Assembly: GCA_947462335.1 (NCBI GenBank)
Contig: OX381705.1
Location: forward strand, 43,538,175 to 43,602,174
Reading direction: 5' to 3'
DNA from: Harmothoe impar
Taxonomy: Eukaryota; Annelida; Polychaeta; Phyllodocida; Polynoidae
Length of the DNA: 64,000 nucleotides
The notes beneath the pieces are model-generated. The model saw only the letters and a program-made list of their open reading frames with translations, was not told the DNA's origin and did no database searches. A program made the translations under genes and the position numbers. Each line of letters starts with the position of its first letter. The stretch's first letter is position 1. Positions 1 to 64,000 of this stretch are shown piece after piece.

Positions 1-26
1 CTAATACTAGTACCAGCACAGCTACA

Positions 27-539
27 GTGAGAACACCAACGGTGTCTGTTCGGGAGGTTAATGTGAATTACAGCTCTCCTCTCACGAGTCCTGCCCATTT
101 GTCTGCAAACCAGGTACCAGAAACCAGGTTTCAAACACCTGCTCCCCCAGGTTATTTACAACAACAACCTCCATATCAAGCTCAGACAATGAACACACAG
201 CCTTTGCCAGGTTACCAACCGTTTCAGTTGCCATATCCTCAACCTGTATATCAACCTGTACAACAATGGGGACACCCACAGTGGGCTCAACCCCAAGCAC
301 TTTGGGGCACTCCCCCTCAGCCTCAGTGGGCTTATCAGCCAAATTGTTACCCAAATTATGCTCAGACTGCTCCTCAGGCCACAGCTGATCCTTCGCCGGC
401 CGCTGACCATTGGGCCTCCACCTGGGAGGATGAGTACCAAGGGGGGAGCTGGGATGAAGAAGAGGAGGAGCAAGGGAATGAGGTTGGAAGACACCCTCCC
501 GACCCCTCCTGGTGTCAAAACCAGACAACCAGACCATAA
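27..539 (+). CDS. DIRS-like element Gag, N-terminal Pro/Gln-rich segment
   Basis: This open frame encodes about 170 residues very rich in Pro, Gln, Tyr and Trp, ending in an acidic stretch (EDEYQGG then DEEEEEQ). It lies directly upstream of a basic, glycine-rich frame and of the RT and recombinase genes of a DIRS-like retroelement, so I read it as the start of the element's Gag-like protein. The frame stops at 537-539, while a coherent downstream protein continues in another frame from about 490-540. A single-base indel in the A/G-rich segment is the likely cause. The true start may lie upstream of the window. No zinc knuckle is visible. The Gag assignment rests on position, not on a recognised domain. 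Confidence 0.55.
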   Translation: MRTPTVSVREVNVNYSSPLTSPAHLSANQVPETRFQTPAPPGYLQQQPPYQAQTMNTQPLPGYQPFQLPYPQPVYQPVQQWGHPQWAQPQALWGTPPQPQWAYQPNCYPNYAQTAPQATADPSPAADHWASTWEDEYQGGSWDEEEEEQGNEVGRHPPDPSWCQNQTTRP

Positions 540-1503
540 CATTTCGGACAATGAGGATGATCCAGTGGTAGATAAACCGGCTAAGAGAAAGCGCCCTAGC
601 GGTGCCTTGGCAGAATTAATGGAGGCGAAGCGCGTAAAGAAGGCTGAACTGAACAAAAGTAACGATATGGATCCTGATATGAGGGAGTGTATTCAAGGCC
701 TGTTTAGTGATAGGATGGAGAGGACTGAGTGGCTAGCCTTGTTCACTAATTATGCACCTCCAAAGGATGAGGAGATTATGGTTGTGCCACAAGTAGAGCC
801 AGAAATTGCTCAGATTTGCATAGATGGTAAGAATAAAACTCAGCACATCTTACCAGGCGATGATAACATTGCTAGATTACAGAAAAATCTGGTGGCAGCC
901 TTGGTAGCGGTTGCCCCAGTGGGGGCTCTTATGTTGGAGATTGGTGACGGAAACCCCAGATTAGATGCACTCACAAAAAATCTAGTTGATGGACTCCATC
1001 TAATGACTGCAACAGTAAACACTTTGACAGCACAGCGTCGCGACAGATTTAAATTGGCTTTGGGCCCAAGCTATCATGACTTCTTGACACGATCCTCTAA
1101 AGACACTAGTTCCAGAAAGGCGCTTTTCGGGGGCGATGTCATCGAGGGGAAGAAAAAGCTAGATGAGCGAGTCAAGTGGGCAGCCTCTGTAGCTCGAGAC
1201 AATCCAAGATTACAGTCCACAGACAAGAAGCAGAACAACGCACAGCCTTCCCATCGAGGCGGCCGTGGAGGCGGCGGCCGTGGAGGCGGCGGCCGTGGGG
1301 GCGGCGGCCGTGGTGCCGGTGGCCGTGGTGCCGGTGGCCGTGGTGCTGGCCGTGGTGGTCACTGGGGAGGCCAACAACAGATGAACCAGCAGAATAGGTT
1401 CTACCAAGCTACGCTGGGTGGCCCTCCTCCTCCTCCACCACCTCCTCCTCCCCAGCAGCAACAGCATAAGAAACCTCAGGATTTTCACAAGAGGGGCCAC
1501 TAG
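358..1503 (+). CDS. DIRS-like element Gag, central and C-terminal segment
   Basis: The convincing part of this frame starts near 490-540; the first ~50 codons overlap the Pro/Gln-rich frame and are probably shadow. The protein has a basic nuclear-localisation-like stretch (KPAKRKRP), a mostly helical middle, then an RGG-type tail of GRGGGG/GRGAGG repeats (about 1255-1360), a run of about ten prolines and a poly-Gln stretch. RGG tails bind RNA, which suits a Gag-like nucleocapsid role. It ends 8 nt before the RT frame, which is in another register. Tandem codon repeats in the RGG tract (GGCCGTGGxGGC) make this segment length-unstable. Confidence 0.6.
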   Translation: MLRLLLRPQLILRRPLTIGPPPGRMSTKGGAGMKKRRSKGMRLEDTLPTPPGVKTRQPDHNISDNEDDPVVDKPAKRKRPSGALAELMEAKRVKKAELNKSNDMDPDMRECIQGLFSDRMERTEWLALFTNYAPPKDEEIMVVPQVEPEIAQICIDGKNKTQHILPGDDNIARLQKNLVAALVAVAPVGALMLEIGDGNPRLDALTKNLVDGLHLMTATVNTLTAQRRDRFKLALGPSYHDFLTRSSKDTSSRKALFGGDVIEGKKKLDERVKWAASVARDNPRLQSTDKKQNNAQPSHRGGRGGGGRGGGGRGGGGRGAGGRGAGGRGAGRGGHWGGQQQMNQQNRFYQATLGGPPPPPPPPPPQQQQHKKPQDFHKRGH

Positions 1504-1511
1504 GTGAGCAG

Positions 1512-3401
1512 GTGAGTTTCCCCTTATTGAATAATACTGTTCACAATTATAGAGCTGGTAACATTGCATTTTCTGTCAATTCTTGGATGTCAGTAACTAG
1601 GGATCCTTGGGTTATTGGCATGGTAAGAGGGGTTACCATACCTTTGGTGGAGGTACCCTACCAAGAGAGGGTACCTCATCCATATAAACTCTCACCAGAA
1701 GAGAGGGTTGCCATGACAGGGGAGGTGCAGAAATTGAAAGAGAAAGGGGTGGTTATACCAGTAGATGACGTTGAAGGACAATTTGTCTCATATGTATTTT
1801 TGAGACCTAAGCCTAACGGTCAGTTTAGGATCATTCTTGATCTCACCCTGATGAACAAACAAGTAGAGTATGAGCATTTTAAAATGGCGAGCCTACAGAC
1901 AGCACTGGATATGATGAGACCAGGCTGCTGGATGGGGTCAGTAGATCTCAAAGATGCCTACTATTCTGTGGCCATAGATGAAAATTTTAGGAAGTTCCTA
2001 AGATTCTCATGGGAAGGCCAGTTATACGAGTTTGTAGGAATGCCTAACGGGTTAGCTTGTGCCCCTAGAATTTTCACAAAGGTTTTAACACCGGTCTATG
2101 CCAGGCTCAGACAAAAGGGCCACAACTTGTTCCCTTACATTGATGATTCTTTTGTTATGGCCTCTAACAAAGAACAGTGTAGGGAATCAACGCATAAATT
2201 ATGTGAGTCGCTAGACAAGCTGGGGTTTGTAGTGCACCCAGAGAAGTCAGTTCTGGAGCCAAACCACAAAATAGTTTTCCTGGGATTTTGGCTGGATTCA
2301 GTGTCTATGACAGTTTCTCCAACATTGGAGAAAATAGAGAAACTGGATAGGGCTGCTAGACAAGTACTGGCACAGAATTGGGTAAGAATCAGAGAGGTAG
2401 CAGGGCTGGTAGGTCTGATGGTGGCATATACACCAGCCACAGAATATGGTGGTGGCCATAGGAAAGGACTGGAGCTAGATAAAAACTGGGCCTTGCAGGA
2501 GAATAAAGGAGATTTTGATGCATGGATGACAATAGGCCCCAGGGGTAAAGCAGATATAGAGTGGTGGTTGAACCATTTCCCGACTGCGTCGAGAAGAATT
2601 GACAAAGGTAACCCAGAAATCATCATGATGACTGATGCCTCTGAGGAAGGATGGGGTGCCCATAGGGGCACACTATCTACCGGTGGCAGGTTTAAGAAGG
2701 ATGAAATAGGCTACCACATTAACATCCAAGAGCTGAGAGCAATCAAACTGGGGCTCAAGAGCTTGGTACCAGAAGTAGGAGTGCATGTGAAAATATTCAC
2801 TGACAATACTACAGCGTTGGCATACACCAAGAACATGGGCGGTATCCGCTCTATTCTCTGTGATGATCAAGCTAGGCTGATTTGGGAGTGGGCAGAATCC
2901 AGGCGGAGCTGGCTCACCATAGCACATATTCCGGGGATAAAGAATGTGTTGGCAGATTACAAATCAAGAAAATTTTCTGATGACCTAGAATGGGAATTGG
3001 GACCTAAACTGTTTAAACAGATCTGCAAGAAATGGGGGACTCCTGAAGTAGATTTGTTTGCCTCTAGGATTAATAACAAACTAGACATGTTTGTATCATT
3101 AGACCCTGAACCAGAGGCCTGTGCAGTGGATGCATTCTCATTAGACTGGTCTAATGGTTTCCTCTACGTTTTTCCACCTTTCAGTCTAGTCGCGAGGGTT
3201 CTCCAGAAGTTGGAGAGGGACCAGGCCCGGGCCATCCTGGTGGTGCCAGAATGGCGAGGCCAATCCTGGTACGCAGCTCTTCAACGAGCAGAGGAGAGGA
3301 TGATCTTCGCCCCCCGAAAGAACAACCTCTTCCCGCACGGCCGCCCCCAAAATTCGCTCAATCTAGGGTCCCTAAGGCTGGGGGCTTATGCTTTCTGTTA
3401 A
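1512..3401 (+). CDS. DIRS-like reverse transcriptase - RNase H - methyltransferase-like polyprotein
   Basis: Uninterrupted 629-codon frame. Reverse transcriptase occupies about residues 60-270, with the motif-A-like DLKDAYYSV and the catalytic box YIDD near residue 209. RNase H follows at about residues 370-480 (MTDASEEGWGAH, then FTDNTTALAYT and KNVLADYKSR). The last 120 residues (EVDLFASRINN, AVDAFSLDW, then FPPFSL) match the DAM-like methyltransferase module that DIRS-type elements carry between RNase H and the recombinase. The tracked start is a GTG; the first ATG is at about 1587, so translation may begin there or continue from Gag by frameshift. The 3' end overlaps the recombinase gene by 151 nt in another frame. 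No lesion is visible, so this copy looks young. Confidence 0.88.
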   Translation: MSFPLLNNTVHNYRAGNIAFSVNSWMSVTRDPWVIGMVRGVTIPLVEVPYQERVPHPYKLSPEERVAMTGEVQKLKEKGVVIPVDDVEGQFVSYVFLRPKPNGQFRIILDLTLMNKQVEYEHFKMASLQTALDMMRPGCWMGSVDLKDAYYSVAIDENFRKFLRFSWEGQLYEFVGMPNGLACAPRIFTKVLTPVYARLRQKGHNLFPYIDDSFVMASNKEQCRESTHKLCESLDKLGFVVHPEKSVLEPNHKIVFLGFWLDSVSMTVSPTLEKIEKLDRAARQVLAQNWVRIREVAGLVGLMVAYTPATEYGGGHRKGLELDKNWALQENKGDFDAWMTIGPRGKADIEWWLNHFPTASRRIDKGNPEIIMMTDASEEGWGAHRGTLSTGGRFKKDEIGYHINIQELRAIKLGLKSLVPEVGVHVKIFTDNTTALAYTKNMGGIRSILCDDQARLIWEWAESRRSWLTIAHIPGIKNVLADYKSRKFSDDLEWELGPKLFKQICKKWGTPEVDLFASRINNKLDMFVSLDPEPEACAVDAFSLDWSNGFLYVFPPFSLVARVLQKLERDQARAILVVPEWRGQSWYAALQRAEERMIFAPRKNNLFPHGRPQNSLNLGSLRLGAYAFC

Positions 3402-4363
3402 ACAAGAAATTAATATCAGAGGGTTATGATTTGGAGACCGTGGAGCTCATCCTAAACGCGTTTAGGGATTCCACGGCCACCACTTACAGCACTTACCTGC
3501 GTAAGTGGTGCGTCTTCTGCTTAGACAGGGACATTGAGGTGTTTTCCCCCAGTCTCCCCCAGGTGTGCCTCTTTTTGAAAGAGCTAGCCAAGGAAGGTTT
3601 AGGGTATTCAGCCCTAAACATTGCCCGTTCGGCTTTGTCAGCGATACTGACCACCTTTAACGGGGAGACTGTGGGGAAACACCAAAATGTCCGTTGGCTA
3701 TTAAAGGGCCAGTATGAGAGAAAACCGTCCGGGGCCAAACACACAACCTTTTGGGACGTGTCTTTGGTCCTGAACTTGTTTAAAGAGTGGGGGAAAAATG
3801 AGGACCTGTCATGGAAACAGATCACACTCAAGCTAACTACTCTCCTCCTACTGGTCACAGGTAGAAGAGGTCAGCAGATCATCAACCTGGACATCAATGG
3901 TCTTGAGTTCAAAGAAGTAGTGATTTTCAAAATGTTCAAGCTAATGAAGCATAACCGGCCTGGGGACCCGTTAGATACCATTCTGATACGTGCATTCCCC
4001 GAAGATAAGCGGCTGTGCGTAGTAGAGGCACTTAAGGTTTACCTTCAGCGAACTAAAAATGTCAGGAAATTCTCTCAATTACTGCTGTCGTATATTTCTC
4101 CACATGAACCTATTGAGAGGAGTTCTCTTGCCCGTTGGACGCTAGCCACGATGCGTCTGGCGGGGATTGACACTACCGAGTATGGAGCTCACTCTACGCG
4201 GGGGGCTGCTGCGTCAGCTGCAAAAGCAGTGGGCCTCAATGTCAATTTGATCCTTAAGAATGCTGGCTGGAAAGGAGAAGACTCCTTTGCCCGTTTCTAT
4301 GACAAGCGTGTAGAGTGGGATACAACCTCGGTGGGTCGGGGCTTATTATTAGCCTTGGGGTAG
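3251..4363 (+). CDS. DIRS-like tyrosine recombinase
   Basis: Intact 370-residue frame. The N-terminal helical (core-binding) part includes AFRDSTATTYSTYLRKW. The catalytic part has the expected R-H-R-Y set: Arg205/206 in TGRRGQQIINLD, His314 and Arg317 in HSTRGAAASA, and Tyr350 in FARFYDKR, with a Trp in NAGWKG at the usual second-His position. Tyrosine recombinases in DIRS elements integrate a circular DNA intermediate instead of using a DDE integrase, so these elements lack LTRs and target duplications. The gene overlaps the 3' end of the RT-RH-MT frame, which is the usual compact arrangement. All catalytic residues are present, so the protein could be functional. Confidence 0.9.
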   Translation: MARPILVRSSSTSRGEDDLRPPKEQPLPARPPPKFAQSRVPKAGGLCFLLNKKLISEGYDLETVELILNAFRDSTATTYSTYLRKWCVFCLDRDIEVFSPSLPQVCLFLKELAKEGLGYSALNIARSALSAILTTFNGETVGKHQNVRWLLKGQYERKPSGAKHTTFWDVSLVLNLFKEWGKNEDLSWKQITLKLTTLLLLVTGRRGQQIINLDINGLEFKEVVIFKMFKLMKHNRPGDPLDTILIRAFPEDKRLCVVEALKVYLQRTKNVRKFSQLLLSYISPHEPIERSSLARWTLATMRLAGIDTTEYGAHSTRGAAASAAKAVGLNVNLILKNAGWKGEDSFARFYDKRVEWDTTSVGRGLLLALG

Positions 4364-4912
4364 GTCAAAGCTGACCTACAGCACTGAGTATGACTACTAG
4401 TTCAAATTAGTGCTATGATAGTTTGATAGCTAAAAGTTATACAAGAACTATTTACTTGTGAAATTTAAGGATTTGAAAACAGACTAAGCTTAATCAAAGG
4501 GTCTTTTTCTTTTTCACAAGTATGTCTATGTACTGTTAATTGTTGTTTTAATGACTGACATTCATGTAAACTTGGTTTACAAATTGTACATAGGTGTTTT
4601 CAATATGAAAATTGTACATAGAATGAGTTATAAACAATTTCATCGATTGAAGTGTAAACTGTGTTTACAAATTGTACATATAAATAAATGATCAATGTAA
4701 TTAGATTTGCGTGTCAAACTAACTTTTTTGATCATGGGGTGTTTGTTTATAGAGTGCTTTATAGTTCATTCCGGGCTTTAACTACTCTGAACCTCTCGTA
4801 TGTTTCCTGGCAACACTTTGAAGTGTCGCCAGAGGTAAAATTTTATAATTTTACAAGACTTACCAGTAGGGTAAGTTGTAGTAAAATGTAGATTTTACCG
4901 AGGGCACACTTT
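4364..4912 (+). repeat. 3' terminal non-coding region of the DIRS-like element
   Basis: AT-rich DNA after the recombinase stop. It has recurring units ending in AAATTGTACATA (about 4580, 4610 and 4670), two of them preceded by GTTTAC, and self-complementary stretches near 4837-4895 (TAAAATTTTATAATTTTA and TAAAATGTAGATTTTA). DIRS elements end in inverted termini plus an internal complementary region. This is the expected place for the right terminus, but the left terminus lies outside the window, so the exact edge cannot be fixed. Confidence 0.5.
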
Positions 4913-5013
4913 CTAAAAAGAAAAGAAAAAAAAAATCGCCATTTCTGTCTTGGTAGACCCGGTCGGGTGACTGGAAACAAACCTTTTTTTTTTTGGGCCT
5001 TCCAGTGCCAAAT

Positions 5014-5145
5014 AGATACATTTTAGTAGCGGCGAATAGATACATTTTAGTAGCGGCGAATTGCTACATTTTAGTAGCTGCGAATTGCAACATTTAAGTA
5101 GCGACGAATTGCTACATTTTAGTAGCGGTGATTTGATACATTGCA
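5014..5145. repeat. Tandem repeat, about 25-bp unit, five copies
   Basis: Five imperfect copies of a unit close to TACATTTTAGTAGCGGCGAAT, differing at a few positions per copy, with no unique spacers. Immediately to the left (4940-5010) is a fragment containing GGTCGGGTGACTGGAAACAA and a T-run before GGGCCTT, resembling a GGCC-ended MITE family also seen at 18.0, 19.2 and 23.7 kb. Confidence 0.8.
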
Positions 5146-5569
5146 CCCACTTCTGTCACTCTCCCACCAGAGGTTATCCCACTCGATGTGGGCTTTGACA
5201 CAAATATCAAGGCATCGAATATCAGATTGTTATTTCATGGTGAATATGGACTGTCAAGCTTAAAGCAATGGGAGACCCGTTCCCCAAGGGGCCGTGCAAT
5301 AACCCCAGGTCGTATTGCACGCTGTGGTCGTATTGCACGTTCCCAAGGGGAGTCGGGGGTCGCTATGGGGTCGCTATGGGGTCGCCATGGGGTCGCTACG
5401 CAATCGAGGGTCACGTGACTTGTGCGGAATTCAAAATGGCGTCCAGCGGAGGTAAACAAACACCGCAGAAGTAAGCAAACACCGCGGAAGTAAGCAAACA
5501 TGGACTGTTAATGTATTCTAGGTTAAAATACCCTGAAATAAATACAGAGCGTCACTTAAAAGTCATCTC

Positions 5570-5669
5570 GTTGGTGGTCATTGCACTCGTGGTGCTAGGG
5601 CCGTATTGCACTCGGCCTACGGCCATCGTGCAATACGGCCCTAGCACCACTCATGCAATAACCACCAAC
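5570..5669. repeat. Fold-back element with ~48-bp arms
   Basis: Left arm starts GTTGGTGGTCATTGCACTCG and right arm ends CATGCAATAACCACCAAC. The two pair over about 48 bp with roughly six mismatches around a very short centre. The motif CGTATTGCAC inside the arms also recurs at about 5310-5340, beside three GGTCGC(T/C)ATGG repeats (5350-5395), so 5.27-5.67 kb is probably one repeat family. No coding potential. Confidence 0.75.
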
Positions 5670-6551
5670 TCAGTCACTTTAGCGTGCAGCTCTGTCTATA
5701 TATTTGACGTTGTCAAGTGATATCTGACATTGTCAGGCACAATTACTACGTAGTCAAGGTTGTGAAAACAGGGCGACCTGATTGGTCTACAGCATGAATG
5801 AAAGTTGCATCACAAATTTCTAATACTTGTTTGGGGGCCCATGGGACTACGATGAATAATTCTAATTTTTGGGGGAAATGTTGCAAACTAAGAGCTAAAA
5901 ACAAGTTTACTAGGGTAGTTTGATCCATGCTCTTCGATTCTCAAGTCATATTATAGGTATTACGACATTAGAATGGATCAAATCGGCCATTTACCGGCGT
6001 TATCGGCAGCGCCGACGTCAACAACTGCTCACGTGACCACTAAGCTGTGCGCTGATTGGACGCTCAGAATCACCCAGCAAGCACTGCCATTTTGGCGTCA
6101 GGCGGCAAGGAACTTTTCACGCATCGGACAAGTTATGAATGTTATGAAGGCTCAACTAAATTATTTAGGAGGGGGGGAACCAAATTTTCTGGGGCCTATG
6201 GCCATAAATCATGTATTGTACGTCCAAATATGCTTAGGCTTCGTTTCCATGCTCTATTTTAACCCCAAAATTGGCGATTAAAAAAAAAGATATCCGCAAT
6301 GGCGGATCGCACTGAGTAAAAAACGCTACCGGCCGCCGTGTTCAACTCGAGTTTTCGCATAGTAATACTCATTGTAGCTTAATGAAAGTATGAAAATATG
6401 AACAACGAGACAATTCTGCATCCGACAAGTGGTGTAAGAGAGCTGAGTCTTCAGCCAAACTAATGTAAGGGCGAGTTTAGTTTTTATGGTTAAGCATGTT
6501 GACAGATATTGCCAGCGAGAGCGCTCGAGGACGTGCCCACTGTACGGCAAC

Positions 6552-6635
6552 GTGAGACCGTCTCCCTTGTGAAGTCGTTCCCCGCTGCTACTGCAGTGGC
6601 GTCCGGCTAAGATTCATCCCGGGAGACGGTCTCAC
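6552..6635. mobile_element. Short hairpin MITE with perfect 15-bp inverted ends
   Basis: GTGAGACCGTCTCCC at 6552-6566 is the exact reverse complement of GGGAGACGGTCTCAC at 6621-6635, with a 54-bp unique centre. No clear target-site duplication, so the superfamily is undetermined. Confidence 0.7.
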
Positions 6636-6639
6636 AAGT

Positions 6640-9600
6640 AAAATGGCGACTGGATTTCGGAATACATGATAGAAATATTTTTCCACTATGCAGAGTTAGT
6701 ATGCCATGTTCTAGGCTGCAGAGCATTCTGCTTTATGACACATATAATACTATAACATGTATAGCACATGTTAGCACATGTAAAAAAGAAAAAGGAATAG
6801 GGACAATGTCATATTTTGGAGAAATAAAATGATATTCAGTTTTGGGAAAAGGAGGGTTTCGGCATTTTTTGGGGTGAAAACTGGAAAACTGATATATTTC
6901 ATTAAATATTATATTGAGCCAAAATATAAATAGCATGTACGTTTAGGTCATGATTCTACATTTATTAACAACAGAAAGGGTACTTTTGGTTGCACAGGTG
7001 GCATTATATAGACATCTGAAAAATTTGAAAGTGCATAACTGTAAGCTACGTCGACCCAGCTGGTAGAATAGAAGCATGGTGGAGATGGTAAAAAGGTAAG
7101 GCTGAGGCCTCCTCGCTAATTATAATTACGGATATACATCCTCATATAGATATACGGCCAGGGACAGTATCACTAGGGTTGTGAGTGAGTAATGGATGTT
7201 TAACGCCATTTCAACAACTAAGGTCATATTCATGGCGATCACTAGGGTTGTTGTTTATAGTAGTTATAATAGATCTTGAAGGATACAATCTTGGTTCTAA
7301 AGCTTCTTCATAGTTTAACCCCCATGACCTTGACCTTTGTCAGTACGTGACGCATCTGGCTTCTAACATCCAACCAGAGAATGATGTGCAGGACGCAACT
7401 TGCTACGTTGGCAGCATGTAGTCTCAGCTGCAGCCACCTGGTGTCAAACTATAGGTACTACGGTACATGTTCCGCCTTATCAAAACAATCTCAGCATTTC
7501 CAGTAAATTGAAGGAAATACTCAACCTCAGGCTGTATAAAAATCAAATTCTTTATTGGCAATAGTCTATCCAACACGACATGGCTGATACAGCTGCTGGC
7601 GCCGGTGTGGCAGTATGACGGTGTGGCAGTATACAAGGATGGGATGAGAGAGAACTCTTACTGTAACTACAAATGTACACGTAAAGGACAGAGAACTCTT
7701 ATTGTAACTACACCTAATGACAACAACCACCATACAAAAATACTTTTTTGCACACAATCCTGTTGTCAGACATGACCATACATTTCCAGTTTTGCTGTGT
7801 AAAACGGGCTTATTGTGAAAACAGGGAAATGGTCCACGAGTAACAAGGTGAGAATAAACTTGTTGCTATTTCTTCTTCTTAACAAATCGTCTTAAACTGA
7901 CTGCAATGCATTGGATAGTCACGTGCTATTTTATAGAACACGAACTGCCAAAATATAATAAGACTAGTGGAGAAGCAAGGATACCATCGGGTGATTAGAA
8001 TAACAATTTGGTGTGAGTATCGCGATCAATATGTATCTATGATTCCAACTTACTAGAAACGAGGTTTTGAACGGATTTCCTCAACTATTCAAACGAGATA
8101 CACCGTTCGCTGTGGTTTGGTGATGTGGGAGCTGTACATATCAAATGTAACTTGTTCAACCTAGATACATATCTGATCAATGTACCCCAAATAGATTCAA
8201 GGAATTTCAAGAGTTTGCTGATTTGATTTATAATCGGGTATCGTAATCAAATATCTATCAATTGAATCGTTATTGCAAAAATGTAATTATATACTATACC
8301 ACAAAGCAGTAACTGTCGGTATGGAAGACTATACTGTTTATCAGAGAAATAAATATTCTATCAGTGAGATCTCTAATTCAAAACACCAAGGTAGCCAACC
8401 ACGTATTTGTGCAATTTGAACTGTAGCCTTTTTACATCAGATTGCTGGTGGCGCATATGGATCCACACAATCGATACCATGACGCAGAAACTTGTAAATA
8501 CTTATTTAATTTTAATAGGTGTCTAGCTGAATGATCGTTACACTTTAATGTATGTTACATTCATGTCCGAGCAATATCCATGGCACCAAAATACATACCT
8601 TCATTTCAACTCTGTCGTAGAATTGCAAAGAACAGCGGGTACTCCGCGATTGTCGATAGCTATCTATGTGAGCAAGATAACACTGATCTCATCTGGATAA
8701 ACAGACTCACCAGGGTCTAAGCTCTCTACAAAACTCTCCAGATTTCCTAGCTAAATAAATTACATTACCATATAAAGTGAATTGTTGCTGCCATGTGAGA
8801 GTTTAGCCCTCGCTCTACTATACAGGGAGAAACAAAGTGGAGAGCTACGAGCATTGACAAGGGTTTCACCCCCCGAGTTTAGGTTTTCATAATTACACAT
8901 TTGAACCATGTTCAAAACTCAAAACAGAATATTTGTGAGAATATCTTCCCGTCATAACATTTCATACAACACTAACTTCATTTTCAACATTGCCTACTCG
9001 GAAAACTTATCGGGAAACTGAGCAGCGTTCATAATTCTCATTACAACTTCCACACATACACACGTTATGCTATCAAAGAAAAGACATCTGTACATACTTA
9101 TGTACAACTTCGTCTATGTTCACTATACGATCTGCCCAGATATGACCACTGTACTTATAATTAAAGTGGCATTTACCACAATCCATTAATGATGCTCTAT
9201 TTTATCAACACTTAATAAAAGTTTGACCACCAATCAATTGTAAAAATAATTCTAAAGTACATTTAACTAGACCATTAAAACACATGTGGCCGCTGATAAA
9301 ATTCCCATGACATGCAATTACATACTTCAACAGATTAAAAATGGATCGTCTCAGCGTGTATATGTAGAGAGGAGGTACTGATGAGATGAGGTGGGTTCTG
9401 ACGAACTGTGCTGGAGGTTGCGTGGTCTATAGGATGTAATGCTCACCACCAAACTCTCACACATGCCCTAGCTTAGAGATGATCAGCGGCTCCACGTAAT
9501 AAGTCTCCTCTCTTCAGAGACGTGTTTTCTTGGGCAATAAGTCACTACAAACAGTTTGCAATACAAGGAGCGAGGAACAACCTGTCGTTCGTTCAAGACT

Positions 9601-9985
9601 ACTTGGAGGCATGCCAGGCGCCCTCTTGAATTGGTCAACTTGAATTAAGCCTACACGTCCCTTATTTACTGTACTTTATAAATGGGTTTGCAGTAGATGT
9701 AAGTTCAGGTTAGTAGCAGGGGTGTTCTACCGAATAATCTGAAATGTGGATAGAAATGAGTTTCGTTATTAGAAATTGAAATCGTTGTAGGCACATCTCA
9801 GGCCAAACACAATTCACCACAAGAAAATCAGCCAAAAGTTTCCAATAAGTTTGTTTTTTTCCAATTATTGAATACATAGACAAATGCTAACGGCCAGTGA
9901 TATTGCCTCTGATGTATTTCACGATTCTTTTCGCCTTTTTGTTTGTTGCTTTTTCTAATGAAGGAAAAACTACTTTTTCTTATAA
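6640..9985. other. Non-coding stretch, no gene seen
   Basis: AT-rich single-copy-looking sequence with short open frames of no recognisable composition. It contains an AATAAA on the - strand at about 7552 and two ATCACTAGGGTTGT-like motifs (about 7166 and 7240). It probably covers the 3' flank of DEK. I see no domain, RNA gene or long repeat. Confidence 0.5.
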
Positions 9986-9987
9986 TA

Positions 9988-10297
9988 TAGGGTTCCCACC
10001 AAAATTTCAGTCTGAAATTTCATGACATTGCCATGACATTTCATGACAAAAATCTCAATTTTCCATGACATGTATTACATTTTTGTGTGGGGTTAGGGGG
10101 CTTGGCCCCTGAGAAAATTTCTAAAATCTAGAAAGCAAATGGTACATTCTCAAGAGATTTTGTAATATTAATTCTATTATTTTCATTTTCCCTGACATTC
10201 CATGACACAAAACACATTTTAGCAAAATTCCATGACATTCCATGACAGCTTCAAATTCCATGACATTCCATGATTTCCATGACTTGTGGGAACCCTG
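9988..10297. mobile_element. hAT-type non-autonomous element rich in CCATGACATT motifs
   Basis: Ends are (T)AGGGTTCCCACC at the left and GTGGGAACCCTG at the right, the CAGGGTT-type termini common in hAT elements. Inside are at least eight copies of a CATGACATT-type word on one strand, plus a poly-G tract just outside on the right. An 8-bp target duplication is not evident, so the left edge may be eroded. Confidence 0.6.
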
Positions 10298-10554
10298 TTC
10301 TTAGCCCATTGAATATGGCGGTTGGCCACATTGTATTCAATGGGGAGGGGGGGGGGGGCACTGTATACGACCCTTCCAGTACTTAACCAAAGTAAATAAA
10401 TAAAAAGGAAAATGCAGTAAAGCTGTCAATGACAATAGAAATACATTTTAAACTGTCCCTAAACATATCTTGAAACATAGTTCTTTTCATTCAATGTATA
10501 CTTTAGTTTAAAACCATGGATGAGTGTGACCTAGCACTACAACAAGGAGTCTAA

Positions 10555-10632
10555 CTAGTGTACCTGTTTGACTGAAGCTTTGATGAACTCCTTCTTGTGG
10601 GAAAGATCGAAGCCTGGGAACTTGGCGTACAC
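10555..10632 (-). CDS. DEK: DEK terminal coding exon 10
   Basis: Acceptor AACCTAG|GTGTAC. It encodes VYAKFPGFDLSHKKEFIKAS then VKQVH and TAG at 10555-10557, aligning with the vertebrate C-terminus VYENYPTYDLTERKDFIKTT. CAG|GTACAC just before the stop could be a donor to one more exon, but the family ends within a few residues here, so I take the stop. Confidence 0.88.
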   Translation of the reverse strand: MYAKFPGFDLSHKKEFIKASVKQVH

Positions 10633-13600
10633 CTAGGTTAATGACAGAAATGCTTTAGAATAAATGCAGGTTATTTACCAAAACACACCTTGATGCACTC
10701 AATGTTTGAGAAAATATTACAGTAGTTTTATCACTGTTCAAATTCTGGATTCTTAATTGATCTTGCGAGAGGCCCATATTCATAACTTTTTTAGTGCTAA
10801 ATATTATACATTTCAATGTACTCCCTGCACTCATACAAGGCCGACCACAGCTACTAAACGTGACCGTATGTTACTGGTACCTTCAGCATGCCAAAATCAA
10901 TATCTGTTTACAATTTACAAACATAAGAAGCTTGACATTACTCGAGTGACCATAATTACGTTCTTGAGAAATTATCCACTGGTATTTCCTTCTGAAACTT
11001 CATCTCTAGACTATTCTCCACGTACCTGTTTACAAACCGTCTTCATGGTTACTTCCTCTAAGTTAGCCCCTTCTAGGATTTTCTTTACTGTATCCTTGAT
11101 GTCGTCATCCTGTTTAACGCACAGAACGAGAGAATTAAGAACAATACAAAATAGCGGACCAATTAAGTGGCTGCAAAATATAGCAGCCTTTGACATATGC
11201 AGTTGATACGTTGATTTATTTCATTGAGAAAGCTTTTTAATTTTCTCTAGACATTTCCCTGACATACTAAATGTATCAAATTCACTCCACAATCGCAACC
11301 TAAAGCCAATGATTTTGATCTCGGTAATTTTGACCTAATTTCCAGTATTACTGGACATAGTGGGATACATTGTTGTAGTATATAAATGTGTCATATACAT
11401 GTATGGGTTTGTTGGTAATAGATCATACCAGGTAGATATAGGGTATAATGGATTGCTGTCATGGTGGTTTTTCATCATTTTTGGCAAAGGAGGCTCTCAC
11501 CGATATATGATTACAGAAGTCATAGTTCTGTAGGAATCAACCATCACCCTCCGGAGGATTCATAATATTTACCCCCACTCCCTTTTAACCTGTAGTAACA
11601 CTTTTTCGACGAAAATGGTTGACACCTTTTGACACAAGTATCCCCCCCCCCCCCCCCTGACTTACCCTGTCAAACATTTAATGTCCCCACAGGCGGGTTA
11701 CCAAAAGCGAACTAATTAACGATAGTGGAAATAAATGTCAGCTTATTGCACTTACTGATGGGGCCTTCTTCTTCTTCGGTGCTGCCTTTTTCCCTTTGTC
11801 CTTGGGTTTCTCCTCTTCCTCAGATTCGCTCTCTTCGTTTTTATCTTCATCAGATTCAGACTCCTCTGTTAGAAAGAACAGGTTGAACAATTACTCAATA
11901 CATATACGCCCTCCATTTCACATGTAGCGGCTCCCTGTCCCGTCACATAGACTTTGAGAATGGGAGAAAACCACTAAGAAGCTGGTAGAATCATCAGATT
12001 GTGATAGTTGTTAAATGAATCGCAACCTCTGGAGGGTGTATAATGTGTAAAGATTGAGCGTGTGAGTAGCCTCACAGATGACTCAGGGTAAGCTGGAGCT
12101 GGAGCTTATCATGCACTTAGATATAGTACTCCCTGATAATCATTCATTGGTCAATTCTGGCATTAGAAATAAATTCCTTGTTAAAAAGTACCCTCAAGTC
12201 ATGTGTCATACATGTATGTTATTCCTTTTTCAGGCCAGCAGGTGGCTGTGGGTAAGCAGGTGGGTATGGGAGAGCAGGTGGGTGTGGGTGTGCAGGTGGG
12301 TGTGGGCAACAGTCGCAGGCTGCGGGCTTGTACCGCCTTTTTGTCCTTTTCAAAAAGCGAGTCGATCGGACAATAAACGGCGGAGATACGCGTGGTACAA
12401 TTTCATCTGCACACATTGAGATCTCCCGCAGTACCGGTACGAGAAGTACCAGTAGCGCCACTCTTTGACGTGTGGCATGCGCTAGCCTTGCTTCCACCTC
12501 TCCTGTAGCCTCGAAACCAAAAGAGTGGTGTCCAAGGTAAAACTGAAAAGCTAATTTTAAAATAAATAGCGGTTTAAAACTACATCTATAGTATAGAGTA
12601 ACACTAATGTTAACTAAAGGAGTGGGCTATGTTAATAAAGAGCTAAAACATGTAGGCCTATGCATTAACAAGATTATTCTATATTTCTTTTCAATTTCAA
12701 TTTTCTTATCATTTTCAATAGAGTCCCATAGGTAGGCCTACCAATTGAATCCCAAAGGTACCAGGGTGCTGTTTCTCCACGAATTTGCAGGGGTAACACT
12801 AACGCTGGCCCTTGAGCCAATGGCCCGTAATTTTGGGTTTGGGCCCGTCGTTTTATTCAGAATTACCTTCCCATTGGCCCAGGTGGCCCACAGGAAATTT
12901 TGCAAGATGTTTGAGGGGAATATACCTAATAAGTATAGGCAGGTAATATGTCGTTTGAAAGAGGAAAATGAGAGCAAATGAGCCAAGTTGAATTCATCTT
13001 AACCTAGATAAATCAGGAAAATATATGATTTTCTCTTTGAAAAAAGTTAAATTTGTTCCCGGGCCCACACCTGAAATTACGGGCCCATAGCTTTCTGGAG
13101 CTAAGGGCCTGGGTGGCCCACAACTGGAAAAGTTAGTGTCTACCCCTGAATTTGCGGATAAATATATCTTATTATAGTGTGAAAGACATTTGCAAAAAGT
13201 AACTACTTATATATTTTTGCCCCCAGTAAACTTTTTTTTTTAATAGAATTAAAATTAAAAACACCCTCATCATTTTTTCCTTGCCAGGCGATGAGAAACG
13301 ACTTTTTCTTTGAGTGGCCTTATGTACGGTAGCATGAAACTACAGATGATGTGCATAGCCATATCTTCAATATGTAGGCCTATCATCTGTAACTAAGGCT
13401 AGTTCCTTGCTTTTTCTTTTTTCAACCATTGACATTGCTGGGTGATGTTCATTTATACCCCTCCCCCCCCCCCCCAATAGGACATGTTTCGTTCGCCCTT
13501 ATTAGTAGATAGGCCTAATTACATGTTTTACAGTAGCTAAACCTAGGCTATGGCTTATTGGCTATATGCAATGTGCACCTACTCAGCTACTGGGTACGTA

Positions 13601-16600
13601 GGCCTAGCTAGCCTATAGGCCTATCTATGGCAACCCCTCTTGAAGGCTCTTAACTTTGTATTGGGGGGAGACAGGGTTATTCAGGGTTCCTGGTCAGCCT
13701 TTCCATAGGATGACAATTCGTCACCAGAGACGAGAACCCGGTCATCGCTTGATACGCTGACAATGCCGTCTCTCGTCTATGGCGCGCGGTGCACTGATTG
13801 GACGGGCCAGAATCACGCCGCAGACGTCGTCATTTGGGCGGCAGGCGGCAAGGAAACCCTGGCCCCCGTGGTTCCGCCGCCCCTAAATGCAATGATAAAA
13901 TTGACCTGGCGCCTTTTAGACAAAATCTAACTCATCGTTCGCAAATATTGCTGTAACTGACTGATATTGACCAATACAGGTTGTTATTGATTGATTCCAC
14001 CTCAAAATACCGCCCCAGGCAGCTAAATTGAGATATTTTGACCGTTCCAGTCGATTGACTTGCACTGACAACACTGCCAATTTGGGTGACCAATGAGACC
14101 TATGTCATAGGAAGGATTGAAATATGCACCGTGTCCTTAGGGACCATTGGTCACCCAAATTGGCAGCGTTGTCTATATATTTGCCTGCGCCGATCGCAAA
14201 ACACCGCAGAACATGAAAACTACTTAAAAAAATGCCAACTTCACATCAAAATATTGTTTTGATGCTTAGTAATTTCAGCAAACTAAGAACAGGAGTTATC
14301 ACCATTTTTAGTAGGGAATACAACATATAAGAGTGGGCTTGACCTAGTTTCACAGCGTTACAGAGAACATAGCCCACTCCAAAAATTAGGTAGATGTTTT
14401 TTTCTAATTTCCAGAGGGTATTTTTGATAAAGTAGAGGGCAATTTTAAATGAAGAGAGAGAAATACCAGCCAGATTTGGCTAAAACATCATTCCTCTCTT
14501 TCTGTTAACATGGGGTTCAATCTAGAGTTCATTTAGAGGGTAGCAATTTAACAGTAGTTAAAGAGTTTAGACAAAAGAGAGAAATTTGTACCCAAATATT
14601 GCAGCTCTTTTTCACAGGGAAGAAAAGAGATTTTTCTTTTCTTTTCGAAGGAAACTTTTGTGCCCCGATCTTGCCCATCCATCCCTTTGGTGATCTGATG
14701 TCTATCTATAACACAGGCTCAATTTTTATCCTGAGTCAACTACTTACTAACCAAACAGCATGCGTCAGAGTGGAGCGAGGACCAGTACTCAGGCCCTTTT
14801 TATTCCACCCGTGGCTGGCCCAGTTGGTAGTTATTACAAGAGACTTTTATTTGTTTTTTTAAGGTAGTTTAACGTCCCATCTACTAATGCAGAGGACTTA
14901 CTCAGGCCGACTGGGCCTTATTATGAAATGACCGACAAACCTTTTTTCTTCTTGGGTGCAGCCTTTTTGGGTGCAGGTTTTTTGGGTTCTATCTTCGCCT
15001 TTTTCTTCTTTGGCTTCTCCTGATAAAAAAAAAAGTGAGATCCGTCTTTAGAAGTTTGAAATGTCACCATTTTGGCACGGGTTCTTAAAGAGTACCGCAA
15101 AGTCTCGCGTACTCACATAAGCCACACCCCTTACTTGAGAGAATTGTATAAGCCGAAATCTGGTGTTTGATTATTACTACTTTAGTACTTTAATATACTT
15201 CCAAAATTTCTCGTAAAAGCCGCACGTTTGGTATCAAATTAAAGCTAGTTCTGATTGGTGCGGCAGCTTTAACGCAAGACTTGACAGTAGCTTGAATATA
15301 TCCTTTCGGGAAGTGGTGCTGTAATTTGAGATCCGTGAGCACATTTTACCGCTCCATATTTTTACATATTATCTAAATGGTATTTTGGCAGTACACATCT
15401 CACTTTCACCATTTTACAGACCAAATTTAAATATTTTTTTGGCTCACCTCCTCCTCAGATTCTGAGGCTGAGTCTTCTTTTTCGGACTCATCTGCATCCT
15501 CCTCCTCCTCCTCAACGGACTCTTCTTCCTCGGCATCCTCCTCCTCTCCACTGCCGTCTTCCTTCTTTGCCTTCTTCTTTGTTTCTTTTTTGGCCTTCTT
15601 TTCCTTGTCTCCCTTTGATTTCCGCTTACCTTTCTTGTCACCGTCCGCCTTAGACTTCCCTGACAACATGAATATGCAGACATACAATACTTACTACGCA
15701 ATTGGTTTCCTCATCTGGTCTTTCTCTAATGTGAAATTGTAAGGATTCATCATTTGAGCATTAATTCGATTAAAGGAAACATTCACGGGTCCATGTGCGT
15801 CTCTAATGTGATTACGAGACAAAAATATAATTCAGGTGAACATACCTTGACAGAAAGCCACACATATTTGTGATCTTGATTTACTACTAAAACTGGTGTA
15901 TAAACTGCCCCCCCCCCCTTGTGTCTACTCTATGCTCCTGAGCGCTACAGCGGTCACATATTTCCTGTACTAGTGTGGCAAGGAAATTTTGAAACAACTT
16001 TAAGCTTCTGCATCATAGTTCACTACACTTGTTGAAATTTGATGACCGATCATTATGTTTAAACTACTTTATTACATTAGCAACATCGAGTGATGGGCTG
16101 ATTGTGACAAATTTGGATATGATTTCATGAAGATGATTCAAGATCACATAATTTTTGATTGTTGTATTTTTAAATCATTCATAAATAAATACACATTGCA
16201 AAAAACAAAAAGAAATAATATAAAGTGAGCACAACCCACTCTTTCACAGTGTTTTGTCTTTTTTTTTAATCTCATCTGTACTTACGTTTTCGCTTCTGTG
16301 GGACTGACTTTCCAGTGTCTTGTGGTTTTAGCAGGAATTCCATAATCCGAGTGACAAGCGCCTCTTTAGAACCACCACGCTCCAACGTTAGTGTCTCACA
16401 TATCGGTTTGAGCATCTGGTTCGTCATTCTGGAAGGAATCATAAACTTATGTATCATATTGATGGGACAAAAACATTTATTAGGCCACTTGAAGTCAGCT
16501 TTTCGGATACCGCATGCAACATTTTAAAATGGGCTGCATTGTTCTTTTTTGGTCATCTTTTGTGAAAAAAAAAGTCCATAAAAGGGCGCATCTAAAATAA

Positions 16601-19600
16601 ATGTCAGAATACAATATGCAAAATGTTAATACTGTAACGGGATCTGGGCTAAGATATACTCAGAAAGAAGAACACAACACAGGCAAGTATGACAAGAGTA
16701 ATATTCACTATTGACTGTAAATCAGGTACAAGTATCAGGAATGATCAAAATGTAGCAATGACATAAGCGTTCCCGTGTTTCGGTGTGGAGCTACGAGCTG
16801 GACCAAGGCACGTCCTTCGTTGAGAATCACTTGATCAAAACTTGCCCTTCGCGCCCTTATAAAGGAGTCACAAGCGTCGTGCCCCCTAAAGGGGACGAGA
16901 CGTACCTCAGCTGCACACCGGCTTCGCACCGCTACAATACATTGTACATGTATCTATTAATTGGTGTAGAAATGTAATTTAGAAGGCATTTTAGACCTTA
17001 TCTTCACGTGTAGACCATCCAATGTTGAATAATTCTAGAAAAAAAGAAGGCCCTCCTGCACCTCCAGAAAAAGGTGAAACAAAATAAAATAAAATGCACC
17101 CTGCCGCATCCTATTTTTCCTAAAGAAAGTGTATGTAACGCTGATAATAAGTAAAGTGGCCTTAGATAGTTATTCCTTTCTAGTAGAAGAAGTTATCATG
17201 TTTACGTGTCTCCTGCTCAGTAGAAATGAATGAGGGCCAGAGATTTGTTCTACACTAGGTGGAGCTTCAAGTAGTCCAGGTAAACGAGATCCCACTTTTC
17301 ATACAGGTTTTCTACAGGTGAGAAAACATGTATGGAAACTAGGATCGCGTTTACCTGGACTACTTGAAGCTCCATCTAGTGTAGAACAAATCTCAGGTCC
17401 TCATTAGTTCCCTCGTCCGCCACCAGTTAGCACCACCAGCATTGAGTATAGACTGGCGACTTGCCTTGGCCACACCCGGTATACTCCCACCCATAGCGCA
17501 CTAGGGACCGACTACTAGTATACTGTCTAAGCCCAGTTAGTGGACGTGGTTTATGTGCAGGGTTCTCCCCACACAGCAACGACGCCGGCGGGCCGCCGGC
17601 GTACTTTTCATTGCCGCCGGTGTCAAATTACCACAGAATCGCCGCCGGTGTCATTTTAGCTTTCTATAGGTTTTTGAATTTTGAAAATCCATCAATTAGA
17701 TCAGAAGTTATTGCAATTTTCGTATTTTTTTATCCAAAAGAAAAGACTTGTATGCATCGATTCAGATGCGGTACCATAAATTACTTGTATAAGCCTCATG
17801 CCCATCTCTATAGGAGAATCCTAAAAGCCTCACCTTGGGTCTGACTCGTATAAGCCGCTACTTCGACACGAGAATTTACGGTGTGATTTTTGAGTCTGTG
17901 GAGAACCCTGTATGTGATTGCTTGTAGGTTGTATAACAGTGTATCCATTCTGATTACCGGTAACGTGACCTGAAGCTGTTTGAGAAATGTCAGAATGGCC
18001 GGCAGAATGGCCATCGTAACAGGTTAGGCCCCCCAAAAAAAAGAAGTTGTGTTCAGGTAACATGGCCCAAAAAAATAGGGAAGGTAGGTCGATTTTTTTT
18101 TTTTTTTTTTAACCAATTTTTTTTAAAGGATTTTGAGACAAAATTCCTCCCATTTTCGTAAAATTTTCAGTAAAAAAAAAAATTTTGGGTGGAAAAATTA
18201 CAAAAATGCCTTCCAAAAAAAAAGAAGAAAAAAAAAAGATTTGGGTAGGGCCAAAAAAATAGGGTCGCTAGGGATACCTGAACACAACTTTTCTTTTTCT
18301 TTTTTGGCCTTAAAGGGGATTCCTTACTTGCTTAGTATTTGTTGCTTCTTTTTATACTCGGTTGAATCTGCGTCGAATGAAAATCCATTGAACTTTCTGA
18401 TGTTTTTTTTAACTGTAGACGCCTGAAATAACAACATATTTGGACATTGTTCTGGCTATGTTCACTGTTCAAAGAAAAAAGTCTGTATCATGGATTCATC
18501 ACTAGGAGCAGTTTTTTACATATAATCTAATACTGAATATACATCCAATACTGTTTAAGTCAACCTTATTCGTTCATTTACAGATTACAACTTTTGCAAT
18601 ACTTAAACCGATAAAAGATTGAAAACGACGATATGTAATATTTAGACTAGTCGGACAAAGTGAATTGGACAGTTTATCAGTCTAGATAGCATTCGCAACG
18701 CCATAGATACTTACCTGACCAACTTTTCCAAAGAGAATTCTGTGAATAGGCTTGAGGTCATCGGCCAGATTTCTGTTCAGATGGTGCTCAACTGTTAAGA
18801 ATGCAAGGGTTTTACAATTAACGACTTATTAATTCTTCAATGATTTATAAAACATACCTCAATAATTGTACCAATGAGGTAAAATTATTGAGGTATGTTT
18901 TATTCGTATTCAGCTTTATTTTGAATACACCTAAATTGATTTAAGTAGATCAAATTAAATGATGGAAACTCATATTATATCTAACTTTAGATTCTTTGTG
19001 AAAATGTTTCAATGCTTCTATGATTTTTTTAAAATTCTATATTTCTAAACGTTGCATTCACGGCCCTATTTTTGTTTTCATTTCCCGTTTTCAAATTATC
19101 TAAGCTACCCAGGAAAAAAGATTGAGCGGAATTCGAAGGACACTGATTAAACGGTATCAACTAAGCTGACCAAGGATCAAACACCCAACTTTTCGGAAAG
19201 GCCTAGCAAAATAAATTGTTTGTCTCTGGTAAACCGATACTACCGAAATAAGGCCGACCCTAATTTTTTTTTGACAACCTCAGAAAAAATATAAAGTGAT
19301 TTCTTTTTTTTTCATGCAAATGTTAACAATTTTATGGTATTTTGCCCTAAAGATGTACAGTGTTCCCTGGGAGTTCTACACATATTTCACAAGAGTAATA
19401 TGACTTCATGATAAGCATTTCTATCTCTCAATTTAACAATTATTTCGGATCCAAAGTAAGTCTAGACATATAGATTCTAAGCTTATTTGGGGGGAAAAAT
19501 ACATTAAAAAACGCCCGACATATTCTATCAAACAAGTTACCTGAAACACAAATCTATTTTGCTAAGCCTGAGAGTTAGCAACAAAAAGTTTCTACAAAAA

Positions 19601-22600
19601 CCCAAGATAGCCACAACTCACTTGCAGCGATGTCTCCTAGCCTGGTACCACTTCCTTCTGGAATGTCAACATTAGTTTCCTTAGGCGTGGACACTGCTAT
19701 CTCCAAGCGCTCCACTTTACGTTTTGTACGCTTCCCGGACTGAATAATTACTGGTTGTTCTAGTAGTCCAAGTTTAGGTTCTTCATCTTCTTCATCCTCT
19801 TCTTCTTCAGACTTCTCAACGACCTTTGCCTTTTTAGGAGTCCTTTTTGGTGTTTCTTTCTTGGGTGTTTCCTTCTTAGGTGTTTCCTTTTCCTCCTCCT
19901 CTTCCTCTTCTTCATCATCGTCCTCTCCCTCTTTATTGTTTTCCTCTTTCTCTTCTTTTTTGTCTACTGACTTCTTTTGCACCTCCTCTTCATCGCCAGA
20001 TGAAGCCTTCTCAGATTCATTGTCCTCAGGAGCATCATCACTGACTTTATCATCTTTTGTAGTGTCTGACGTGGTCGGACCATCACCTCCAGCATCGATG
20101 TTCCCTGCAGACCCCGATTCGGTAGTATCCATTGGCTCCTCTTTTTGGGACTTTGCATCACCCTTTTCTTCCATCTGCAACGGAAAGATTCCAAATATTA
20201 TATGTTCTTTTTTTTCGATAAAAGTAACTAGTATTATAAATCGAGCAGCTAGTGTTTCAATTTAAGGCCACTCAAAAGAAGAGATGGAACGTGTGATTTA
20301 CATCACAAATGACTCAGGGTCAGTGATTGAATCGAGTGATTGGTTAATATAAGTGAAGATACGGGTTGCAGTGTTGCCACCGGTCCTCGTTCTGGCGTTC
20401 ATGCAATTTGCCAAAAAAAAAACTACACATTTGGCCCATTTTCTTGAAAATAAAATATTTGAAGTATAAAATGCTTTAATTTAGGGCAAATTTCTCCACT
20501 TATCCTGAAGATAAAGTATAAACAAAGTATTTCATAAAAATTAACTATATATAGAGTACAAATTTGGAAAATTGCCGAAATAAAGCATTTACTTTTTTTT
20601 AAGTATCAAGTGGCAACACTGGGATTGAAGGTTAAAAGCATTTCACCAACAATGAATTATTTGTCAATTCTAGGAGCTCCTGGGAAAACCTGGGAGCTCC
20701 TGTGAGTCATCTTCCCGCCTTCACTTTCTGATTCCACTGTGCGCAAGACATTGAGATAATTCAGCTTAAAGCTGCAAAAAGGTCTTAGCAAAAAACGCCT
20801 CACATGACCAAACAAAATAGTGCCTCTACATGGGTATTCAGATTTCTGAGCGTGTCACTGCGTCTCTTTTAAGGGGAGACAGCGTGTCACTTTTACTTAT
20901 AAATGACTAGGTATATAATAGCACATCAATCATCATGATACAAATTTTGAGATGTTTTTTGGTCATGTTTTCAATCTAATATTTGGACATATTGCAACCT
21001 GGGTATCGCCACTAGTATTGGTACTCACCAATGGCCTAAAAATATGATGAGAACGTTTCTCATTCTTTCTCTTTTTTTTAGTAGATAGCAAAATATACTT
21101 TTCGCAAACAATTTCTCATTTTAGAGGTCAAGAGTTAATTGTAGAAATATTGGGTAAAAGTTATTCCTACCCGGCTCAGGCTACCGGTAGACCAACTGCA
21201 CTTCCTTACTGACATTGCCAGTTTAAGCTTTAATTTGATACCGTACCGAGTATGCTAACGGATGAATTATTCATTAATTACAGGGTGGGGAAGGGGAAAT
21301 TTCACGCAGAGACATGAACAATTTTTACGCCCCACCCCTTGATAGCATGTGGACTATTTCATGCCCATCCTATCGACCTATGTTGTTGTTGTTGCAAACG
21401 TTTTTATTTTTATCCTTGGTACATAAATCAGGGGTTAGCTGATCTACCTCTATTAGGCAAAAAAAAAAAAAAATAGGTGTGTTTCCGGTAACATCATTTT
21501 TTAATAGCGCGGTGCCCCCGTTCTAAAGTTAGGTACTGGCGGCAGGGGTAGGGGGAGGTGGGGGGTAACTTCGGACATCCATACATAAGGGAATGTATGG
21601 AGAAGCTCACTTAGTATCATTGTTTCTGCTACAGTTTATTGATTATTATGATGAAACTTAACAAATGGGATCTCTATATCAAAAAGTATATGTTAAAAAA
21701 GATTGGGTAAAAATGACATTTTATTTCCATGGTTATGATAGTTGCATGGACATAACTCAGCTTCTAATGGGAATATTTGACAAATTCTTTCACTGTTGGA
21801 AAGCTGAGGTCAAGGAGATATTGATACCCATTGTCTATCAATACAATATTGGGTTTAAAAATTTTATTTTTTTTAAATATCAATACATCAATACCATTGT
21901 CCAGTCCATAATATATACAGGCAGTAATCTCATTATCCCTTTGAAGTTGACCCTCCTCTGCCATAAAATCCTCATTACCATCCCTCTATTTCCCCCACCA
22001 CCCCCTCACAGCAGGAGGCCTGAGCTGCTCATTTAGGGATGAGGTGACAGATACCACCTACTGTGCCTTACCGACATACCTACCCTAAAATGACACAGAA
22101 ATTCAGGAAAATGTTTCTAAATGAAATAAATCTTAGAAAAAGCTAAATGAAAGTCAAAAATAGTAAACCTACATCCTCACGTAGCCATTGATGTGCCTCT
22201 ACATGGGTAAAAATCGACACGCGCAACACGGCCCCTTTAAAAATCGACACGTGCAACACGGCCCCTTTAAAAATCGACGGACACAGACATCTTTATAATG
22301 CCCTAGTATCTTCTGTATACATAAAAATCGACACATTGAAATGGCTCTTTTGCTAAAGATCGACACGGCGACATGGTCCCAATTTTAGGGACCCATGTGG
22401 AGGCACATTGATCCCCCCAATAATCATGCAAACTTAGGAGTAAATTGGTATACAAGAACATGTTTTAATCACATCTTTTGTTACATTGCTCTATAGAGGG
22501 TTTCAGACCTGGGTTGTCCGAGTTTTGTTAAATACATAGTTCAGGGCTGATGGTGACGTCACTGGGGCGGTCCCTTATTTGATGGGGCCTGGGCTAGGCT

Positions 22601-25600
22601 GGGAAATGCAAGCTAAACTAGGGCAGGTAGAATGTGAACAGTGTTCCAAAAGTCTAGTTGCAGTTAATATGAGGGTTTGGGATGTATAATAGAGTATAGT
22701 ACAGTAAGGAAGTGCTCATTTTTAAACAACAGCGGGGGGGGGGTGTGAATTTGGACTCCTTGACTGGGGAGATGGGGTGTAAAAATTTGGGGTGGGTGTA
22801 AAAAAACGTCAATCTGTTTTGAGTGAAAAAGCCCCCACGTTACTATGCTACACGCGAACACGCACAATGTTTTAACAACAGGGCTGCCGCGGGGGTTTCA
22901 CGTGGAGCGCACAAAACTTTTTACACTGCTCCCCTGGTCAAAGGGTCAAAAAAATTTACCCCTCCCCCTTCAGCGCCCTTTGAAGCATAGTAACGCGCTG
23001 GCTTTTTAAAAAAATTATTTGACCCCCCCCCCCCCCAAAGAGGGGTCCAATTTTTTTTTACACCCCCCCCCCCCCCCAAAGAGGGTTCCAAATTTTTTTG
23101 CCCCCCGCCCTTGATATAAAATGATAACTCCCTTACACCTTTCAATTTAGGGATATTTCTAACATATTTCTTCATTTGAAAAAGAGGGATTTTTCATGCT
23201 TCTTTTTCTTTTTGCCCCTGCCCCCTGAGAAATTTTGGGATCCAGTTCCCCCTGCAGAGCTCCCCCCGCCCCCAATTGTTTTCCTGTCAAAGCCTGTAAT
23301 CCAACATCGGATTGAGGTAACCTAAGTAAACTACAGTACTAAAGCAACAACTTTCAGCCCCCCTCTGTAGCTTACACAATTTGCCAAAGTAAGGGGTGTG
23401 GCTTATGGGTGCGAATTACGGTGCTGTAAATTTAAGTGTATATATATATATATATATATGCGAGGGGAGATCGGGTAAGGGACAGGGAAGGCACTGGAAA
23501 TGTCAGGGAAAATAATTATATCATTTTCATCTCTTCTGAATGTATATACGTGTATCTTATGACAAGTGACATACGGTATAACTTCTACCCAGACTTTGAG
23601 AATACTATGAGGTAAACCTAAACTCTTCGTGCCTCTGAAAAAAGAGATATTAGGGGGGAAAAAATTAAATTAACTTCTTTTTTTTTATTTAAAAAAAGAA
23701 AATACCAAAAATATCAAATTAGTTTTTTGGGTCGGCCCTGTTTTGCTAGGTAGGGTCGGGTGACCGGAAACACAACTTTTTTTGGGGGGCCTTAACCAAG
23801 TTGGCAGCCGGACCAATATGAAGTAAAATTACACATGAATATCGTAAGACGTGAGCCTTTGAATATTAAACATTAAACTGAGTGGTTCGCCTACCTGACC
23901 CTTTACCTATGTCTCTTTTGTCAATCTCTGTCTGTGTTTCAACCTAACTAACATACATTCGTCTTAATACGCCACAAACGGTGGCAATAGAAAGTTTAGA
24001 AACCAATGAAAAAAGTAATTAATACACAAATAGTCCGATTACACAGTTGTGTGGCCCTATGTCAGAGGTAGATCAGTATAGATTCCTGTGTCATGATATG
24101 ATATGGTATGGCATAACATCAACATCAATAAATGTACAGATGTCAGATGAGGTTTCATGAGATTGACTTGAATAGGCAAGACGGAGGGCAGCAGAGTTCA
24201 AGAATGACCCGGTGTAGTCAATATGGCACTTTCACAGTTTGTGGTATGGGTCTACTTATATATTTTGTTCTTTGCCTGTGTACTTGGCAACTTGCACTCA
24301 GCGTTGGCTTACGTACGGTTGCCTTTCACTTTCAGGGATACCAATATCATTTATAAGGCCCCAACCTGGGTACAAATGCCATTTATTGTCTGGCCTCCAG
24401 TTGCCATGGACTATTTTGTCCACCTCCTTGCCAAAGGCAGCGAAAACTTTTCGCCCCCCCCCCCCCCCTTTGAACTATAGTAACGCGGAGGTTTTTTTTG
24501 CTAAGGCTAGGATGTATAATAGAGTATAGTACAGTAAGGAAGTGCTCATTTTTAAACAACAGCGGGGGGGGGGGGGATGTCTACCCCCCCCCCCCCTTAG
24601 GAGAAGTCGAAATGTGTCATGCCCTCCCCCACCCCACCCCCTGTCACTAACATTACTAGGCTAGTAACAATGTTTGTCAATTTTTAACATTTTTTATCAA
24701 AAAATGTGAAACAAAGAAATTCACCAAATAATGATTTTCATCATGACGCGCGCTGCGATGAGAAACCGGTACCGTAATTTTTTTTATGGCCTAAACAACT
24801 AGTTCTTCAGGGGCAGTCACACCGGACGCAGAAGCACCGCCATCTTTAGGTGGGGCATTTTGACACTGACAGCACTATGACTCAATATTAAAGTAAAGGT
24901 TTAGTGCAGCATTTTCACTTTGATATGTTGGCCCAGTGCAGAGGTGCCACTTTGTGGTGAAGGCAAGCTCTGAGGTACGGTATCACTTTTTGTTTGTTGG
25001 GCTAAGTGTGAGGACACATGCAACATGCCCCTCCTTTAAATGGCGGCCATTGGCATTGTAGCCGGATGCGTTTTTTACAGAAACGCATTTTCGGCCACAC
25101 GAATAGGCATAGCAGTATCATAGCCCTATGCCTAGTAGGCTATGGCTATGCATAGCCTAGGATACACGGTTAGTGCCACTGCTGGCACTGCTGCAGTCGG
25201 GTCGATGTTTGTAAACACTCCCCGAAACAGTGACTCAGACTCAGTTCTAATACCATTCGACCTCCGTAACCAAATAGTTTGACCACATGATATTCGTCGC
25301 CCTCAACGATTTTGCACTGACAAGAAAGTGTGCAACACCATGCTTGCAACTGCACTGCAGCCGGCAACAATGACAGCATTTTTGAAATGGGAACCGGGTG
25401 AGATGTAGAGATGGGCATCCAAATATTTGGTTTGGGGCAAGCTAACCGAAAATCATACCACATGAAAGCTGGAATCTATGCCAACAGAATGTACTTTAAA
25501 TAAATGAAATACAGTAAGTAGAAGCAAAGCTATGAATTTTTGAAATAGAAAAGTTAGGACTGATTTTCTGTCACTATTTTCTGGCCCTTATCAGCAGAGT

Positions 25601-26867
25601 GTGGGTAAATTAGGTCAATACACAGACCACTGAACACACACACTGAGTGGGACATTTTTTACCTTACCACTTCTCATTTTTGAACAAATAACAATAAAGA
25701 GAAGCCAGTCACACCAGCTTAAAGCAAACAGTTAGGTGATTCTGTGGATATATTTTTATGGTGATTTGACAATGCAAAGCTGATCATATCTTCATGGAAA
25801 GCCTAAATTCCTTGTCGCAGAGTAAAATCAGCATAGCAGGTTTTTTGCTATTTCATGCAAAACATGCCCTCACTCATTTGCTTTGAGAGCCTTTGAGACA
25901 ACTCATAGGTAACAACTAATTTTAGATTCTTAGAGAGGACAAAATTGCGGACATTTTGAAAAGGGTTCGCAAAGGTGAGCCAGATTTCTATAATTTCAAA
26001 AATTACGTGAAAAAATTAAAATAGGGGGGGGTAATTAAAATTTTCAGAATTTTTTTTTTTTCACCACAATAATTTAAGTTGATATATTCAGATTCACACT
26101 GTGGTTTTAAATTAATCATTTAGTTAAGTGTTGAGGAAAGTACAACAGTTTTGAAAACTGGTGTTGTGCCAGAGCTTTAGAATTTCTCAACAAAATCACC
26201 CATACATACCCCAGCCTATTGACCAGACTATTCACTCCACATGAAAAAGCTCAACATATTCAGAATCAGTGAACTGTTTTATATAACATAGTAAAATCTT
26301 ATCTCATTCCATGGAGGGAAAGTGCCTAAACCACCATTTTGAACATTGCCCAAATACTATAGTGGCAGATACGCGGGCGCTGTGTGTATTGAGGCTGTGC
26401 CCATCCCTATGAGATGTCCTTCTCGGACTCTCCCGCCACAGCCCACACCCGGCTTCTCTCGTTTAACTTTACGGAAACTCGATGTTGAACGCAAGATGCT
26501 GTGAAATATAAAGCCCAGAGATGAAAATTGATCGCATGATCTCATGATAAGTAAGGCGTAGATTGCAGCTATGATCATGGAAATTAGATGTAGAGCCGTC
26601 GTTTCCAGAAATAAGCCAGTCAAAATCGTTCTGCGGTAGATAAACCAGGCCAGTGACAGCCAATGTGCCATCATCATGGCCACTCGGCTGTTTTGATGAG
26701 ATGCATCACTTGATTTTCTTTCTGGAACACACTGTTAGACCAGGCCCATTATACTAACCTTTACAAAAACATATTCTCTAACCATTAAACCATCTCAAAT
26801 TAATATAGGATATATTTACGGGTACCTTTGCAGGAGATGATTCGGGGTTCTTTTCTAAGTCCGACAT
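10555..26867 (-). CDS. DEK: Protein DEK (chromatin-associated, DNA-structure-binding protein), 10 coding exons
   Basis: Joining ten exons at GT-AG sites (26826-26867, 19622-20174, 18715-18791, 18328-18422, 16286-16428, 15448-15659, 14941-15019, 11756-11865, 11026-11109, 10555-10632) gives an unbroken 1,473-nt frame of 490 codons plus stop. DEK is an abundant chromatin protein that binds and supercoils DNA and acts in replication, repair, splicing and histone handling. Visible domains: an acidic Glu/Lys N-terminal part (residues ~15-165) with TPKK repeats; the SAP-containing fold at ~170-305 (KKVERL-like KRKVERLEIAV, KFNGFSFD, then LKPICETLTLE and EALVTRIMEFLL); Lys/Glu-rich linkers; and the C-terminal DEK_C winged-helix-like domain at 438-490 (TVKKILEGANLEEVTMK). 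Human DEK is 375 residues; the extra length is mostly in the acidic segments. Intron phases all agree. Transcript ends are not determined. Confidence 0.95.
11026..11109 (-). CDS. DEK: DEK coding exon 9 (DEK_C domain, first half)
   Basis: Acceptor TTAAACAG|GATGAC, donor CAG|GTACGT, phase 0 at both ends. It encodes DDDIKDTVKKILEGANLEEV and TMKTVCKQ, near-identical to the vertebrate DEK_C block (KLLASANLEEVTMKQICKKV). Confidence 0.95.
11756..11865 (-). CDS. DEK: DEK coding exon 8 (acidic/basic linker)
   Basis: Acceptor TCTAACAG|AGGAG, donor CATCA|GTAAGT, ends phase 0. It encodes EESESDEDKNEESESEEEE followed by KGKKAAPKKKKAPS. Confidence 0.87.
12030..12500. repeat. Interspersed element with GGTGGGTGTGGG minisatellite (DEK intron copy)
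   Basis: Contains GAGCGTGTGAG then CACAGATGACTCAGGGT (12058-12088), four to five imperfect copies of CAGGTGGGTGTGGG (12237-12306), then GCGAGTCGATCGGA (12357). The same elements occur in reverse-complement order at 29285-29730, and part of it at 20290-20330, so this is a dispersed family with an internal minisatellite. Confidence 0.6.
12789..13147. mobile_element. hAT-type MITE in a DEK intron, perfect 8-bp target duplication
   Basis: Flanked by GAATTTGC at 12781-12788 and again at 13148-13155. Ends AGGGGTAACACTAAC (left) and GTTAGTGTCTACCCCT (right) form a ~16-bp terminal inverted repeat with one mismatch. The 8-bp duplication and AGGGG ends fit the hAT superfamily. It is non-coding, 359 bp, with GGCCC-rich arms. 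Confidence 0.88.
14067..14173. repeat. Hairpin element with 29-bp arms
   Basis: The left arm (GACAACACTGCCAATTTGGG and onward) and right arm (ending AAATTGGCAGCGTTGTC) are reverse complements with one mismatch, separated by ~49 bp. It lies in the DEK intron between exons 7 and 8. Confidence 0.78.
14941..15019 (-). CDS. DEK: DEK coding exon 7 (KPxxKKAAPKKK repeats)
   Basis: Acceptor TTATCAG|GAGAAG, donor AAAAAG|GTTTGT, ends phase 1. 26 codons of Lys/Pro/Ala repeats, AT-hook- or linker-like. The GTTTGT donor is weaker than its neighbours, so exon skipping is possible but would shift the frame. Confidence 0.82.
15448..15659 (-). CDS. DEK: DEK coding exon 6 (Lys-rich then acidic linker)
   Basis: Acceptor TTGTCAG|GGAAG, donor GAG|GTGAGC, ends phase 0. 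A Lys-rich stretch (GKRKSKGDKEKKAKK) is followed by a Glu/Ser-rich stretch; low complexity but continuous in phase. Confidence 0.88.
16286..16428 (-). CDS. DEK: DEK coding exon 5 (SAP helices)
   Basis: Acceptor CTTCCAG|AATG, donor AAAC|GTAAGT, ends phase 1. It encodes MTNQMLKPICETLTLERGGS and on to EALVTRIMEFLLKPQDTGK, the SAP DNA-binding motif of DEK. Confidence 0.92.
17229..17405. repeat. Fold-back element with ~66-bp arms
   Basis: The arms 17229-17294 and 17339-17405 pair almost perfectly (for example CTACACTAGGTGGAGCTTCA against its complement), and the 44-bp loop itself contains a CATAC/GTATG hairpin. It sits in the DEK intron between exons 4 and 5 and would form a strong stem in the pre-mRNA. 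Confidence 0.8.
17558..17910. mobile_element. hAT-type MITE (CAGGGTTCTCC ends)
   Basis: CAGGGTTCTCCCCAC at the left and GTGGAGAACCCTG at the right are inverted ends, each flanked by TATGTG (probably the core of an eroded 8-bp duplication). The interior has two CCGCCGGTGTCA copies and a GCCGGCGGGCCGCCGGC palindrome. It lies in a DEK intron. Confidence 0.78.
18027..18309. mobile_element. MITE with TTA target duplication beside the DEK exon 4 donor
   Basis: TTA at 18024-18026 and 18310-18312 flank inverted ends GGCCCCCCAAAAAAAAGAAG and the complementary AAAAAAGGCC end, each followed inward by TTGTGTTCAGGTA/TACCTGAACACAA. A 3-bp T(T/A)A duplication suggests PIF/Harbinger-like mobilisation. Relatives: GGCCGACCCTA ends near 19250 and GGGTCGGGTGACCGGAAACA near 23755. 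Confidence 0.78.
18328..18422 (-). CDS. DEK: DEK coding exon 4 (KKN-KFNGF segment)
   Basis: Acceptor TTATTTCAG|GCGTCT, donor AGCAA|GTAAGG, ends phase 2. It encodes ASTVKKNIRKFNGFSFDADS and YKKKQQILS, matching the conserved LKKN-GQFSGF-YKKKEEML block of DEK. A nearer AG at 18413-18414 would break the frame. A MITE ends 18 nt into the downstream intron. Confidence 0.9.
18715..18791 (-). CDS. DEK: DEK coding exon 3
   Basis: Acceptor TTAACAG|TTGAG, donor CAG|GTAAGT, ends phase 0. It encodes IEHHLNRNLADDLKPIHRIL and on to KVGQ, aligning with the DEK segment that ends LHKLLYNRPG. Confidence 0.9.
18847..18903. repeat. Perfect 21-bp inverted repeat in the DEK intron upstream of exon 3
   Basis: ATAAAACATACCTCAATAATT at 18847-18867 is the exact reverse complement of 18883-18903, with a 15-nt loop. 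In the transcript this stem lies about 55 nt upstream of the exon 3 acceptor, in branch-point range. It may be a solo MITE end pair or a functional RNA stem. Confidence 0.75.
19622..20174 (-). CDS. DEK: DEK coding exon 2 (acidic region and start of core domain)
   Basis: Acceptor TTGCAG|ATG and donor GCAA|GTGAGT, ending phase 1. It encodes ~184 residues of Asp/Glu/Lys-rich sequence with three ETPKK copies, then IIQSGKRTKRKVERLEIAV, which corresponds to the conserved KREKKKVERL segment of vertebrate DEK. The intron before it is 6.65 kb and repeat-rich. Confidence 0.92.
20175..22186. other. DEK intron 1, proximal part
   Basis: Non-coding. Contains a fragment of the GACTCAGGGTCAG repeat family (20280-20340), a GTGCCTCTACATGGGT end (20820-20838) related to the MITE at 22193, a TTGTTG microsatellite (21383) and A- or G-homopolymers. 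No exon with good DEK similarity is visible. Confidence 0.5.
22193..22406. mobile_element. MITE with ATTGAT target duplication
   Basis: Inverted ends GTGCCTCTACATGGGT and ACCCATGTGGAGGCAC (one mismatch) flanked by ATTGAT at 22187-22192 and 22407-22412. The interior has four or five copies of an AAAATCGACAC-type word, two followed by GCAACACGGCCCCTTT-like sequence. A partial end of the family lies at about 20820. Confidence 0.82.
22678..23120. repeat. Copies of the GTGCTCATTTTT/AACAACAG MITE family with G and C tracts
   Basis: The word GTGCTCATTTTTAAACAACAG (22711) followed by a G-run matches the ends of the element at 32214. Downstream are CCCCCC/GGGG-rich segments with AATTTTTTT spacers (22920-23110). 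About 60 bp from GATGTATAATAGAGTATAGT through the G-run recurs at 24509-24570. Boundaries are blurred by homopolymers. Confidence 0.55.
23437..23460. repeat. TA dinucleotide microsatellite
   Basis: About eleven TA units in a DEK intron, immediately left of a unique G-rich stretch. Confidence 0.9.
24509..24600. repeat. Second copy of the 22.68-kb repeat end with opposed G and C tracts
   Basis: GATGTATAATAGAGTATAGT and the following ~40 bp repeat 22680-22738 nearly exactly, then a 13-bp G-run and a 12-bp C-run only about 8 bp apart, capable of a very GC-rich hairpin. It lies within DEK intron 1. Confidence 0.7.
24601..26825. other. DEK intron 1, distal part (no gene seen)
   Basis: Non-coding with scattered short frames. 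It includes an imperfect hairpin near 25070-25105 (GGATGCGTTTTTTACAGAAACGCATTTTCGGCC) and a TAGGCATAGC-rich stretch near 25105-25160. No additional DEK exon was recognised. Confidence 0.45.
26826..26867 (-). CDS. DEK: DEK coding exon 1 (start codon)
   Basis: ATG at 26867 begins MSDLEKNPESSPAK; donor is AAG|GTACC, phase 0. The next exon also begins with ATG (residue 15), so an internal start there could give a protein lacking 14 residues. Confidence 0.85.
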
Positions 26868-26892
26868 CCTCATTCACAGCTTCAGAAGCACA

Positions 26893-27040
26893 GAAATGGC
26901 GGGCTTGAATGGCCGCGTCCAATCACGGAGCTCGTTAGGAGACCACGGCCAACAGGGCGCCTACCCGTTAAGAAAGGCATCCGACGATTGGCGGATACGT
27001 TTTACTCATCTGCATCCGGTGACCTGGTGAATTTCGCGCC
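26893..27040 (-). promoter_or_regulatory. DEK: DEK promoter region: YY1-, CCAAT- and E2F-type sites
   Basis: Upstream of the DEK start codon are GAAATGGCGG (26893-26902, YY1-like), CCAAT (26919-26923), ATTGG (26987-26991, CCAAT on the - strand) and TTTCGCGCC (27032-27040, a perfect E2F core). The segment is locally CpG-rich and TATA-less. Mammalian DEK is reported to be controlled by YY1/NF-Y and by E2F, so the set is biologically coherent. Functional use here is inferred. Confidence 0.6.
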
Positions 27041-28476
27041 CTCTTTGAAGACGCTGGTTGTAGCGATGACAGGCCAATGCACGGGTGTTGCGTATTGTAT
27101 CTGTCACTATGCTAAACAGGTGTTCGTAAATTTGCCATAGGATAGGCTCTGTAACTGTAAGTCAGAATCACAAATGGATGGTATGTATCTAAAGAGGAAA
27201 CCCTAATCAATATATTGGTGGGTTAAGTTTTATAGATATAATTATTTAAAATGGGTGTGCAGCTATTGTTTGTTGGGATAATCTCGGTTTCTGCCAGACC
27301 GCCCTGCATCAATATTTGGTCAAATCAGGGTACTTTGAGCAGTATTCATTGTAATAAAGGGTATTCTCGTAAGTTCACACATGACAGAGGTTTACCATCA
27401 ATATAAAGACATGATATGCTACAGTTTAAGACTATTTTGAGAAAAATCGGCCAATATTTAAAGCAAAAAGGGGTTCTGAAATACTCCGAAGTTTGACGCA
27501 ATTTTTAGAGAAAAATATAAAATTGATAAGCTAACCCAACATATGACCTTATGCTACAATATGTTTATATTAAGAAAATGTTAGCTTGGTATATGTATGT
27601 AGCTGCGCTTTTCTGCGATTTTTGAATGAGTAATTACACTTTTTGGTAATTTTTTTAATTTTTAATTTTAATTTTGAAGTTTAACATGGGATCTGCAATA
27701 CTTATAATTTTAGATATAAAACACCCCTTATATATGTCAATCCCCTAATTCTAAGCTTTAAGGTGATGTAATTGACTCAGGTAGCTCTGCTACCAGAGTC
27801 TTATACGACGCCTTGGTGAGACACTTGGCAAAATAATTTTCATCCATAGATAAACATGTGAAGGAAAAGAATAAAGTGAAAATAATTTAATGCATGATAT
27901 AGCTGAACTTTTTGCCAATGCTGTCATGTAAAAAAATGCCATGTATTCCTACTTCCAGGGGCCAAGAAAATCAAATAAAGAAAACTTGACCAAAAACCAG
28001 AGTCCATTTTTTGATTGTAGACAAACATGAATGTACTGATGTAGACTTTATGTCCTTTTTTGCAGTAGTAGTTAATTCAATGTAAATGAAAATATTGGGG
28101 ACTGTAAGACACTTTTATTAAGACCACAAAGTGAAAAACACAGGGTGGGAAACCAAAAGTAGACAAAAGAGGACGCGCGCTGCATAAATTACTGCACCGC
28201 GCATGCCCCTCAGTGCCAGACTTCCGGAAGACGCTACTGCCATGGTGAAACTGAGGACCGAGCCGCGTCCACATATAAGGTTTCTTTCTGCTTTACATCA
28301 AATATACTACGTTATACCACAGTGGGCACAGAGAAGGCTCCCTCACTGTATTTTGCATACAGCATGGTACTCGTCCTATAACTACTACATAATGCAAGCA
28401 GCATCTCCACATGCCTCATTTATTGTCTGTATCCTAAGAAGTGCTGTGCATGCAGGTGGGGGTTGGGAGGGGGGGT
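27041..28476. other. Non-coding stretch upstream of DEK, no gene seen
   Basis: AT-rich to 28140, then a GC-richer part (28165-28270). Short frames only. No second gene diverging from the DEK promoter is recognisable. Confidence 0.45.
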
Positions 28477-28620
28477 CAGGCTTGATTATCAGGCTTTATT
28501 ATCAGGCTCGATTTTCAGGCTGGATTTTCAGGCTCAATTTTCAGGCTCACTTTTCAGGCTCGATTTTCAGGCTCAATTATCAGGCACACTTTTCAGGCTC
28601 GATTATCAGGCTCACTTTTT
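28477..28620. repeat. Tandem repeat, 15-bp unit, about ten copies
   Basis: TCAGGCTCGATTTTC-type units with variation at internal positions (GATTATC, CAATTTT, CACTTTT). Because the period is a multiple of three, frames across it stay open by chance (FRLDFQAQFSG-like), so they are not evidence of a gene. Confidence 0.9.
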
Positions 28621-28689
28621 AGCCTGCAATGTTATGACAGACATGATTTCAGGGTAGTTTTGAACCAGGAATATGTTTCTGCTCTCACA

Positions 28690-28830
28690 GTTGACAAATA
28701 CCGTAAAACCTCGCGTATAAGCCTAACTCACGTATAAGCCACACCCTGACTTTGGGCCGATCCTACAAGCCGCAGAGCCCATCTGAATGGTCCCTGGGAA
28801 AAACTCGCGTATAAGCCGCACCCCCAACTG
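28690..28830. repeat. ATAAGCC(A/G)CACCC interspersed repeat copy
   Basis: Three CGTATAAGCC words, two leading into CACACCC or GCACCCC. The same words occur near 15115-15155 and in reverse near 23390-23410, indicating a dispersed family. Confidence 0.6.
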
Positions 28831-29284
28831 TAGCCTAAGTCTGAATAACACATCAGGTCAGAGTCCTCCTGGTGGCCCTGTGTGGCCTCCTGGCAGCCCG
28901 TGCCGCCTCCCCGTGGCCCATGAAGCCTCTAACAACTTTCTTAGGCTGTACACCTACATGTGATGAAAGTTGCGACTATAGAGGCTATACCAAGACTCCA
29001 GTCAGGTTACGGCTTTCTCAGCTCATGGGTGCGTTGGGAGAGGGGGGGCTATATTAACGGCCCTATTGGTGCAACGTGTACACCGCACAGAAAGCTGTCA
29101 TAGCTTCTTTAATGAGCCCTTTTGATCCCATAATCAATGTGTGCCATAATGACCTCACAGTTAGGGGGCTCACCAGCAGGTCCCAAATTCAGTATAGGGT
29201 TGGGGGTTGGGACATGAGTATTACACATAATACACTCACACATATTACACTCACACCTATTACACTCACACATATTTGACATCT

Positions 29285-29730
29285 GTAGCACTCGCCGCCC
29301 CGCGGCCGGCGGATACGGCGAAACAGAAACGCAGATGGTGTCGCTGCTGACGCTCCGATCGACTTGCTCTTCGACCGAGACGTAAAATGGGGGTTACGCG
29401 CCGCCAGGCGCTGACGCTCACAGCCACCTGCTTGCCCAGACGCACTTGCTCGCCCACACTCACTGGCTTGCCCACACCCACCGGCTCGCCCACACCCACC
29501 GGTTCACCCACACCCACCTGCTCAGCTGAAATATGATAACATACTAGTGTGACACATGATTTGAGGGTAGTTTTGACCCAGGAATACATTCCTGCTCTCA
29601 GAATTGATAAATAATTCATTGTTCCTGAAATAATATTTATGGATTCAGTCGTTTAGTCCATCAATTCAATCACTTTATCACCCTGACCCTGAGTGATTTG
29701 TGATGTTAATCACACATTCAATCTTTAAAT
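29285..29730. repeat. Second copy of the GGTGGGTGTGGG minisatellite element, inverted
   Basis: CCCACACCCACCGG/CTGCTCG-type units (29437-29520) are the reverse complement of the 12.24-kb minisatellite. TCCGATCGACTTGCTC (29352) and ACCCTGAGTGATTTGTGATG (29687) mirror the ends of the 12.03-12.50 kb copy in the order expected for one inverted element. Confidence 0.62.
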
Positions 29731-29789
29731 AAACAGTGATTCATTAAATAATATCTTCCCTGTTTTTCTTCTCTTTATTGATACCCAGG

Positions 29790-30840
29790 TAACATGCCCA
29801 ACTGGCGCCCAGTTGGGTTTACCTTGGGCAACCTTGGGCTGGACTGGGCTGTGTTTTGGGCTGGGTAAATCCATGGGCTTCAGTAGGGCCCCAGTTGGGC
29901 TAAGTGATTTTTAAAACATACTCTGTAAATATCCCTGGTATCTTGAATCATGCTCTCTATTTAAAAAAATCCAAGTATGAAAATGTTATAGTCACTTTGT
30001 GTAGGAAATGTATGATTGGGTTTTAGGTGGGCTTATACTGGGCTAATTTTAATTTTCACAAATGCTTTATGGAAGCCCCTTTCAGTATGAATCAAACTCT
30101 CTTTTAAAAAAGAAATTGATTAGAAATTTTATAATGGTGATTTTGCTGGAAAATCATAGTTGGGCTTTCTTTGGGCTTGATGTGGGCTTCTCAGCAAGTA
30201 GTTTGGAGCATTGACACTAGATGGCCATGTGGTTCTAAGCTTTGACACTAGATGGCCTCTGTATACCATGTAGAGAGAATTCCTCCAATTCAAAATAACT
30301 TCTTCATAAATACAATGAAGCCAAAATGGGTCATGTAGTTAATACATGTATAATAATGAAGATATTTTAATGCAGTTTGATAATATATGGAAGCTTCTAT
30401 TTTATTGTGTAAATTAAGGTAGACAATGAAGTATTCACCTGAAGACCCCTATCCTGGGGTTCAAAATTAACTATAAGACATGGACCCACATATCCTGAAG
30501 GTATTGGCTAAAGATTTGATGGCTTATATGAAATAGCCACTTGCACAAGTCTTATCTTTGCTGACTTGAACTTGATGAATACATTTTCTATCTTCCATGT
30601 AGAAAATGTTTGACTTGGAAGGCTTCCTGCAGGGATATCCAAGCTGAATATTAACTTGGGCCAGCCCAACCTGTGCCCATCCCAAGCCCAGTTAGACATA
30701 AGTCATTAAGATATAAGGCAATATATTAATTAAAATCAATTACCAGATTGCCCTATTATGTAAGTTATAAACCTAAAATATGAAAGTGGGGCCCGTCTGG
30801 GGCCCAGCTGGGGCCCAGTTTAAATGAATATGGTACAATA
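29790..30840. repeat. GGGCT/GGGCCCAG-rich interspersed element
   Basis: Starts near ACATGCCCAACTGGCGCCCA and ends near GGGGCCCAGCTGGGGCCCAG, with many TTGGGCT words between. Composition suggests one repeat with sub-repeats at both ends, but no duplication or clean inverted end could be placed. Confidence 0.4.
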
Positions 30841-32210
30841 TGGCCGGGGGGGGGGGGACTGCCAGCAATGTCCTCTTTGATGACTGTAGACACAGACCAA
30901 CACTGGAATATATACATGTACTAACCTACTGTTATTGTATTAGCCTACTAAAACTTTAACAATATTCTATTAAATGAGCATTCGGGCAGCATTCACAAGT
31001 GTGTTGAGGTTGTAATACTAAATGTAAACCCTTATTCTCGGGCCTTTATTGCTTACTGTCAGCACAACACTTTCCCACGTTAGCACTACGGTGGCTGCAG
31101 AGGGTTACGGTGTCCTTAAATTTGTGGATTTTATCATTTTAAAAAACCCACTCATAATGCTTTCCTGTCCATAATACTCTCAATGAGAATAGCAAACAAT
31201 GATCATAGAGGCTAAGTGCTAGGCATTGTTTTGACTGCAGTAGCTTTGTTTTCACACTTGTTGCCTTGTGGAACATGAAGCGATTGGAGACCAAGGTGCT
31301 AAATGCTTTGAGGCATTGTTACGGCATTGTTAGCATTGCCGGACAGGGTGGGAGTGGGAGGGTACAGGTGTGTTCTGACTGGGGGCATACTGACCGACCG
31401 ACTTATCACAGCAATATGTAATGCTAAATACACATGGTGCACCAAAAAGCATCAACCGATACCGGAAGCATAAATAACCGATATATCAATGACAATTAGT
31501 ATGTAATTAAAACTGTCCCAACTGAGAAGAGGCCGATAATTGAGACAACCGACTTATCAAAGACCGATATATCGCGACCTCACTGTATATGACATAAAAT
31601 GACTAAATCAAATTTTTACTATAACCCCAACTACCTGAGTCTCTTGTGATTAGGATCACATGTTAGATTTTTGGTTTGTAAATCGGCCTTTTCAATCAAA
31701 TTCTATGAGCATTTTTGTACAGTGGTGCCCAATGACACCGCACGCAGTGCATGTTTAAGGGTCGGTCTTATCTCAATATTTTGGCAAATATGCTGGGCAG
31801 GGAATGGCAGAAAGTATTTTACAATATTGATATTCAAAGTGCCATAGAATCTCTTCTAATAGGAATTTTAACTTGCTGTAAAGTTCTATGAAAAGCTGCT
31901 TTCATCGCGCTTCGTTTGAGCTATTTCATATGTAATTCTGGTGGGATCCTACTTTTGGGCTGTCATCGCTACTGGTTGATTAGATTGAGGTCCCGCTATA
32001 CCAGTTTATAGAGCCGAGAGTTGGAGAGTGGTGGTCATTTTTTACTGAGGCTTGTCAGGCAGGTGAGAGATGGAAACACAAGCCTCGAGCATATACCGGT
32101 TTATTTTTTGGAAATACAAGAAATCCTATGCTTTTAATAGCATTGATGTCCCCATTGAATACAATATGTGGCCGTATTCAATGGGTTAGGAAAAGATAGT
32201 TTTTTCTTCA
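30841..32210. other. Non-coding stretch, no gene seen
   Basis: Contains CCGACTTATCA and CGATATATC words at 31398-31575, ending in CGACCTCACTGTATA, resembling one end of a Tc1/mariner- or pogo-type MITE. Nothing else is recognised. Confidence 0.4.
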
Positions 32211-32534
32211 TAAGGGAGTGCTCATTTTTTAACAACAGGGAGGGGGGTGGTCGATTTGGGGGGGGGGGGGGTAAAAAATTTGGACCCCTTGACCGGGGGG
32301 GGGGTAAAAAATTTAGACCCCTCTTAGGGGGGGTGAAAAAAATTCAACCTGTTTTGAGGGGAAAAGCCCGCGCGTTACTATGCTACAAAGGGGCGCGAAC
32401 GCGCGCGATTTTCGGCCTGCCGGGGGGGGGGGGGTAAAAAATTTCTACCCCTCTAGCGGGGGGGGTAAAATAATTTCGCGCGCTTTGCGCGAAATCTCAC
32501 CGCCCCCCCCTGTTGTTAAAAAAATGAGCACTCC

Positions 32535-32708
32535 TGTAGTGTTTGACTACCACACCTATGTACGACGTAGTAGGCCAAGGCGGGAACGCTCACAGACGCC
32601 GTATAGGTGCGCCATCTAGAGAGTAAATAAAGAACCACTACGACGGACAATATGGGCGGCTAGACCGCGTACGTTATGACTCCTGTGTTAATCTCTTCAT
32701 ACACCACA
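32535..32708 (+). repeat. TRIM-like element 5' LTR
   Basis: 174 bp, TG...CA ends. Contains AATAAA (32621-32630) as the probable polyadenylation signal; no TATA box was identified. Confidence 0.92.
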
Positions 32709-32711
32709 TTC

Positions 32712-32720
32712 TGGCGACGA
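32712..32720 (+). promoter_or_regulatory. Primer binding site, tRNA-Ser type
   Basis: TGGCGACGA, 3 nt after the 5' LTR, complements the 3' end of eukaryotic tRNA-Ser(GCU) (TCGTCGCCA), and the match resumes with ATGGGA a few bases on. Confidence 0.7.
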
Positions 32721-32930
32721 TTGATGGGATAAAAGTACTCATGAGGAGGCACTTTAAAGTGTGTGGATGATGGAGATCGAGGAGGACAAGTGTGACAAGT
32801 CAGGTGGGTGCAGTGAGGCAGGAGACAAGTCGGACTGTCAGTGTAACTGTGAACGTGAAGCCATGCCTAAAGCAGCCCATGCTCGATTTGTGAACTTGTT
32901 AGTTGTGCAGGAAGCCAGGCAGGAAATCAG

Positions 32931-33060
32931 AGGAAGTCCTGTTAAATCAGAGGAAGTCCTGTTAAGTCAGAGGAAGTCCTGTTAAATCAGAGGACGTTCG
33001 GTTCAATCAGGTGACGTCATGTTAAATCAGGTGATGTCATGTTAAATCAGTGGACGACTT
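32931..33060. repeat. 20-bp tandem repeat inside the TRIM-like element
   Basis: Six imperfect copies around GAGGAAGTCCTGTTAAATCA. Confidence 0.8.
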
Positions 33061-33086
33061 GTTAGGTTAAATCCGGTACTCAAGTT

Positions 33087-33318
33087 GTTGGTTAAATCCA
33101 GGAGCAGGTTAAATCCAGTCAATGCTCAAACTGTTGGTTAAATCCAGGAGCAGGTTAAATCCAGTCAATGCTCAAACTGTTGGTTAAATCCAGGAGCAGG
33201 TTAAATCCAGTCAATGCTCAAACTGTTGGTTAAATCCAGGAGCAGGTTAAATCCAGTCAATGCTCAAACTGTTGGTTAAATCCAGGAGCAGGTTAAATCC
33301 AGTCAATGCTCAACCCGT
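33087..33318. repeat. 46-bp tandem repeat inside the TRIM-like element, about five copies
   Basis: The unit contains GTTGGTTAAATCCAGGAGCA followed by GGTTAAATCCAGTCAATGCT; the copies are nearly identical, implying recent homogenisation. Confidence 0.92.
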
Positions 33319-33416
33319 TGGTTAAATCCAGGAGTCATGTTAGATCCAGGGCTCAACCCAATGTTAAATCATGACTATGAACATAGATCTACCTGGTATG
33401 TGTCTGAGGATGCACC

Positions 33417-33692
33417 CAGCGTCCGGGGACGCACCCAGCGTCCGGAGACGCACCCATCATCCAGGGACGCACCCAGCGTCCGGAGACGCACCCAGCGTCC
33501 GGAGACACGCACCCAGCGTCCGGAGACGCACCCAGCGTCCGGAGACGCACCCAGCATCCGGAGACGCACCCAGCGTCCGGAGACGCACCCAGCGTACCCG
33601 GTTCAACTGTCTGGGGAGGACCCAGTGTACCCAGTTCAACTGTCTGGGGAGGACCCAGTGTACCCATCTCAACTGTCTGGGGAGGACCCAGC
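33417..33692. repeat. 19-bp and 33-bp tandem repeats inside the TRIM-like element
   Basis: About ten AGCGTCCGGAGACGCACCC units (19 bp), then three units of ~33 bp around TCAACTGTCTGGGGAGGACC. A frame open across them (33337-33777) is a by-product of the repeats; with a 19-bp period the encoded peptide cycles through all three frames. Confidence 0.85.
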
Positions 33693-34120
33693 AACACCAA
33701 GCGTTATCGTGGGGGAAGCCAAAGAACCCTTAGGAAGAGTGACTTGCTGTTTATCTAAGATGGATGAGAGACTTTGATTATTAGGCCTATGTGAATGATA
33801 TATGTTCTGGCCATGTTTTACAGTGAAGGGACTTTGGTTATTCTGACAATTACAAGTGAAAGGAAAAGAACAATCTTAAAGTGAAAGTGACTCCTTAATT
33901 TATTTGGCCTTGTTGGAAGGTATAGGCCTACTTTATCTTTCAGGTTATTATATGTTTATATCAGAAGACTCAAGGAAAACAATTGACATTGCAAAGAGAC
34001 TTTATTTGGATGTGTTAAACACTCATCACCATTTACTCAAAGACTCAAGTTACACTGTTATTGCTAAAGTGTCCATTCTATTGCAGCATTGTATAAGGTG
34101 GTGATCCTGCTTATTATTTA

Positions 34121-34134
34121 AACAAGGGGAGAGA
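34121..34134 (+). promoter_or_regulatory. Polypurine tract of the TRIM-like element
   Basis: AACAAGGGGAGAGA, mostly purines, abuts the 3' LTR. Confidence 0.8.
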
Positions 34135-34308
34135 TGTAGTGTTTGACTACCACACCTATGTACGACGTAGTAGGCCAAGGCGGGAATGCTCACAGACGCC
34201 GTATAGGTGCGCCATCTAGAGAGTAAATAAAGAACCACTACGACGGACAATATGGGCGGCTAGACCGCGTACGTTATGACTCCTGTGTTAATCTCTTCAT
34301 ACACCACA
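34135..34308 (+). repeat. TRIM-like element 3' LTR
   Basis: Same length and ends as the 5' LTR; GGGAATGCTC here against GGGAACGCTC there is the one difference noticed. Confidence 0.92.
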
Positions 34309-34338
34309 ACTCCCTAAAATGGCTTCAAATAAAAAATA

Positions 34339-34648
34339 AACACAAATGCCAACTACATTATAATACAATATCTGATGTATTTCACTCGTGGGGGCTGGGG
34401 CATATCCCACTCAGCCTGTGGCTTTGTGGGATAATATCAGGGGCGGATCCAGGGGGGGGGGCGCAAGGGGCGCGCCTCCCCCCATTTTTTTGGTAAATTT
34501 TAATTTAGATGGTTCAACACCCCCAATGCTGTAGGTATTACGGCGCCCCCCATTTCCCAAATTCCCTCATCCGCCCCTGGATATGGCCCCAGCCCCCACT
34601 CGTGAAGTACAACAGAGATGGTATCAATGGGCGTTGGCATTTGTCTAT
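34339..34648. mobile_element. Fold-back MITE (~70-bp arms) split by a hAT-type element
   Basis: The left arm (ACAAATGCCAAC onward, then CTCGTGGGGGCTGGGGCATA) and the right arm (CCCCAGCCCCCACTCG onward to GTTGGCATTTGT) are inverted copies. A 142-bp element with CAGGGGCGGATC/CATCCGCCCCTG ends (34438-34579) separates them. Confidence 0.72.
34438..34579. mobile_element. hAT-type mini-element nested in the fold-back MITE
   Basis: Begins CAGGGGCGGATCC and ends ATCCGCCCCTG, an imperfect inverted repeat of the CAGGGGCGGAT type common in animal hAT MITEs. The 8-bp duplication is not clean (ATAATAT on the left against GGATATG on the right). Confidence 0.6.
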
Positions 34649-34840
34649 ATATTTTTCGACATAGGCCTATATATAGGATGGGCGGGAAGATGGGTCATCG
34701 CGTAGGGTTCAGATCGGTGCAGACTGATATTTCTGACTGAAAGGTAAGAACTCGGTTTTGGTTTTATAATGAAGGGGGGGGGGGGGGGGGTAGATGGGGG
34801 GGGGGTGTCGCATGTCGATTTTAAGAAATGACCATGTCAC

Positions 34841-35701
34841 ATCCCAGCAAGCAACGGTACGTTGGGCCAACGTCAGCAGGTCGCAAGCAACATTCTAACG
34901 TTGGCACACGTCTGCCAACGTTGGTACAACGTTGGTAAATTGACGTTGTACAAACTTTGGCAATACTCCCAATGTTTTGCCAACGTTGATACAACGGAGG
35001 ATAAATAATGTCATTCCAACGTTGGCATAATGCTGTATCTCCAACCTCCACCAGATGGCATTGGAGGTTGTAAGAAGATACTTTCCCCAGCAGATACATT
35101 ATCTCTCTCAGAATTGGCTAATAATTGGGGGTCATGGGTGTTTTATATAGCATTTGAAACCAAGTATGTTCTCTTTATAATCCAATGTATTCCTTATTAC
35201 CACCTTTAATATGTTATATAAAAGAATCCTGGCAATATTCCGATAAGGACACCTTTTTGTAGGCAATGACAGGTAGATAAAGTGTAGGGAAAGGATAAGA
35301 ATCTGTATCACTTCTTGGCCATTCAAGCTGAGATTAAGGTGAAATGAAAATAGAGAAATACTCTTAAATGATGATTGCTCACAGCCATTAGGCCTATATG
35401 ATGAGCAAACTATGTTCACTTATTCTCTCCAATCACACATTAATAATCAAAGTTGCATAAACACCACAAACAAATGTCATATTTAACCATAAAGTGGTAG
35501 GGTAGACGTTGGCACAACGTCAATATCTGACGTTGGTACAACGTTAAGCCAACGTCATGCCAATGGCGACGTTGGCGACGTTGGCACATAGTAGAAATCG
35601 CCGGCCAAAAGGTAGTTGTGACAACGTCAATGTCCAACGTCATGCCAATGCCAGCTAACGTTGAACCAACGTTGGTACAACGTCAGAATGCTAGCTGGGA
35701 T
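34841..35701. mobile_element. 861-bp MITE built of palindromic CAACGTTGG motifs, GTCAC target duplication
   Basis: Inverted ends ATCCCAGC(A/T)(A)GC are flanked by GTCAC at 34836-34840 and 35702-35706. Both arms are packed with CCAACGTTGG, TACAACGTT and ACGTCA words, on the order of 20 in total, clustered at 34850-35035 and 35505-35695 around an AT-rich centre. No coding frame. It was inserted into another repeat whose ATGTCGATTTTAAGAAATG words lie on both sides (34810, 35920-36050). Confidence 0.82.
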
Positions 35702-36240
35702 GTCACCAAGGAAAAGGCCATGTCACTAGTGTCATTAAGGAAAAGAATTTAGGGGCATAGAGAGAGTTATAATTGGGGGTCTTGGGGCCACAGGCCCCAG
35801 GAAAATTTAGGGATTTGAAAACCCACAGGGACCAAATTTGAAGAAAGGGTTTGGTAGCCTTCTTCACTCTAGGGGCTTATATGAGATTCTTTTTTCATGT
35901 CACTAAGCCCCATATGTCACATGCCGATTTTATATTAAGAAATGCCCATGTCACATGTCACTTAACTGGCCATGTCCCGTGTCGATTTTAAGAAATGACC
36001 ATGTCGCCATGTCGATTTTAAGAAATGCCCATGTCGCCATGTCGATTTTGGGGGTCTATACCCATTACAATACAGTCAACGCCCTCCTAACGACCACCCC
36101 TCTAGAGCGACCACCTCACCATTGCGACCACTTTTCAAAGTCTCAACCGTTTTCCCCTTTATTTAGATATTTAAAAAAAGTCCCCCTCAGGCCTTTAATG
36201 CCACCACAAACGACGTGTTTGGATCAGCTGTCTCGATCAT

Positions 36241-36292
36241 CTGATCCGATCAGAGCATATCAAACATGTTTGATATGCTCTGATCCGATCAG
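36241..36292. repeat. 52-bp loopless palindrome
   Basis: CTGATCCGATCAGAGCATAT is followed by its complement with no spacer: two 26-bp arms with one mismatching pair, centred on CAAACATGTTTG. Such a structure could extrude a cruciform. Confidence 0.9.
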
Positions 36293-36320
36293 TGGGAGTC
36301 CCGCAAACAGTGGGGGTCTG

Positions 36321-36479
36321 TGTAAAGTTAGGGAATTTTGGACTAAAATATCATGCAGATATAGACACACTCTGGACTCAATGAAGTGCAAGTCATCTCT
36401 GTTTATTCAGTAAGGGTTCAGCAGCAGTAGACAATGCTGGCTTCTGATTGGTCGATGATATAGACATAATACTATGACA
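36321..36479 (-). repeat. Probable 3' LTR of the gypsy remnant, with polypurine tract
   Basis: On the - strand a purine tract AAAAGGGGAGA (36480-36490) precedes TGTCATAG...CTTTACA (159 bp, TG...CA), containing AATAAA near 36405. It is in the right place and orientation for the integrase-bearing remnant at 36862-38646. No 5' partner is in the window. Confidence 0.6.
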
Positions 36480-36525
36480 TCTCCCCTTTTAATACCAGAA
36501 GTCTCTTGTCGACAGTCTCATAGTT

Positions 36526-36758
36526 GGGGGTCCAGAGGGGCCCCCCCTGAGGTCACAAAGTCGCCTCTTTTAAAGGCTACAGGTCATAAAGTCGCCTTTT
36601 AAAAAAAATATCCAGGTCGCAGGTCACTTTTTTACTATATATCAGTATGGCCATTTGAAAACAGCAGGTCGCAGGTCACAAAAATTAATGGTCCAGGTCG
36701 AAAAGTCACCTGGAAAACGGCCCAGGTCGCCAGGTCGCCTTTTACCCCTCTGGAGCCA
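36526..36758. mobile_element. MITE with AGGTCGC sub-repeats, CATAGTT duplication
   Basis: CATAGTT at 36519-36525 and 36759-36765 flank ends sharing TCCAGAGGGG in inverted orientation. Inside, AGGTC(G/A)C(A)-type words recur about nine times in varied spacing. It sits between the gypsy remnant's integrase and its 3' LTR. Confidence 0.72.
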
Positions 36759-36861
36759 CATAGTTTTCTGTTACATTACTTTTATCAATATGTTATTTCA
36801 AACTGACTTTTCAATATGGCTGTTCTTTATGACTGTTTGTTATGACTGTATGACTCAGAAA

Positions 36862-38646
36862 CTACTTATTTTCTATTAAGCGATCTGGCCTCTTAACACT
36901 TCTGGTTGAGCGGCGAAGTTCAGGTGTGGCAGAAGCTGCTGATTGACTAGTCCCTGAATCAACAGAACCAGAAGCACCAGGTGTCTCTACAGGACCTGGC
37001 ATTGGACTCGCACAATATGTTTGCGGGTCTCGAACTGGTTTCTTGGGTGTCACAGTTGGAGTTGGGATAGCTGGTTGGAGATGTTGTGTGTTTCTCCTAG
37101 TTGTTCCAGTCTCTGTCTGCACGACATACAACCTTGGTGTGTCAGCTGCACTGCTAACAACTCCCGGCCGATTCCAGCCCTTCTGGTTGTCGTCCTTCAT
37201 GACGATGCTCTCGCCCGGCTGCAATGGCTGCAGGGGACGAACGCCATGTCGATGATTATAATGCTCTGCATAAGTCTCCTTAGTTGCCTGATCTCTGTGA
37301 AGAACAGCCTCTCGTTCAGGCCACCTAGGCTCTAGGGTTGCTGGAAGCACTGGCAGGGTTGTCTGGATATGACGACCCAACATAAGCTTAGATGGGCTAC
37401 ATCCAGTTGCTGCTATCGGTGTGTCTCTGTAAACCATCAGACCTAACCAAGGGTCTGTTTGGCTGAGAATCCACTTGGCAGTCTGTACGGCATGCTCTAC
37501 CTCCCCATTTGCATTCGGGAGATATGGGCTAGAGGTGATATGACTAAACCTGTGCTTTAGCCCCAGCTTCTTGAAGTCACCAGAGATAAACTGGGGACCA
37601 TTGTCTGAAACCACTTCCTTTGGTGACCCAAACCTAGCAAACACATCCTCCATTCTACTCGTTACTGACTCTGCTGTTGTCCTATAAAGGCGTGATACCT
37701 CAATCCACCTTGAGTAATAGTCAACTAACACAAGGTAATCCTTGCCTTTGAACTGACAGAGATCTGCCCCAACCCTCTGCCATGGACCTTGAGGCAAAGG
37801 TGTAGGAAGCAGTGGCTCCTTTCGTTAGGTTGGTCTGGCTATCTGGCAGGGCTCACATGCGCTAACGATCGTTTTTACATCCGTAGTGAGGCCTGGCCAC
37901 CAAACTCCAAGTCTGGCCCTCTCTAGACACTTTGTAAGGCCTTGGTGTCCGTCATGAATCCTGCTAAGGATCTCATGTCTCATGACAACTGGAATCACAA
38001 TCCTGTTGCCAAACACCAATAGACCGTCTGTTACAGATAACATCGCTCTATGAGCATACAACTCGTGTAAACTCTCGGGCACATCCTTCTGATATTTTGG
38101 CCATCCTGTCAGGGTAAAGACTATCGCTGCTTGTAACACTGAGTCATTCTGCGTCGCTGCTCTCGGATCGTCTCTTTTCTGAGGTGATGCAGGGAACCCA
38201 GCTACGACGTATTGAACATAGAGATCAACATCCTCAGCTGTGCTGCTTAAGGCATTTGTTGACATCGGACTCCTGGATAGGGCATCAGAAACATACATGT
38301 CCTTCCCAGGTATGTACTTCGCTTGCGCGTTGTACCTCATGAGTCTCATGAGAAGTCTCTGGCACCTCAGCGGCACATTATCCAGGTCTCTAGAATTTAT
38401 GAGAGGTACTAGCGGTTTGTGATCAGTCTCCAGTGTGAAGGATTCCAATCCGCATAGGAACCGGTCTACTCCATCTAGAACCTCCATCATTTTTCGCATG
38501 AATATTTCTGGCGCTGACGTGATACCAAAAGGTGAGCGCTTGAAACAGTACCTCCCAAATGGGGTTAAGAACGTTGTCAGTTCCTGGCTTTCCACATCAA
38601 GTGGGATTTGGTAGAATCCACTGGCAGCATCTAAACATGAGAACAT
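36862..38646 (-). pseudogene. Gypsy-type pol remnant: truncated RT/RNase H plus integrase, RT active site deleted
   Basis: On the - strand the frame starts abruptly inside RT (FSCLDAASGFYQIPL), runs to EIFMRKMMEVLDGVD, then jumps directly to the RNase H tail RFLCGLESFTLETDHKPLVP. The segment that should hold the YxDD catalytic box and the first RNase H motifs is missing. An integrase zinc-binding region (DGHQGLTKCLER, then CEPCQIARP) is followed by an in-frame TAA at 37825-37827. The integrase core resumes in the same frame (DNGPQF, then NGEVEHAVQT) to 36862. The element is 5'-truncated, internally deleted and stop-containing, so it cannot be autonomous. Its RT relatives are Ty3/gypsy elements of the K02A2.6-like kind. 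Confidence 0.85.
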
Positions 38647-39260
38647 TTCTATACATAATATACTGACCTACTTTAACATCATTTGCATAATTTGCATATT
38701 TTGTGCTCTAAACTATGCTCATAAACTAAATTTCAACTTGTAATCTAGACTTGCAGTACAATTATACAAATTATGCAAATCAGGTAAAATAGGTCCATAT
38801 TAGAATATTAGAATATGGGGCTGCATTTCAATTGAATGTTCAATGTATTCAGAATATGAGAGTCTGCTGTAAAATTTGATACAGAATTTAGAGCTTTTCA
38901 ACTTGACCTAGTTTTTATATAGTCTATAATTGGTTTACCGGTAGGAGTTAAATAAAAGGGCATTGGCGGCCCTATTCTAATTATCATTCTAAATAATATT
39001 ACTATCATAGATCTATCAGTCAACCAGTAGGTTGAGTAGTAATTCTCATATGTAACTGCTATTATGTTAATATAAGTAATATATGAATGAGAAGACACAA
39101 GGCAGGGGTGTGGTGGAAAATGTACAAATATCAGCCTTTTATTACTGAATAGTACCACAAATACATCACAACAAAAGAAGTCACACTCACTCTTTTTCGT
39201 GACACATGTCTCAAGACCCAACATCAGTCTAGCGTCTTCCGGATTGCGAGTGGATAAATT
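38647..39260. repeat. AT-rich interspersed repeat copy
   Basis: The segment 38812-38930 (ATATGGGGCTGCATTTCAA, then TTTAGAGCTTTTCAACTTGA) resembles 63470-63570. ATTATGCAAAT(C/G)AGG at 38775 resembles 44137. One dispersed family probably lies at all three sites. No coding frame is recognised. Confidence 0.45.
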
Positions 39261-40189
39261 TTATCCTCTTGTAAACTGATCAAATAGTGGCCGCTGGCCG
39301 AGGATCGCCGGTCCCTCATCGGCTTGACGCCTGACTGACATAGCTATTGAGACTTTACACTCCTGGAGTCTTATATCGCAAAAACAATCAACATTAGTCG
39401 ACCCCCCAGGTAAGGACTGAGTCCAATAAATATCAACAACATTATCATAATACATATCAACATTTTCACAATAAATATCATACAGAAAACCCAATCTCGT
39501 GAGGTTAACAGTATTGAAATTTTGAGTTTATCATTAATCACAGTATAACCAATGGGGAAAAAGACCCAAGCCAGCCTAGTGGATCACCACCTTTAGCGCC
39601 CTGAACCAGACCACTTAGTAAGGCTCGGACACACCAAGGGGAGTTAGGCATATCTTGCAGGTATACTGAATAGCTGAAGCGACCAAACTGGTCATTTTAA
39701 GCAGAATTTACCTTAATCTGCACATACCCGGTATGGGAGGAGACCGTGGAGGCGGTAATATTGTGCGGCAAAGCCGTCATATGGGAGATCCTTAGAAGGT
39801 CCCTGTACCCAAGAAGGGCTGAAACCAAGAACAACAGGTCGTCCTGGTTAGATAAATCTAACAGCTTAAAAATACACATCATATCATTAGGAGTCAAAGG
39901 GTATCTCTCAACCCTGGAGACCTTGGCAGACCGCTCAATACCATTTAGGGTCTGTTTTAAAAGGAAGCCTTCGCTAAAATCAGAAAAATCCCTCAACTTT
40001 TGGAAGTACCGAACCCCCGAAATATAATTTCTTATTGAGACGGGCATAAAGTCTCAGACAAATGGCAGAACAAGGTAAGTTTTTTAATTCAAACTGCCTA
40101 CAAAAAGAATTATACCTTTTCACCTGAGCACTTCGAGTCACCCTAGTGGCTGGCGCTACCCCCACCTCCGCATACCGACCCTGAGCCAT
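39261..40189 (-). pseudogene. Ngaro-like tyrosine recombinase, broken and truncated
   Basis: The N-terminal core-binding region (VKRYNSFCRQFELKNLPC) starts near 40189. After a frame change it continues as IRNYISGVRYFQKLRDF and LTPNDMMCIFKLLDLSN, then ALLGYRDLLRISHM, which includes the first catalytic Arg region. An in-frame TAA near 39697 interrupts it, but related sequence (FGRFSYSVYLQD) continues to about 39545. The HxxR and Tyr motifs that should follow are not found, so the catalytic half is lost. The 39261-39494 frame is not recognisably recombinase. Confidence 0.7.
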
Positions 40190-40240
40190 GAGGAGGCTGG
40201 TGAGTTTATTTACTGAGAATAGAAGGCATATTAGTGTCTT

Positions 40241-40930
40241 TCAAATATAGGTCACATTTTTCAGGAACCCCCTGTATGGTAGCCTAGAGAGGTGGTCAGC
40301 CAAAACATTATCTTTTGTGTTAATGTAGGAAGCATGTAACTCCATATTATGAATAAAGCACAGCCAATATAATTCCCTTAACCATTCCATACATAATTTA
40401 GTTTTGCTACGACCCGTATTTATCATGGCAAGTACCTGCATATTGTCCGTTACCACGCTTACTTTCCTGTTAGTATACTTTTGAACCCACCTCTTTAGCC
40501 CAACCACAACAGGCCAAAGTTCATAAACATTAATGTTCTTTTTGTGAACCCTAATATTATCCATCTGGGGAGCGTCAAGCTGGTGAGACTTGCTAATACC
40601 GGTAGGCACACTGTGGCCGTCCCAAACACCATAAAAATAATCGTCTCCACTCCATGCGCCGAAACCGCGGGTAGAGGCGTCAGATACCATAGGATCAGAG
40701 TGAATAACCTTTCTCATAAGGGCCCGACAATTAAAAACGTCACAAAATTGTCTCCACCATTGAAGGTCTTTCTTCGTCTCCTCATCTAGGAATATTGCCC
40801 TGCATGGTCTAACCCTAGCGCAGAGATCGTAAAGGCGCCTGCTATAGATCCAACCCCCCCTAACAATTTGGGCGCAGAAAGTCATAAGGCCGCCCACCTT
40901 CTGGAGCCTTTTCTTGGAAACATATACCAT
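40241..40930 (-). pseudogene. Ngaro-like RNase H segment
   Basis: About 229 codons continuing from RT in another frame. It has the RNase H Asp motif (DASTRGFGAWSGDD), VTDNMQVLAMINTG, and the terminal NVLADHLSR typical of YR-element RNase H. A damaged ~170-bp stretch separates it from the RT frame at 41100. Confidence 0.8.
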
Positions 40931-41099
40931 ACCTAAACACTCATCCAGGGCTGAGGAGAACCTATCAACCTTAACAATGAGGGAGAGACAATTCCATTTT
41001 TTCCGAATCTATAGTGGTTCCTAAGAAGACAGTGACCTTACTGGGCTCAGTCACTTTATTTAAAAGAGACCTGAAAACCTAAGAACTACATTACTTCTA

Positions 41100-41930
41100 T
41101 TAAAATGTCCTGTGCCTCCTGCACTCATCCTCACCCTTAGCTAATATGATAAAATCGTCTAAGTAATTAACAATCAGATCCACACCATAGCCTTTTGCTA
41201 CAGCAACCACAAAGTCGGACAAGGAATTTAAAATGTTGGGCGCACATCTCAACCCAAAACTCAGCCTGTTGTTAACGTAATACTCTAGACCCTGACCCTG
41301 ATGCCAAGCGAAACCTTGGTAGCCTACATGGGGACCATATACAGATACACTGCGGTACGCTGACTTTAAATCCACCACACAAGAAAACATATCTTTTTCC
41401 AACAATTCCACTACAGTGTTAACTGAATTATAGGAGAAAGGGACATAAGTCTCCTTCATATAATTATTAATACATTTTTTCTCGGGCATTGAACAATCTG
41501 TGATAGGCCCAAGTTTCCCATTCGATTTTTCTACACCCCCTAAGGCGTGAACACACCTAGGTGGCGACTCTACCTTTGTAACAAAACCATCCTTGGTTGC
41601 CTGGTCCACAATGGCACACATTTCCTCAAGAAAATCCCCCTCCAGAATTGTCTTATAATTACTGCAACGGTACGAGGTATCACAAGACTCATCAACTATT
41701 TTAAAGCCTTGAACGACTCCCTCCCAAATAAATTTTGCCCAGTCAGGTTTGCCTACACACACATTCCCTTTCCCGGAAATAAAATTAGCAAATCTGCACG
41801 GCTTTAGTTGGGAGAATTCACAAGCAATCCTGTGGGTGCATGAACAAGAACCAGCCAGACATGTACTTAACACGATAATATCCGGGAGAGTACCCCCCCC
41901 CCCCCTCAATAGTATAGAGCAGTTTCCCAC
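41100..41930 (-). pseudogene. Ngaro-like reverse transcriptase segment
   Basis: About 276 codons with the RT blocks ITDCSMPEKKCINNYM, VVDLKSAYRSVSV (motif A), SFGLRCAPNI and NYLDDFIILAKG (catalytic YLDD). The first ~40 codons have no clear match. The frame is lost at its 3' end after EDECRR. It is on the - strand, downstream of the gag pieces, and separated from them by a gypsy solo LTR. Confidence 0.82.
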
Positions 41931-42035
41931 CCTCGGGCTCAGCCAACTTGCTCACCCCGGGTGGGTCACTAATAGGATCAGAAATAATCGCCTGCTGCAG
42001 AGCACCACCTTCACATACTGCTTGATCTATACTAC

Positions 42036-42446
42036 TGTAATAAACGAGACTTTGTTCCTTATAATACTGGTAATGCTATTAAGTAAAGAACAAGGTCGAC
42101 ACAGTTCGGATCAAGTGTACAGGTTGCAAATCTAAGGTTTATTCAGGAACCTAGACAGGCGTAGCTATTTCAGTGCGAACTCCCTGTAGAGTTCGGAGCA
42201 GGTCAGTGGGCTTGTAGCCGATATGATCAACAGGGCCTCTGTCCAGATCGGATCCAGAGTGACCGACGAGTCCCATTGGACGCTGGCTATATATAGGCGA
42301 CTAGCCTGCGCGCGCACACGCAGACCGGAAGCCTATAGCGACCTCTGTCCATACTCCAAGCCCGGCTGAAGGGTTCGGACAGAGTTCGCAACACAGTGTC
42401 CAACAGAACCCGCCATATGATTAACGCTTAACCCTAGCCCCTACAC
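42036..42446 (-). repeat. Solo LTR of the same gypsy family as the 50.4-63.1 kb element
   Basis: 411 bp, TGTAATAAACGAG...CCCCTACA on the + strand, clearly homologous to the 437-bp LTRs at 50442 and 62671 but more diverged. It lacks the ~26-bp GGTAGGTG/CACCTACC hairpin segment those carry. Flanks are CTAC on the left and CCAC on the right, an eroded 4-bp duplication. It inserted into the Ngaro-like element, then lost its interior by LTR-LTR recombination. Confidence 0.85.
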
Positions 42447-42771
42447 CACTCACAGTCGGCGGCGCCCGCTGCAGGTCGACAAAGTCACATACTACTCCCT
42501 GCACCAATTGAGGGTTATTGTCGTCTAGCACCACACTCAAACTGACTCCCCTATTCACCTTACTCCTGGCACAAAAACAGGCGCCTGGGGGTTTAAAAAA
42601 TATTTTCTTTTACATGGAGAGAATATGGGGGCAAGTGGATTCAAATAGACACCATGGTCCACTCCCGCTGTACTAGCAGGGAGAGATTGTTAAGCATTAA
42701 CATGAGCAGAACATATTTTACCGACGACAACCAACTGCTCACATCTGCTCGGGAAGACCTACTTTATGGTC

Positions 42772-43322
42772 TTAGAGCCTGAGCAACACGTAGAACCATG
42801 GCTTGCCGAACGGCAGAACATGCACACATGGGGATATTTTGTATTGTGCTAGTTTACACACCTCCTCTTTGTTATACATGAAGCATGCCCTTTTATCATT
42901 AGAGTTGCTCGCCCCACCGCTAGACTTTTTGGACGGGCTGCTCTTGCCCGCCACCACGGTAGCGTCAAAACTAAAGTAACACAGGACATCAGTGTTCTTA
43001 CTGTGGCTGAATGCCTCAACCCCATCTACATTGGCTCTTGTACGAACAGCCTTATCATAATTAGAGCAGAAGGCCTGTATATGCGAGTCATAGCCTTTTC
43101 ACATAACACTTCAACATGCTCAAGTACTGAGAGAATGGCCTCAATTGGCTCACCCTGCTCTAACAGAACCCTAACTGTCCTAGTATTAATAAGGAAGAGA
43201 GATTCTACACTATCAATCTTAATACTGCGTTCTAGGAAGTTACGTTGATCAAATGGTTCATAGTCACTACCTTTGGGTTTAACTACAGAGTAGTGACCGT
43301 TGCATCGATGACGACCCTCCAA
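42772..43322 (-). pseudogene. Ngaro-like Gag, middle and zinc-finger segments
   Basis: A ~98-codon frame (43026-43322; FDQRNFLERSIKIDSVESLF, then GEPIEAILSVLEHVEVLCEK) and a ~60-codon frame (42772-42957). The latter has CFMYNKEEVCKLAQ and SPCVHV, which look like the Cys/His cluster found in Gag of YR elements. Frame breaks near 42960-43025 and 43320 separate them from each other and from the N-terminal piece. Confidence 0.6.
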
Positions 43323-43669
43323 AACTGACGACCCTCTCGAGGACGACCTGGAGCGCCTTCCTTCATCCAGCGTGGTGGCGATAAAGGTGATGGCTGTCTC
43401 CTCCGAGGTCTAGCCCCACCTTGATCCACCTCTTCACCCTTCTCTAGTGTGGCCTGGATGCTGCCCAGTGTCGACGACAGCCTGTCCAAGGTCCCCTCCA
43501 CCGACGATAAACGACTCGCCATCGTCATCAGGTCGTCACTCGCTCTCTTCAACGACTTCTTCATCTGGTCGTCACCTCTGGCCGACGGTAAAGATCCGCC
43601 TGAGCCCTCAGCGGCCTCATCGTGGGCCGGAGTTGGGGTCTTTTTCGCTGGGGATTTCCTCTTACCCAT
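43283..43669 (-). pseudogene. Ngaro-like Gag, N-terminal coiled-coil segment
   Basis: ATG at 43669 begins MGKRKSPAKKTPTPAHDEA. A heptad-rich stretch follows (LKRASDDLMTMASRLSSVEG, then LDRLSSTLGSIQATLEK), then an Arg/Pro-rich part. The frame leaves the gag register near 43320. It is the first gene of the - strand Ngaro-like element. Confidence 0.6.
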
Positions 43670-43779
43670 GTTGACTTCTCTACGACTTCTCTACGACTTC
43701 TTCACGTCTTCAATTTTTCAAAACACCGAGAGATCCGTTTTCATTGATCGTATAGCCCCAACTGTCAATATTTGACGCG

Positions 43780-44285
43780 AGTGGTCTTGTGTAGTGACGT
43801 AACACCTACTGGAAGTCTCCATGATGACGTGACGACCTATGATGTCACGCCCCGGATGATGGCGCCATCTGACAGGGGATGGACGAACTACCTCCCACGA
43901 CGATGGCGCCACCAGTGGTCAGCCCTGGAACAAGTCGTTCCCGGTGAGGGAACTGCCACGCCTTCCTGGAATTATACTGGTATAGGGTTATACAGTGTAA
44001 AATGGCCTTACAATTCAAAATTCCAGGTGCCTCACATTTTTTACTGAAAAGGCACCTATCAAAGTATATGGTGACTGGGTGTTATGCATTTTAAACAAGT
44101 CAAACTTGTGATCTAGATTTTGAGCACAAATATGAAAATTATGCAAATGAGGTTGAAAATAGCGGCAACCAGCTAGAGACGTGTGAGAGGGGGCTCCCGG
44201 GGTTTTGAGCAGAAAACATAGTCAAACTTATCGGAGAGGACTGGAACTTCACAATAGTTGGTACATAAACATACCTAGAATCGCC
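43780..44285. other. Junction of Ngaro-like element and LINE; presumed LINE 5' region
   Basis: No coding frame. Holds a copy of the dispersed repeat seen at 38.65-38.93 and 63.47-63.66 kb (TTCCAGGTGCCTCACATTTT at 44020; ATTATGCAAATGAGG at 44137). The exact LINE 5' end is not visible. Confidence 0.4.
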
Positions 44286-45681
44286 ATGGCAGTACAAGGG
44301 CGTGGAGGAGGAGGAAGGAGACAACCGCCGAGGCTCTCAAAAGAAGACGACATTCTGGCCCTGGACGCTAGCCCGGCAGATGTCATATCGGCAGTCAACG
44401 CCTTGGCAAGGCGAATGACAACACAGGAAAAAGCTACTGCTGGCATATTGGAAACCTTAGCCACGATCAACGCGACTGCTACAAAGAATGCCGAGACCTT
44501 TGAGGGGATCCACGCTAGAGGTGACTGAAAAGGCCTTCAAAAAACATGCCGAGGTGTCAAGCGCACAGACTCGTATGTTGACAGCGCACCAGACGAGGTT
44601 TGACAGGATGGACGAGGAATGTAAAAAGCAAGTCGTAATTCTTGAAGGGGTCAAGGAAAATGAGGGTGAAAATCTTCATACAGTTGTCAGTGGGTTATTT
44701 AATGACACACAAGTTTGCTGGAACATCGAACAGGTTGATTCAATTACGAGAATAGGGAAACTCCAGATGCGAAACAACGGGCGAGGGCCAAACCGGAACC
44801 AAGATGGCGGCGCCCAGGCCAGACAAGGAGACGATCTACAACGGCAGCGAAGACAAAACTGCAGGGCGATAAAGGTAGTATTCTCAAAGAAGCACCTCAA
44901 ATCGGAGCTCATGAAGGGACTGAAATTCCTAAAGGGCAAGGTACAGTGGTTAAACGTGTCGGTGGGGGACGAGCTGAATGAACGAGAGAGAAGAGAATTC
45001 ATCGACTTACGCTCTATCTACTTCCTAGCTAAGGAATGTGGGTATGACACACGCTTACGTCAAAGAGCAGTAATCATAGAGAAGGTGAGCTACCCACACT
45101 ATAGGCTGAACGATTTGCCCCAGGAGGACTTAAATTTGGAAGCAGCAACCCAGGTGTACACAGACGACGGACTTATGTTTAGGTCGAGCCATCACAGGTT
45201 CTCAAACCTATATCCCTGTAACATCAAATACCAAGACACCGACTACAATTGTGTAGAACAAGCTTTCCAAGCCACCAGAGCAAAGGAATGTGGTAGCAGA
45301 AAAACACACGACGAGATTATGATCCAAGAATGCCCCTACGAAATGATGACCATCGGTAAGCAGGTAAAGGACACAACAGCGTGGGCCAAAATGGCTGAAA
45401 AAACTCTATTTGACATCAACAAGATCAAATTCTCCAACCCTGATTTTGAAGAATACCTACAGAGCACAGAGACACTAAGGTTATACGAGGCCAGCCTGCA
45501 CCCAGTATGGGGGTGTGGCTACCACCTTGGACAGGCAGCTCAGTGCGTCGACAGAAACATCCCCGGCGCCAACCTACATGGCAAGATACTTGAAAGAATT
45601 CGAGCAGAGCAACGTCCTGAGGTTCAAGAGGAAGAAGAGGCTCCCGAAAATCCAGCACAACAAGACGCAGACGGCACTTAA
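44286..45681 (+). pseudogene. LINE ORF1: coiled coil - RNA-binding core - NADAR (YbiA-like) domain; one frameshift
   Basis: ATG at 44286 (MAVQGRGGGGRRQPP) starts a ~80-codon basic then helical N-terminal part that hits TGA at 44526-44528. The protein continues in the next frame (about 44510-45681), so one single-base indel is present. The continuation has an L1-ORF1-like RNA-binding core (VVILEGVKENEGENLH, then VDSITRIGK, AIKVVFSKKHLK, VQWLNVSVGDELN). From 45172 to about 45606, in the same frame, is a ~145-residue NADAR domain: FSNLYPCNIKYQDTDYNCVE leading into QAFQ, MTIGKQVKDTTAWAKM, LQSTETLRLYEAS, VWGCGYH, and NLHGKILERIR. The conserved Glu (codon 45256) and the Trp of WGxG (45508) are kept. 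YbiA-type NADAR enzymes cleave N-glycosidic bonds, and some remove ADP-ribose from nucleic acid. A role here is inference. Confidence 0.85.
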
Positions 45682-46705
45682 AACTACCACCACATAGCCC
45701 AGAGACTGTCATATTTCATATTTTATTATATTTTCTTCCTTGTAAAACGCCTAACTATATTTTGGGTCAAAATGATTGTAATTCCTAGTGTATCTTTTTT
45801 ATTTTTTTCATTGAAAATTTAATTCTAGTTTGTTTGATTAATACCGGTAATATATTTGTAAAGATCATATCTTACTTTTGGACTAAGCAAATAACATTAT
45901 AGAATCATGGGAAATAGCCTGTAGTATAGGCTACATATACCGATACTGAAACATGTTCAAATAAATTCTTGACATAATGAAATCTATGTATAAAATGAAA
46001 TCATGTAGACATTTCAGGCTTAAATACCACACGTTTTTCTACTCTAATTTGTATATTTGGTACTTTATATACCGGTATTCATGGTCTTTGAAAACTGTTG
46101 ACGTATGAAAAATGATTTCTGATTTGTATTAACATTGTCATGCCTTGTACTATAATTTGAATCTCAGAACTGATTTATACCGGTACACACACAGTCTACG
46201 AAAGACTTCTGAAATATTGAAATAATGTACAAATGTATTATTTGAAGAGGTATTTTGATTTGTGTTGACAATTGTTACATGTAGCACTTGACTCGGTTTC
46301 TGAATCGACTTATACCGGTACATTGTACATTGTACTGTAATAATGTATACATGTATTTTTGATAACTTACTTTTGATTCTAGTATCAGACCAGTATCAGT
46401 TACTATTTTTATGTTCTCAAGAGAGATCTGGTCCCACCGAGAAAATAAGTAAATGGAATTTCTACGGTGTAAGCAAAACAAAGGGGACCCTACTTTTTCA
46501 TCTCCTAGAGTGAAATTTTACATGGGTGGCCATCAGAGCCTTACGCCTTTGTCAGGGGGGTATGGTTTTTTTTGGGGATATCTTTTATATTTTTTGATCA
46601 CTCGAAACAGGCAAAATGTATGTAGTTTGTATGTTAATGTGGTACAGGGACGTGTAGGCTGGGTCATTTTGAGCAAAAACTGGAATTCAAGTTTCTCCCA
46701 AGATA
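45682..46705 (+). other. LINE inter-ORF spacer with ~110-135-bp diverged repeats
   Basis: AT-rich, no coding frame. TATACCGGTA occurs at about 46068, 46176 and 46311 within longer related units (GATTTGT(A/G)TT(A/G)ACA, then CTGA(A)T(C)..TTATACCGGTAC), implying two to three diverged tandem units. A spacer of 1 kb between LINE ORFs is long and may hold an internal promoter or a translation-reinitiation region. Confidence 0.5.
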
Positions 46706-48776
46706 ATGGGTGAATGGCCAAATTTCAGAAAGGGGTTCTCCATGGTGCATCTAAATGCTAGAAGTGTTAGAAATAAGCAAACTAATATTAGACTAGAATT
46801 ACTAAAAAAAGACATTGATATTATTTTGTTTTCCGAAACATGGCTAAATGAAGACGATGAGGATAATTTGTATACTTTCCCACGCTACAACATGTATAGG
46901 TTGGGCAGGATTAGTATTTACCGAGGCGGTGGACTTTGTGCACATGTAGATGAAGGGCTCTCATGCTCAGCTGATAAATTCAGTCACTTGAACCGAACAA
47001 ATGTGGACATAGAAATCCAATGGTTGTTATCTTTTAAAGGCACAGAAAAAAAGTCCATTGTATGTAATGTATACAGACCACCTGGAGGTTCCATAGTAAA
47101 TTTCTGCGACACGATTAAGGCATTGTTACTTCAAGTTCAAAATATACAAAACTATGATTTATTTATCCTTGGTGATTTTAATGTGAATATCCTGGAAAAC
47201 AGTGCTCAAAAAGACATGCTTTATGAATGTTTTGACCAATTTAATTGCAGACAATTGGTGCACTCGATCACCACTACCTCAGGTTCAAACACAGGGATAG
47301 ATCTTATTTTCACTAACTGTATGGAGATCGCCTCCAGTGGACCACTGAACGTACATTTAAGCGACCATCTACCCATTCATGTTATAAAAAAACAAATGTA
47401 TGAAAAGCCCACATTCAGGTCATTCACCGGTAGGTCATACAGAAATTATGACAAGGTCAAATATTTACAAAGCATAGAGGCGTGTGACTGGTCATACTTT
47501 GATGAATGTGAAGATCCATCGGAATGTTGGGAAGTGTATGAGAACATGCTGAAAAGGATGTTAGACGTGTCTTGTCCAGTGAAACCCTTCAAAGTTAAAG
47601 ATAAAGCAGACCCCTGGATGACCAACTATCTAATAGAAAGATCAAACGACAAAAATAATCTCCTACTAGAAGCAAGAAATTCAACATGTATATTAACTTG
47701 GCATCAAGCTAGAAATTTAAGAAATGAAGTAAATTTAGAATTAGATGTTGCAAAAAAGAAATACTATAATGAACTTTCAGAAAATAATTTAAAAGATTCA
47801 AAAAAGTTCTGGTCTATTCTAAAAGAAATAATCCCTTCGAGCAAATCTGGCACTAAACAAATTAATTTAGTAGATGAATCCACAAACCCAGTACCAGGGG
47901 AAGACACGTCAGCATATATAAATAAGTTCTTCGCTCAGATAGGTTCAAAATTAGCTGAAAAGCATACTGAGCCGTTTGAATTTATGGGTTCTAGATGTCA
48001 AGAAAACATGAGTGATCTGACCTTTAGTGACGAAGACATTGTTAAGTGTGTACGAGAGCTAGATGCCTCTAAGTCTTCAGCCATACAGTACTTACCCACA
48101 TCTATATTTAAAGATGCAATTCTGCATAATCCAGCTCGTTTTATTAAGATAATACGCTTGTGTTTGAGAAATGATGTTTTTCCAGACAAATGGAAAGTCG
48201 CAACGGTCACTCCTCTACCCAAGGGGGGGGGGGACATGACTAATGTATCTAATTATAGGCCTATAAGTGTTCTTCCTGCCCCAGGAAAGATCTTTGAGAG
48301 ACTCATCCACACGTCAATGTCCACCCACCTAGAAAAAAACAAAATTTTGACGGAAAACCAGAGCGGGTATCAAAAAGGCAAATCAACTTTAGACTCAATC
48401 TCAAATCTGATCGATGATATTTTAATAAATAGAAATAAGGGAAACATTAGTCTGGCAGCCTTCATCGACATCAAGAAGGCTTTTGATTCAGTAAATTACT
48501 CAATATTACTAAAGAAATTAGAAGAATATGGGATAAGAAATAAAAACTACCGGTTAATAGAAAATTACTTAACAAATCAAAAACAATGTACAGTCGCAAA
48601 TAATATTAAATCTACCCTTCTTCCCTTGACGTGTGGCGTTCCTCAGGGGTCTATCCTAGGCCCCCTATTTTTTCTCTTGTATATAAATGATTGTATAAAA
48701 AAATGATGACACCCACAAAACTGTATTATATGCGGATGACTCCGTCCTATATGTAACTGGCAAGGACAGGGATGTA

Positions 48777-49555
48777 CAGTAAAATCTCGTTATAAGGAGC
48801 GCCTTTTGGCAAGGCAAATTTGCTCGTTGTAACCAACTTCCTTGTAACCGATTTTGTTAAATAATACATTAAAATTTGGCTATAATGAGCATGGATGTAA
48901 TGAGCACTGGCTTATAACGGGCATCTCATGTCATACTAATACTCTGTTCTTCTCTTATATATTTCTATAGTAAAGAAACTTTGTTATAGTGAACCAGACT
49001 TGTTCTAAGAAACCCCCTCCCCCCTGCCCCTTCCCACCTCACAGGTCCGTACCTGCCCCCCCCCCCCTCCCCTGGGCAAGCCACATCACAAGAAGAAGCC
49101 ATGACATAGTCCCCCGCCCACCCCCCCTCCCCCCTGCCCCTTCCCACCTTACAGGTCCGTTCCTGCCCCCCCCCCTCCCCTGGGCAAGCCACATCACAAG
49201 AAGAAGCCATGACATAGTCCCCTGCCCCCCCCCCCTTCCCCCCTGCCCCTTCCCACCTCACAGGTCCGTACCTGCCCCCCCCCCCTCAACTGGGCAAGCC
49301 ACATCACAAGAAGAAGCCGTGACATAGTCCCCGCCCCCCCCCCACCCCTAACGAATTCACACCTCACAGGTCCATACCTTCCCTGGGCCGGCCGTCTCAA
49401 AAAGTGCTCCTTAAAAACGATTTTTCATGAGAATTGCTCCTTATATCAGGGTTATTTTACTATAGAAATGTATGAAAAAGATATTGGCAGGGCAAATGTG
49501 CTCCTTATAACCGTCTGCTCCTTATATCCGTCCTCCTTATAACGAGATTATACTG
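48777..49555. mobile_element. 779-bp Tc1/mariner-type MITE inserted at TA inside LINE ORF2
   Basis: Inverted ends CAGTAAAATCTCGTTATAAG and CTTATAACGAGATTATACTG (one or two differences) are flanked by TA on both sides (48775-48776, 49556-49557). Taking the element and one TA out leaves the RT reading frame continuous, which proves insertion. The interior carries an array of three to four ~95-bp units (CCTTCCCACCT(C/T)ACAGGTCCG, C-run, GGGCAAGCCACATCACAAGA, then CATGACATAGTCCCC). Confidence 0.93.
49010..49380. repeat. ~95-bp tandem repeat with long C runs inside the MITE
   Basis: Three full units and one partial, each with a C-tract of 9-13 bp. Open frames across it on both strands (Pro- or Gly-rich) are composition artefacts. 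Confidence 0.9.
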
Positions 49556-50441
49556 TACTAGCAAACAGACTAGAGCAAGCTCTATCTACTTTTGTTCATT
49601 GGACCAAGATTAATAAGCTAACGATTAATGAGTCTAAAACTAAGGTGATGACCTTCGCGTCCCGCAAAAAGTTAAACAAATTAAATAAGCCAAAAATAGC
49701 TATGAATAATGTGGAGTTAAAATGTGTAATTTCCTATAAGTATTTAGGCATGATTCTTGACGAAGAATTGAATTTCAATATTCATGTGAGAAATATGATA
49801 AATAATCTCTGATTTAAATCTATTTTACTGTATAAAGTGAGAGACTTCATGGCCGAAACAGCACTTATGAAGGTGTACGAGTCACATGTACTACCGGTAA
49901 TGGATTACTGTGATATATTGTATACGGGTTGTAACACGGATATACAAGCCCAGCTACAACGAGTTCAAAACAAATGTATAAAAACCTGTAAGTCAATGCA
50001 TATACTAACACCCACAGAAGTAGTCCACGCAAAGGCTAATTTGCCAACCCTTGTAAATAGAAGAAGGTATCATGCAAAGCTATATGCTCATAAAAGGGCC
50101 TCTCAAGAAAAATTTGTAAGACAACATGTACGCGAAACACGCCAATCTGTAGCTCCAGTATTAAAATATGACACTCCAAAATGCAGGTCATACGAGTACA
50201 GTCCACAAGTAGTATGTGCACGGGAATGAAACTCCTTAGACACAGACTTTAGAAATAAAATTGTGTTTGAAGAATTCAAAAACCTAGCAAAAAAGGACCT
50301 AGTCAGCAGCATTCCTGTATTAGAAGAAGACGTAGCCTAAGAGTACTTTAAGTATTTTAAATGGGGGGGGGGGGGGGTTGTGAGCAGAGATTTAAAGGTA
50401 AAATATACATTGCCGCTGTGACATTTTCCAAACATTACTTG

Positions 50442-50878
50442 TGTAATAAACGATACTTTGTCTCTTTATGATATTGGTAGAGTATCAATTAAAGAACAAA
50501 GTCGACACAGTTCGGATCAAGTGTTACAGGTTGCAAATCGGGTTTATTCAGAAAACCTAGACAAGCAGTATCTATGTGTGCGAACTCCCTATAGAGTTCG
50601 GAACGGGTCAGTAGGCTAATCAGCCGTATTGATCACAGGGTCTCCTTGCCAGCGTGGCTCAGAGTAACCGACGAGTACCGTCAGATGCTGGGTATATATA
50701 GGCAGCCAGCCTGCGCGCGCACACGCAGACCGGAAGCCTATAGCGACCTCTGTCCATACCCCAAGCCCGGGGTAGGTGCTGCCACCTACCGTCGGACTGA
50801 AGGGTTCGGACTGAGCTCGCAACACAACATCCAACAGCACTCGTCATATAACATACCCGTATAACCCTAGCCCCTACA
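50442..50878 (-). repeat. Gypsy element 3' LTR
   Basis: 437 bp, TGTAATAAAC...CCCCTACA on the + strand. Read on the - strand it has a TATATATA box (about 50693-50700), then AATAAA near 50541-50547. It includes a GGTAGGTG-CTG-CCACCTACC hairpin (about 50770-50790) missing from the solo LTR at 42036. Confidence 0.95.
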
Positions 50879-50890
50879 CTACCCCCTACC
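50879..50890 (-). promoter_or_regulatory. Gypsy polypurine tract
   Basis: GGTAGGGGGTAG on the - strand, directly before the 3' LTR. Two thymines interrupt it, but the position is right. Confidence 0.65.
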
Positions 50891-51758
50891 AGATAATAAC
50901 CGGGAGGTAAAAAATTAATTAAGGTTAAAGTCCGAAAACACTTCGGACTGGCATTATCTTATAAATACCACCTTAGGGGTTTATTAAAGTTATACCTTAC
51001 AAACAATATGACGTATACTGTTGAACACAAAAAGGTATTAATTACACACATTTCTACATATATAGACCGTAATGACAATTACGCCCCATTCCCTAGGATA
51101 AATGGAGTTAATCTATACATATAGTATACAAACACTTGAAAAAGTACAATATCACAGTAAAAAAAAATTTCGTCCCTTCAGGACCCCGAGCTAATTAAAC
51201 TCGTAACGAATAATACTTATAAGTGATAAACAATATCACTTCTTTAAAGTTTTAAAGACATATTAAAGTATTATTACAAAAAGACATCATACATGGTTTT
51301 GTAGTGAAGATCCGGATCCTCTGTTGATGGTGTTGCATTCCGCCCGGCTTTCAGAACCTACTTCGTTCAGCTCTTACTCACCGGAACGAGAAAGTTCATA
51401 GCTCATGCTCGGGAGCTTTTTAGGTGATAAAATAGAGAGAAAAAAATAGTCCTGCCTCCAGGCGATCTTCGGACTCATAATTAGGAGCACTCGGTCCTGA
51501 TATCCATAGTTTATATAAAAAAACATCCTGTATCGGATCCATGTTGGTAAAGTGCTCCAGTCCCGAGTTCAGCGTCCCCTCCGGATCTCCTTGTCCTCCT
51601 CCGTCAGTACCACCTGGCAGACTGGATCCTTGCGTAGCCAGCCTGCCGCGTTCCTCTGTCCGGACACTCCTAAACCCTTCCTAAGGGTTTTGCTTGTAGG
51701 GTTGGTATACTTAGGATACCCCCCCTTTTCTCCTAATCGGCTCCTAGAATAGGATGAT
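50891..51758 (-). other. Gypsy element 3' non-coding region
   Basis: AT-rich to 51300 then more GC-rich; no frame. It lies between the extra ORF and the polypurine tract and presumably forms the 3' UTR of the element's transcripts. Confidence 0.5.
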
Positions 51759-52838
51759 CTAGTCCGACTCGTCTCCGGAACCGGGTTGAGCCGGCTCCTC
51801 TTCCTCCTCGGAGTCCGACGCCGCTTCCGCCAGAGTCAGCTCCTGGAGCCAGAGCTCGATTTGAGCCCGAGTTCCATCCCACTCGTGCATTTCATGCGCG
51901 AAGCAGTCCCGGAACCGACGACGTTCGTGGTCCAGCTTTTCCTCGGCGTTCTTAACTGCCAGCTTCTGCTTCTTCCTTTCGGTTTTAGCAGCACATCGTT
52001 CAGTCCGAGCGTTTTCACGCTCTTCCTGTACGGACTCCGTAGCCGCTGCCTTCTGGGTAGCGACCTCCCTCTGATGGAGATGATGCACCGTGTTTAAGGA
52101 CAACATCGCCACCTCCTGACTCAGGCCAGCAAGCAACCGATGAAAATTGTCTTGCCATTGACCGAAGGCCTCCTGTCCGGCTTCATAGGAAGTGAAGTCG
52201 GCGGGAGGGAACGAAGGAGGGCTCTTCAGTCGCAAGACTAGACGCCCCTCCTCTGCGGTCTCGGGTGGGAGATCCGGGGTCTGAACTGGCTTCGGCGTTT
52301 TCTTTGCTGGAGCCTTCGTCTTACCGGTCTGGGTTAGAGTCTGCGACTCATCACCCGGAACCATGTTATTTTCGGGGAACTCCTCTGCGAAGGACCCCAT
52401 CGTGCTGGAGTTCGGATCCTCCGGATCAGACCGAGGTGGCCTGCCCTGGGGACCCTTCTTCCAGTCAGTCGTGTGAGAGGTGAATGCCGGCCCTTTATAG
52501 CCCGGATCCGCCTTCTCCATAACGGATTTCCTTTCATCCGTTTTGGCCTTCTTAGAGTCGGCCTGCTCGGAAGACCCACTAGGTCTCTTCTGAGCGCGCC
52601 GCACCTTTCGCGTGCTGGTACGCTTCTGGTACTCCTCGAATTCATCGAAGAGCTCACCTTCCGGAACCCGGTTGTAGTTGCCGTCCGGGTTTACCTTGTA
52701 AAAGACCCGGACCTTTCCTCTCTCGTTGGTGCCAAAATCCACCTCGAGATTCTCATTTCGGCCCACTACTGGAGGGAAGTGGGAGTAGACTTCCTGATGG
52801 GCTGTCTGGATGCGTTCCGCTGCGACATCCAGAGCCAA
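51759..52838 (-). CDS. Gypsy extra ORF, C-terminal part (different frame)
   Basis: About 359 codons, starting in the register one base back (-1) from the upstream frame. It contains HLAKQH just upstream of the tracked start (the His pair of a C2H2-like finger), a short structured region (NENLEVDFGTNERGKVRVFY), then long Lys/Glu-rich, helical, probably coiled-coil sequence (KAAATESVQEERENARTER, then KNAEEKLDHERRRFRD) and an acidic tail (SDSEEEEEPAQ). No signal peptide or membrane segment. The tracked start is TTG, so it is not an independent gene: it is the tail of the upstream ORF after a frameshift near 52855. No family recognised. Confidence 0.7.
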   Translation of the reverse strand: MALDVAAERIQTAHQEVYSHFPPVVGRNENLEVDFGTNERGKVRVFYKVNPDGNYNRVPEGELFDEFEEYQKRTSTRKVRRAQKRPSGSSEQADSKKAKTDERKSVMEKADPGYKGPAFTSHTTDWKKGPQGRPPRSDPEDPNSSTMGSFAEEFPENNMVPGDESQTLTQTGKTKAPAKKTPKPVQTPDLPPETAEEGRLVLRLKSPPSFPPADFTSYEAGQEAFGQWQDNFHRLLAGLSQEVAMLSLNTVHHLHQREVATQKAAATESVQEERENARTERCAAKTERKKQKLAVKNAEEKLDHERRRFRDCFAHEMHEWDGTRAQIELWLQELTLAEAASDSEEEEEPAQPGSGDESD

Positions 52839-55153
52839 CCCGTGCTGCTTAGCAAGATGCCTCTAGTGTAGAACCAGCCACCATTCGGACAACCCTTGCT
52901 CTGCTTCGTACCCACACTCAAGCAGTCATACCGCATGTAGTGACGCAAATGAAAGCGGGTAATATGCCTTGTGTACCGAACCTTGCTAGGCCAAGTTCGG
53001 GGCGTTTCCAGTGTCTCGTCGACGTTCAGACAAGGCTCAAAGGGGCACTTGCTAAATGGATGCCATCTAGCCATAGCCCATGCTAACTTAGCTTTCTGGA
53101 AAGGCGAATGGTATTTGGTACTACCATTTCGGACCTTGTCCAGAAGCTCAAAGTGGTACAACTGTACCGACTTCTCGAGTGGATCCGTCTTAATCCACTC
53201 CTCGTCATCAGAGAGACCGTCAGGACCCACTTCCTCCGGAATGTGTGAGGCCCGCTTGTCCTTGACGCAGTCGTTCACACACATGGGTTTAAAATATTTA
53301 AACCCACTTGCAGCATTGGCTCGGAGTGCATTCCGGACCAGAACCTGAAGTTCGTCGTCCGGGAGAGAATTTTCATCCAATCCCTTTAGAACCGCTTCTA
53401 CCTCCTCGTCGGATCGACCCCCCTTCCGAGAGGTTACCTTGATGGTCTCTCGTAGGTATTGGTCCCTCCGATTGGCCTTTTCCATTTGACTGGTGTCTAC
53501 AGACCTAGCCGCGGCCGTGTTCTGTTGGAGCATTTCCTCCTCCAGAGTGGCATCCAGAATGGACTCTTTGGTCTTCTGCTCCATACTCCGAGCCAGCTTC
53601 ATTGCTGGCGTCAGAAGTCTCCTCTTCTCCCGCCGGCTATGCACGGTCTTGAATTCCGCTGCAGTTTGCAGGTCGTACTCCAAGGCCGCGATAAGTTCGG
53701 GAGGTCCCTCGGTCTCAGCAACTAAGCGAGCTGTCTCTGACTGTTTGCTAAGATCGTTCATGGCCGCCGTTAGGCGATCTGGGAACCAAGCCGGGAACCT
53801 GGCAGACAACTCGTCCAGCCCCCGGAAGGTTCGCATTTGGATCAGATCGAAGGATCTGACCTCTGTGGCGCTCATCTGATCGATGATAGCACCTCGGAGC
53901 AGGGATGGGACGTCGGCGTCCTCCTTCTCCCATGCGTCATGCTGATGTGGAGCGAGGATTTGCACCCCCGATCCAGTTGGACCACCACCTGCAGCCTGGT
54001 CCAGTTTCCCGGCTTCCTCCGAAATATCCATGGTATTGGATGGTTCCAGAGCAGGCTCGGTAGACTGTGGAGGAGTATCCACTCGGACGGGTACCTCTTT
54101 TGGAGGAGGTAACTCCACCCGAACGGGTATCTCCTTCCTTGGCTCCAGGGGAGTCGGGAGGTTAAATGTGATGCCAGACAGCACATCCTGCACTACCTGA
54201 ACCGTATGGGCTGCGGATGCTGTATCCATAGCTTCCTCGGTTTGAGGTGCCTCGGGAGGAACTACCGTTTTTGGACGGGCTCCCCCATGTCCCTTCGTAC
54301 CAGCCATCGCAGCGGCTGTAGCAGCTACTGCTGAGCTGTTGTCCAGCCCTCGCGAGAAGGACAACACGTCAACGGCTGAGGTCGGAGCAGCTGTGGTTAC
54401 AGCTGCCTTCCCACTACCTTTCCCCTTGGCCGGGATCGGTAGGTTGGACTTACTGGGACCCGGAGTCTTGACAGCTTTAGTGCTGTCGGACGTCGGCCCC
54501 TTCCCCGGCTGGTCCTTAGCACCAGGCTTCGGATCAGCTTTCTTTTGACCCTTAGGCGCCTTCGTAGCAGGAGCCTTGGGGTCCACCGTCTTCGGATCCT
54601 TGGAGGCCGCTGCAGTAGCAGCCTTGGAACCCGGCTTCTTCGTACTCGCAGTACTTTCCTTCTTCGGAGCGGGCTTTTTAGGCTCGTCCTTTCCCGGAGG
54701 CTTCTTTCCCACACCAGTGTGTTTGATAGCCTTAGTGCTAGCCTTAGTATCGGCCGACTTGGACCGATCTCGGGTAGCACCCTTCCCACCGCGCGTCCTC
54801 GGACGTGAAGTGTCGGAATCACTCCCACTCCCCATAGACAGTTTGCGAGCAACCGTCTTCTGGAGGTTTGGTGATATGCTGAGACTGCATATCCGGGAGG
54901 GACGTGCAGTCGTCTCGGAAGGATCCGCCGCTACCTGGGTGTAGGCGAGTCCTTGCAGCACTCCGGAGTCCTCGCTGCCGTCCGGCGACGGGGACTTTCG
55001 GATCGGGGACACGGCCGGATCTACACGGAGCTCCGCCAGTGTCTGGCTCAACTCATCACCACTAGGGCTCTGAGCATCCATTGCCTCCTCGGTGGCGGAT
55101 GCCACCTCGGAGTGTCCGGTGAGTTCGGATTGACGGAGCTGTTGCTCGGCCAT
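52766..55153 (-). CDS. Gypsy extra ORF, N-terminal part with putative C2H2 fingers
   Basis: I choose the ATG at 55153 (MAEQQLRQSELTGHSEVAS); the frame is open further up, but only from a GTG. The ~795 codons comprise: an acidic/Ser start; a long Lys/Pro/Ala-rich disordered, basic stretch (KPAPKKESTASTKKPGSK and on); a helical core (EVRSFDLIQMRTFRGLDELS, then TPAMKLARSMEQKTKESIL); and a Cys/His region near the end. In that region CPFEPC with HITRFH makes one C2H2-like finger; a second Cys pair (CLSVGTKQSKGC) precedes the frame break, its His pair being in the other frame. It occupies the env position but is hydrophilic, so it is not an envelope protein. A DNA- or RNA-binding accessory role is possible. 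No homologue recognised. Confidence 0.75.
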   Translation of the reverse strand: MAEQQLRQSELTGHSEVASATEEAMDAQSPSGDELSQTLAELRVDPAVSPIRKSPSPDGSEDSGVLQGLAYTQVAADPSETTARPSRICSLSISPNLQKTVARKLSMGSGSDSDTSRPRTRGGKGATRDRSKSADTKASTKAIKHTGVGKKPPGKDEPKKPAPKKESTASTKKPGSKAATAAASKDPKTVDPKAPATKAPKGQKKADPKPGAKDQPGKGPTSDSTKAVKTPGPSKSNLPIPAKGKGSGKAAVTTAAPTSAVDVLSFSRGLDNSSAVAATAAAMAGTKGHGGARPKTVVPPEAPQTEEAMDTASAAHTVQVVQDVLSGITFNLPTPLEPRKEIPVRVELPPPKEVPVRVDTPPQSTEPALEPSNTMDISEEAGKLDQAAGGGPTGSGVQILAPHQHDAWEKEDADVPSLLRGAIIDQMSATEVRSFDLIQMRTFRGLDELSARFPAWFPDRLTAAMNDLSKQSETARLVAETEGPPELIAALEYDLQTAAEFKTVHSRREKRRLLTPAMKLARSMEQKTKESILDATLEEEMLQQNTAAARSVDTSQMEKANRRDQYLRETIKVTSRKGGRSDEEVEAVLKGLDENSLPDDELQVLVRNALRANAASGFKYFKPMCVNDCVKDKRASHIPEEVGPDGLSDDEEWIKTDPLEKSVQLYHFELLDKVRNGSTKYHSPFQKAKLAWAMARWHPFSKCPFEPCLNVDETLETPRTWPSKVRYTRHITRFHLRHYMRYDCLSVGTKQSKGCPNGGWFYTRGILLSSTGWLWMSQRNASRQPIRKSTPTSLQ

Positions 55154-55339
55154 CCTCACTTCGGCAGAGTGTCTTTCGACGGGAGTTTTGACGGGGAAAA
55201 CACTAGTTCCCCGTCTCCCTCTTTGTCTCAGACGCACCAGGAAAGAGTACTCACTGCTTACAACTCTTTTACTGACTTTTCTCCTCTTCTAGCCGTCCAA
55301 ACCACCAACTTCCACGCTGCCGACCAACACCGCTATTGA

Positions 55340-55440
55340 CCGGGGCGAGCCCAAAATCAATATGGCGTTCCCTCGCTTTTGTTTTTAAAACAAAGCGCAT
55401 GCGCAGCGTCTCGCGTGATTGGACGCGATCCCGTCACCCG
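55340..55440 (-). promoter_or_regulatory. Promoter-like CpG-rich segment inside the gypsy element (NRF1- and CCAAT-type sites)
   Basis: Between integrase and the extra ORF, the - strand has TCCAATCACGCGAG (CCAAT at 55418-55422) and GCGCATGCGC (55395-55404, a perfect NRF1 core), then ACGCCATATTG (YY1-like, around 55362) about 210-250 bp before the extra ORF's ATG. The block is CpG-dense while the rest of the 55.44-55.74 kb spacer is not. This suggests that the extra ORF has its own promoter. Activity is inferred. Confidence 0.5.
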
Positions 55441-55738
55441 GTGTGACCCAATTACTGTTTAATCAGGTCACGACCTTTCCCGCCCGCAGCTCGGGCTCGG
55501 GGGATCACACTGCTACGTAGGCGGCTCACAAAAGTCAAAATATACTTCGAATAAAGAGCTCATCAGGAGTATTAGTGGATATTTATGGGAAATCGAAGAT
55601 TACCCCACCGGATTATCCGTCCACCACCCTCGGGGAGCACTCTTACATTCTTTTCATATTGACTCTGAGCGCCCCTGTTGGTAACATACATATAACACAT
55701 AGGACAACACAGGACACCACACTCGTTGTGTAAACAAG

Positions 55739-56791
55739 CTAGGTTACGGCCCCTCTAGCCACCAGCCTTGGGCTTCGCCGAACGGGTTTCCCGTCCACCT
55801 CTCGTAACCTGGCCGAAGGACACTCGTTCTTAACTAAAACTCCAGCCTTGATTTTAGTTTTCCGTGCCCTTCTTCCTTCGCCTGCCGAGACTTTCTTTTT
55901 CACGGTCTTCCGGAGCTTCTTTTGTACCACTCTCTTAGGGGTATCCACTGACACCCCTTCCAAAGGTACAAATTTAGCCTCCGAAGTTCCCTTCTCCACC
56001 TCCGTTTCCGGGGTGAGCTCCCTTCCAGCCCAAGTACGCAACCGAGCCACATGGCTCGTCCGGATGCGTCCTGCTTCGGACTGAATCAACACAGTCGTTT
56101 GACTGATACATTTAACCACGGTGTGTGGTCCATCCCAGTTATTCGCCAGCTTGACGTTGCAGAGCGGTTCGTGTAGGCGGATCACTCTATCCCCCACTAC
56201 GAATCGTCGCAACTTCAATCCGGTGTCGTAACCCACCTTCTGCCAATTCGCAGCTTTGAGCAAATGAGCCCTAACTGTTTCGTAGGCAAATTTGAACCTC
56301 TCTCGTAGAGATTCCACAAATAGCACCGTACATGGTGCTTCCGGACTGATCCCTACCACCCCGAATACCAAATCCGCCGGCATGATCAAGTCCTCTCCGA
56401 ACACCAAGAGGTTCGGTGTGCAATTTGTCGAAGTGTGGACCGTATTGTTATACGCATGCACCACAAATTCGCATTGATCATCCCAATCATCCATATGGGA
56501 GTTCACTAATGGCTTCAAAACCTGGATCAAGGTCCGATTGAACCGCTCCACCTGCCCGTCGGACTGTGGCTGGTACGGATTGGTCCGAGTTTTGCATATA
56601 GCCAACTGATGGCACATAGCTGTCCATAGTTTGGACTCAAATTCTCTCCCTTGATCGCTATGTAACATCAAAGGAGCCCCCAAATGGAGGATCCACCCCT
56701 TCACCAATGCTTCCGCACAAGTAGCAGCGGTATGATCCTCGAGTGGGTACACTCGGGTGTATTTCGTATAGTAGTCCGAGACCACCATCAT
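55739..56791 (-). pseudogene. Gypsy integrase catalytic core and C-terminal domain
   Basis: Continues in frame from the RNase H/integrase frame after a TGA (56792-56794). It has VVSDYYTKYTRVYPL (first catalytic Asp upstream at the RIAVDIISG motif), HSDQGREFESKLW (second Asp) and QSDGQVERFNRTL (Glu), then a C-terminal domain (VGDRVIRLHEP, then WDGPHTVVKCIS) and a basic tail. The TGA falls inside the core, just after the PTPKGNT segment, and would prevent a full integrase unless read through. A CGA-to-TGA CpG transition is a plausible origin. Confidence 0.85.
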
Positions 56792-57865
56792 TCACGTATT
56801 ACCTTTTGGAGTTGGTTTAACTCCACTGATAATGTCCACAGCTATTCGAGCAAATCTCACTCCGAATAGCTCTTGTTGCAGTGGCAATTTTCCTAATCCA
56901 GGACCAGGTTTGCCTAAACAACAGGCCGGACAGGTCTCGATCCACCTTAAAAGGTCGCCTGACATGCCGGGCCAGTAGTATCTCCGACTCAGCCTTTCCA
57001 ACGAGCGTTTCTTTCCGAAATGCCCACTAGTGGAATGGCCGTGGCAGTAGTACAGGATGTCTTTCCTCATAGCAGCAGGGATTACCATTTGTAACACCCT
57101 CCGCTTTCCGGGACAAGTCTTCCACCTGCACAACAACGAGTCTCGGACCTCCAGTTCGTGGAACTGAGCCAAGAAACGTCGCATTTCGCGGTTTTCCAGT
57201 GATATTTCGGGTCTCACTGGACAGACCCCAGTAGGGACAAGTTCCCTCAGTCGTGCTATGGTAGGATCGGCCATCTGGTACGTCCTTATAGTGTCGGTGG
57301 ACCAATCCAACAGGTTTTGCAACAACCCATCATAAGGCAAACGCACACTTGCTACCACAGCATTGTGAGCACCACAATCCCCACACTCCGGACGCACACA
57401 ACGGCGTACCGGACGTCTACTCAGACAGTCAGCATTAATATGCTTCGTGCCCGCTCGGTGCTGGATATGAGAGTTTTCCAGTCCGAACTCGCTGAGGTGA
57501 TTCAACCACCGACCAATCATTCCCTCGGCGTCCTTAAAATTAAGGAGCCATCTCAAGGCCGAATGATCGGTACGGAGTGTGAAATTTCCTCCATATAAGA
57601 AGTGCCGAAACTTCTTCGTGTACACCACTACTGCGAGCAGCTCTCGCTTGGTAGTACAATAATTTCTCTGTGCCTTGTTCATACTGTTACTAGCGAACGC
57701 CAGCGGGACCTCTACTCCGTCCTGGATTTGGGACAATGCGGCCCCGATGCTCTCATTGCTCGCATCAGTGTCAAGGATGAAATGCCCCTTCTCCGTAGGG
57801 TATCTCAGCACCGGGGTGGTTCGGAACAACGCCTTAATCTCTTTGAAGGCTTCATTCTGTTCCAT
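56792..57865 (-). pseudogene. Gypsy RNase H and integrase zinc-binding domain
   Basis: RNase H: FILDTDASNESIGAALSQI, FRHFLYGGNFTLRTDHSALR, and INADCLSRRP. Integrase HHCC domain: HGHSTSGHFGKKRSLERLSR and CPACCLGKPG, then the start of the core. It is joined to the RT frame only after a 1-nt change in an A7 run at about 57866-57872 (an extra A relative to the frame needed). It ends at an in-frame TGA. Confidence 0.88.
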
Positions 57866-59963
57866 CTTTTTTTCTCCCCGGAGTCCAATGGCTCAACCGT
57901 TGTAATGGCTGAGACACCCTAGAGAATCCGGGGATGAAGTCCCTGTAATAGGAACAGAACCCTAAAAAGGATCTGATATCCTTTGGTCCTTTTGGAACTT
58001 CCCAAGTCTCCACAGTCTCCAACTTAGCCGGATCAGCCTGAACACCTTCGGTGGAGATGATCCGGCCCAAATAGACCATGGACTTCCGAAAAAGTTCACA
58101 TTTCTTCGGCTTTAATGTCAAGCCATTGGACCGAATTCGTTCCAAAACCTCTCCGAGGTTCAACGCACACTCTTCAAAAGTCTTGCCAAAGACAATGACG
58201 TCATCCAAGTATACCAAACACTTGCGCCACAACAGATCACTCAGAAGAGTTTCCATCATAGCCTCAAAAGTGGCCGGGGCGTTGCACAACCCGAAGGGCA
58301 TCAGCTCAAACTGATACAGTCCAATGTGACTTGTAAAAGCCGTTTTCTCCTTATCCTCCTCCTTCATCCCGATCTGCCAATATCCGGACTGCAAATCAAG
58401 GGTGCAGAACCATTGGTTCCCACCCAAGGAGTCCAGAGTCTCATCAATCCGGGGGAGAGGATATGCATTTTTCTTGGTTACCCCATTCAGGCGCCTATAG
58501 TCGATACAAAATCGGATAGACCCGTCCTTCTTAGTAACCATCTGGACCGGGCTGGACCAGGGGCTAGTGCTAGGCACGATCACCTTTTGTTCCAACATGG
58601 TCTTCACTTGTTCCTCTACCACCGCTTTCTTACCCAAAGGCAAGCGTCGGTAAGGCATCTTGAAAGGCTGTGCATCACCCGTATTGATAGAATGCAACAC
58701 TTTGTCGGTTCGGCCCAAAGGCTCCCCCTCCACCTGCCATGCATCCTGATACTTCACTACCAGCCTCCTTAGGGAATCGAGATCCCTCCGATCCGTCAAA
58801 TCCGTTTCGGAGATCATTTTCTCAAGTCCCTTACTCAGAACGGTCGGAGAAGGGTCACCCTTCATGCTCACCTGTCCAGCAGGCATCACTGCCTCACTGG
58901 TGAACACCTTCCCCAGTATTGTATCTTTCCTTAGATACTTCGGTTCCAACCCGGGGTTAGAGACCGGCACTACAGTCCAAGCACCATCACCCACTAGGGT
59001 ATCCATGCCCGTCAAACCGATACTACCCAACATGGCCACATCCGGCTCCACAACTGCCTCTTCCTCTCTCCTAAGCCCCTTGCTTCGGACCAGCACGACA
59101 CACGTCTGTCCGGGAGGAATCTTCACAGTTTGGACCACCGTTGCCACTGTCGACACTTGTCGGAGCACACATTGCTCTACCGCACGGTAAGGGTGCTCTA
59201 TCAGGAGTACCCCTGTACCCGGATTCAGGACCGCGTCATACAACGCCGAAAAATCCAATCCGAGTATACCGTCGTCTGCAATATCCGCAATGGTGGGAGA
59301 AGCCACATACTCCTTCCCTCCAATTCGGAGCGGTATGAACGCGCGCCCATACGTCTGCATACTTGATCCATCGGCCGAACAGGCGTTTACCCTCGTTTTG
59401 AAGTTATCACGACTATCCGGCATAAGAGCATAGAAGTTAGAGGAGATAAAGGAGTGGCTAGCTCCCGTATCTACTAAAAATTCGCCCGCTCTACCGGCCA
59501 CAGTAACAGACACATACCACCGCCTCCCCCCCAGCGGAGACGGGTTTACAGTAAAGCGTTTAAAATCCTTCGGAGCAGCCAAATCAAGGCCATGTTTCTT
59601 CAAATGGTCGAAACATGGATGATCCGGGGAAAGCTGTGTACTCCCTACCCACACGGTGTCTGTGACAGCCGCAACTTCCTCGTTCCGATCCGTAATGGGC
59701 CTCCCTGCCTCATTGCCGGGCAACTGTTGGACTGGAATGTTAACCAGGCCGGCATCCGAGCCCCTCAAGCTCGAAGCCACCCCTGATTCCCTTCCTGCCT
59801 TCGGAATTTCACTAGGCTCTACCTCTCTGGTATGTTGGCGTACATCATATGCAGGGGTCGTCCGCTCGCCTTCTCGGACCACCCCCTCTAGTTTCCCTCC
59901 TTCCCGGGAACTTTCGGAGTCAGAGCCGTACACTCCGCAGCAAAGTGACCGATCTCCAGGCAC
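57852..59963 (-). CDS. Gypsy protease and reverse transcriptase
   Basis: Pol's first frame, entered from Gag by a -1 shift (codons GGG AAA CTA). Protease: FLVDTGASHSFIS with ILGLDFS later. RT: VQMVTKKDGSIRFCIDYRRL, TLDLQSGYWQIGM (motif A), FELMPFGLCNAPATFE, and LVYLDDVIVFG (catalytic YLDD), then the connection region YLGRIISTEGVQ and IRSFLGFCSYYRDFIPGFS. These are standard Ty3/gypsy blocks. The frame ends early at 57852 because of the A-run indel before RNase H. Confidence 0.93.
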   Translation of the reverse strand: MPGDRSLCCGVYGSDSESSREGGKLEGVVREGERTTPAYDVRQHTREVEPSEIPKAGRESGVASSLRGSDAGLVNIPVQQLPGNEAGRPITDRNEEVAAVTDTVWVGSTQLSPDHPCFDHLKKHGLDLAAPKDFKRFTVNPSPLGGRRWYVSVTVAGRAGEFLVDTGASHSFISSNFYALMPDSRDNFKTRVNACSADGSSMQTYGRAFIPLRIGGKEYVASPTIADIADDGILGLDFSALYDAVLNPGTGVLLIEHPYRAVEQCVLRQVSTVATVVQTVKIPPGQTCVVLVRSKGLRREEEAVVEPDVAMLGSIGLTGMDTLVGDGAWTVVPVSNPGLEPKYLRKDTILGKVFTSEAVMPAGQVSMKGDPSPTVLSKGLEKMISETDLTDRRDLDSLRRLVVKYQDAWQVEGEPLGRTDKVLHSINTGDAQPFKMPYRRLPLGKKAVVEEQVKTMLEQKVIVPSTSPWSSPVQMVTKKDGSIRFCIDYRRLNGVTKKNAYPLPRIDETLDSLGGNQWFCTLDLQSGYWQIGMKEEDKEKTAFTSHIGLYQFELMPFGLCNAPATFEAMMETLLSDLLWRKCLVYLDDVIVFGKTFEECALNLGEVLERIRSNGLTLKPKKCELFRKSMVYLGRIISTEGVQADPAKLETVETWEVPKGPKDIRSFLGFCSYYRDFIPGFSRVSQPLQRLSHWTPGRKKDGTE

Positions 59964-62461
59964 CTATAGCACTTGGCGGTCCGCCGATTGATCTTCCTCC
60001 GGTTAGGCTGTGTAGCCCCCTGAATGGAAGTCGTCATCTTCTCAAACAGCGATGTGAAAAACGCTGCGTCCATTATCGGAGCTTTTGGGTCCGATGATTC
60101 CTTCTTCGGAGGAGGGTTTCCACCCCCTTCCGGCTTCCTATTTTTCCACGGCGTTTTAGAGGAATTCCCATTCCTCTTAAACTGAGCCGCAGAAGCTATC
60201 GCCCCCTCTTCCTCACTGCCCGAACCATCAGACTGCTCCGGAGAACACTCTATAATGGCCGAGGCCCGGGTGGGCACCCGGTCCCCTAACAGTGACTTCT
60301 TGAGAGCATGTATGTCGATGGCCTTAAAAAGGTCATCTAATGACGTATCAGCTCTCCAGGTATCATACACCACATGTTGTATTTCTGGGTCCCTCAGTCC
60401 AGCAACAAACTGAGAGAACAATTCCTTAGAGAATAAGGCATCATGGATTCCTGAAGCTGGATGTACCTTCTTCAGGAGTCTCATCAGTGCAAGTCCGAAA
60501 ACCCTCGGGGCCTCGTGCTTGCCTTGCACTCGCTTCTTAAAAGCGACCATCGGGTCAATCCGAGCGGAGTCTCCGTATAGGATAGTTCCGATCTCTACCA
60601 GTTGTTTGAAAGTGCCGCGGGGTCCGCATTCATCTTTCCACTGCTCCACGGCCATCAGGCCATCTCCCAAGCGCAATCCCTTACAGACATACGGAATTGC
60701 ATCCTGTTGATCCCACCCACTGAGGTTGATGTCCTCAACGGTGGCTCCCAACCACTCTTCCCAAGAGTTTTTCTGCCAGTAGGGAAAAGGCTCGCTAGCA
60801 ATGCGTCTAGCAGCGTTGGATGAACCCCTAATTTTAGAGGTTATCGCCAGGCATTTGGAAATGGAAGCCGAGGCGTCCTTTTCTGTACCCACGTTGTGCA
60901 ATCCGATCCCAGCTATTGCTGGGTTTGTATCGTACAACTCTTGCAATTCTGTACTCAGAATTGTTCTCCTTGGAGCCCTCCTCGGACTCTTTGTGCCCGG
61001 AGTCGTCCCCGGAGTAGCGCCTCTGGTAGGCACGTTATTCTGCCTCTCCAGATAGGTCTGGTAGGTACCATACGACACCAAATCCTTAGTGGGGTCCACA
61101 CCTTGACTGAACCACCAATTCTTCTCCTGGTCAGTCATATACTGACACTGCTGGGCCAGAGCAAGCAATCGCTGATGCGCCGCTTTCTCTTTCTCCAGTT
61201 CCTTGGCCTGTCTATCAGCCTCCTCCTCTTGCTGTGCCTCCGCCAATTTAGCTTTTGCAGCTTCCCCGGCCGCTCGGAGCCCTTCTTGTCGAGCTCTCAG
61301 AACCGCCGCCTCCTGCTCTGCTAATTCCTCAGCGAGGGCTGCATTTTCCTTCATGCGTTCCTGTTGCTGCTCAAGAGCAGCCTGCTGCTTGCGATACACA
61401 TCTCGCCTCTCCAATTCCAAGTTTTTCTGTTCATTGAACAGTATGTTTGCTTGGCATTCTCGCCATTGCGACAAACTCGAGGGAGTTAAGTCGGTCTTGG
61501 CCGCCTTATCTTGTTCGGATGCTTTCTTCAAGCGTTCCGAATCCAGTTGCTGCTCATCCAGTTTCAACTGAGAACGTGGACTCCGCACCAACTCCGATAA
61601 TGACCTTCCCCTGCCCGCCGTGTTTACACCCGTCGGAGCCGAAAAGACCTGCTTCGGAATTGGACGGATACCACTGATACCCACCCTAGGTGAGTAATCA
61701 CTCGCCCTACCTCTACCCCTTGCTCGGCCAACCTTTAGTGGTCGTCCTGGCGTTGAAGTAGACAAGGCACCTTCTACAGTCATCCCACGTCCCATAGGAA
61801 GATTTGGGGTGTCTGTAAAACTCCTGTAATGAGGACCTTTCGGACTGTCATTATCAGCGGAAGCATACGAGGTACTGCTATCCTGTATACTCTCCCTGGT
61901 CTCTGACAAAAATTTCTCCAAAGAAGTTCTTTTTGCCTTCAGAATGTCACATTCTGACAGTAGACTTCGGCGAGCCTCCCGTAAGTCTTCAGTGTCCCGA
62001 ACAAGTTCTGATCGGGTCTCCTCTGCTTCATGGATGACGGCATCTCGGGCCGCACAAATCTGATTCAGATCAGTGTTTGCCTGAACAAAGTCGGAACGGA
62101 GTCCTTGTAGATCAGCCTGTTTCTGATCGAACTCCACTCGAACCCTGCTAAGTGATTGCACCAGCTTCTCGTTCTCCTCCAACAGAGTTGAAAGCCTTGC
62201 GTCTTTCTCCTTGATTTTGGAAGCTCTATGTGTGACTGCACCTTCCAATGCAATCAGACTGCTTTTCCATTCATTCGACTGTTTCTGAATGGTCAACAAC
62301 TCCATTTGGGCCATTTGCACACGCTCCTGTATTCTGGCCTCTCTCATGTCGTCGAAACGACGTTCCTCCAAGATGGTAGCCCTCCGTGGATTCGGAGCGG
62401 CTGATCTTGACCCACCAACGTTGAACATTGACAGGCTCATTTCATCTAATGAGTAATTCAT
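59888..62461 (-). CDS. Gypsy Gag with CCHC zinc knuckle
   Basis: First ATG at 62461 (MNYSLDEMSLSMFNVGG) gives ~857 codons. The N-terminal third is a long coiled coil (REARIQERVQMAQMELLTIQ, then KLVQSLSRVRVEFDQKQAD). A second Glu/Ala-rich coil lies at about residues 360-440, then a capsid-like helical region (WEEWLGATVEDINLSG, then LFSQFVAGLRDPEIQ), and at the C-terminus a zinc knuckle C-x2-C-x4-H-x4-C (CYRCLEIGHFAAEC). Coding-like sequence continues upstream of the ATG to about 62618 without another ATG, so a non-AUG or spliced start is possible. The frame is intact and twice the length of a typical gypsy Gag. Confidence 0.9.
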   Translation of the reverse strand: MNYSLDEMSLSMFNVGGSRSAAPNPRRATILEERRFDDMREARIQERVQMAQMELLTIQKQSNEWKSSLIALEGAVTHRASKIKEKDARLSTLLEENEKLVQSLSRVRVEFDQKQADLQGLRSDFVQANTDLNQICAARDAVIHEAEETRSELVRDTEDLREARRSLLSECDILKAKRTSLEKFLSETRESIQDSSTSYASADNDSPKGPHYRSFTDTPNLPMGRGMTVEGALSTSTPGRPLKVGRARGRGRASDYSPRVGISGIRPIPKQVFSAPTGVNTAGRGRSLSELVRSPRSQLKLDEQQLDSERLKKASEQDKAAKTDLTPSSLSQWRECQANILFNEQKNLELERRDVYRKQQAALEQQQERMKENAALAEELAEQEAAVLRARQEGLRAAGEAAKAKLAEAQQEEEADRQAKELEKEKAAHQRLLALAQQCQYMTDQEKNWWFSQGVDPTKDLVSYGTYQTYLERQNNVPTRGATPGTTPGTKSPRRAPRRTILSTELQELYDTNPAIAGIGLHNVGTEKDASASISKCLAITSKIRGSSNAARRIASEPFPYWQKNSWEEWLGATVEDINLSGWDQQDAIPYVCKGLRLGDGLMAVEQWKDECGPRGTFKQLVEIGTILYGDSARIDPMVAFKKRVQGKHEAPRVFGLALMRLLKKVHPASGIHDALFSKELFSQFVAGLRDPEIQHVVYDTWRADTSLDDLFKAIDIHALKKSLLGDRVPTRASAIIECSPEQSDGSGSEEEGAIASAAQFKRNGNSSKTPWKNRKPEGGGNPPPKKESSDPKAPIMDAAFFTSLFEKMTTSIQGATQPNRRKINRRTAKCYRCLEIGHFAAECTALTPKVPGKEGN
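59891..59897 (-). promoter_or_regulatory. -1 programmed frameshift heptamer GGGAAAC at the gag-pol junction
   Basis: Reads G GGA AAC in the Gag frame, immediately before the Gag stop TAG (59888-59890). The -1 frame opens into pol, overlapping Gag by 76 nt. GGGAAAC is a canonical X XXY YYZ slippery site used by retroviruses such as type D simian retroviruses. Confidence 0.85.
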
Positions 62462-62657
62462 TATTTCGGGACCCTTGTATCCCAAAAATGCGCTTGTCCT
62501 GGATGGAACATTCGCACTCCTGCGGGTATCTGCCTCCTTAATGGCATCTAACCCCTCCGGTGATAAGGCTGACGCCTCATCGGGAGACCTCGCTGCTCCG
62601 TCCAGAGCAGGAGGTCTGCGCTACTGCACAGGCTAACCTGCGTTTCACTCAGAACTG

Positions 62658-62669
62658 GTCACGGCACCA
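62658..62669 (-). promoter_or_regulatory. Primer binding site, tRNA-His type
   Basis: TGGTGCCGTGAC on the - strand, one base after the 5' LTR, is complementary to the 3' end of eukaryotic tRNA-His (GTCACGGCA plus CCA), 12 of 12 positions before diverging. Confidence 0.8.
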
Positions 62670-62670
62670 G

Positions 62671-63107
62671 TGTAATAAACGATACTTTGTCTCTTTATGA
62701 TATTGGTAGAGTATCAATTAAAGAACAAAGTCGACACAGTTCGGATCAAGTGTTACAGGTTGCAAATCGGGTTTATTCAGAAAACCTAGACAAGCAGTAT
62801 CTATGTGTGCGAACTCCCTATAGAGTTCGGAACGGGTCAGTAGGCTAATCAGCCGTATTGATCACAGGGTCTCCTTGCCAGCGTGGCTCAGAGTAACCGA
62901 CGAGTACCGTCAGATGCTGGGTATATATAGGCAGCCAGCCTGCGCGCGCACACGCAGACCGGAAGCCTATAGCGACCTCTGTCCATACCCCAAGCCCGGG
63001 GTAGGTGCTGCCACCTACCGTCGGACTGAAGGGTTCGGACTGAGCTCGCAACACAACATCCAACAGCACTCGTCATATAACATACCCGTATAACCCTAGC
63101 CCCTACA
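62671..63107 (-). repeat. Gypsy element 5' LTR
   Basis: 437 bp; I found no difference from the 3' LTR at 50442-50878. TATA and AATAAA signals are at equivalent places (about 62922 and 62770). Confidence 0.95.
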
Positions 63108-63111
63108 CTTG

Positions 63112-64000
63112 TTATTCCTTTACAAACTTTTAATGTCGTTGTGTACTCATGTAATGACTATAGCAAGCAACAGTTTAACTGATCGGTATAGTCATTGACT
63201 TTATTTCACCGAATATATGTTCAATCTTTTCTCTAAGGAACCATACTGTACTAAAAGGACAGACAACCCAGTCAAACTAATGTAAAATATCACACTGATG
63301 TTGAAATATGTATTTTTGACGTATAAGTCATGGTATATATCTTGAACAAACAGAGAAAAGCACAAAGGAAAATTCGCTGTACAAGTCTCCAAAAATCTGG
63401 TGAATAAAGTTGAATATTTACTTAAAAAATAAGTTGGTTTATCTAACTTAGACAATTAGGGGACTTCAGTCATATATGGGGCTACATTCAAATTCAAAAT
63501 CCAATATTTTTCACCATAGCTTAGCCTACATATATAGAATTCAGAGCTTTTCATTCTGACCTAGTTTTAGATTGTCAAAAAGGACCTAATAATGCTAAAT
63601 TCCATGTGCCTCCCATCCTGAAATAAAAAGTACCCTACAAAGTATGTTGGGACCAAATTATATCATTCTATCACAAAATGAACAATCATCCACATATTGG
63701 GAGCTAAGGAACCCCACTACAAGTGGAATACAAGCTAATGGTGTAGCTTATCAGGTGATACTTGTCCATTTGCTAAACATTGGCACCATGTTTGGTGCTG
63801 TTCTTTTGATACATTACACCTATCATCTCTAGCCATTTTCTGACAGACTTTAGTGAAGAATCTATGGGTTGATTCCTTTTAATGAAGGGATTATCTTGCA
63901 AGCAAGTCCCCAATATCCAACTTGATAGTTTCAACCCTATTGAGATATAATATGCTAATTATATATTAAGGATCCTGAGAAATATCCTAAGTTACCTAAC
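63112..64000. other. Non-coding right flank
   Basis: AT-rich. 63470-63660 belongs to the dispersed repeat also at 38.65-38.93 and 43.98-44.16 kb. The first few hundred bases may be the displaced 3' flank of the LINE. No gene seen. Confidence 0.45.

Follow-up and report, generated by a model that had tools for sequence, protein, structure and literature searches.

A NADAR domain at the C-terminus of L1-type ORF1 proteins in LINE retrotransposons of the annelid Harmothoe impar

Results

A LINE copy whose ORF1 ends in a NADAR domain

The window, by which we mean the whole 64,000-nucleotide stretch of Harmothoe impar DNA analysed here (contig OX381705.1, positions 43,538,175 to 43,602,174), carries on its forward strand one copy of an APE-type non-LTR retrotransposon (LINE). 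Homology to other copies in the genome can be traced from 44155 to 50442 and spans an ORF1, in which an RNA-binding core is followed by a NADAR domain, and an ORF2 with an AP-like endonuclease and a reverse transcriptase (RT) (Table 1). Both ORF2 enzymes are matched by Pfam models in the open frame 46673-48706 (+), in agreement with the initial annotation, which had placed an ORF2 on the same strand after ORF1. At the 5' end, blastn homology starts at 44154-44156 in 10 of the 18 close copies (L034-L051).

Table 1. Features of the window LINE copy, in window positions. Residue counts cover LINE domains with 125 aa or more in a single open frame; broken and partial domains are excluded, which favours conservation.
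Feature	Position	Strand	Evidence or remark
Probable 5' leader	44155-44285	+	Inferred from the start of blastn homology to other copies
ORF1 N-terminus, 80 codons, ATG to stop	44286-44528	+	ORF list and sequence; out of frame with the rest of ORF1
ORF1 main open frame, 406 codons, stop to stop	44461-45681	+	ORF list, Pfam scan
Coiled-coil helix, ORF1 residues 17-55	44509-44625	+	AlphaFold2 model; LINE-1 ORF1p trimer structure match
RRM and CTD core, L1-ORF1 type, residues ~57-224	44629-45132	+	
NADAR domain	45187-45609	+	Pfam, residues 243-383; structure match, residues 225-390
Glu266, equivalent to PnNADAR Glu43 (distal ribose)	45256-45258	+	Glu in 51/52 LINE domains
Arg273, equivalent to PnNADAR Lys50 (pyrophosphate, adenine)	45277-45279	+	Lys or Arg in 51/52 LINE domains
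Glu343, equivalent to PnNADAR Glu125 (distal ribose)	45487-45489	+	52/52 LINE domains
His347, at the place of PnNADAR Asp130	45499-45501	+	Lineage hallmark EAS-x-HPxWG
ORF2 part 1, with AP-like endonuclease and the beginning of RT	46706-48766	+	Pfam; homology to L053 and L057
Sequence interrupting ORF2, ~790 bp	48767-49553	+	Absent from L053, where the two flanks almost adjoin in the alignment
ORF2 part 2, remainder of RT plus C-terminal region in broken frames	49554-50442	+	Homology; ORFs 49543-49812 and 49813-50229

This copy is dead, with a frame break between the ORF1 N-terminus and the remainder and with an interrupted ORF2. In other copies, for example L034 and L035, this N-terminus shares one frame with the remainder of ORF1. 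The initial annotation described the NADAR domain as continuous with the ORF1 core, and a single open frame does contain both; the first 80 ORF1 codons are read in another frame. The sequence interrupting ORF2 contains C-rich repeats with 88-base units, with a spacing of about 106-110 bases at 49007-49390.

Other retroelement sequences are found elsewhere in the window. An RT match followed by a tyrosine-recombinase (Phage_integrase) match at 1470-4360 (+) forms a DIRS-like arrangement. An LTR-retrotransposon pol region with RT and integrase matches, Gypsy-like by reading, lies at 36865-38667 (-), and another pol region that reads as Gypsy-like, with RT, integrase and aspartic protease matches, lies at 55742-59963 (-), together with a zinc-knuckle ORF at 59891-62620.

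The window ORF1 has the coiled coil, RRM and CTD of a type II (L1-type) ORF1, as seen from a PDB profile search, the AlphaFold2 model and structure matches, among which those to the whole LINE-1 ORF1p trimer have a large rmsd (6.3-8.8). Neither a Pfam RRM nor a transposase-22 model was matched in this ORF1 at E-values up to 1. Against PDB, the single ORF1 sequence gave no match; an ORF1 profile did, with tropomyosin-like matches added by coiled-coil bias. A weak Pfam match to DUF6859 (0.012) falls below the cut-off of that model.

NADAR-bearing copies are dispersed and carry ORF1 and ORF2 in cis

A search of the genome (1.51 Gb, 736 contigs) with the window ORF1 gave 3515 first-look candidates, of which 102 places on many contigs were scored. 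All 102, the window included, extend to query position 381 or beyond and so contain NADAR sequence; in-frame stops occur in nine. A second search, with the core only (44617-45168), was meant to avoid favouring NADAR-bearing copies, and 150 of its 2032 candidates were scored. From these, 20 matches absent from the list of 102 places were chosen as a worst case, mostly with short frames, and 640 bases past the core were read. The NADAR domain was complete or mostly so in 14, some of them with stops or frameshifts, and limited to its first 27-45 positions in three (L061, L063, L065). The remaining three had no recognisable domain: in L069 and L073 the sequence diverges after the domain has begun, and in L059 the break lies inside the core. 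The initial annotation had named copies lacking the domain as a test of its reading; copies with NADAR deletions do exist, and none of the 20 core-picked copies reads as an intact ORF1 that stops after the core.

Related proteins were also found in ENA. P0002-P0004 are 48-51% identical to the window ORF1 over 82-96% of the query; P0002 and P0003 (50-51% over 95-96%) have the same architecture, and P0004 ends abruptly inside the NADAR domain. A one-off capture of the domain was rejected, given its presence in every scored relative, in core-picked copies and in these ENA proteins.

A gap of 1 kb between ORF1 and ORF2, together with the non-L1 look of ORF2, had raised the suspicion of a composite of two nested elements. 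This was rejected, since sequence like the window ORF2 follows ORF1 in all 18 close copies (68-85% amino acid identity over 32-268 residues per flank), although L045 is missing the first part of ORF2. The more distant copy L052, whose ORF1 is about 50% identical to that of the window in an open frame of 510 codons, has no ORF2 match within its short flank; its ORF2 begins just past the flank, as an uninterrupted frame of 961 codons (L057) that is 68% identical to the window ORF2. Uninterrupted ORF1 and ORF2 frames are thus present in cis in two families other than that of the window, namely L052 with L057, and L031, where an ORF1 frame of 431 codons is accompanied by an uninterrupted ORF2 frame of 986 codons. 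The window element is a dispersed, multicopy LINE with both ORFs in cis.

Fold and active-site residues of the LINE NADAR domain

The NADAR domain had been placed initially at 45172-45606. The translation is open and reads as it was quoted, and the Pfam NADAR model (PF08719) matches with an E-value of 3e-21 and 76.8 bits, against a curated cut-off of 35.1. The predicted structure of the domain (AlphaFold2) has a YbiA-like fold.

Residue conservation was counted in 52 LINE and four host domains out of 77 loci. Several of these loci were deliberately chosen to lack NADAR; L031 duplicates L005 and was left out, and the window took the place of L033. Besides the residues in Table 1, the equivalents of Trp89 and Trp133 are present in 52 and 51 of the 52 LINE domains, respectively, half of which (26) had been fetched by NADAR score. 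In PnNADAR, Glu43 and Glu125 hold the distal ribose (PMC11543638). Lys50 is essential, Arg substituting for it in vitro, and a Lys-to-Arg mutant of the E. coli C7 NADAR retained activity in vitro but lost rescue from DarT1 (PMC11543638). Mutation of the first Glu in the same C7 enzyme (E88A) had only a minor effect in vitro (PMC11543638), so that conservation of this residue alone is no proof of catalysis.

The Asp130 position, which makes a water-mediated contact with the pyrophosphate in structure 8bau (PMC11543638), divides the LINE domains. Asp is found in 23 of the 26 other LINE domains and His in 25 of the 26 window-type domains, the latter count being partly by construction because the window-type group was split off by a motif (H or N, then P, V/I/L, W). 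Taken without that split, all 19 aligned window-family copies have His. Asp at this position is not taken here as defining the NADAR family, and the window lineage has His there. The loop between Glu and Trp is one residue shorter in LINE NADARs than in 8bau and the host genes. As we read the alignments, the window lineage has lost Tyr84 and Arg93 of PnNADAR, and in the window Lys stands in place of Arg79. Because Asp130 has given way to His and several adenine and pyrophosphate contacts are not kept, the substrate of the window lineage may be other than plain ADP-ribosyl-guanine.

These replacements also bear on a reading of the domain as a non-catalytic module of ORF1p that binds RNA, nucleotides or protein and takes part in assembly, nuclear import or docking on an ADP-ribosylated host protein or nucleic acid. 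The change from Asp to His and the drifted adenine side fit such a role, as does the first NADAR domain of the nematode protein SNA-3, which is without conserved catalytic residues (PMC9303266). However, each of the two Glu, the basic residue at the Lys50 position and the two Trp is retained by 51 or all of the 52 LINE domains, across divergent families, and we consider a non-catalytic module unlikely, if a serious contender.

Purifying selection on the NADAR domain

Ratios of dN to dS (Nei-Gojobori) were computed in the window family from 18 copies, using 23 of 153 pairs; in the others, dS was at least 1.2 or undefined. The copies are the top matches by ORF1 similarity, which favours conserved ones, and the pairs are not independent; L051, which lacks a 230-aa open frame, and the distant L052 were excluded. 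At dS of 0.1-0.5 (five pairs), dN/dS was 0.050 for NADAR, 0.059 for the core and 0.100 for the N-terminus, and at dS of 0.5-1.2 (11 pairs) the values were 0.044, 0.052 and 0.074. Below 0.1 (seven pairs with few changes) the NADAR ratio was 0.18, equal to the core and above the older bands, as expected for decaying insertions. Since the banded ratios are as low for NADAR as for the core, the domain is held as tightly as the RNA-binding core. Together with the retention of the key Glu and Trp residues, these low ratios bear out the selection that the initial annotation had proposed to look for.

The banded values were relied on because pooled dN/dS in the window family is saturated at synonymous sites for NADAR. 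Earlier estimates for NADAR in two other families, A and B, were 0.125 and 0.106; they are biased because the copies were picked by NADAR score, and the N-terminal segments of that comparison include unalignable flanks.

Other NADAR-LINE families and the origin of the fusion

NADAR-bearing ORF1s occur in the genome in further families, which we label A/B (L031), C (L022, L025, L026), D (L024, L027, L029) and E (L028, L030, L054); within NADAR, the LINE families are mostly 27-36% identical to family A. Families A, B, C and D and the window family have ORF2s that align with one another, in most cases across hundreds of residues. The family E ORF2 (L054) aligns with human L1 ORF2p over 827-828 residues (~1e-72), whereas L057, the sister of the window ORF2, aligns with it over 222 RT residues only (1.4e-16). 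Judged by its sister, the window ORF2 falls outside the L1/Tx1 type. With an L1-like ORF2 in family E and little such likeness in L057, these alignments show the NADAR ORF1 paired with two different kinds of ORF2. The endonuclease motif SETWL is suggestive of CR1/L2 (Jockey superfamily). Reticulate evolution of ORF1 has been described in CR1 and L2 LINEs (PMC4120745).

Family C has additional open frames, placed between ORF1 and ORF2 at 3042-3431 (+) of L022 and 577-1275 (+) of L055, and downstream of ORF1 at 3-1013 (-) of L025. By eye these frames look SGNH/esterase-like; no Pfam model supports this.

At least four open frames of the host genome encode a stand-alone NADAR (L001-L004; G000 C19, C21); they are 183-268 aa long and score 150-178 bits, above the LINE domains. 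Three of them lie within about 27 kb on C21. Phylogenetic relations were examined in a quick tree of 168 rows with many weak forks, in which the label 'alone' also covers most capping fusions, and in a careful tree of 40 rows chosen from the 168, 20 of them LINE. The careful tree needs four label changes, and a single origin appears in 0% of 200 bootstrap trees, but a constraint that keeps all 20 LINE rows in one group is not rejected (p-AU 0.143). Families C and E stand apart from the window's side of the tree, with weak support. Two database rows labelled LINE, P0011 and P0122, are nearer the host genes in the careful tree; for P0037, P0076 and P0122 this label comes from reading their N-terminal parts only.

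A recent capture from host NADAR genes is unsupported, as the LINE NADARs of this genome do not group with host genes in either tree. This, the occurrence of the domain in 102 of 102 scored relatives, the shared architecture of P0002 and P0003 and a dN/dS of about 0.05 all speak against a recent neutral hitch-hiker, taken up by a single copy from a YbiA-like gene of the host, for which the higher-scoring host frames could have been the source; we hold this to be extremely improbable.

Of 22 database proteins (P0012-P0033), 21 carry NADAR with PF03291, 18 of these also PF03919 or PF01331, and P0030 is listed with NADAR only. Our guess is that they are giant-virus-type capping enzymes; among the papers listed in a literature search, no title dealt with NADAR-capping fusions. 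Another protein, P0035 (992 aa, no Pfam domain listed), matches the LINE ORF1 profile, on our reading by way of a coil and RRM-like core, and is perhaps a domesticated ORF1-type core.

Discussion

The architecture, the predicted fold, the conserved active-site residues, the purifying selection and the recurrence across LINE families rest on the present analysis; from them we infer an enzymatic activity, its substrate, a host writer and a benefit to transposition. L1 ORF1p coats its own RNA as a trimer. If the ORF1p of the window family does likewise, a NADAR domain tethered at its C-terminus would be present all along the retrotransposition RNP. There it would hydrolyse the N-glycosidic bond between ADP-ribose and the guanine base in element RNA or nascent cDNA, and removal would undo a host guanine-directed ADP-ribosylation that otherwise blocks translation or reverse transcription. 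We give this reading, an L1-type ORF1p with a catalytic NADAR that clears its own RNA or cDNA, a probability of roughly 0.42.

Known NADAR activities are compatible with this proposal. Every NADAR tested is reported to have cleared ADP-ribose from guanosine in RNA, whereas none of the tested macrodomain and ARH enzymes did (PMC11833690), and ADP-ribosyl-guanine in DNA is hydrolysed as well (PMC11543638). Guanine is ADP-ribosylated by pierisins and by the clam enzyme CARP-1, and NADARs are stated to be absent from vertebrates (PMC11543638). Invertebrate RNA viruses also encode NADARs (PMC9503650), as does SNA-3, a nematode trans-splicing protein whose function is impaired when the conserved residues are mutated (PMC9303266). 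By analogy with the C7 mutant that no longer rescued from DarT1, Arg at the Lys50 position in the window lineage would count against a guanine hydrolase.

The initial annotation had suggested that the domain counters a host defence of PARP type. Countering host ADP-ribosylation is retained in our proposal, with guanine-directed ADP-ribosyltransferases as the likelier writers; a PARP-type target is less likely because NADARs are reported to reverse ADP-ribosylation of the guanosine base but to be inactive on phosphate ends of RNA, such as those modified by PARP14 (PMC11833690). The same report weighs against an action of the LINE domain at RNA 5' ends or caps, and Pfam scans of LINE ORFs gave no match to a capping domain. 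A cap role draws on the 21 of 29 ORF1-profile database matches that join NADAR to the cap methyltransferase domain PF03291, 18 of the 21 with another capping domain in addition (PF03919 or PF01331), and on the tie of SNA-3 to the cap-binding complex, CBC-ARS2 (PMC9303266), and we judge it improbable.

The enzyme might instead act on a small molecule, such as cyclic ADP-ribose variants or other NAD-derived immune signals, or on another ribosylated base, the RNP then carrying a means of immune evasion. Soluble ADP-ribose derivatives have been proposed as targets of viral NADARs, phages above all (PMC9503650), and in our alignments the distal-ribose side of the pocket reads as kept and the adenine side as drifted. 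Fusion to a protein that coats one RNA better suits a macromolecular substrate, however, and macromolecular targets are favoured for the NADARs of eukaryotic RNA viruses (PMC9503650); a small-molecule target is in our view rather unlikely.

Extended to the genome, the guanine-directed proposal would mean that LINEs of at least two unlike ORF2 types carry a guanine-ADP-ribosyl hydrolase in ORF1p, and would imply an unrecognised defence of animals against retrotransposons by base ADP-ribosylation of RNA or DNA. We put this forward tentatively, as possible though on the doubtful side. Within it, the window lineage, with His at Asp130 and an altered adenine side, may be a new-substrate version. 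The many LINE NADARs under strong purifying selection, fused to an RNA-binding protein, offer a substrate setting found in nature, and comparing the retrotransposition of elements that have or lack E266 and E343 would be a simple genetic read-out of whether nucleic-acid ADP-ribosylation acts against mobile elements.

Comparison with known systems

With E. coli YbiA (2b3w) and the Phytophthora NADAR (8bau), the window LINE domain shares the predicted fold, the two distal-ribose Glu, both Trp and a basic side chain at the Lys50 position. It differs from YbiA-type enzymes as the C-terminal domain of a retrotransposon RNA-binding protein, with His at Asp130 and a diverged adenine side. With type II ORF1 of L1 the window ORF1 has in common the coiled coil, RRM and CTD, and the structure match to human LINE-1 ORF1p, but it bears an extra C-terminal NADAR, a domain named in none of the five LINE ORF1 types in the available text of PMC4120745. 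The type IV ORF1 of CR1/L2 has likewise gained a hydrolase fold; its enzyme, however, is an unrelated esterase with a suggested membrane role, and is described there without NADAR (PMC4120745).

Retrotransposon-borne NADARs are also known from Gypsy elements of the brown alga Ectocarpus, in Pol (PMC12477816). These are LTR elements, in contrast to the LINE described here, with NADAR N-terminal in Pol and blastp matches almost exclusively bacterial (PMC12477816). The architecture itself, which the initial annotation did not know as a characterised one, had already been mentioned: one sentence of PMC12477816 notes NADAR-like ORF1s, as divergent matches, in several Tx1 LINEs of Crassostrea gigas. 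Among the open-licence papers listed in our searches, we found no other report of NADAR in LINEs, judged by titles, counts and abstract openings. The Crassostrea elements likewise have a YbiA-family NADAR in ORF1 (PMC12477816) but differ from the window element, whose ORF2 is not of L1/Tx1 type; family E (L028, L054), with its L1-like ORF2, may be of the Crassostrea Tx1 kind when compared by description. Beyond that published mention, the present analysis examines the copies, open frames, selection and active-site residues of NADAR-bearing LINEs.
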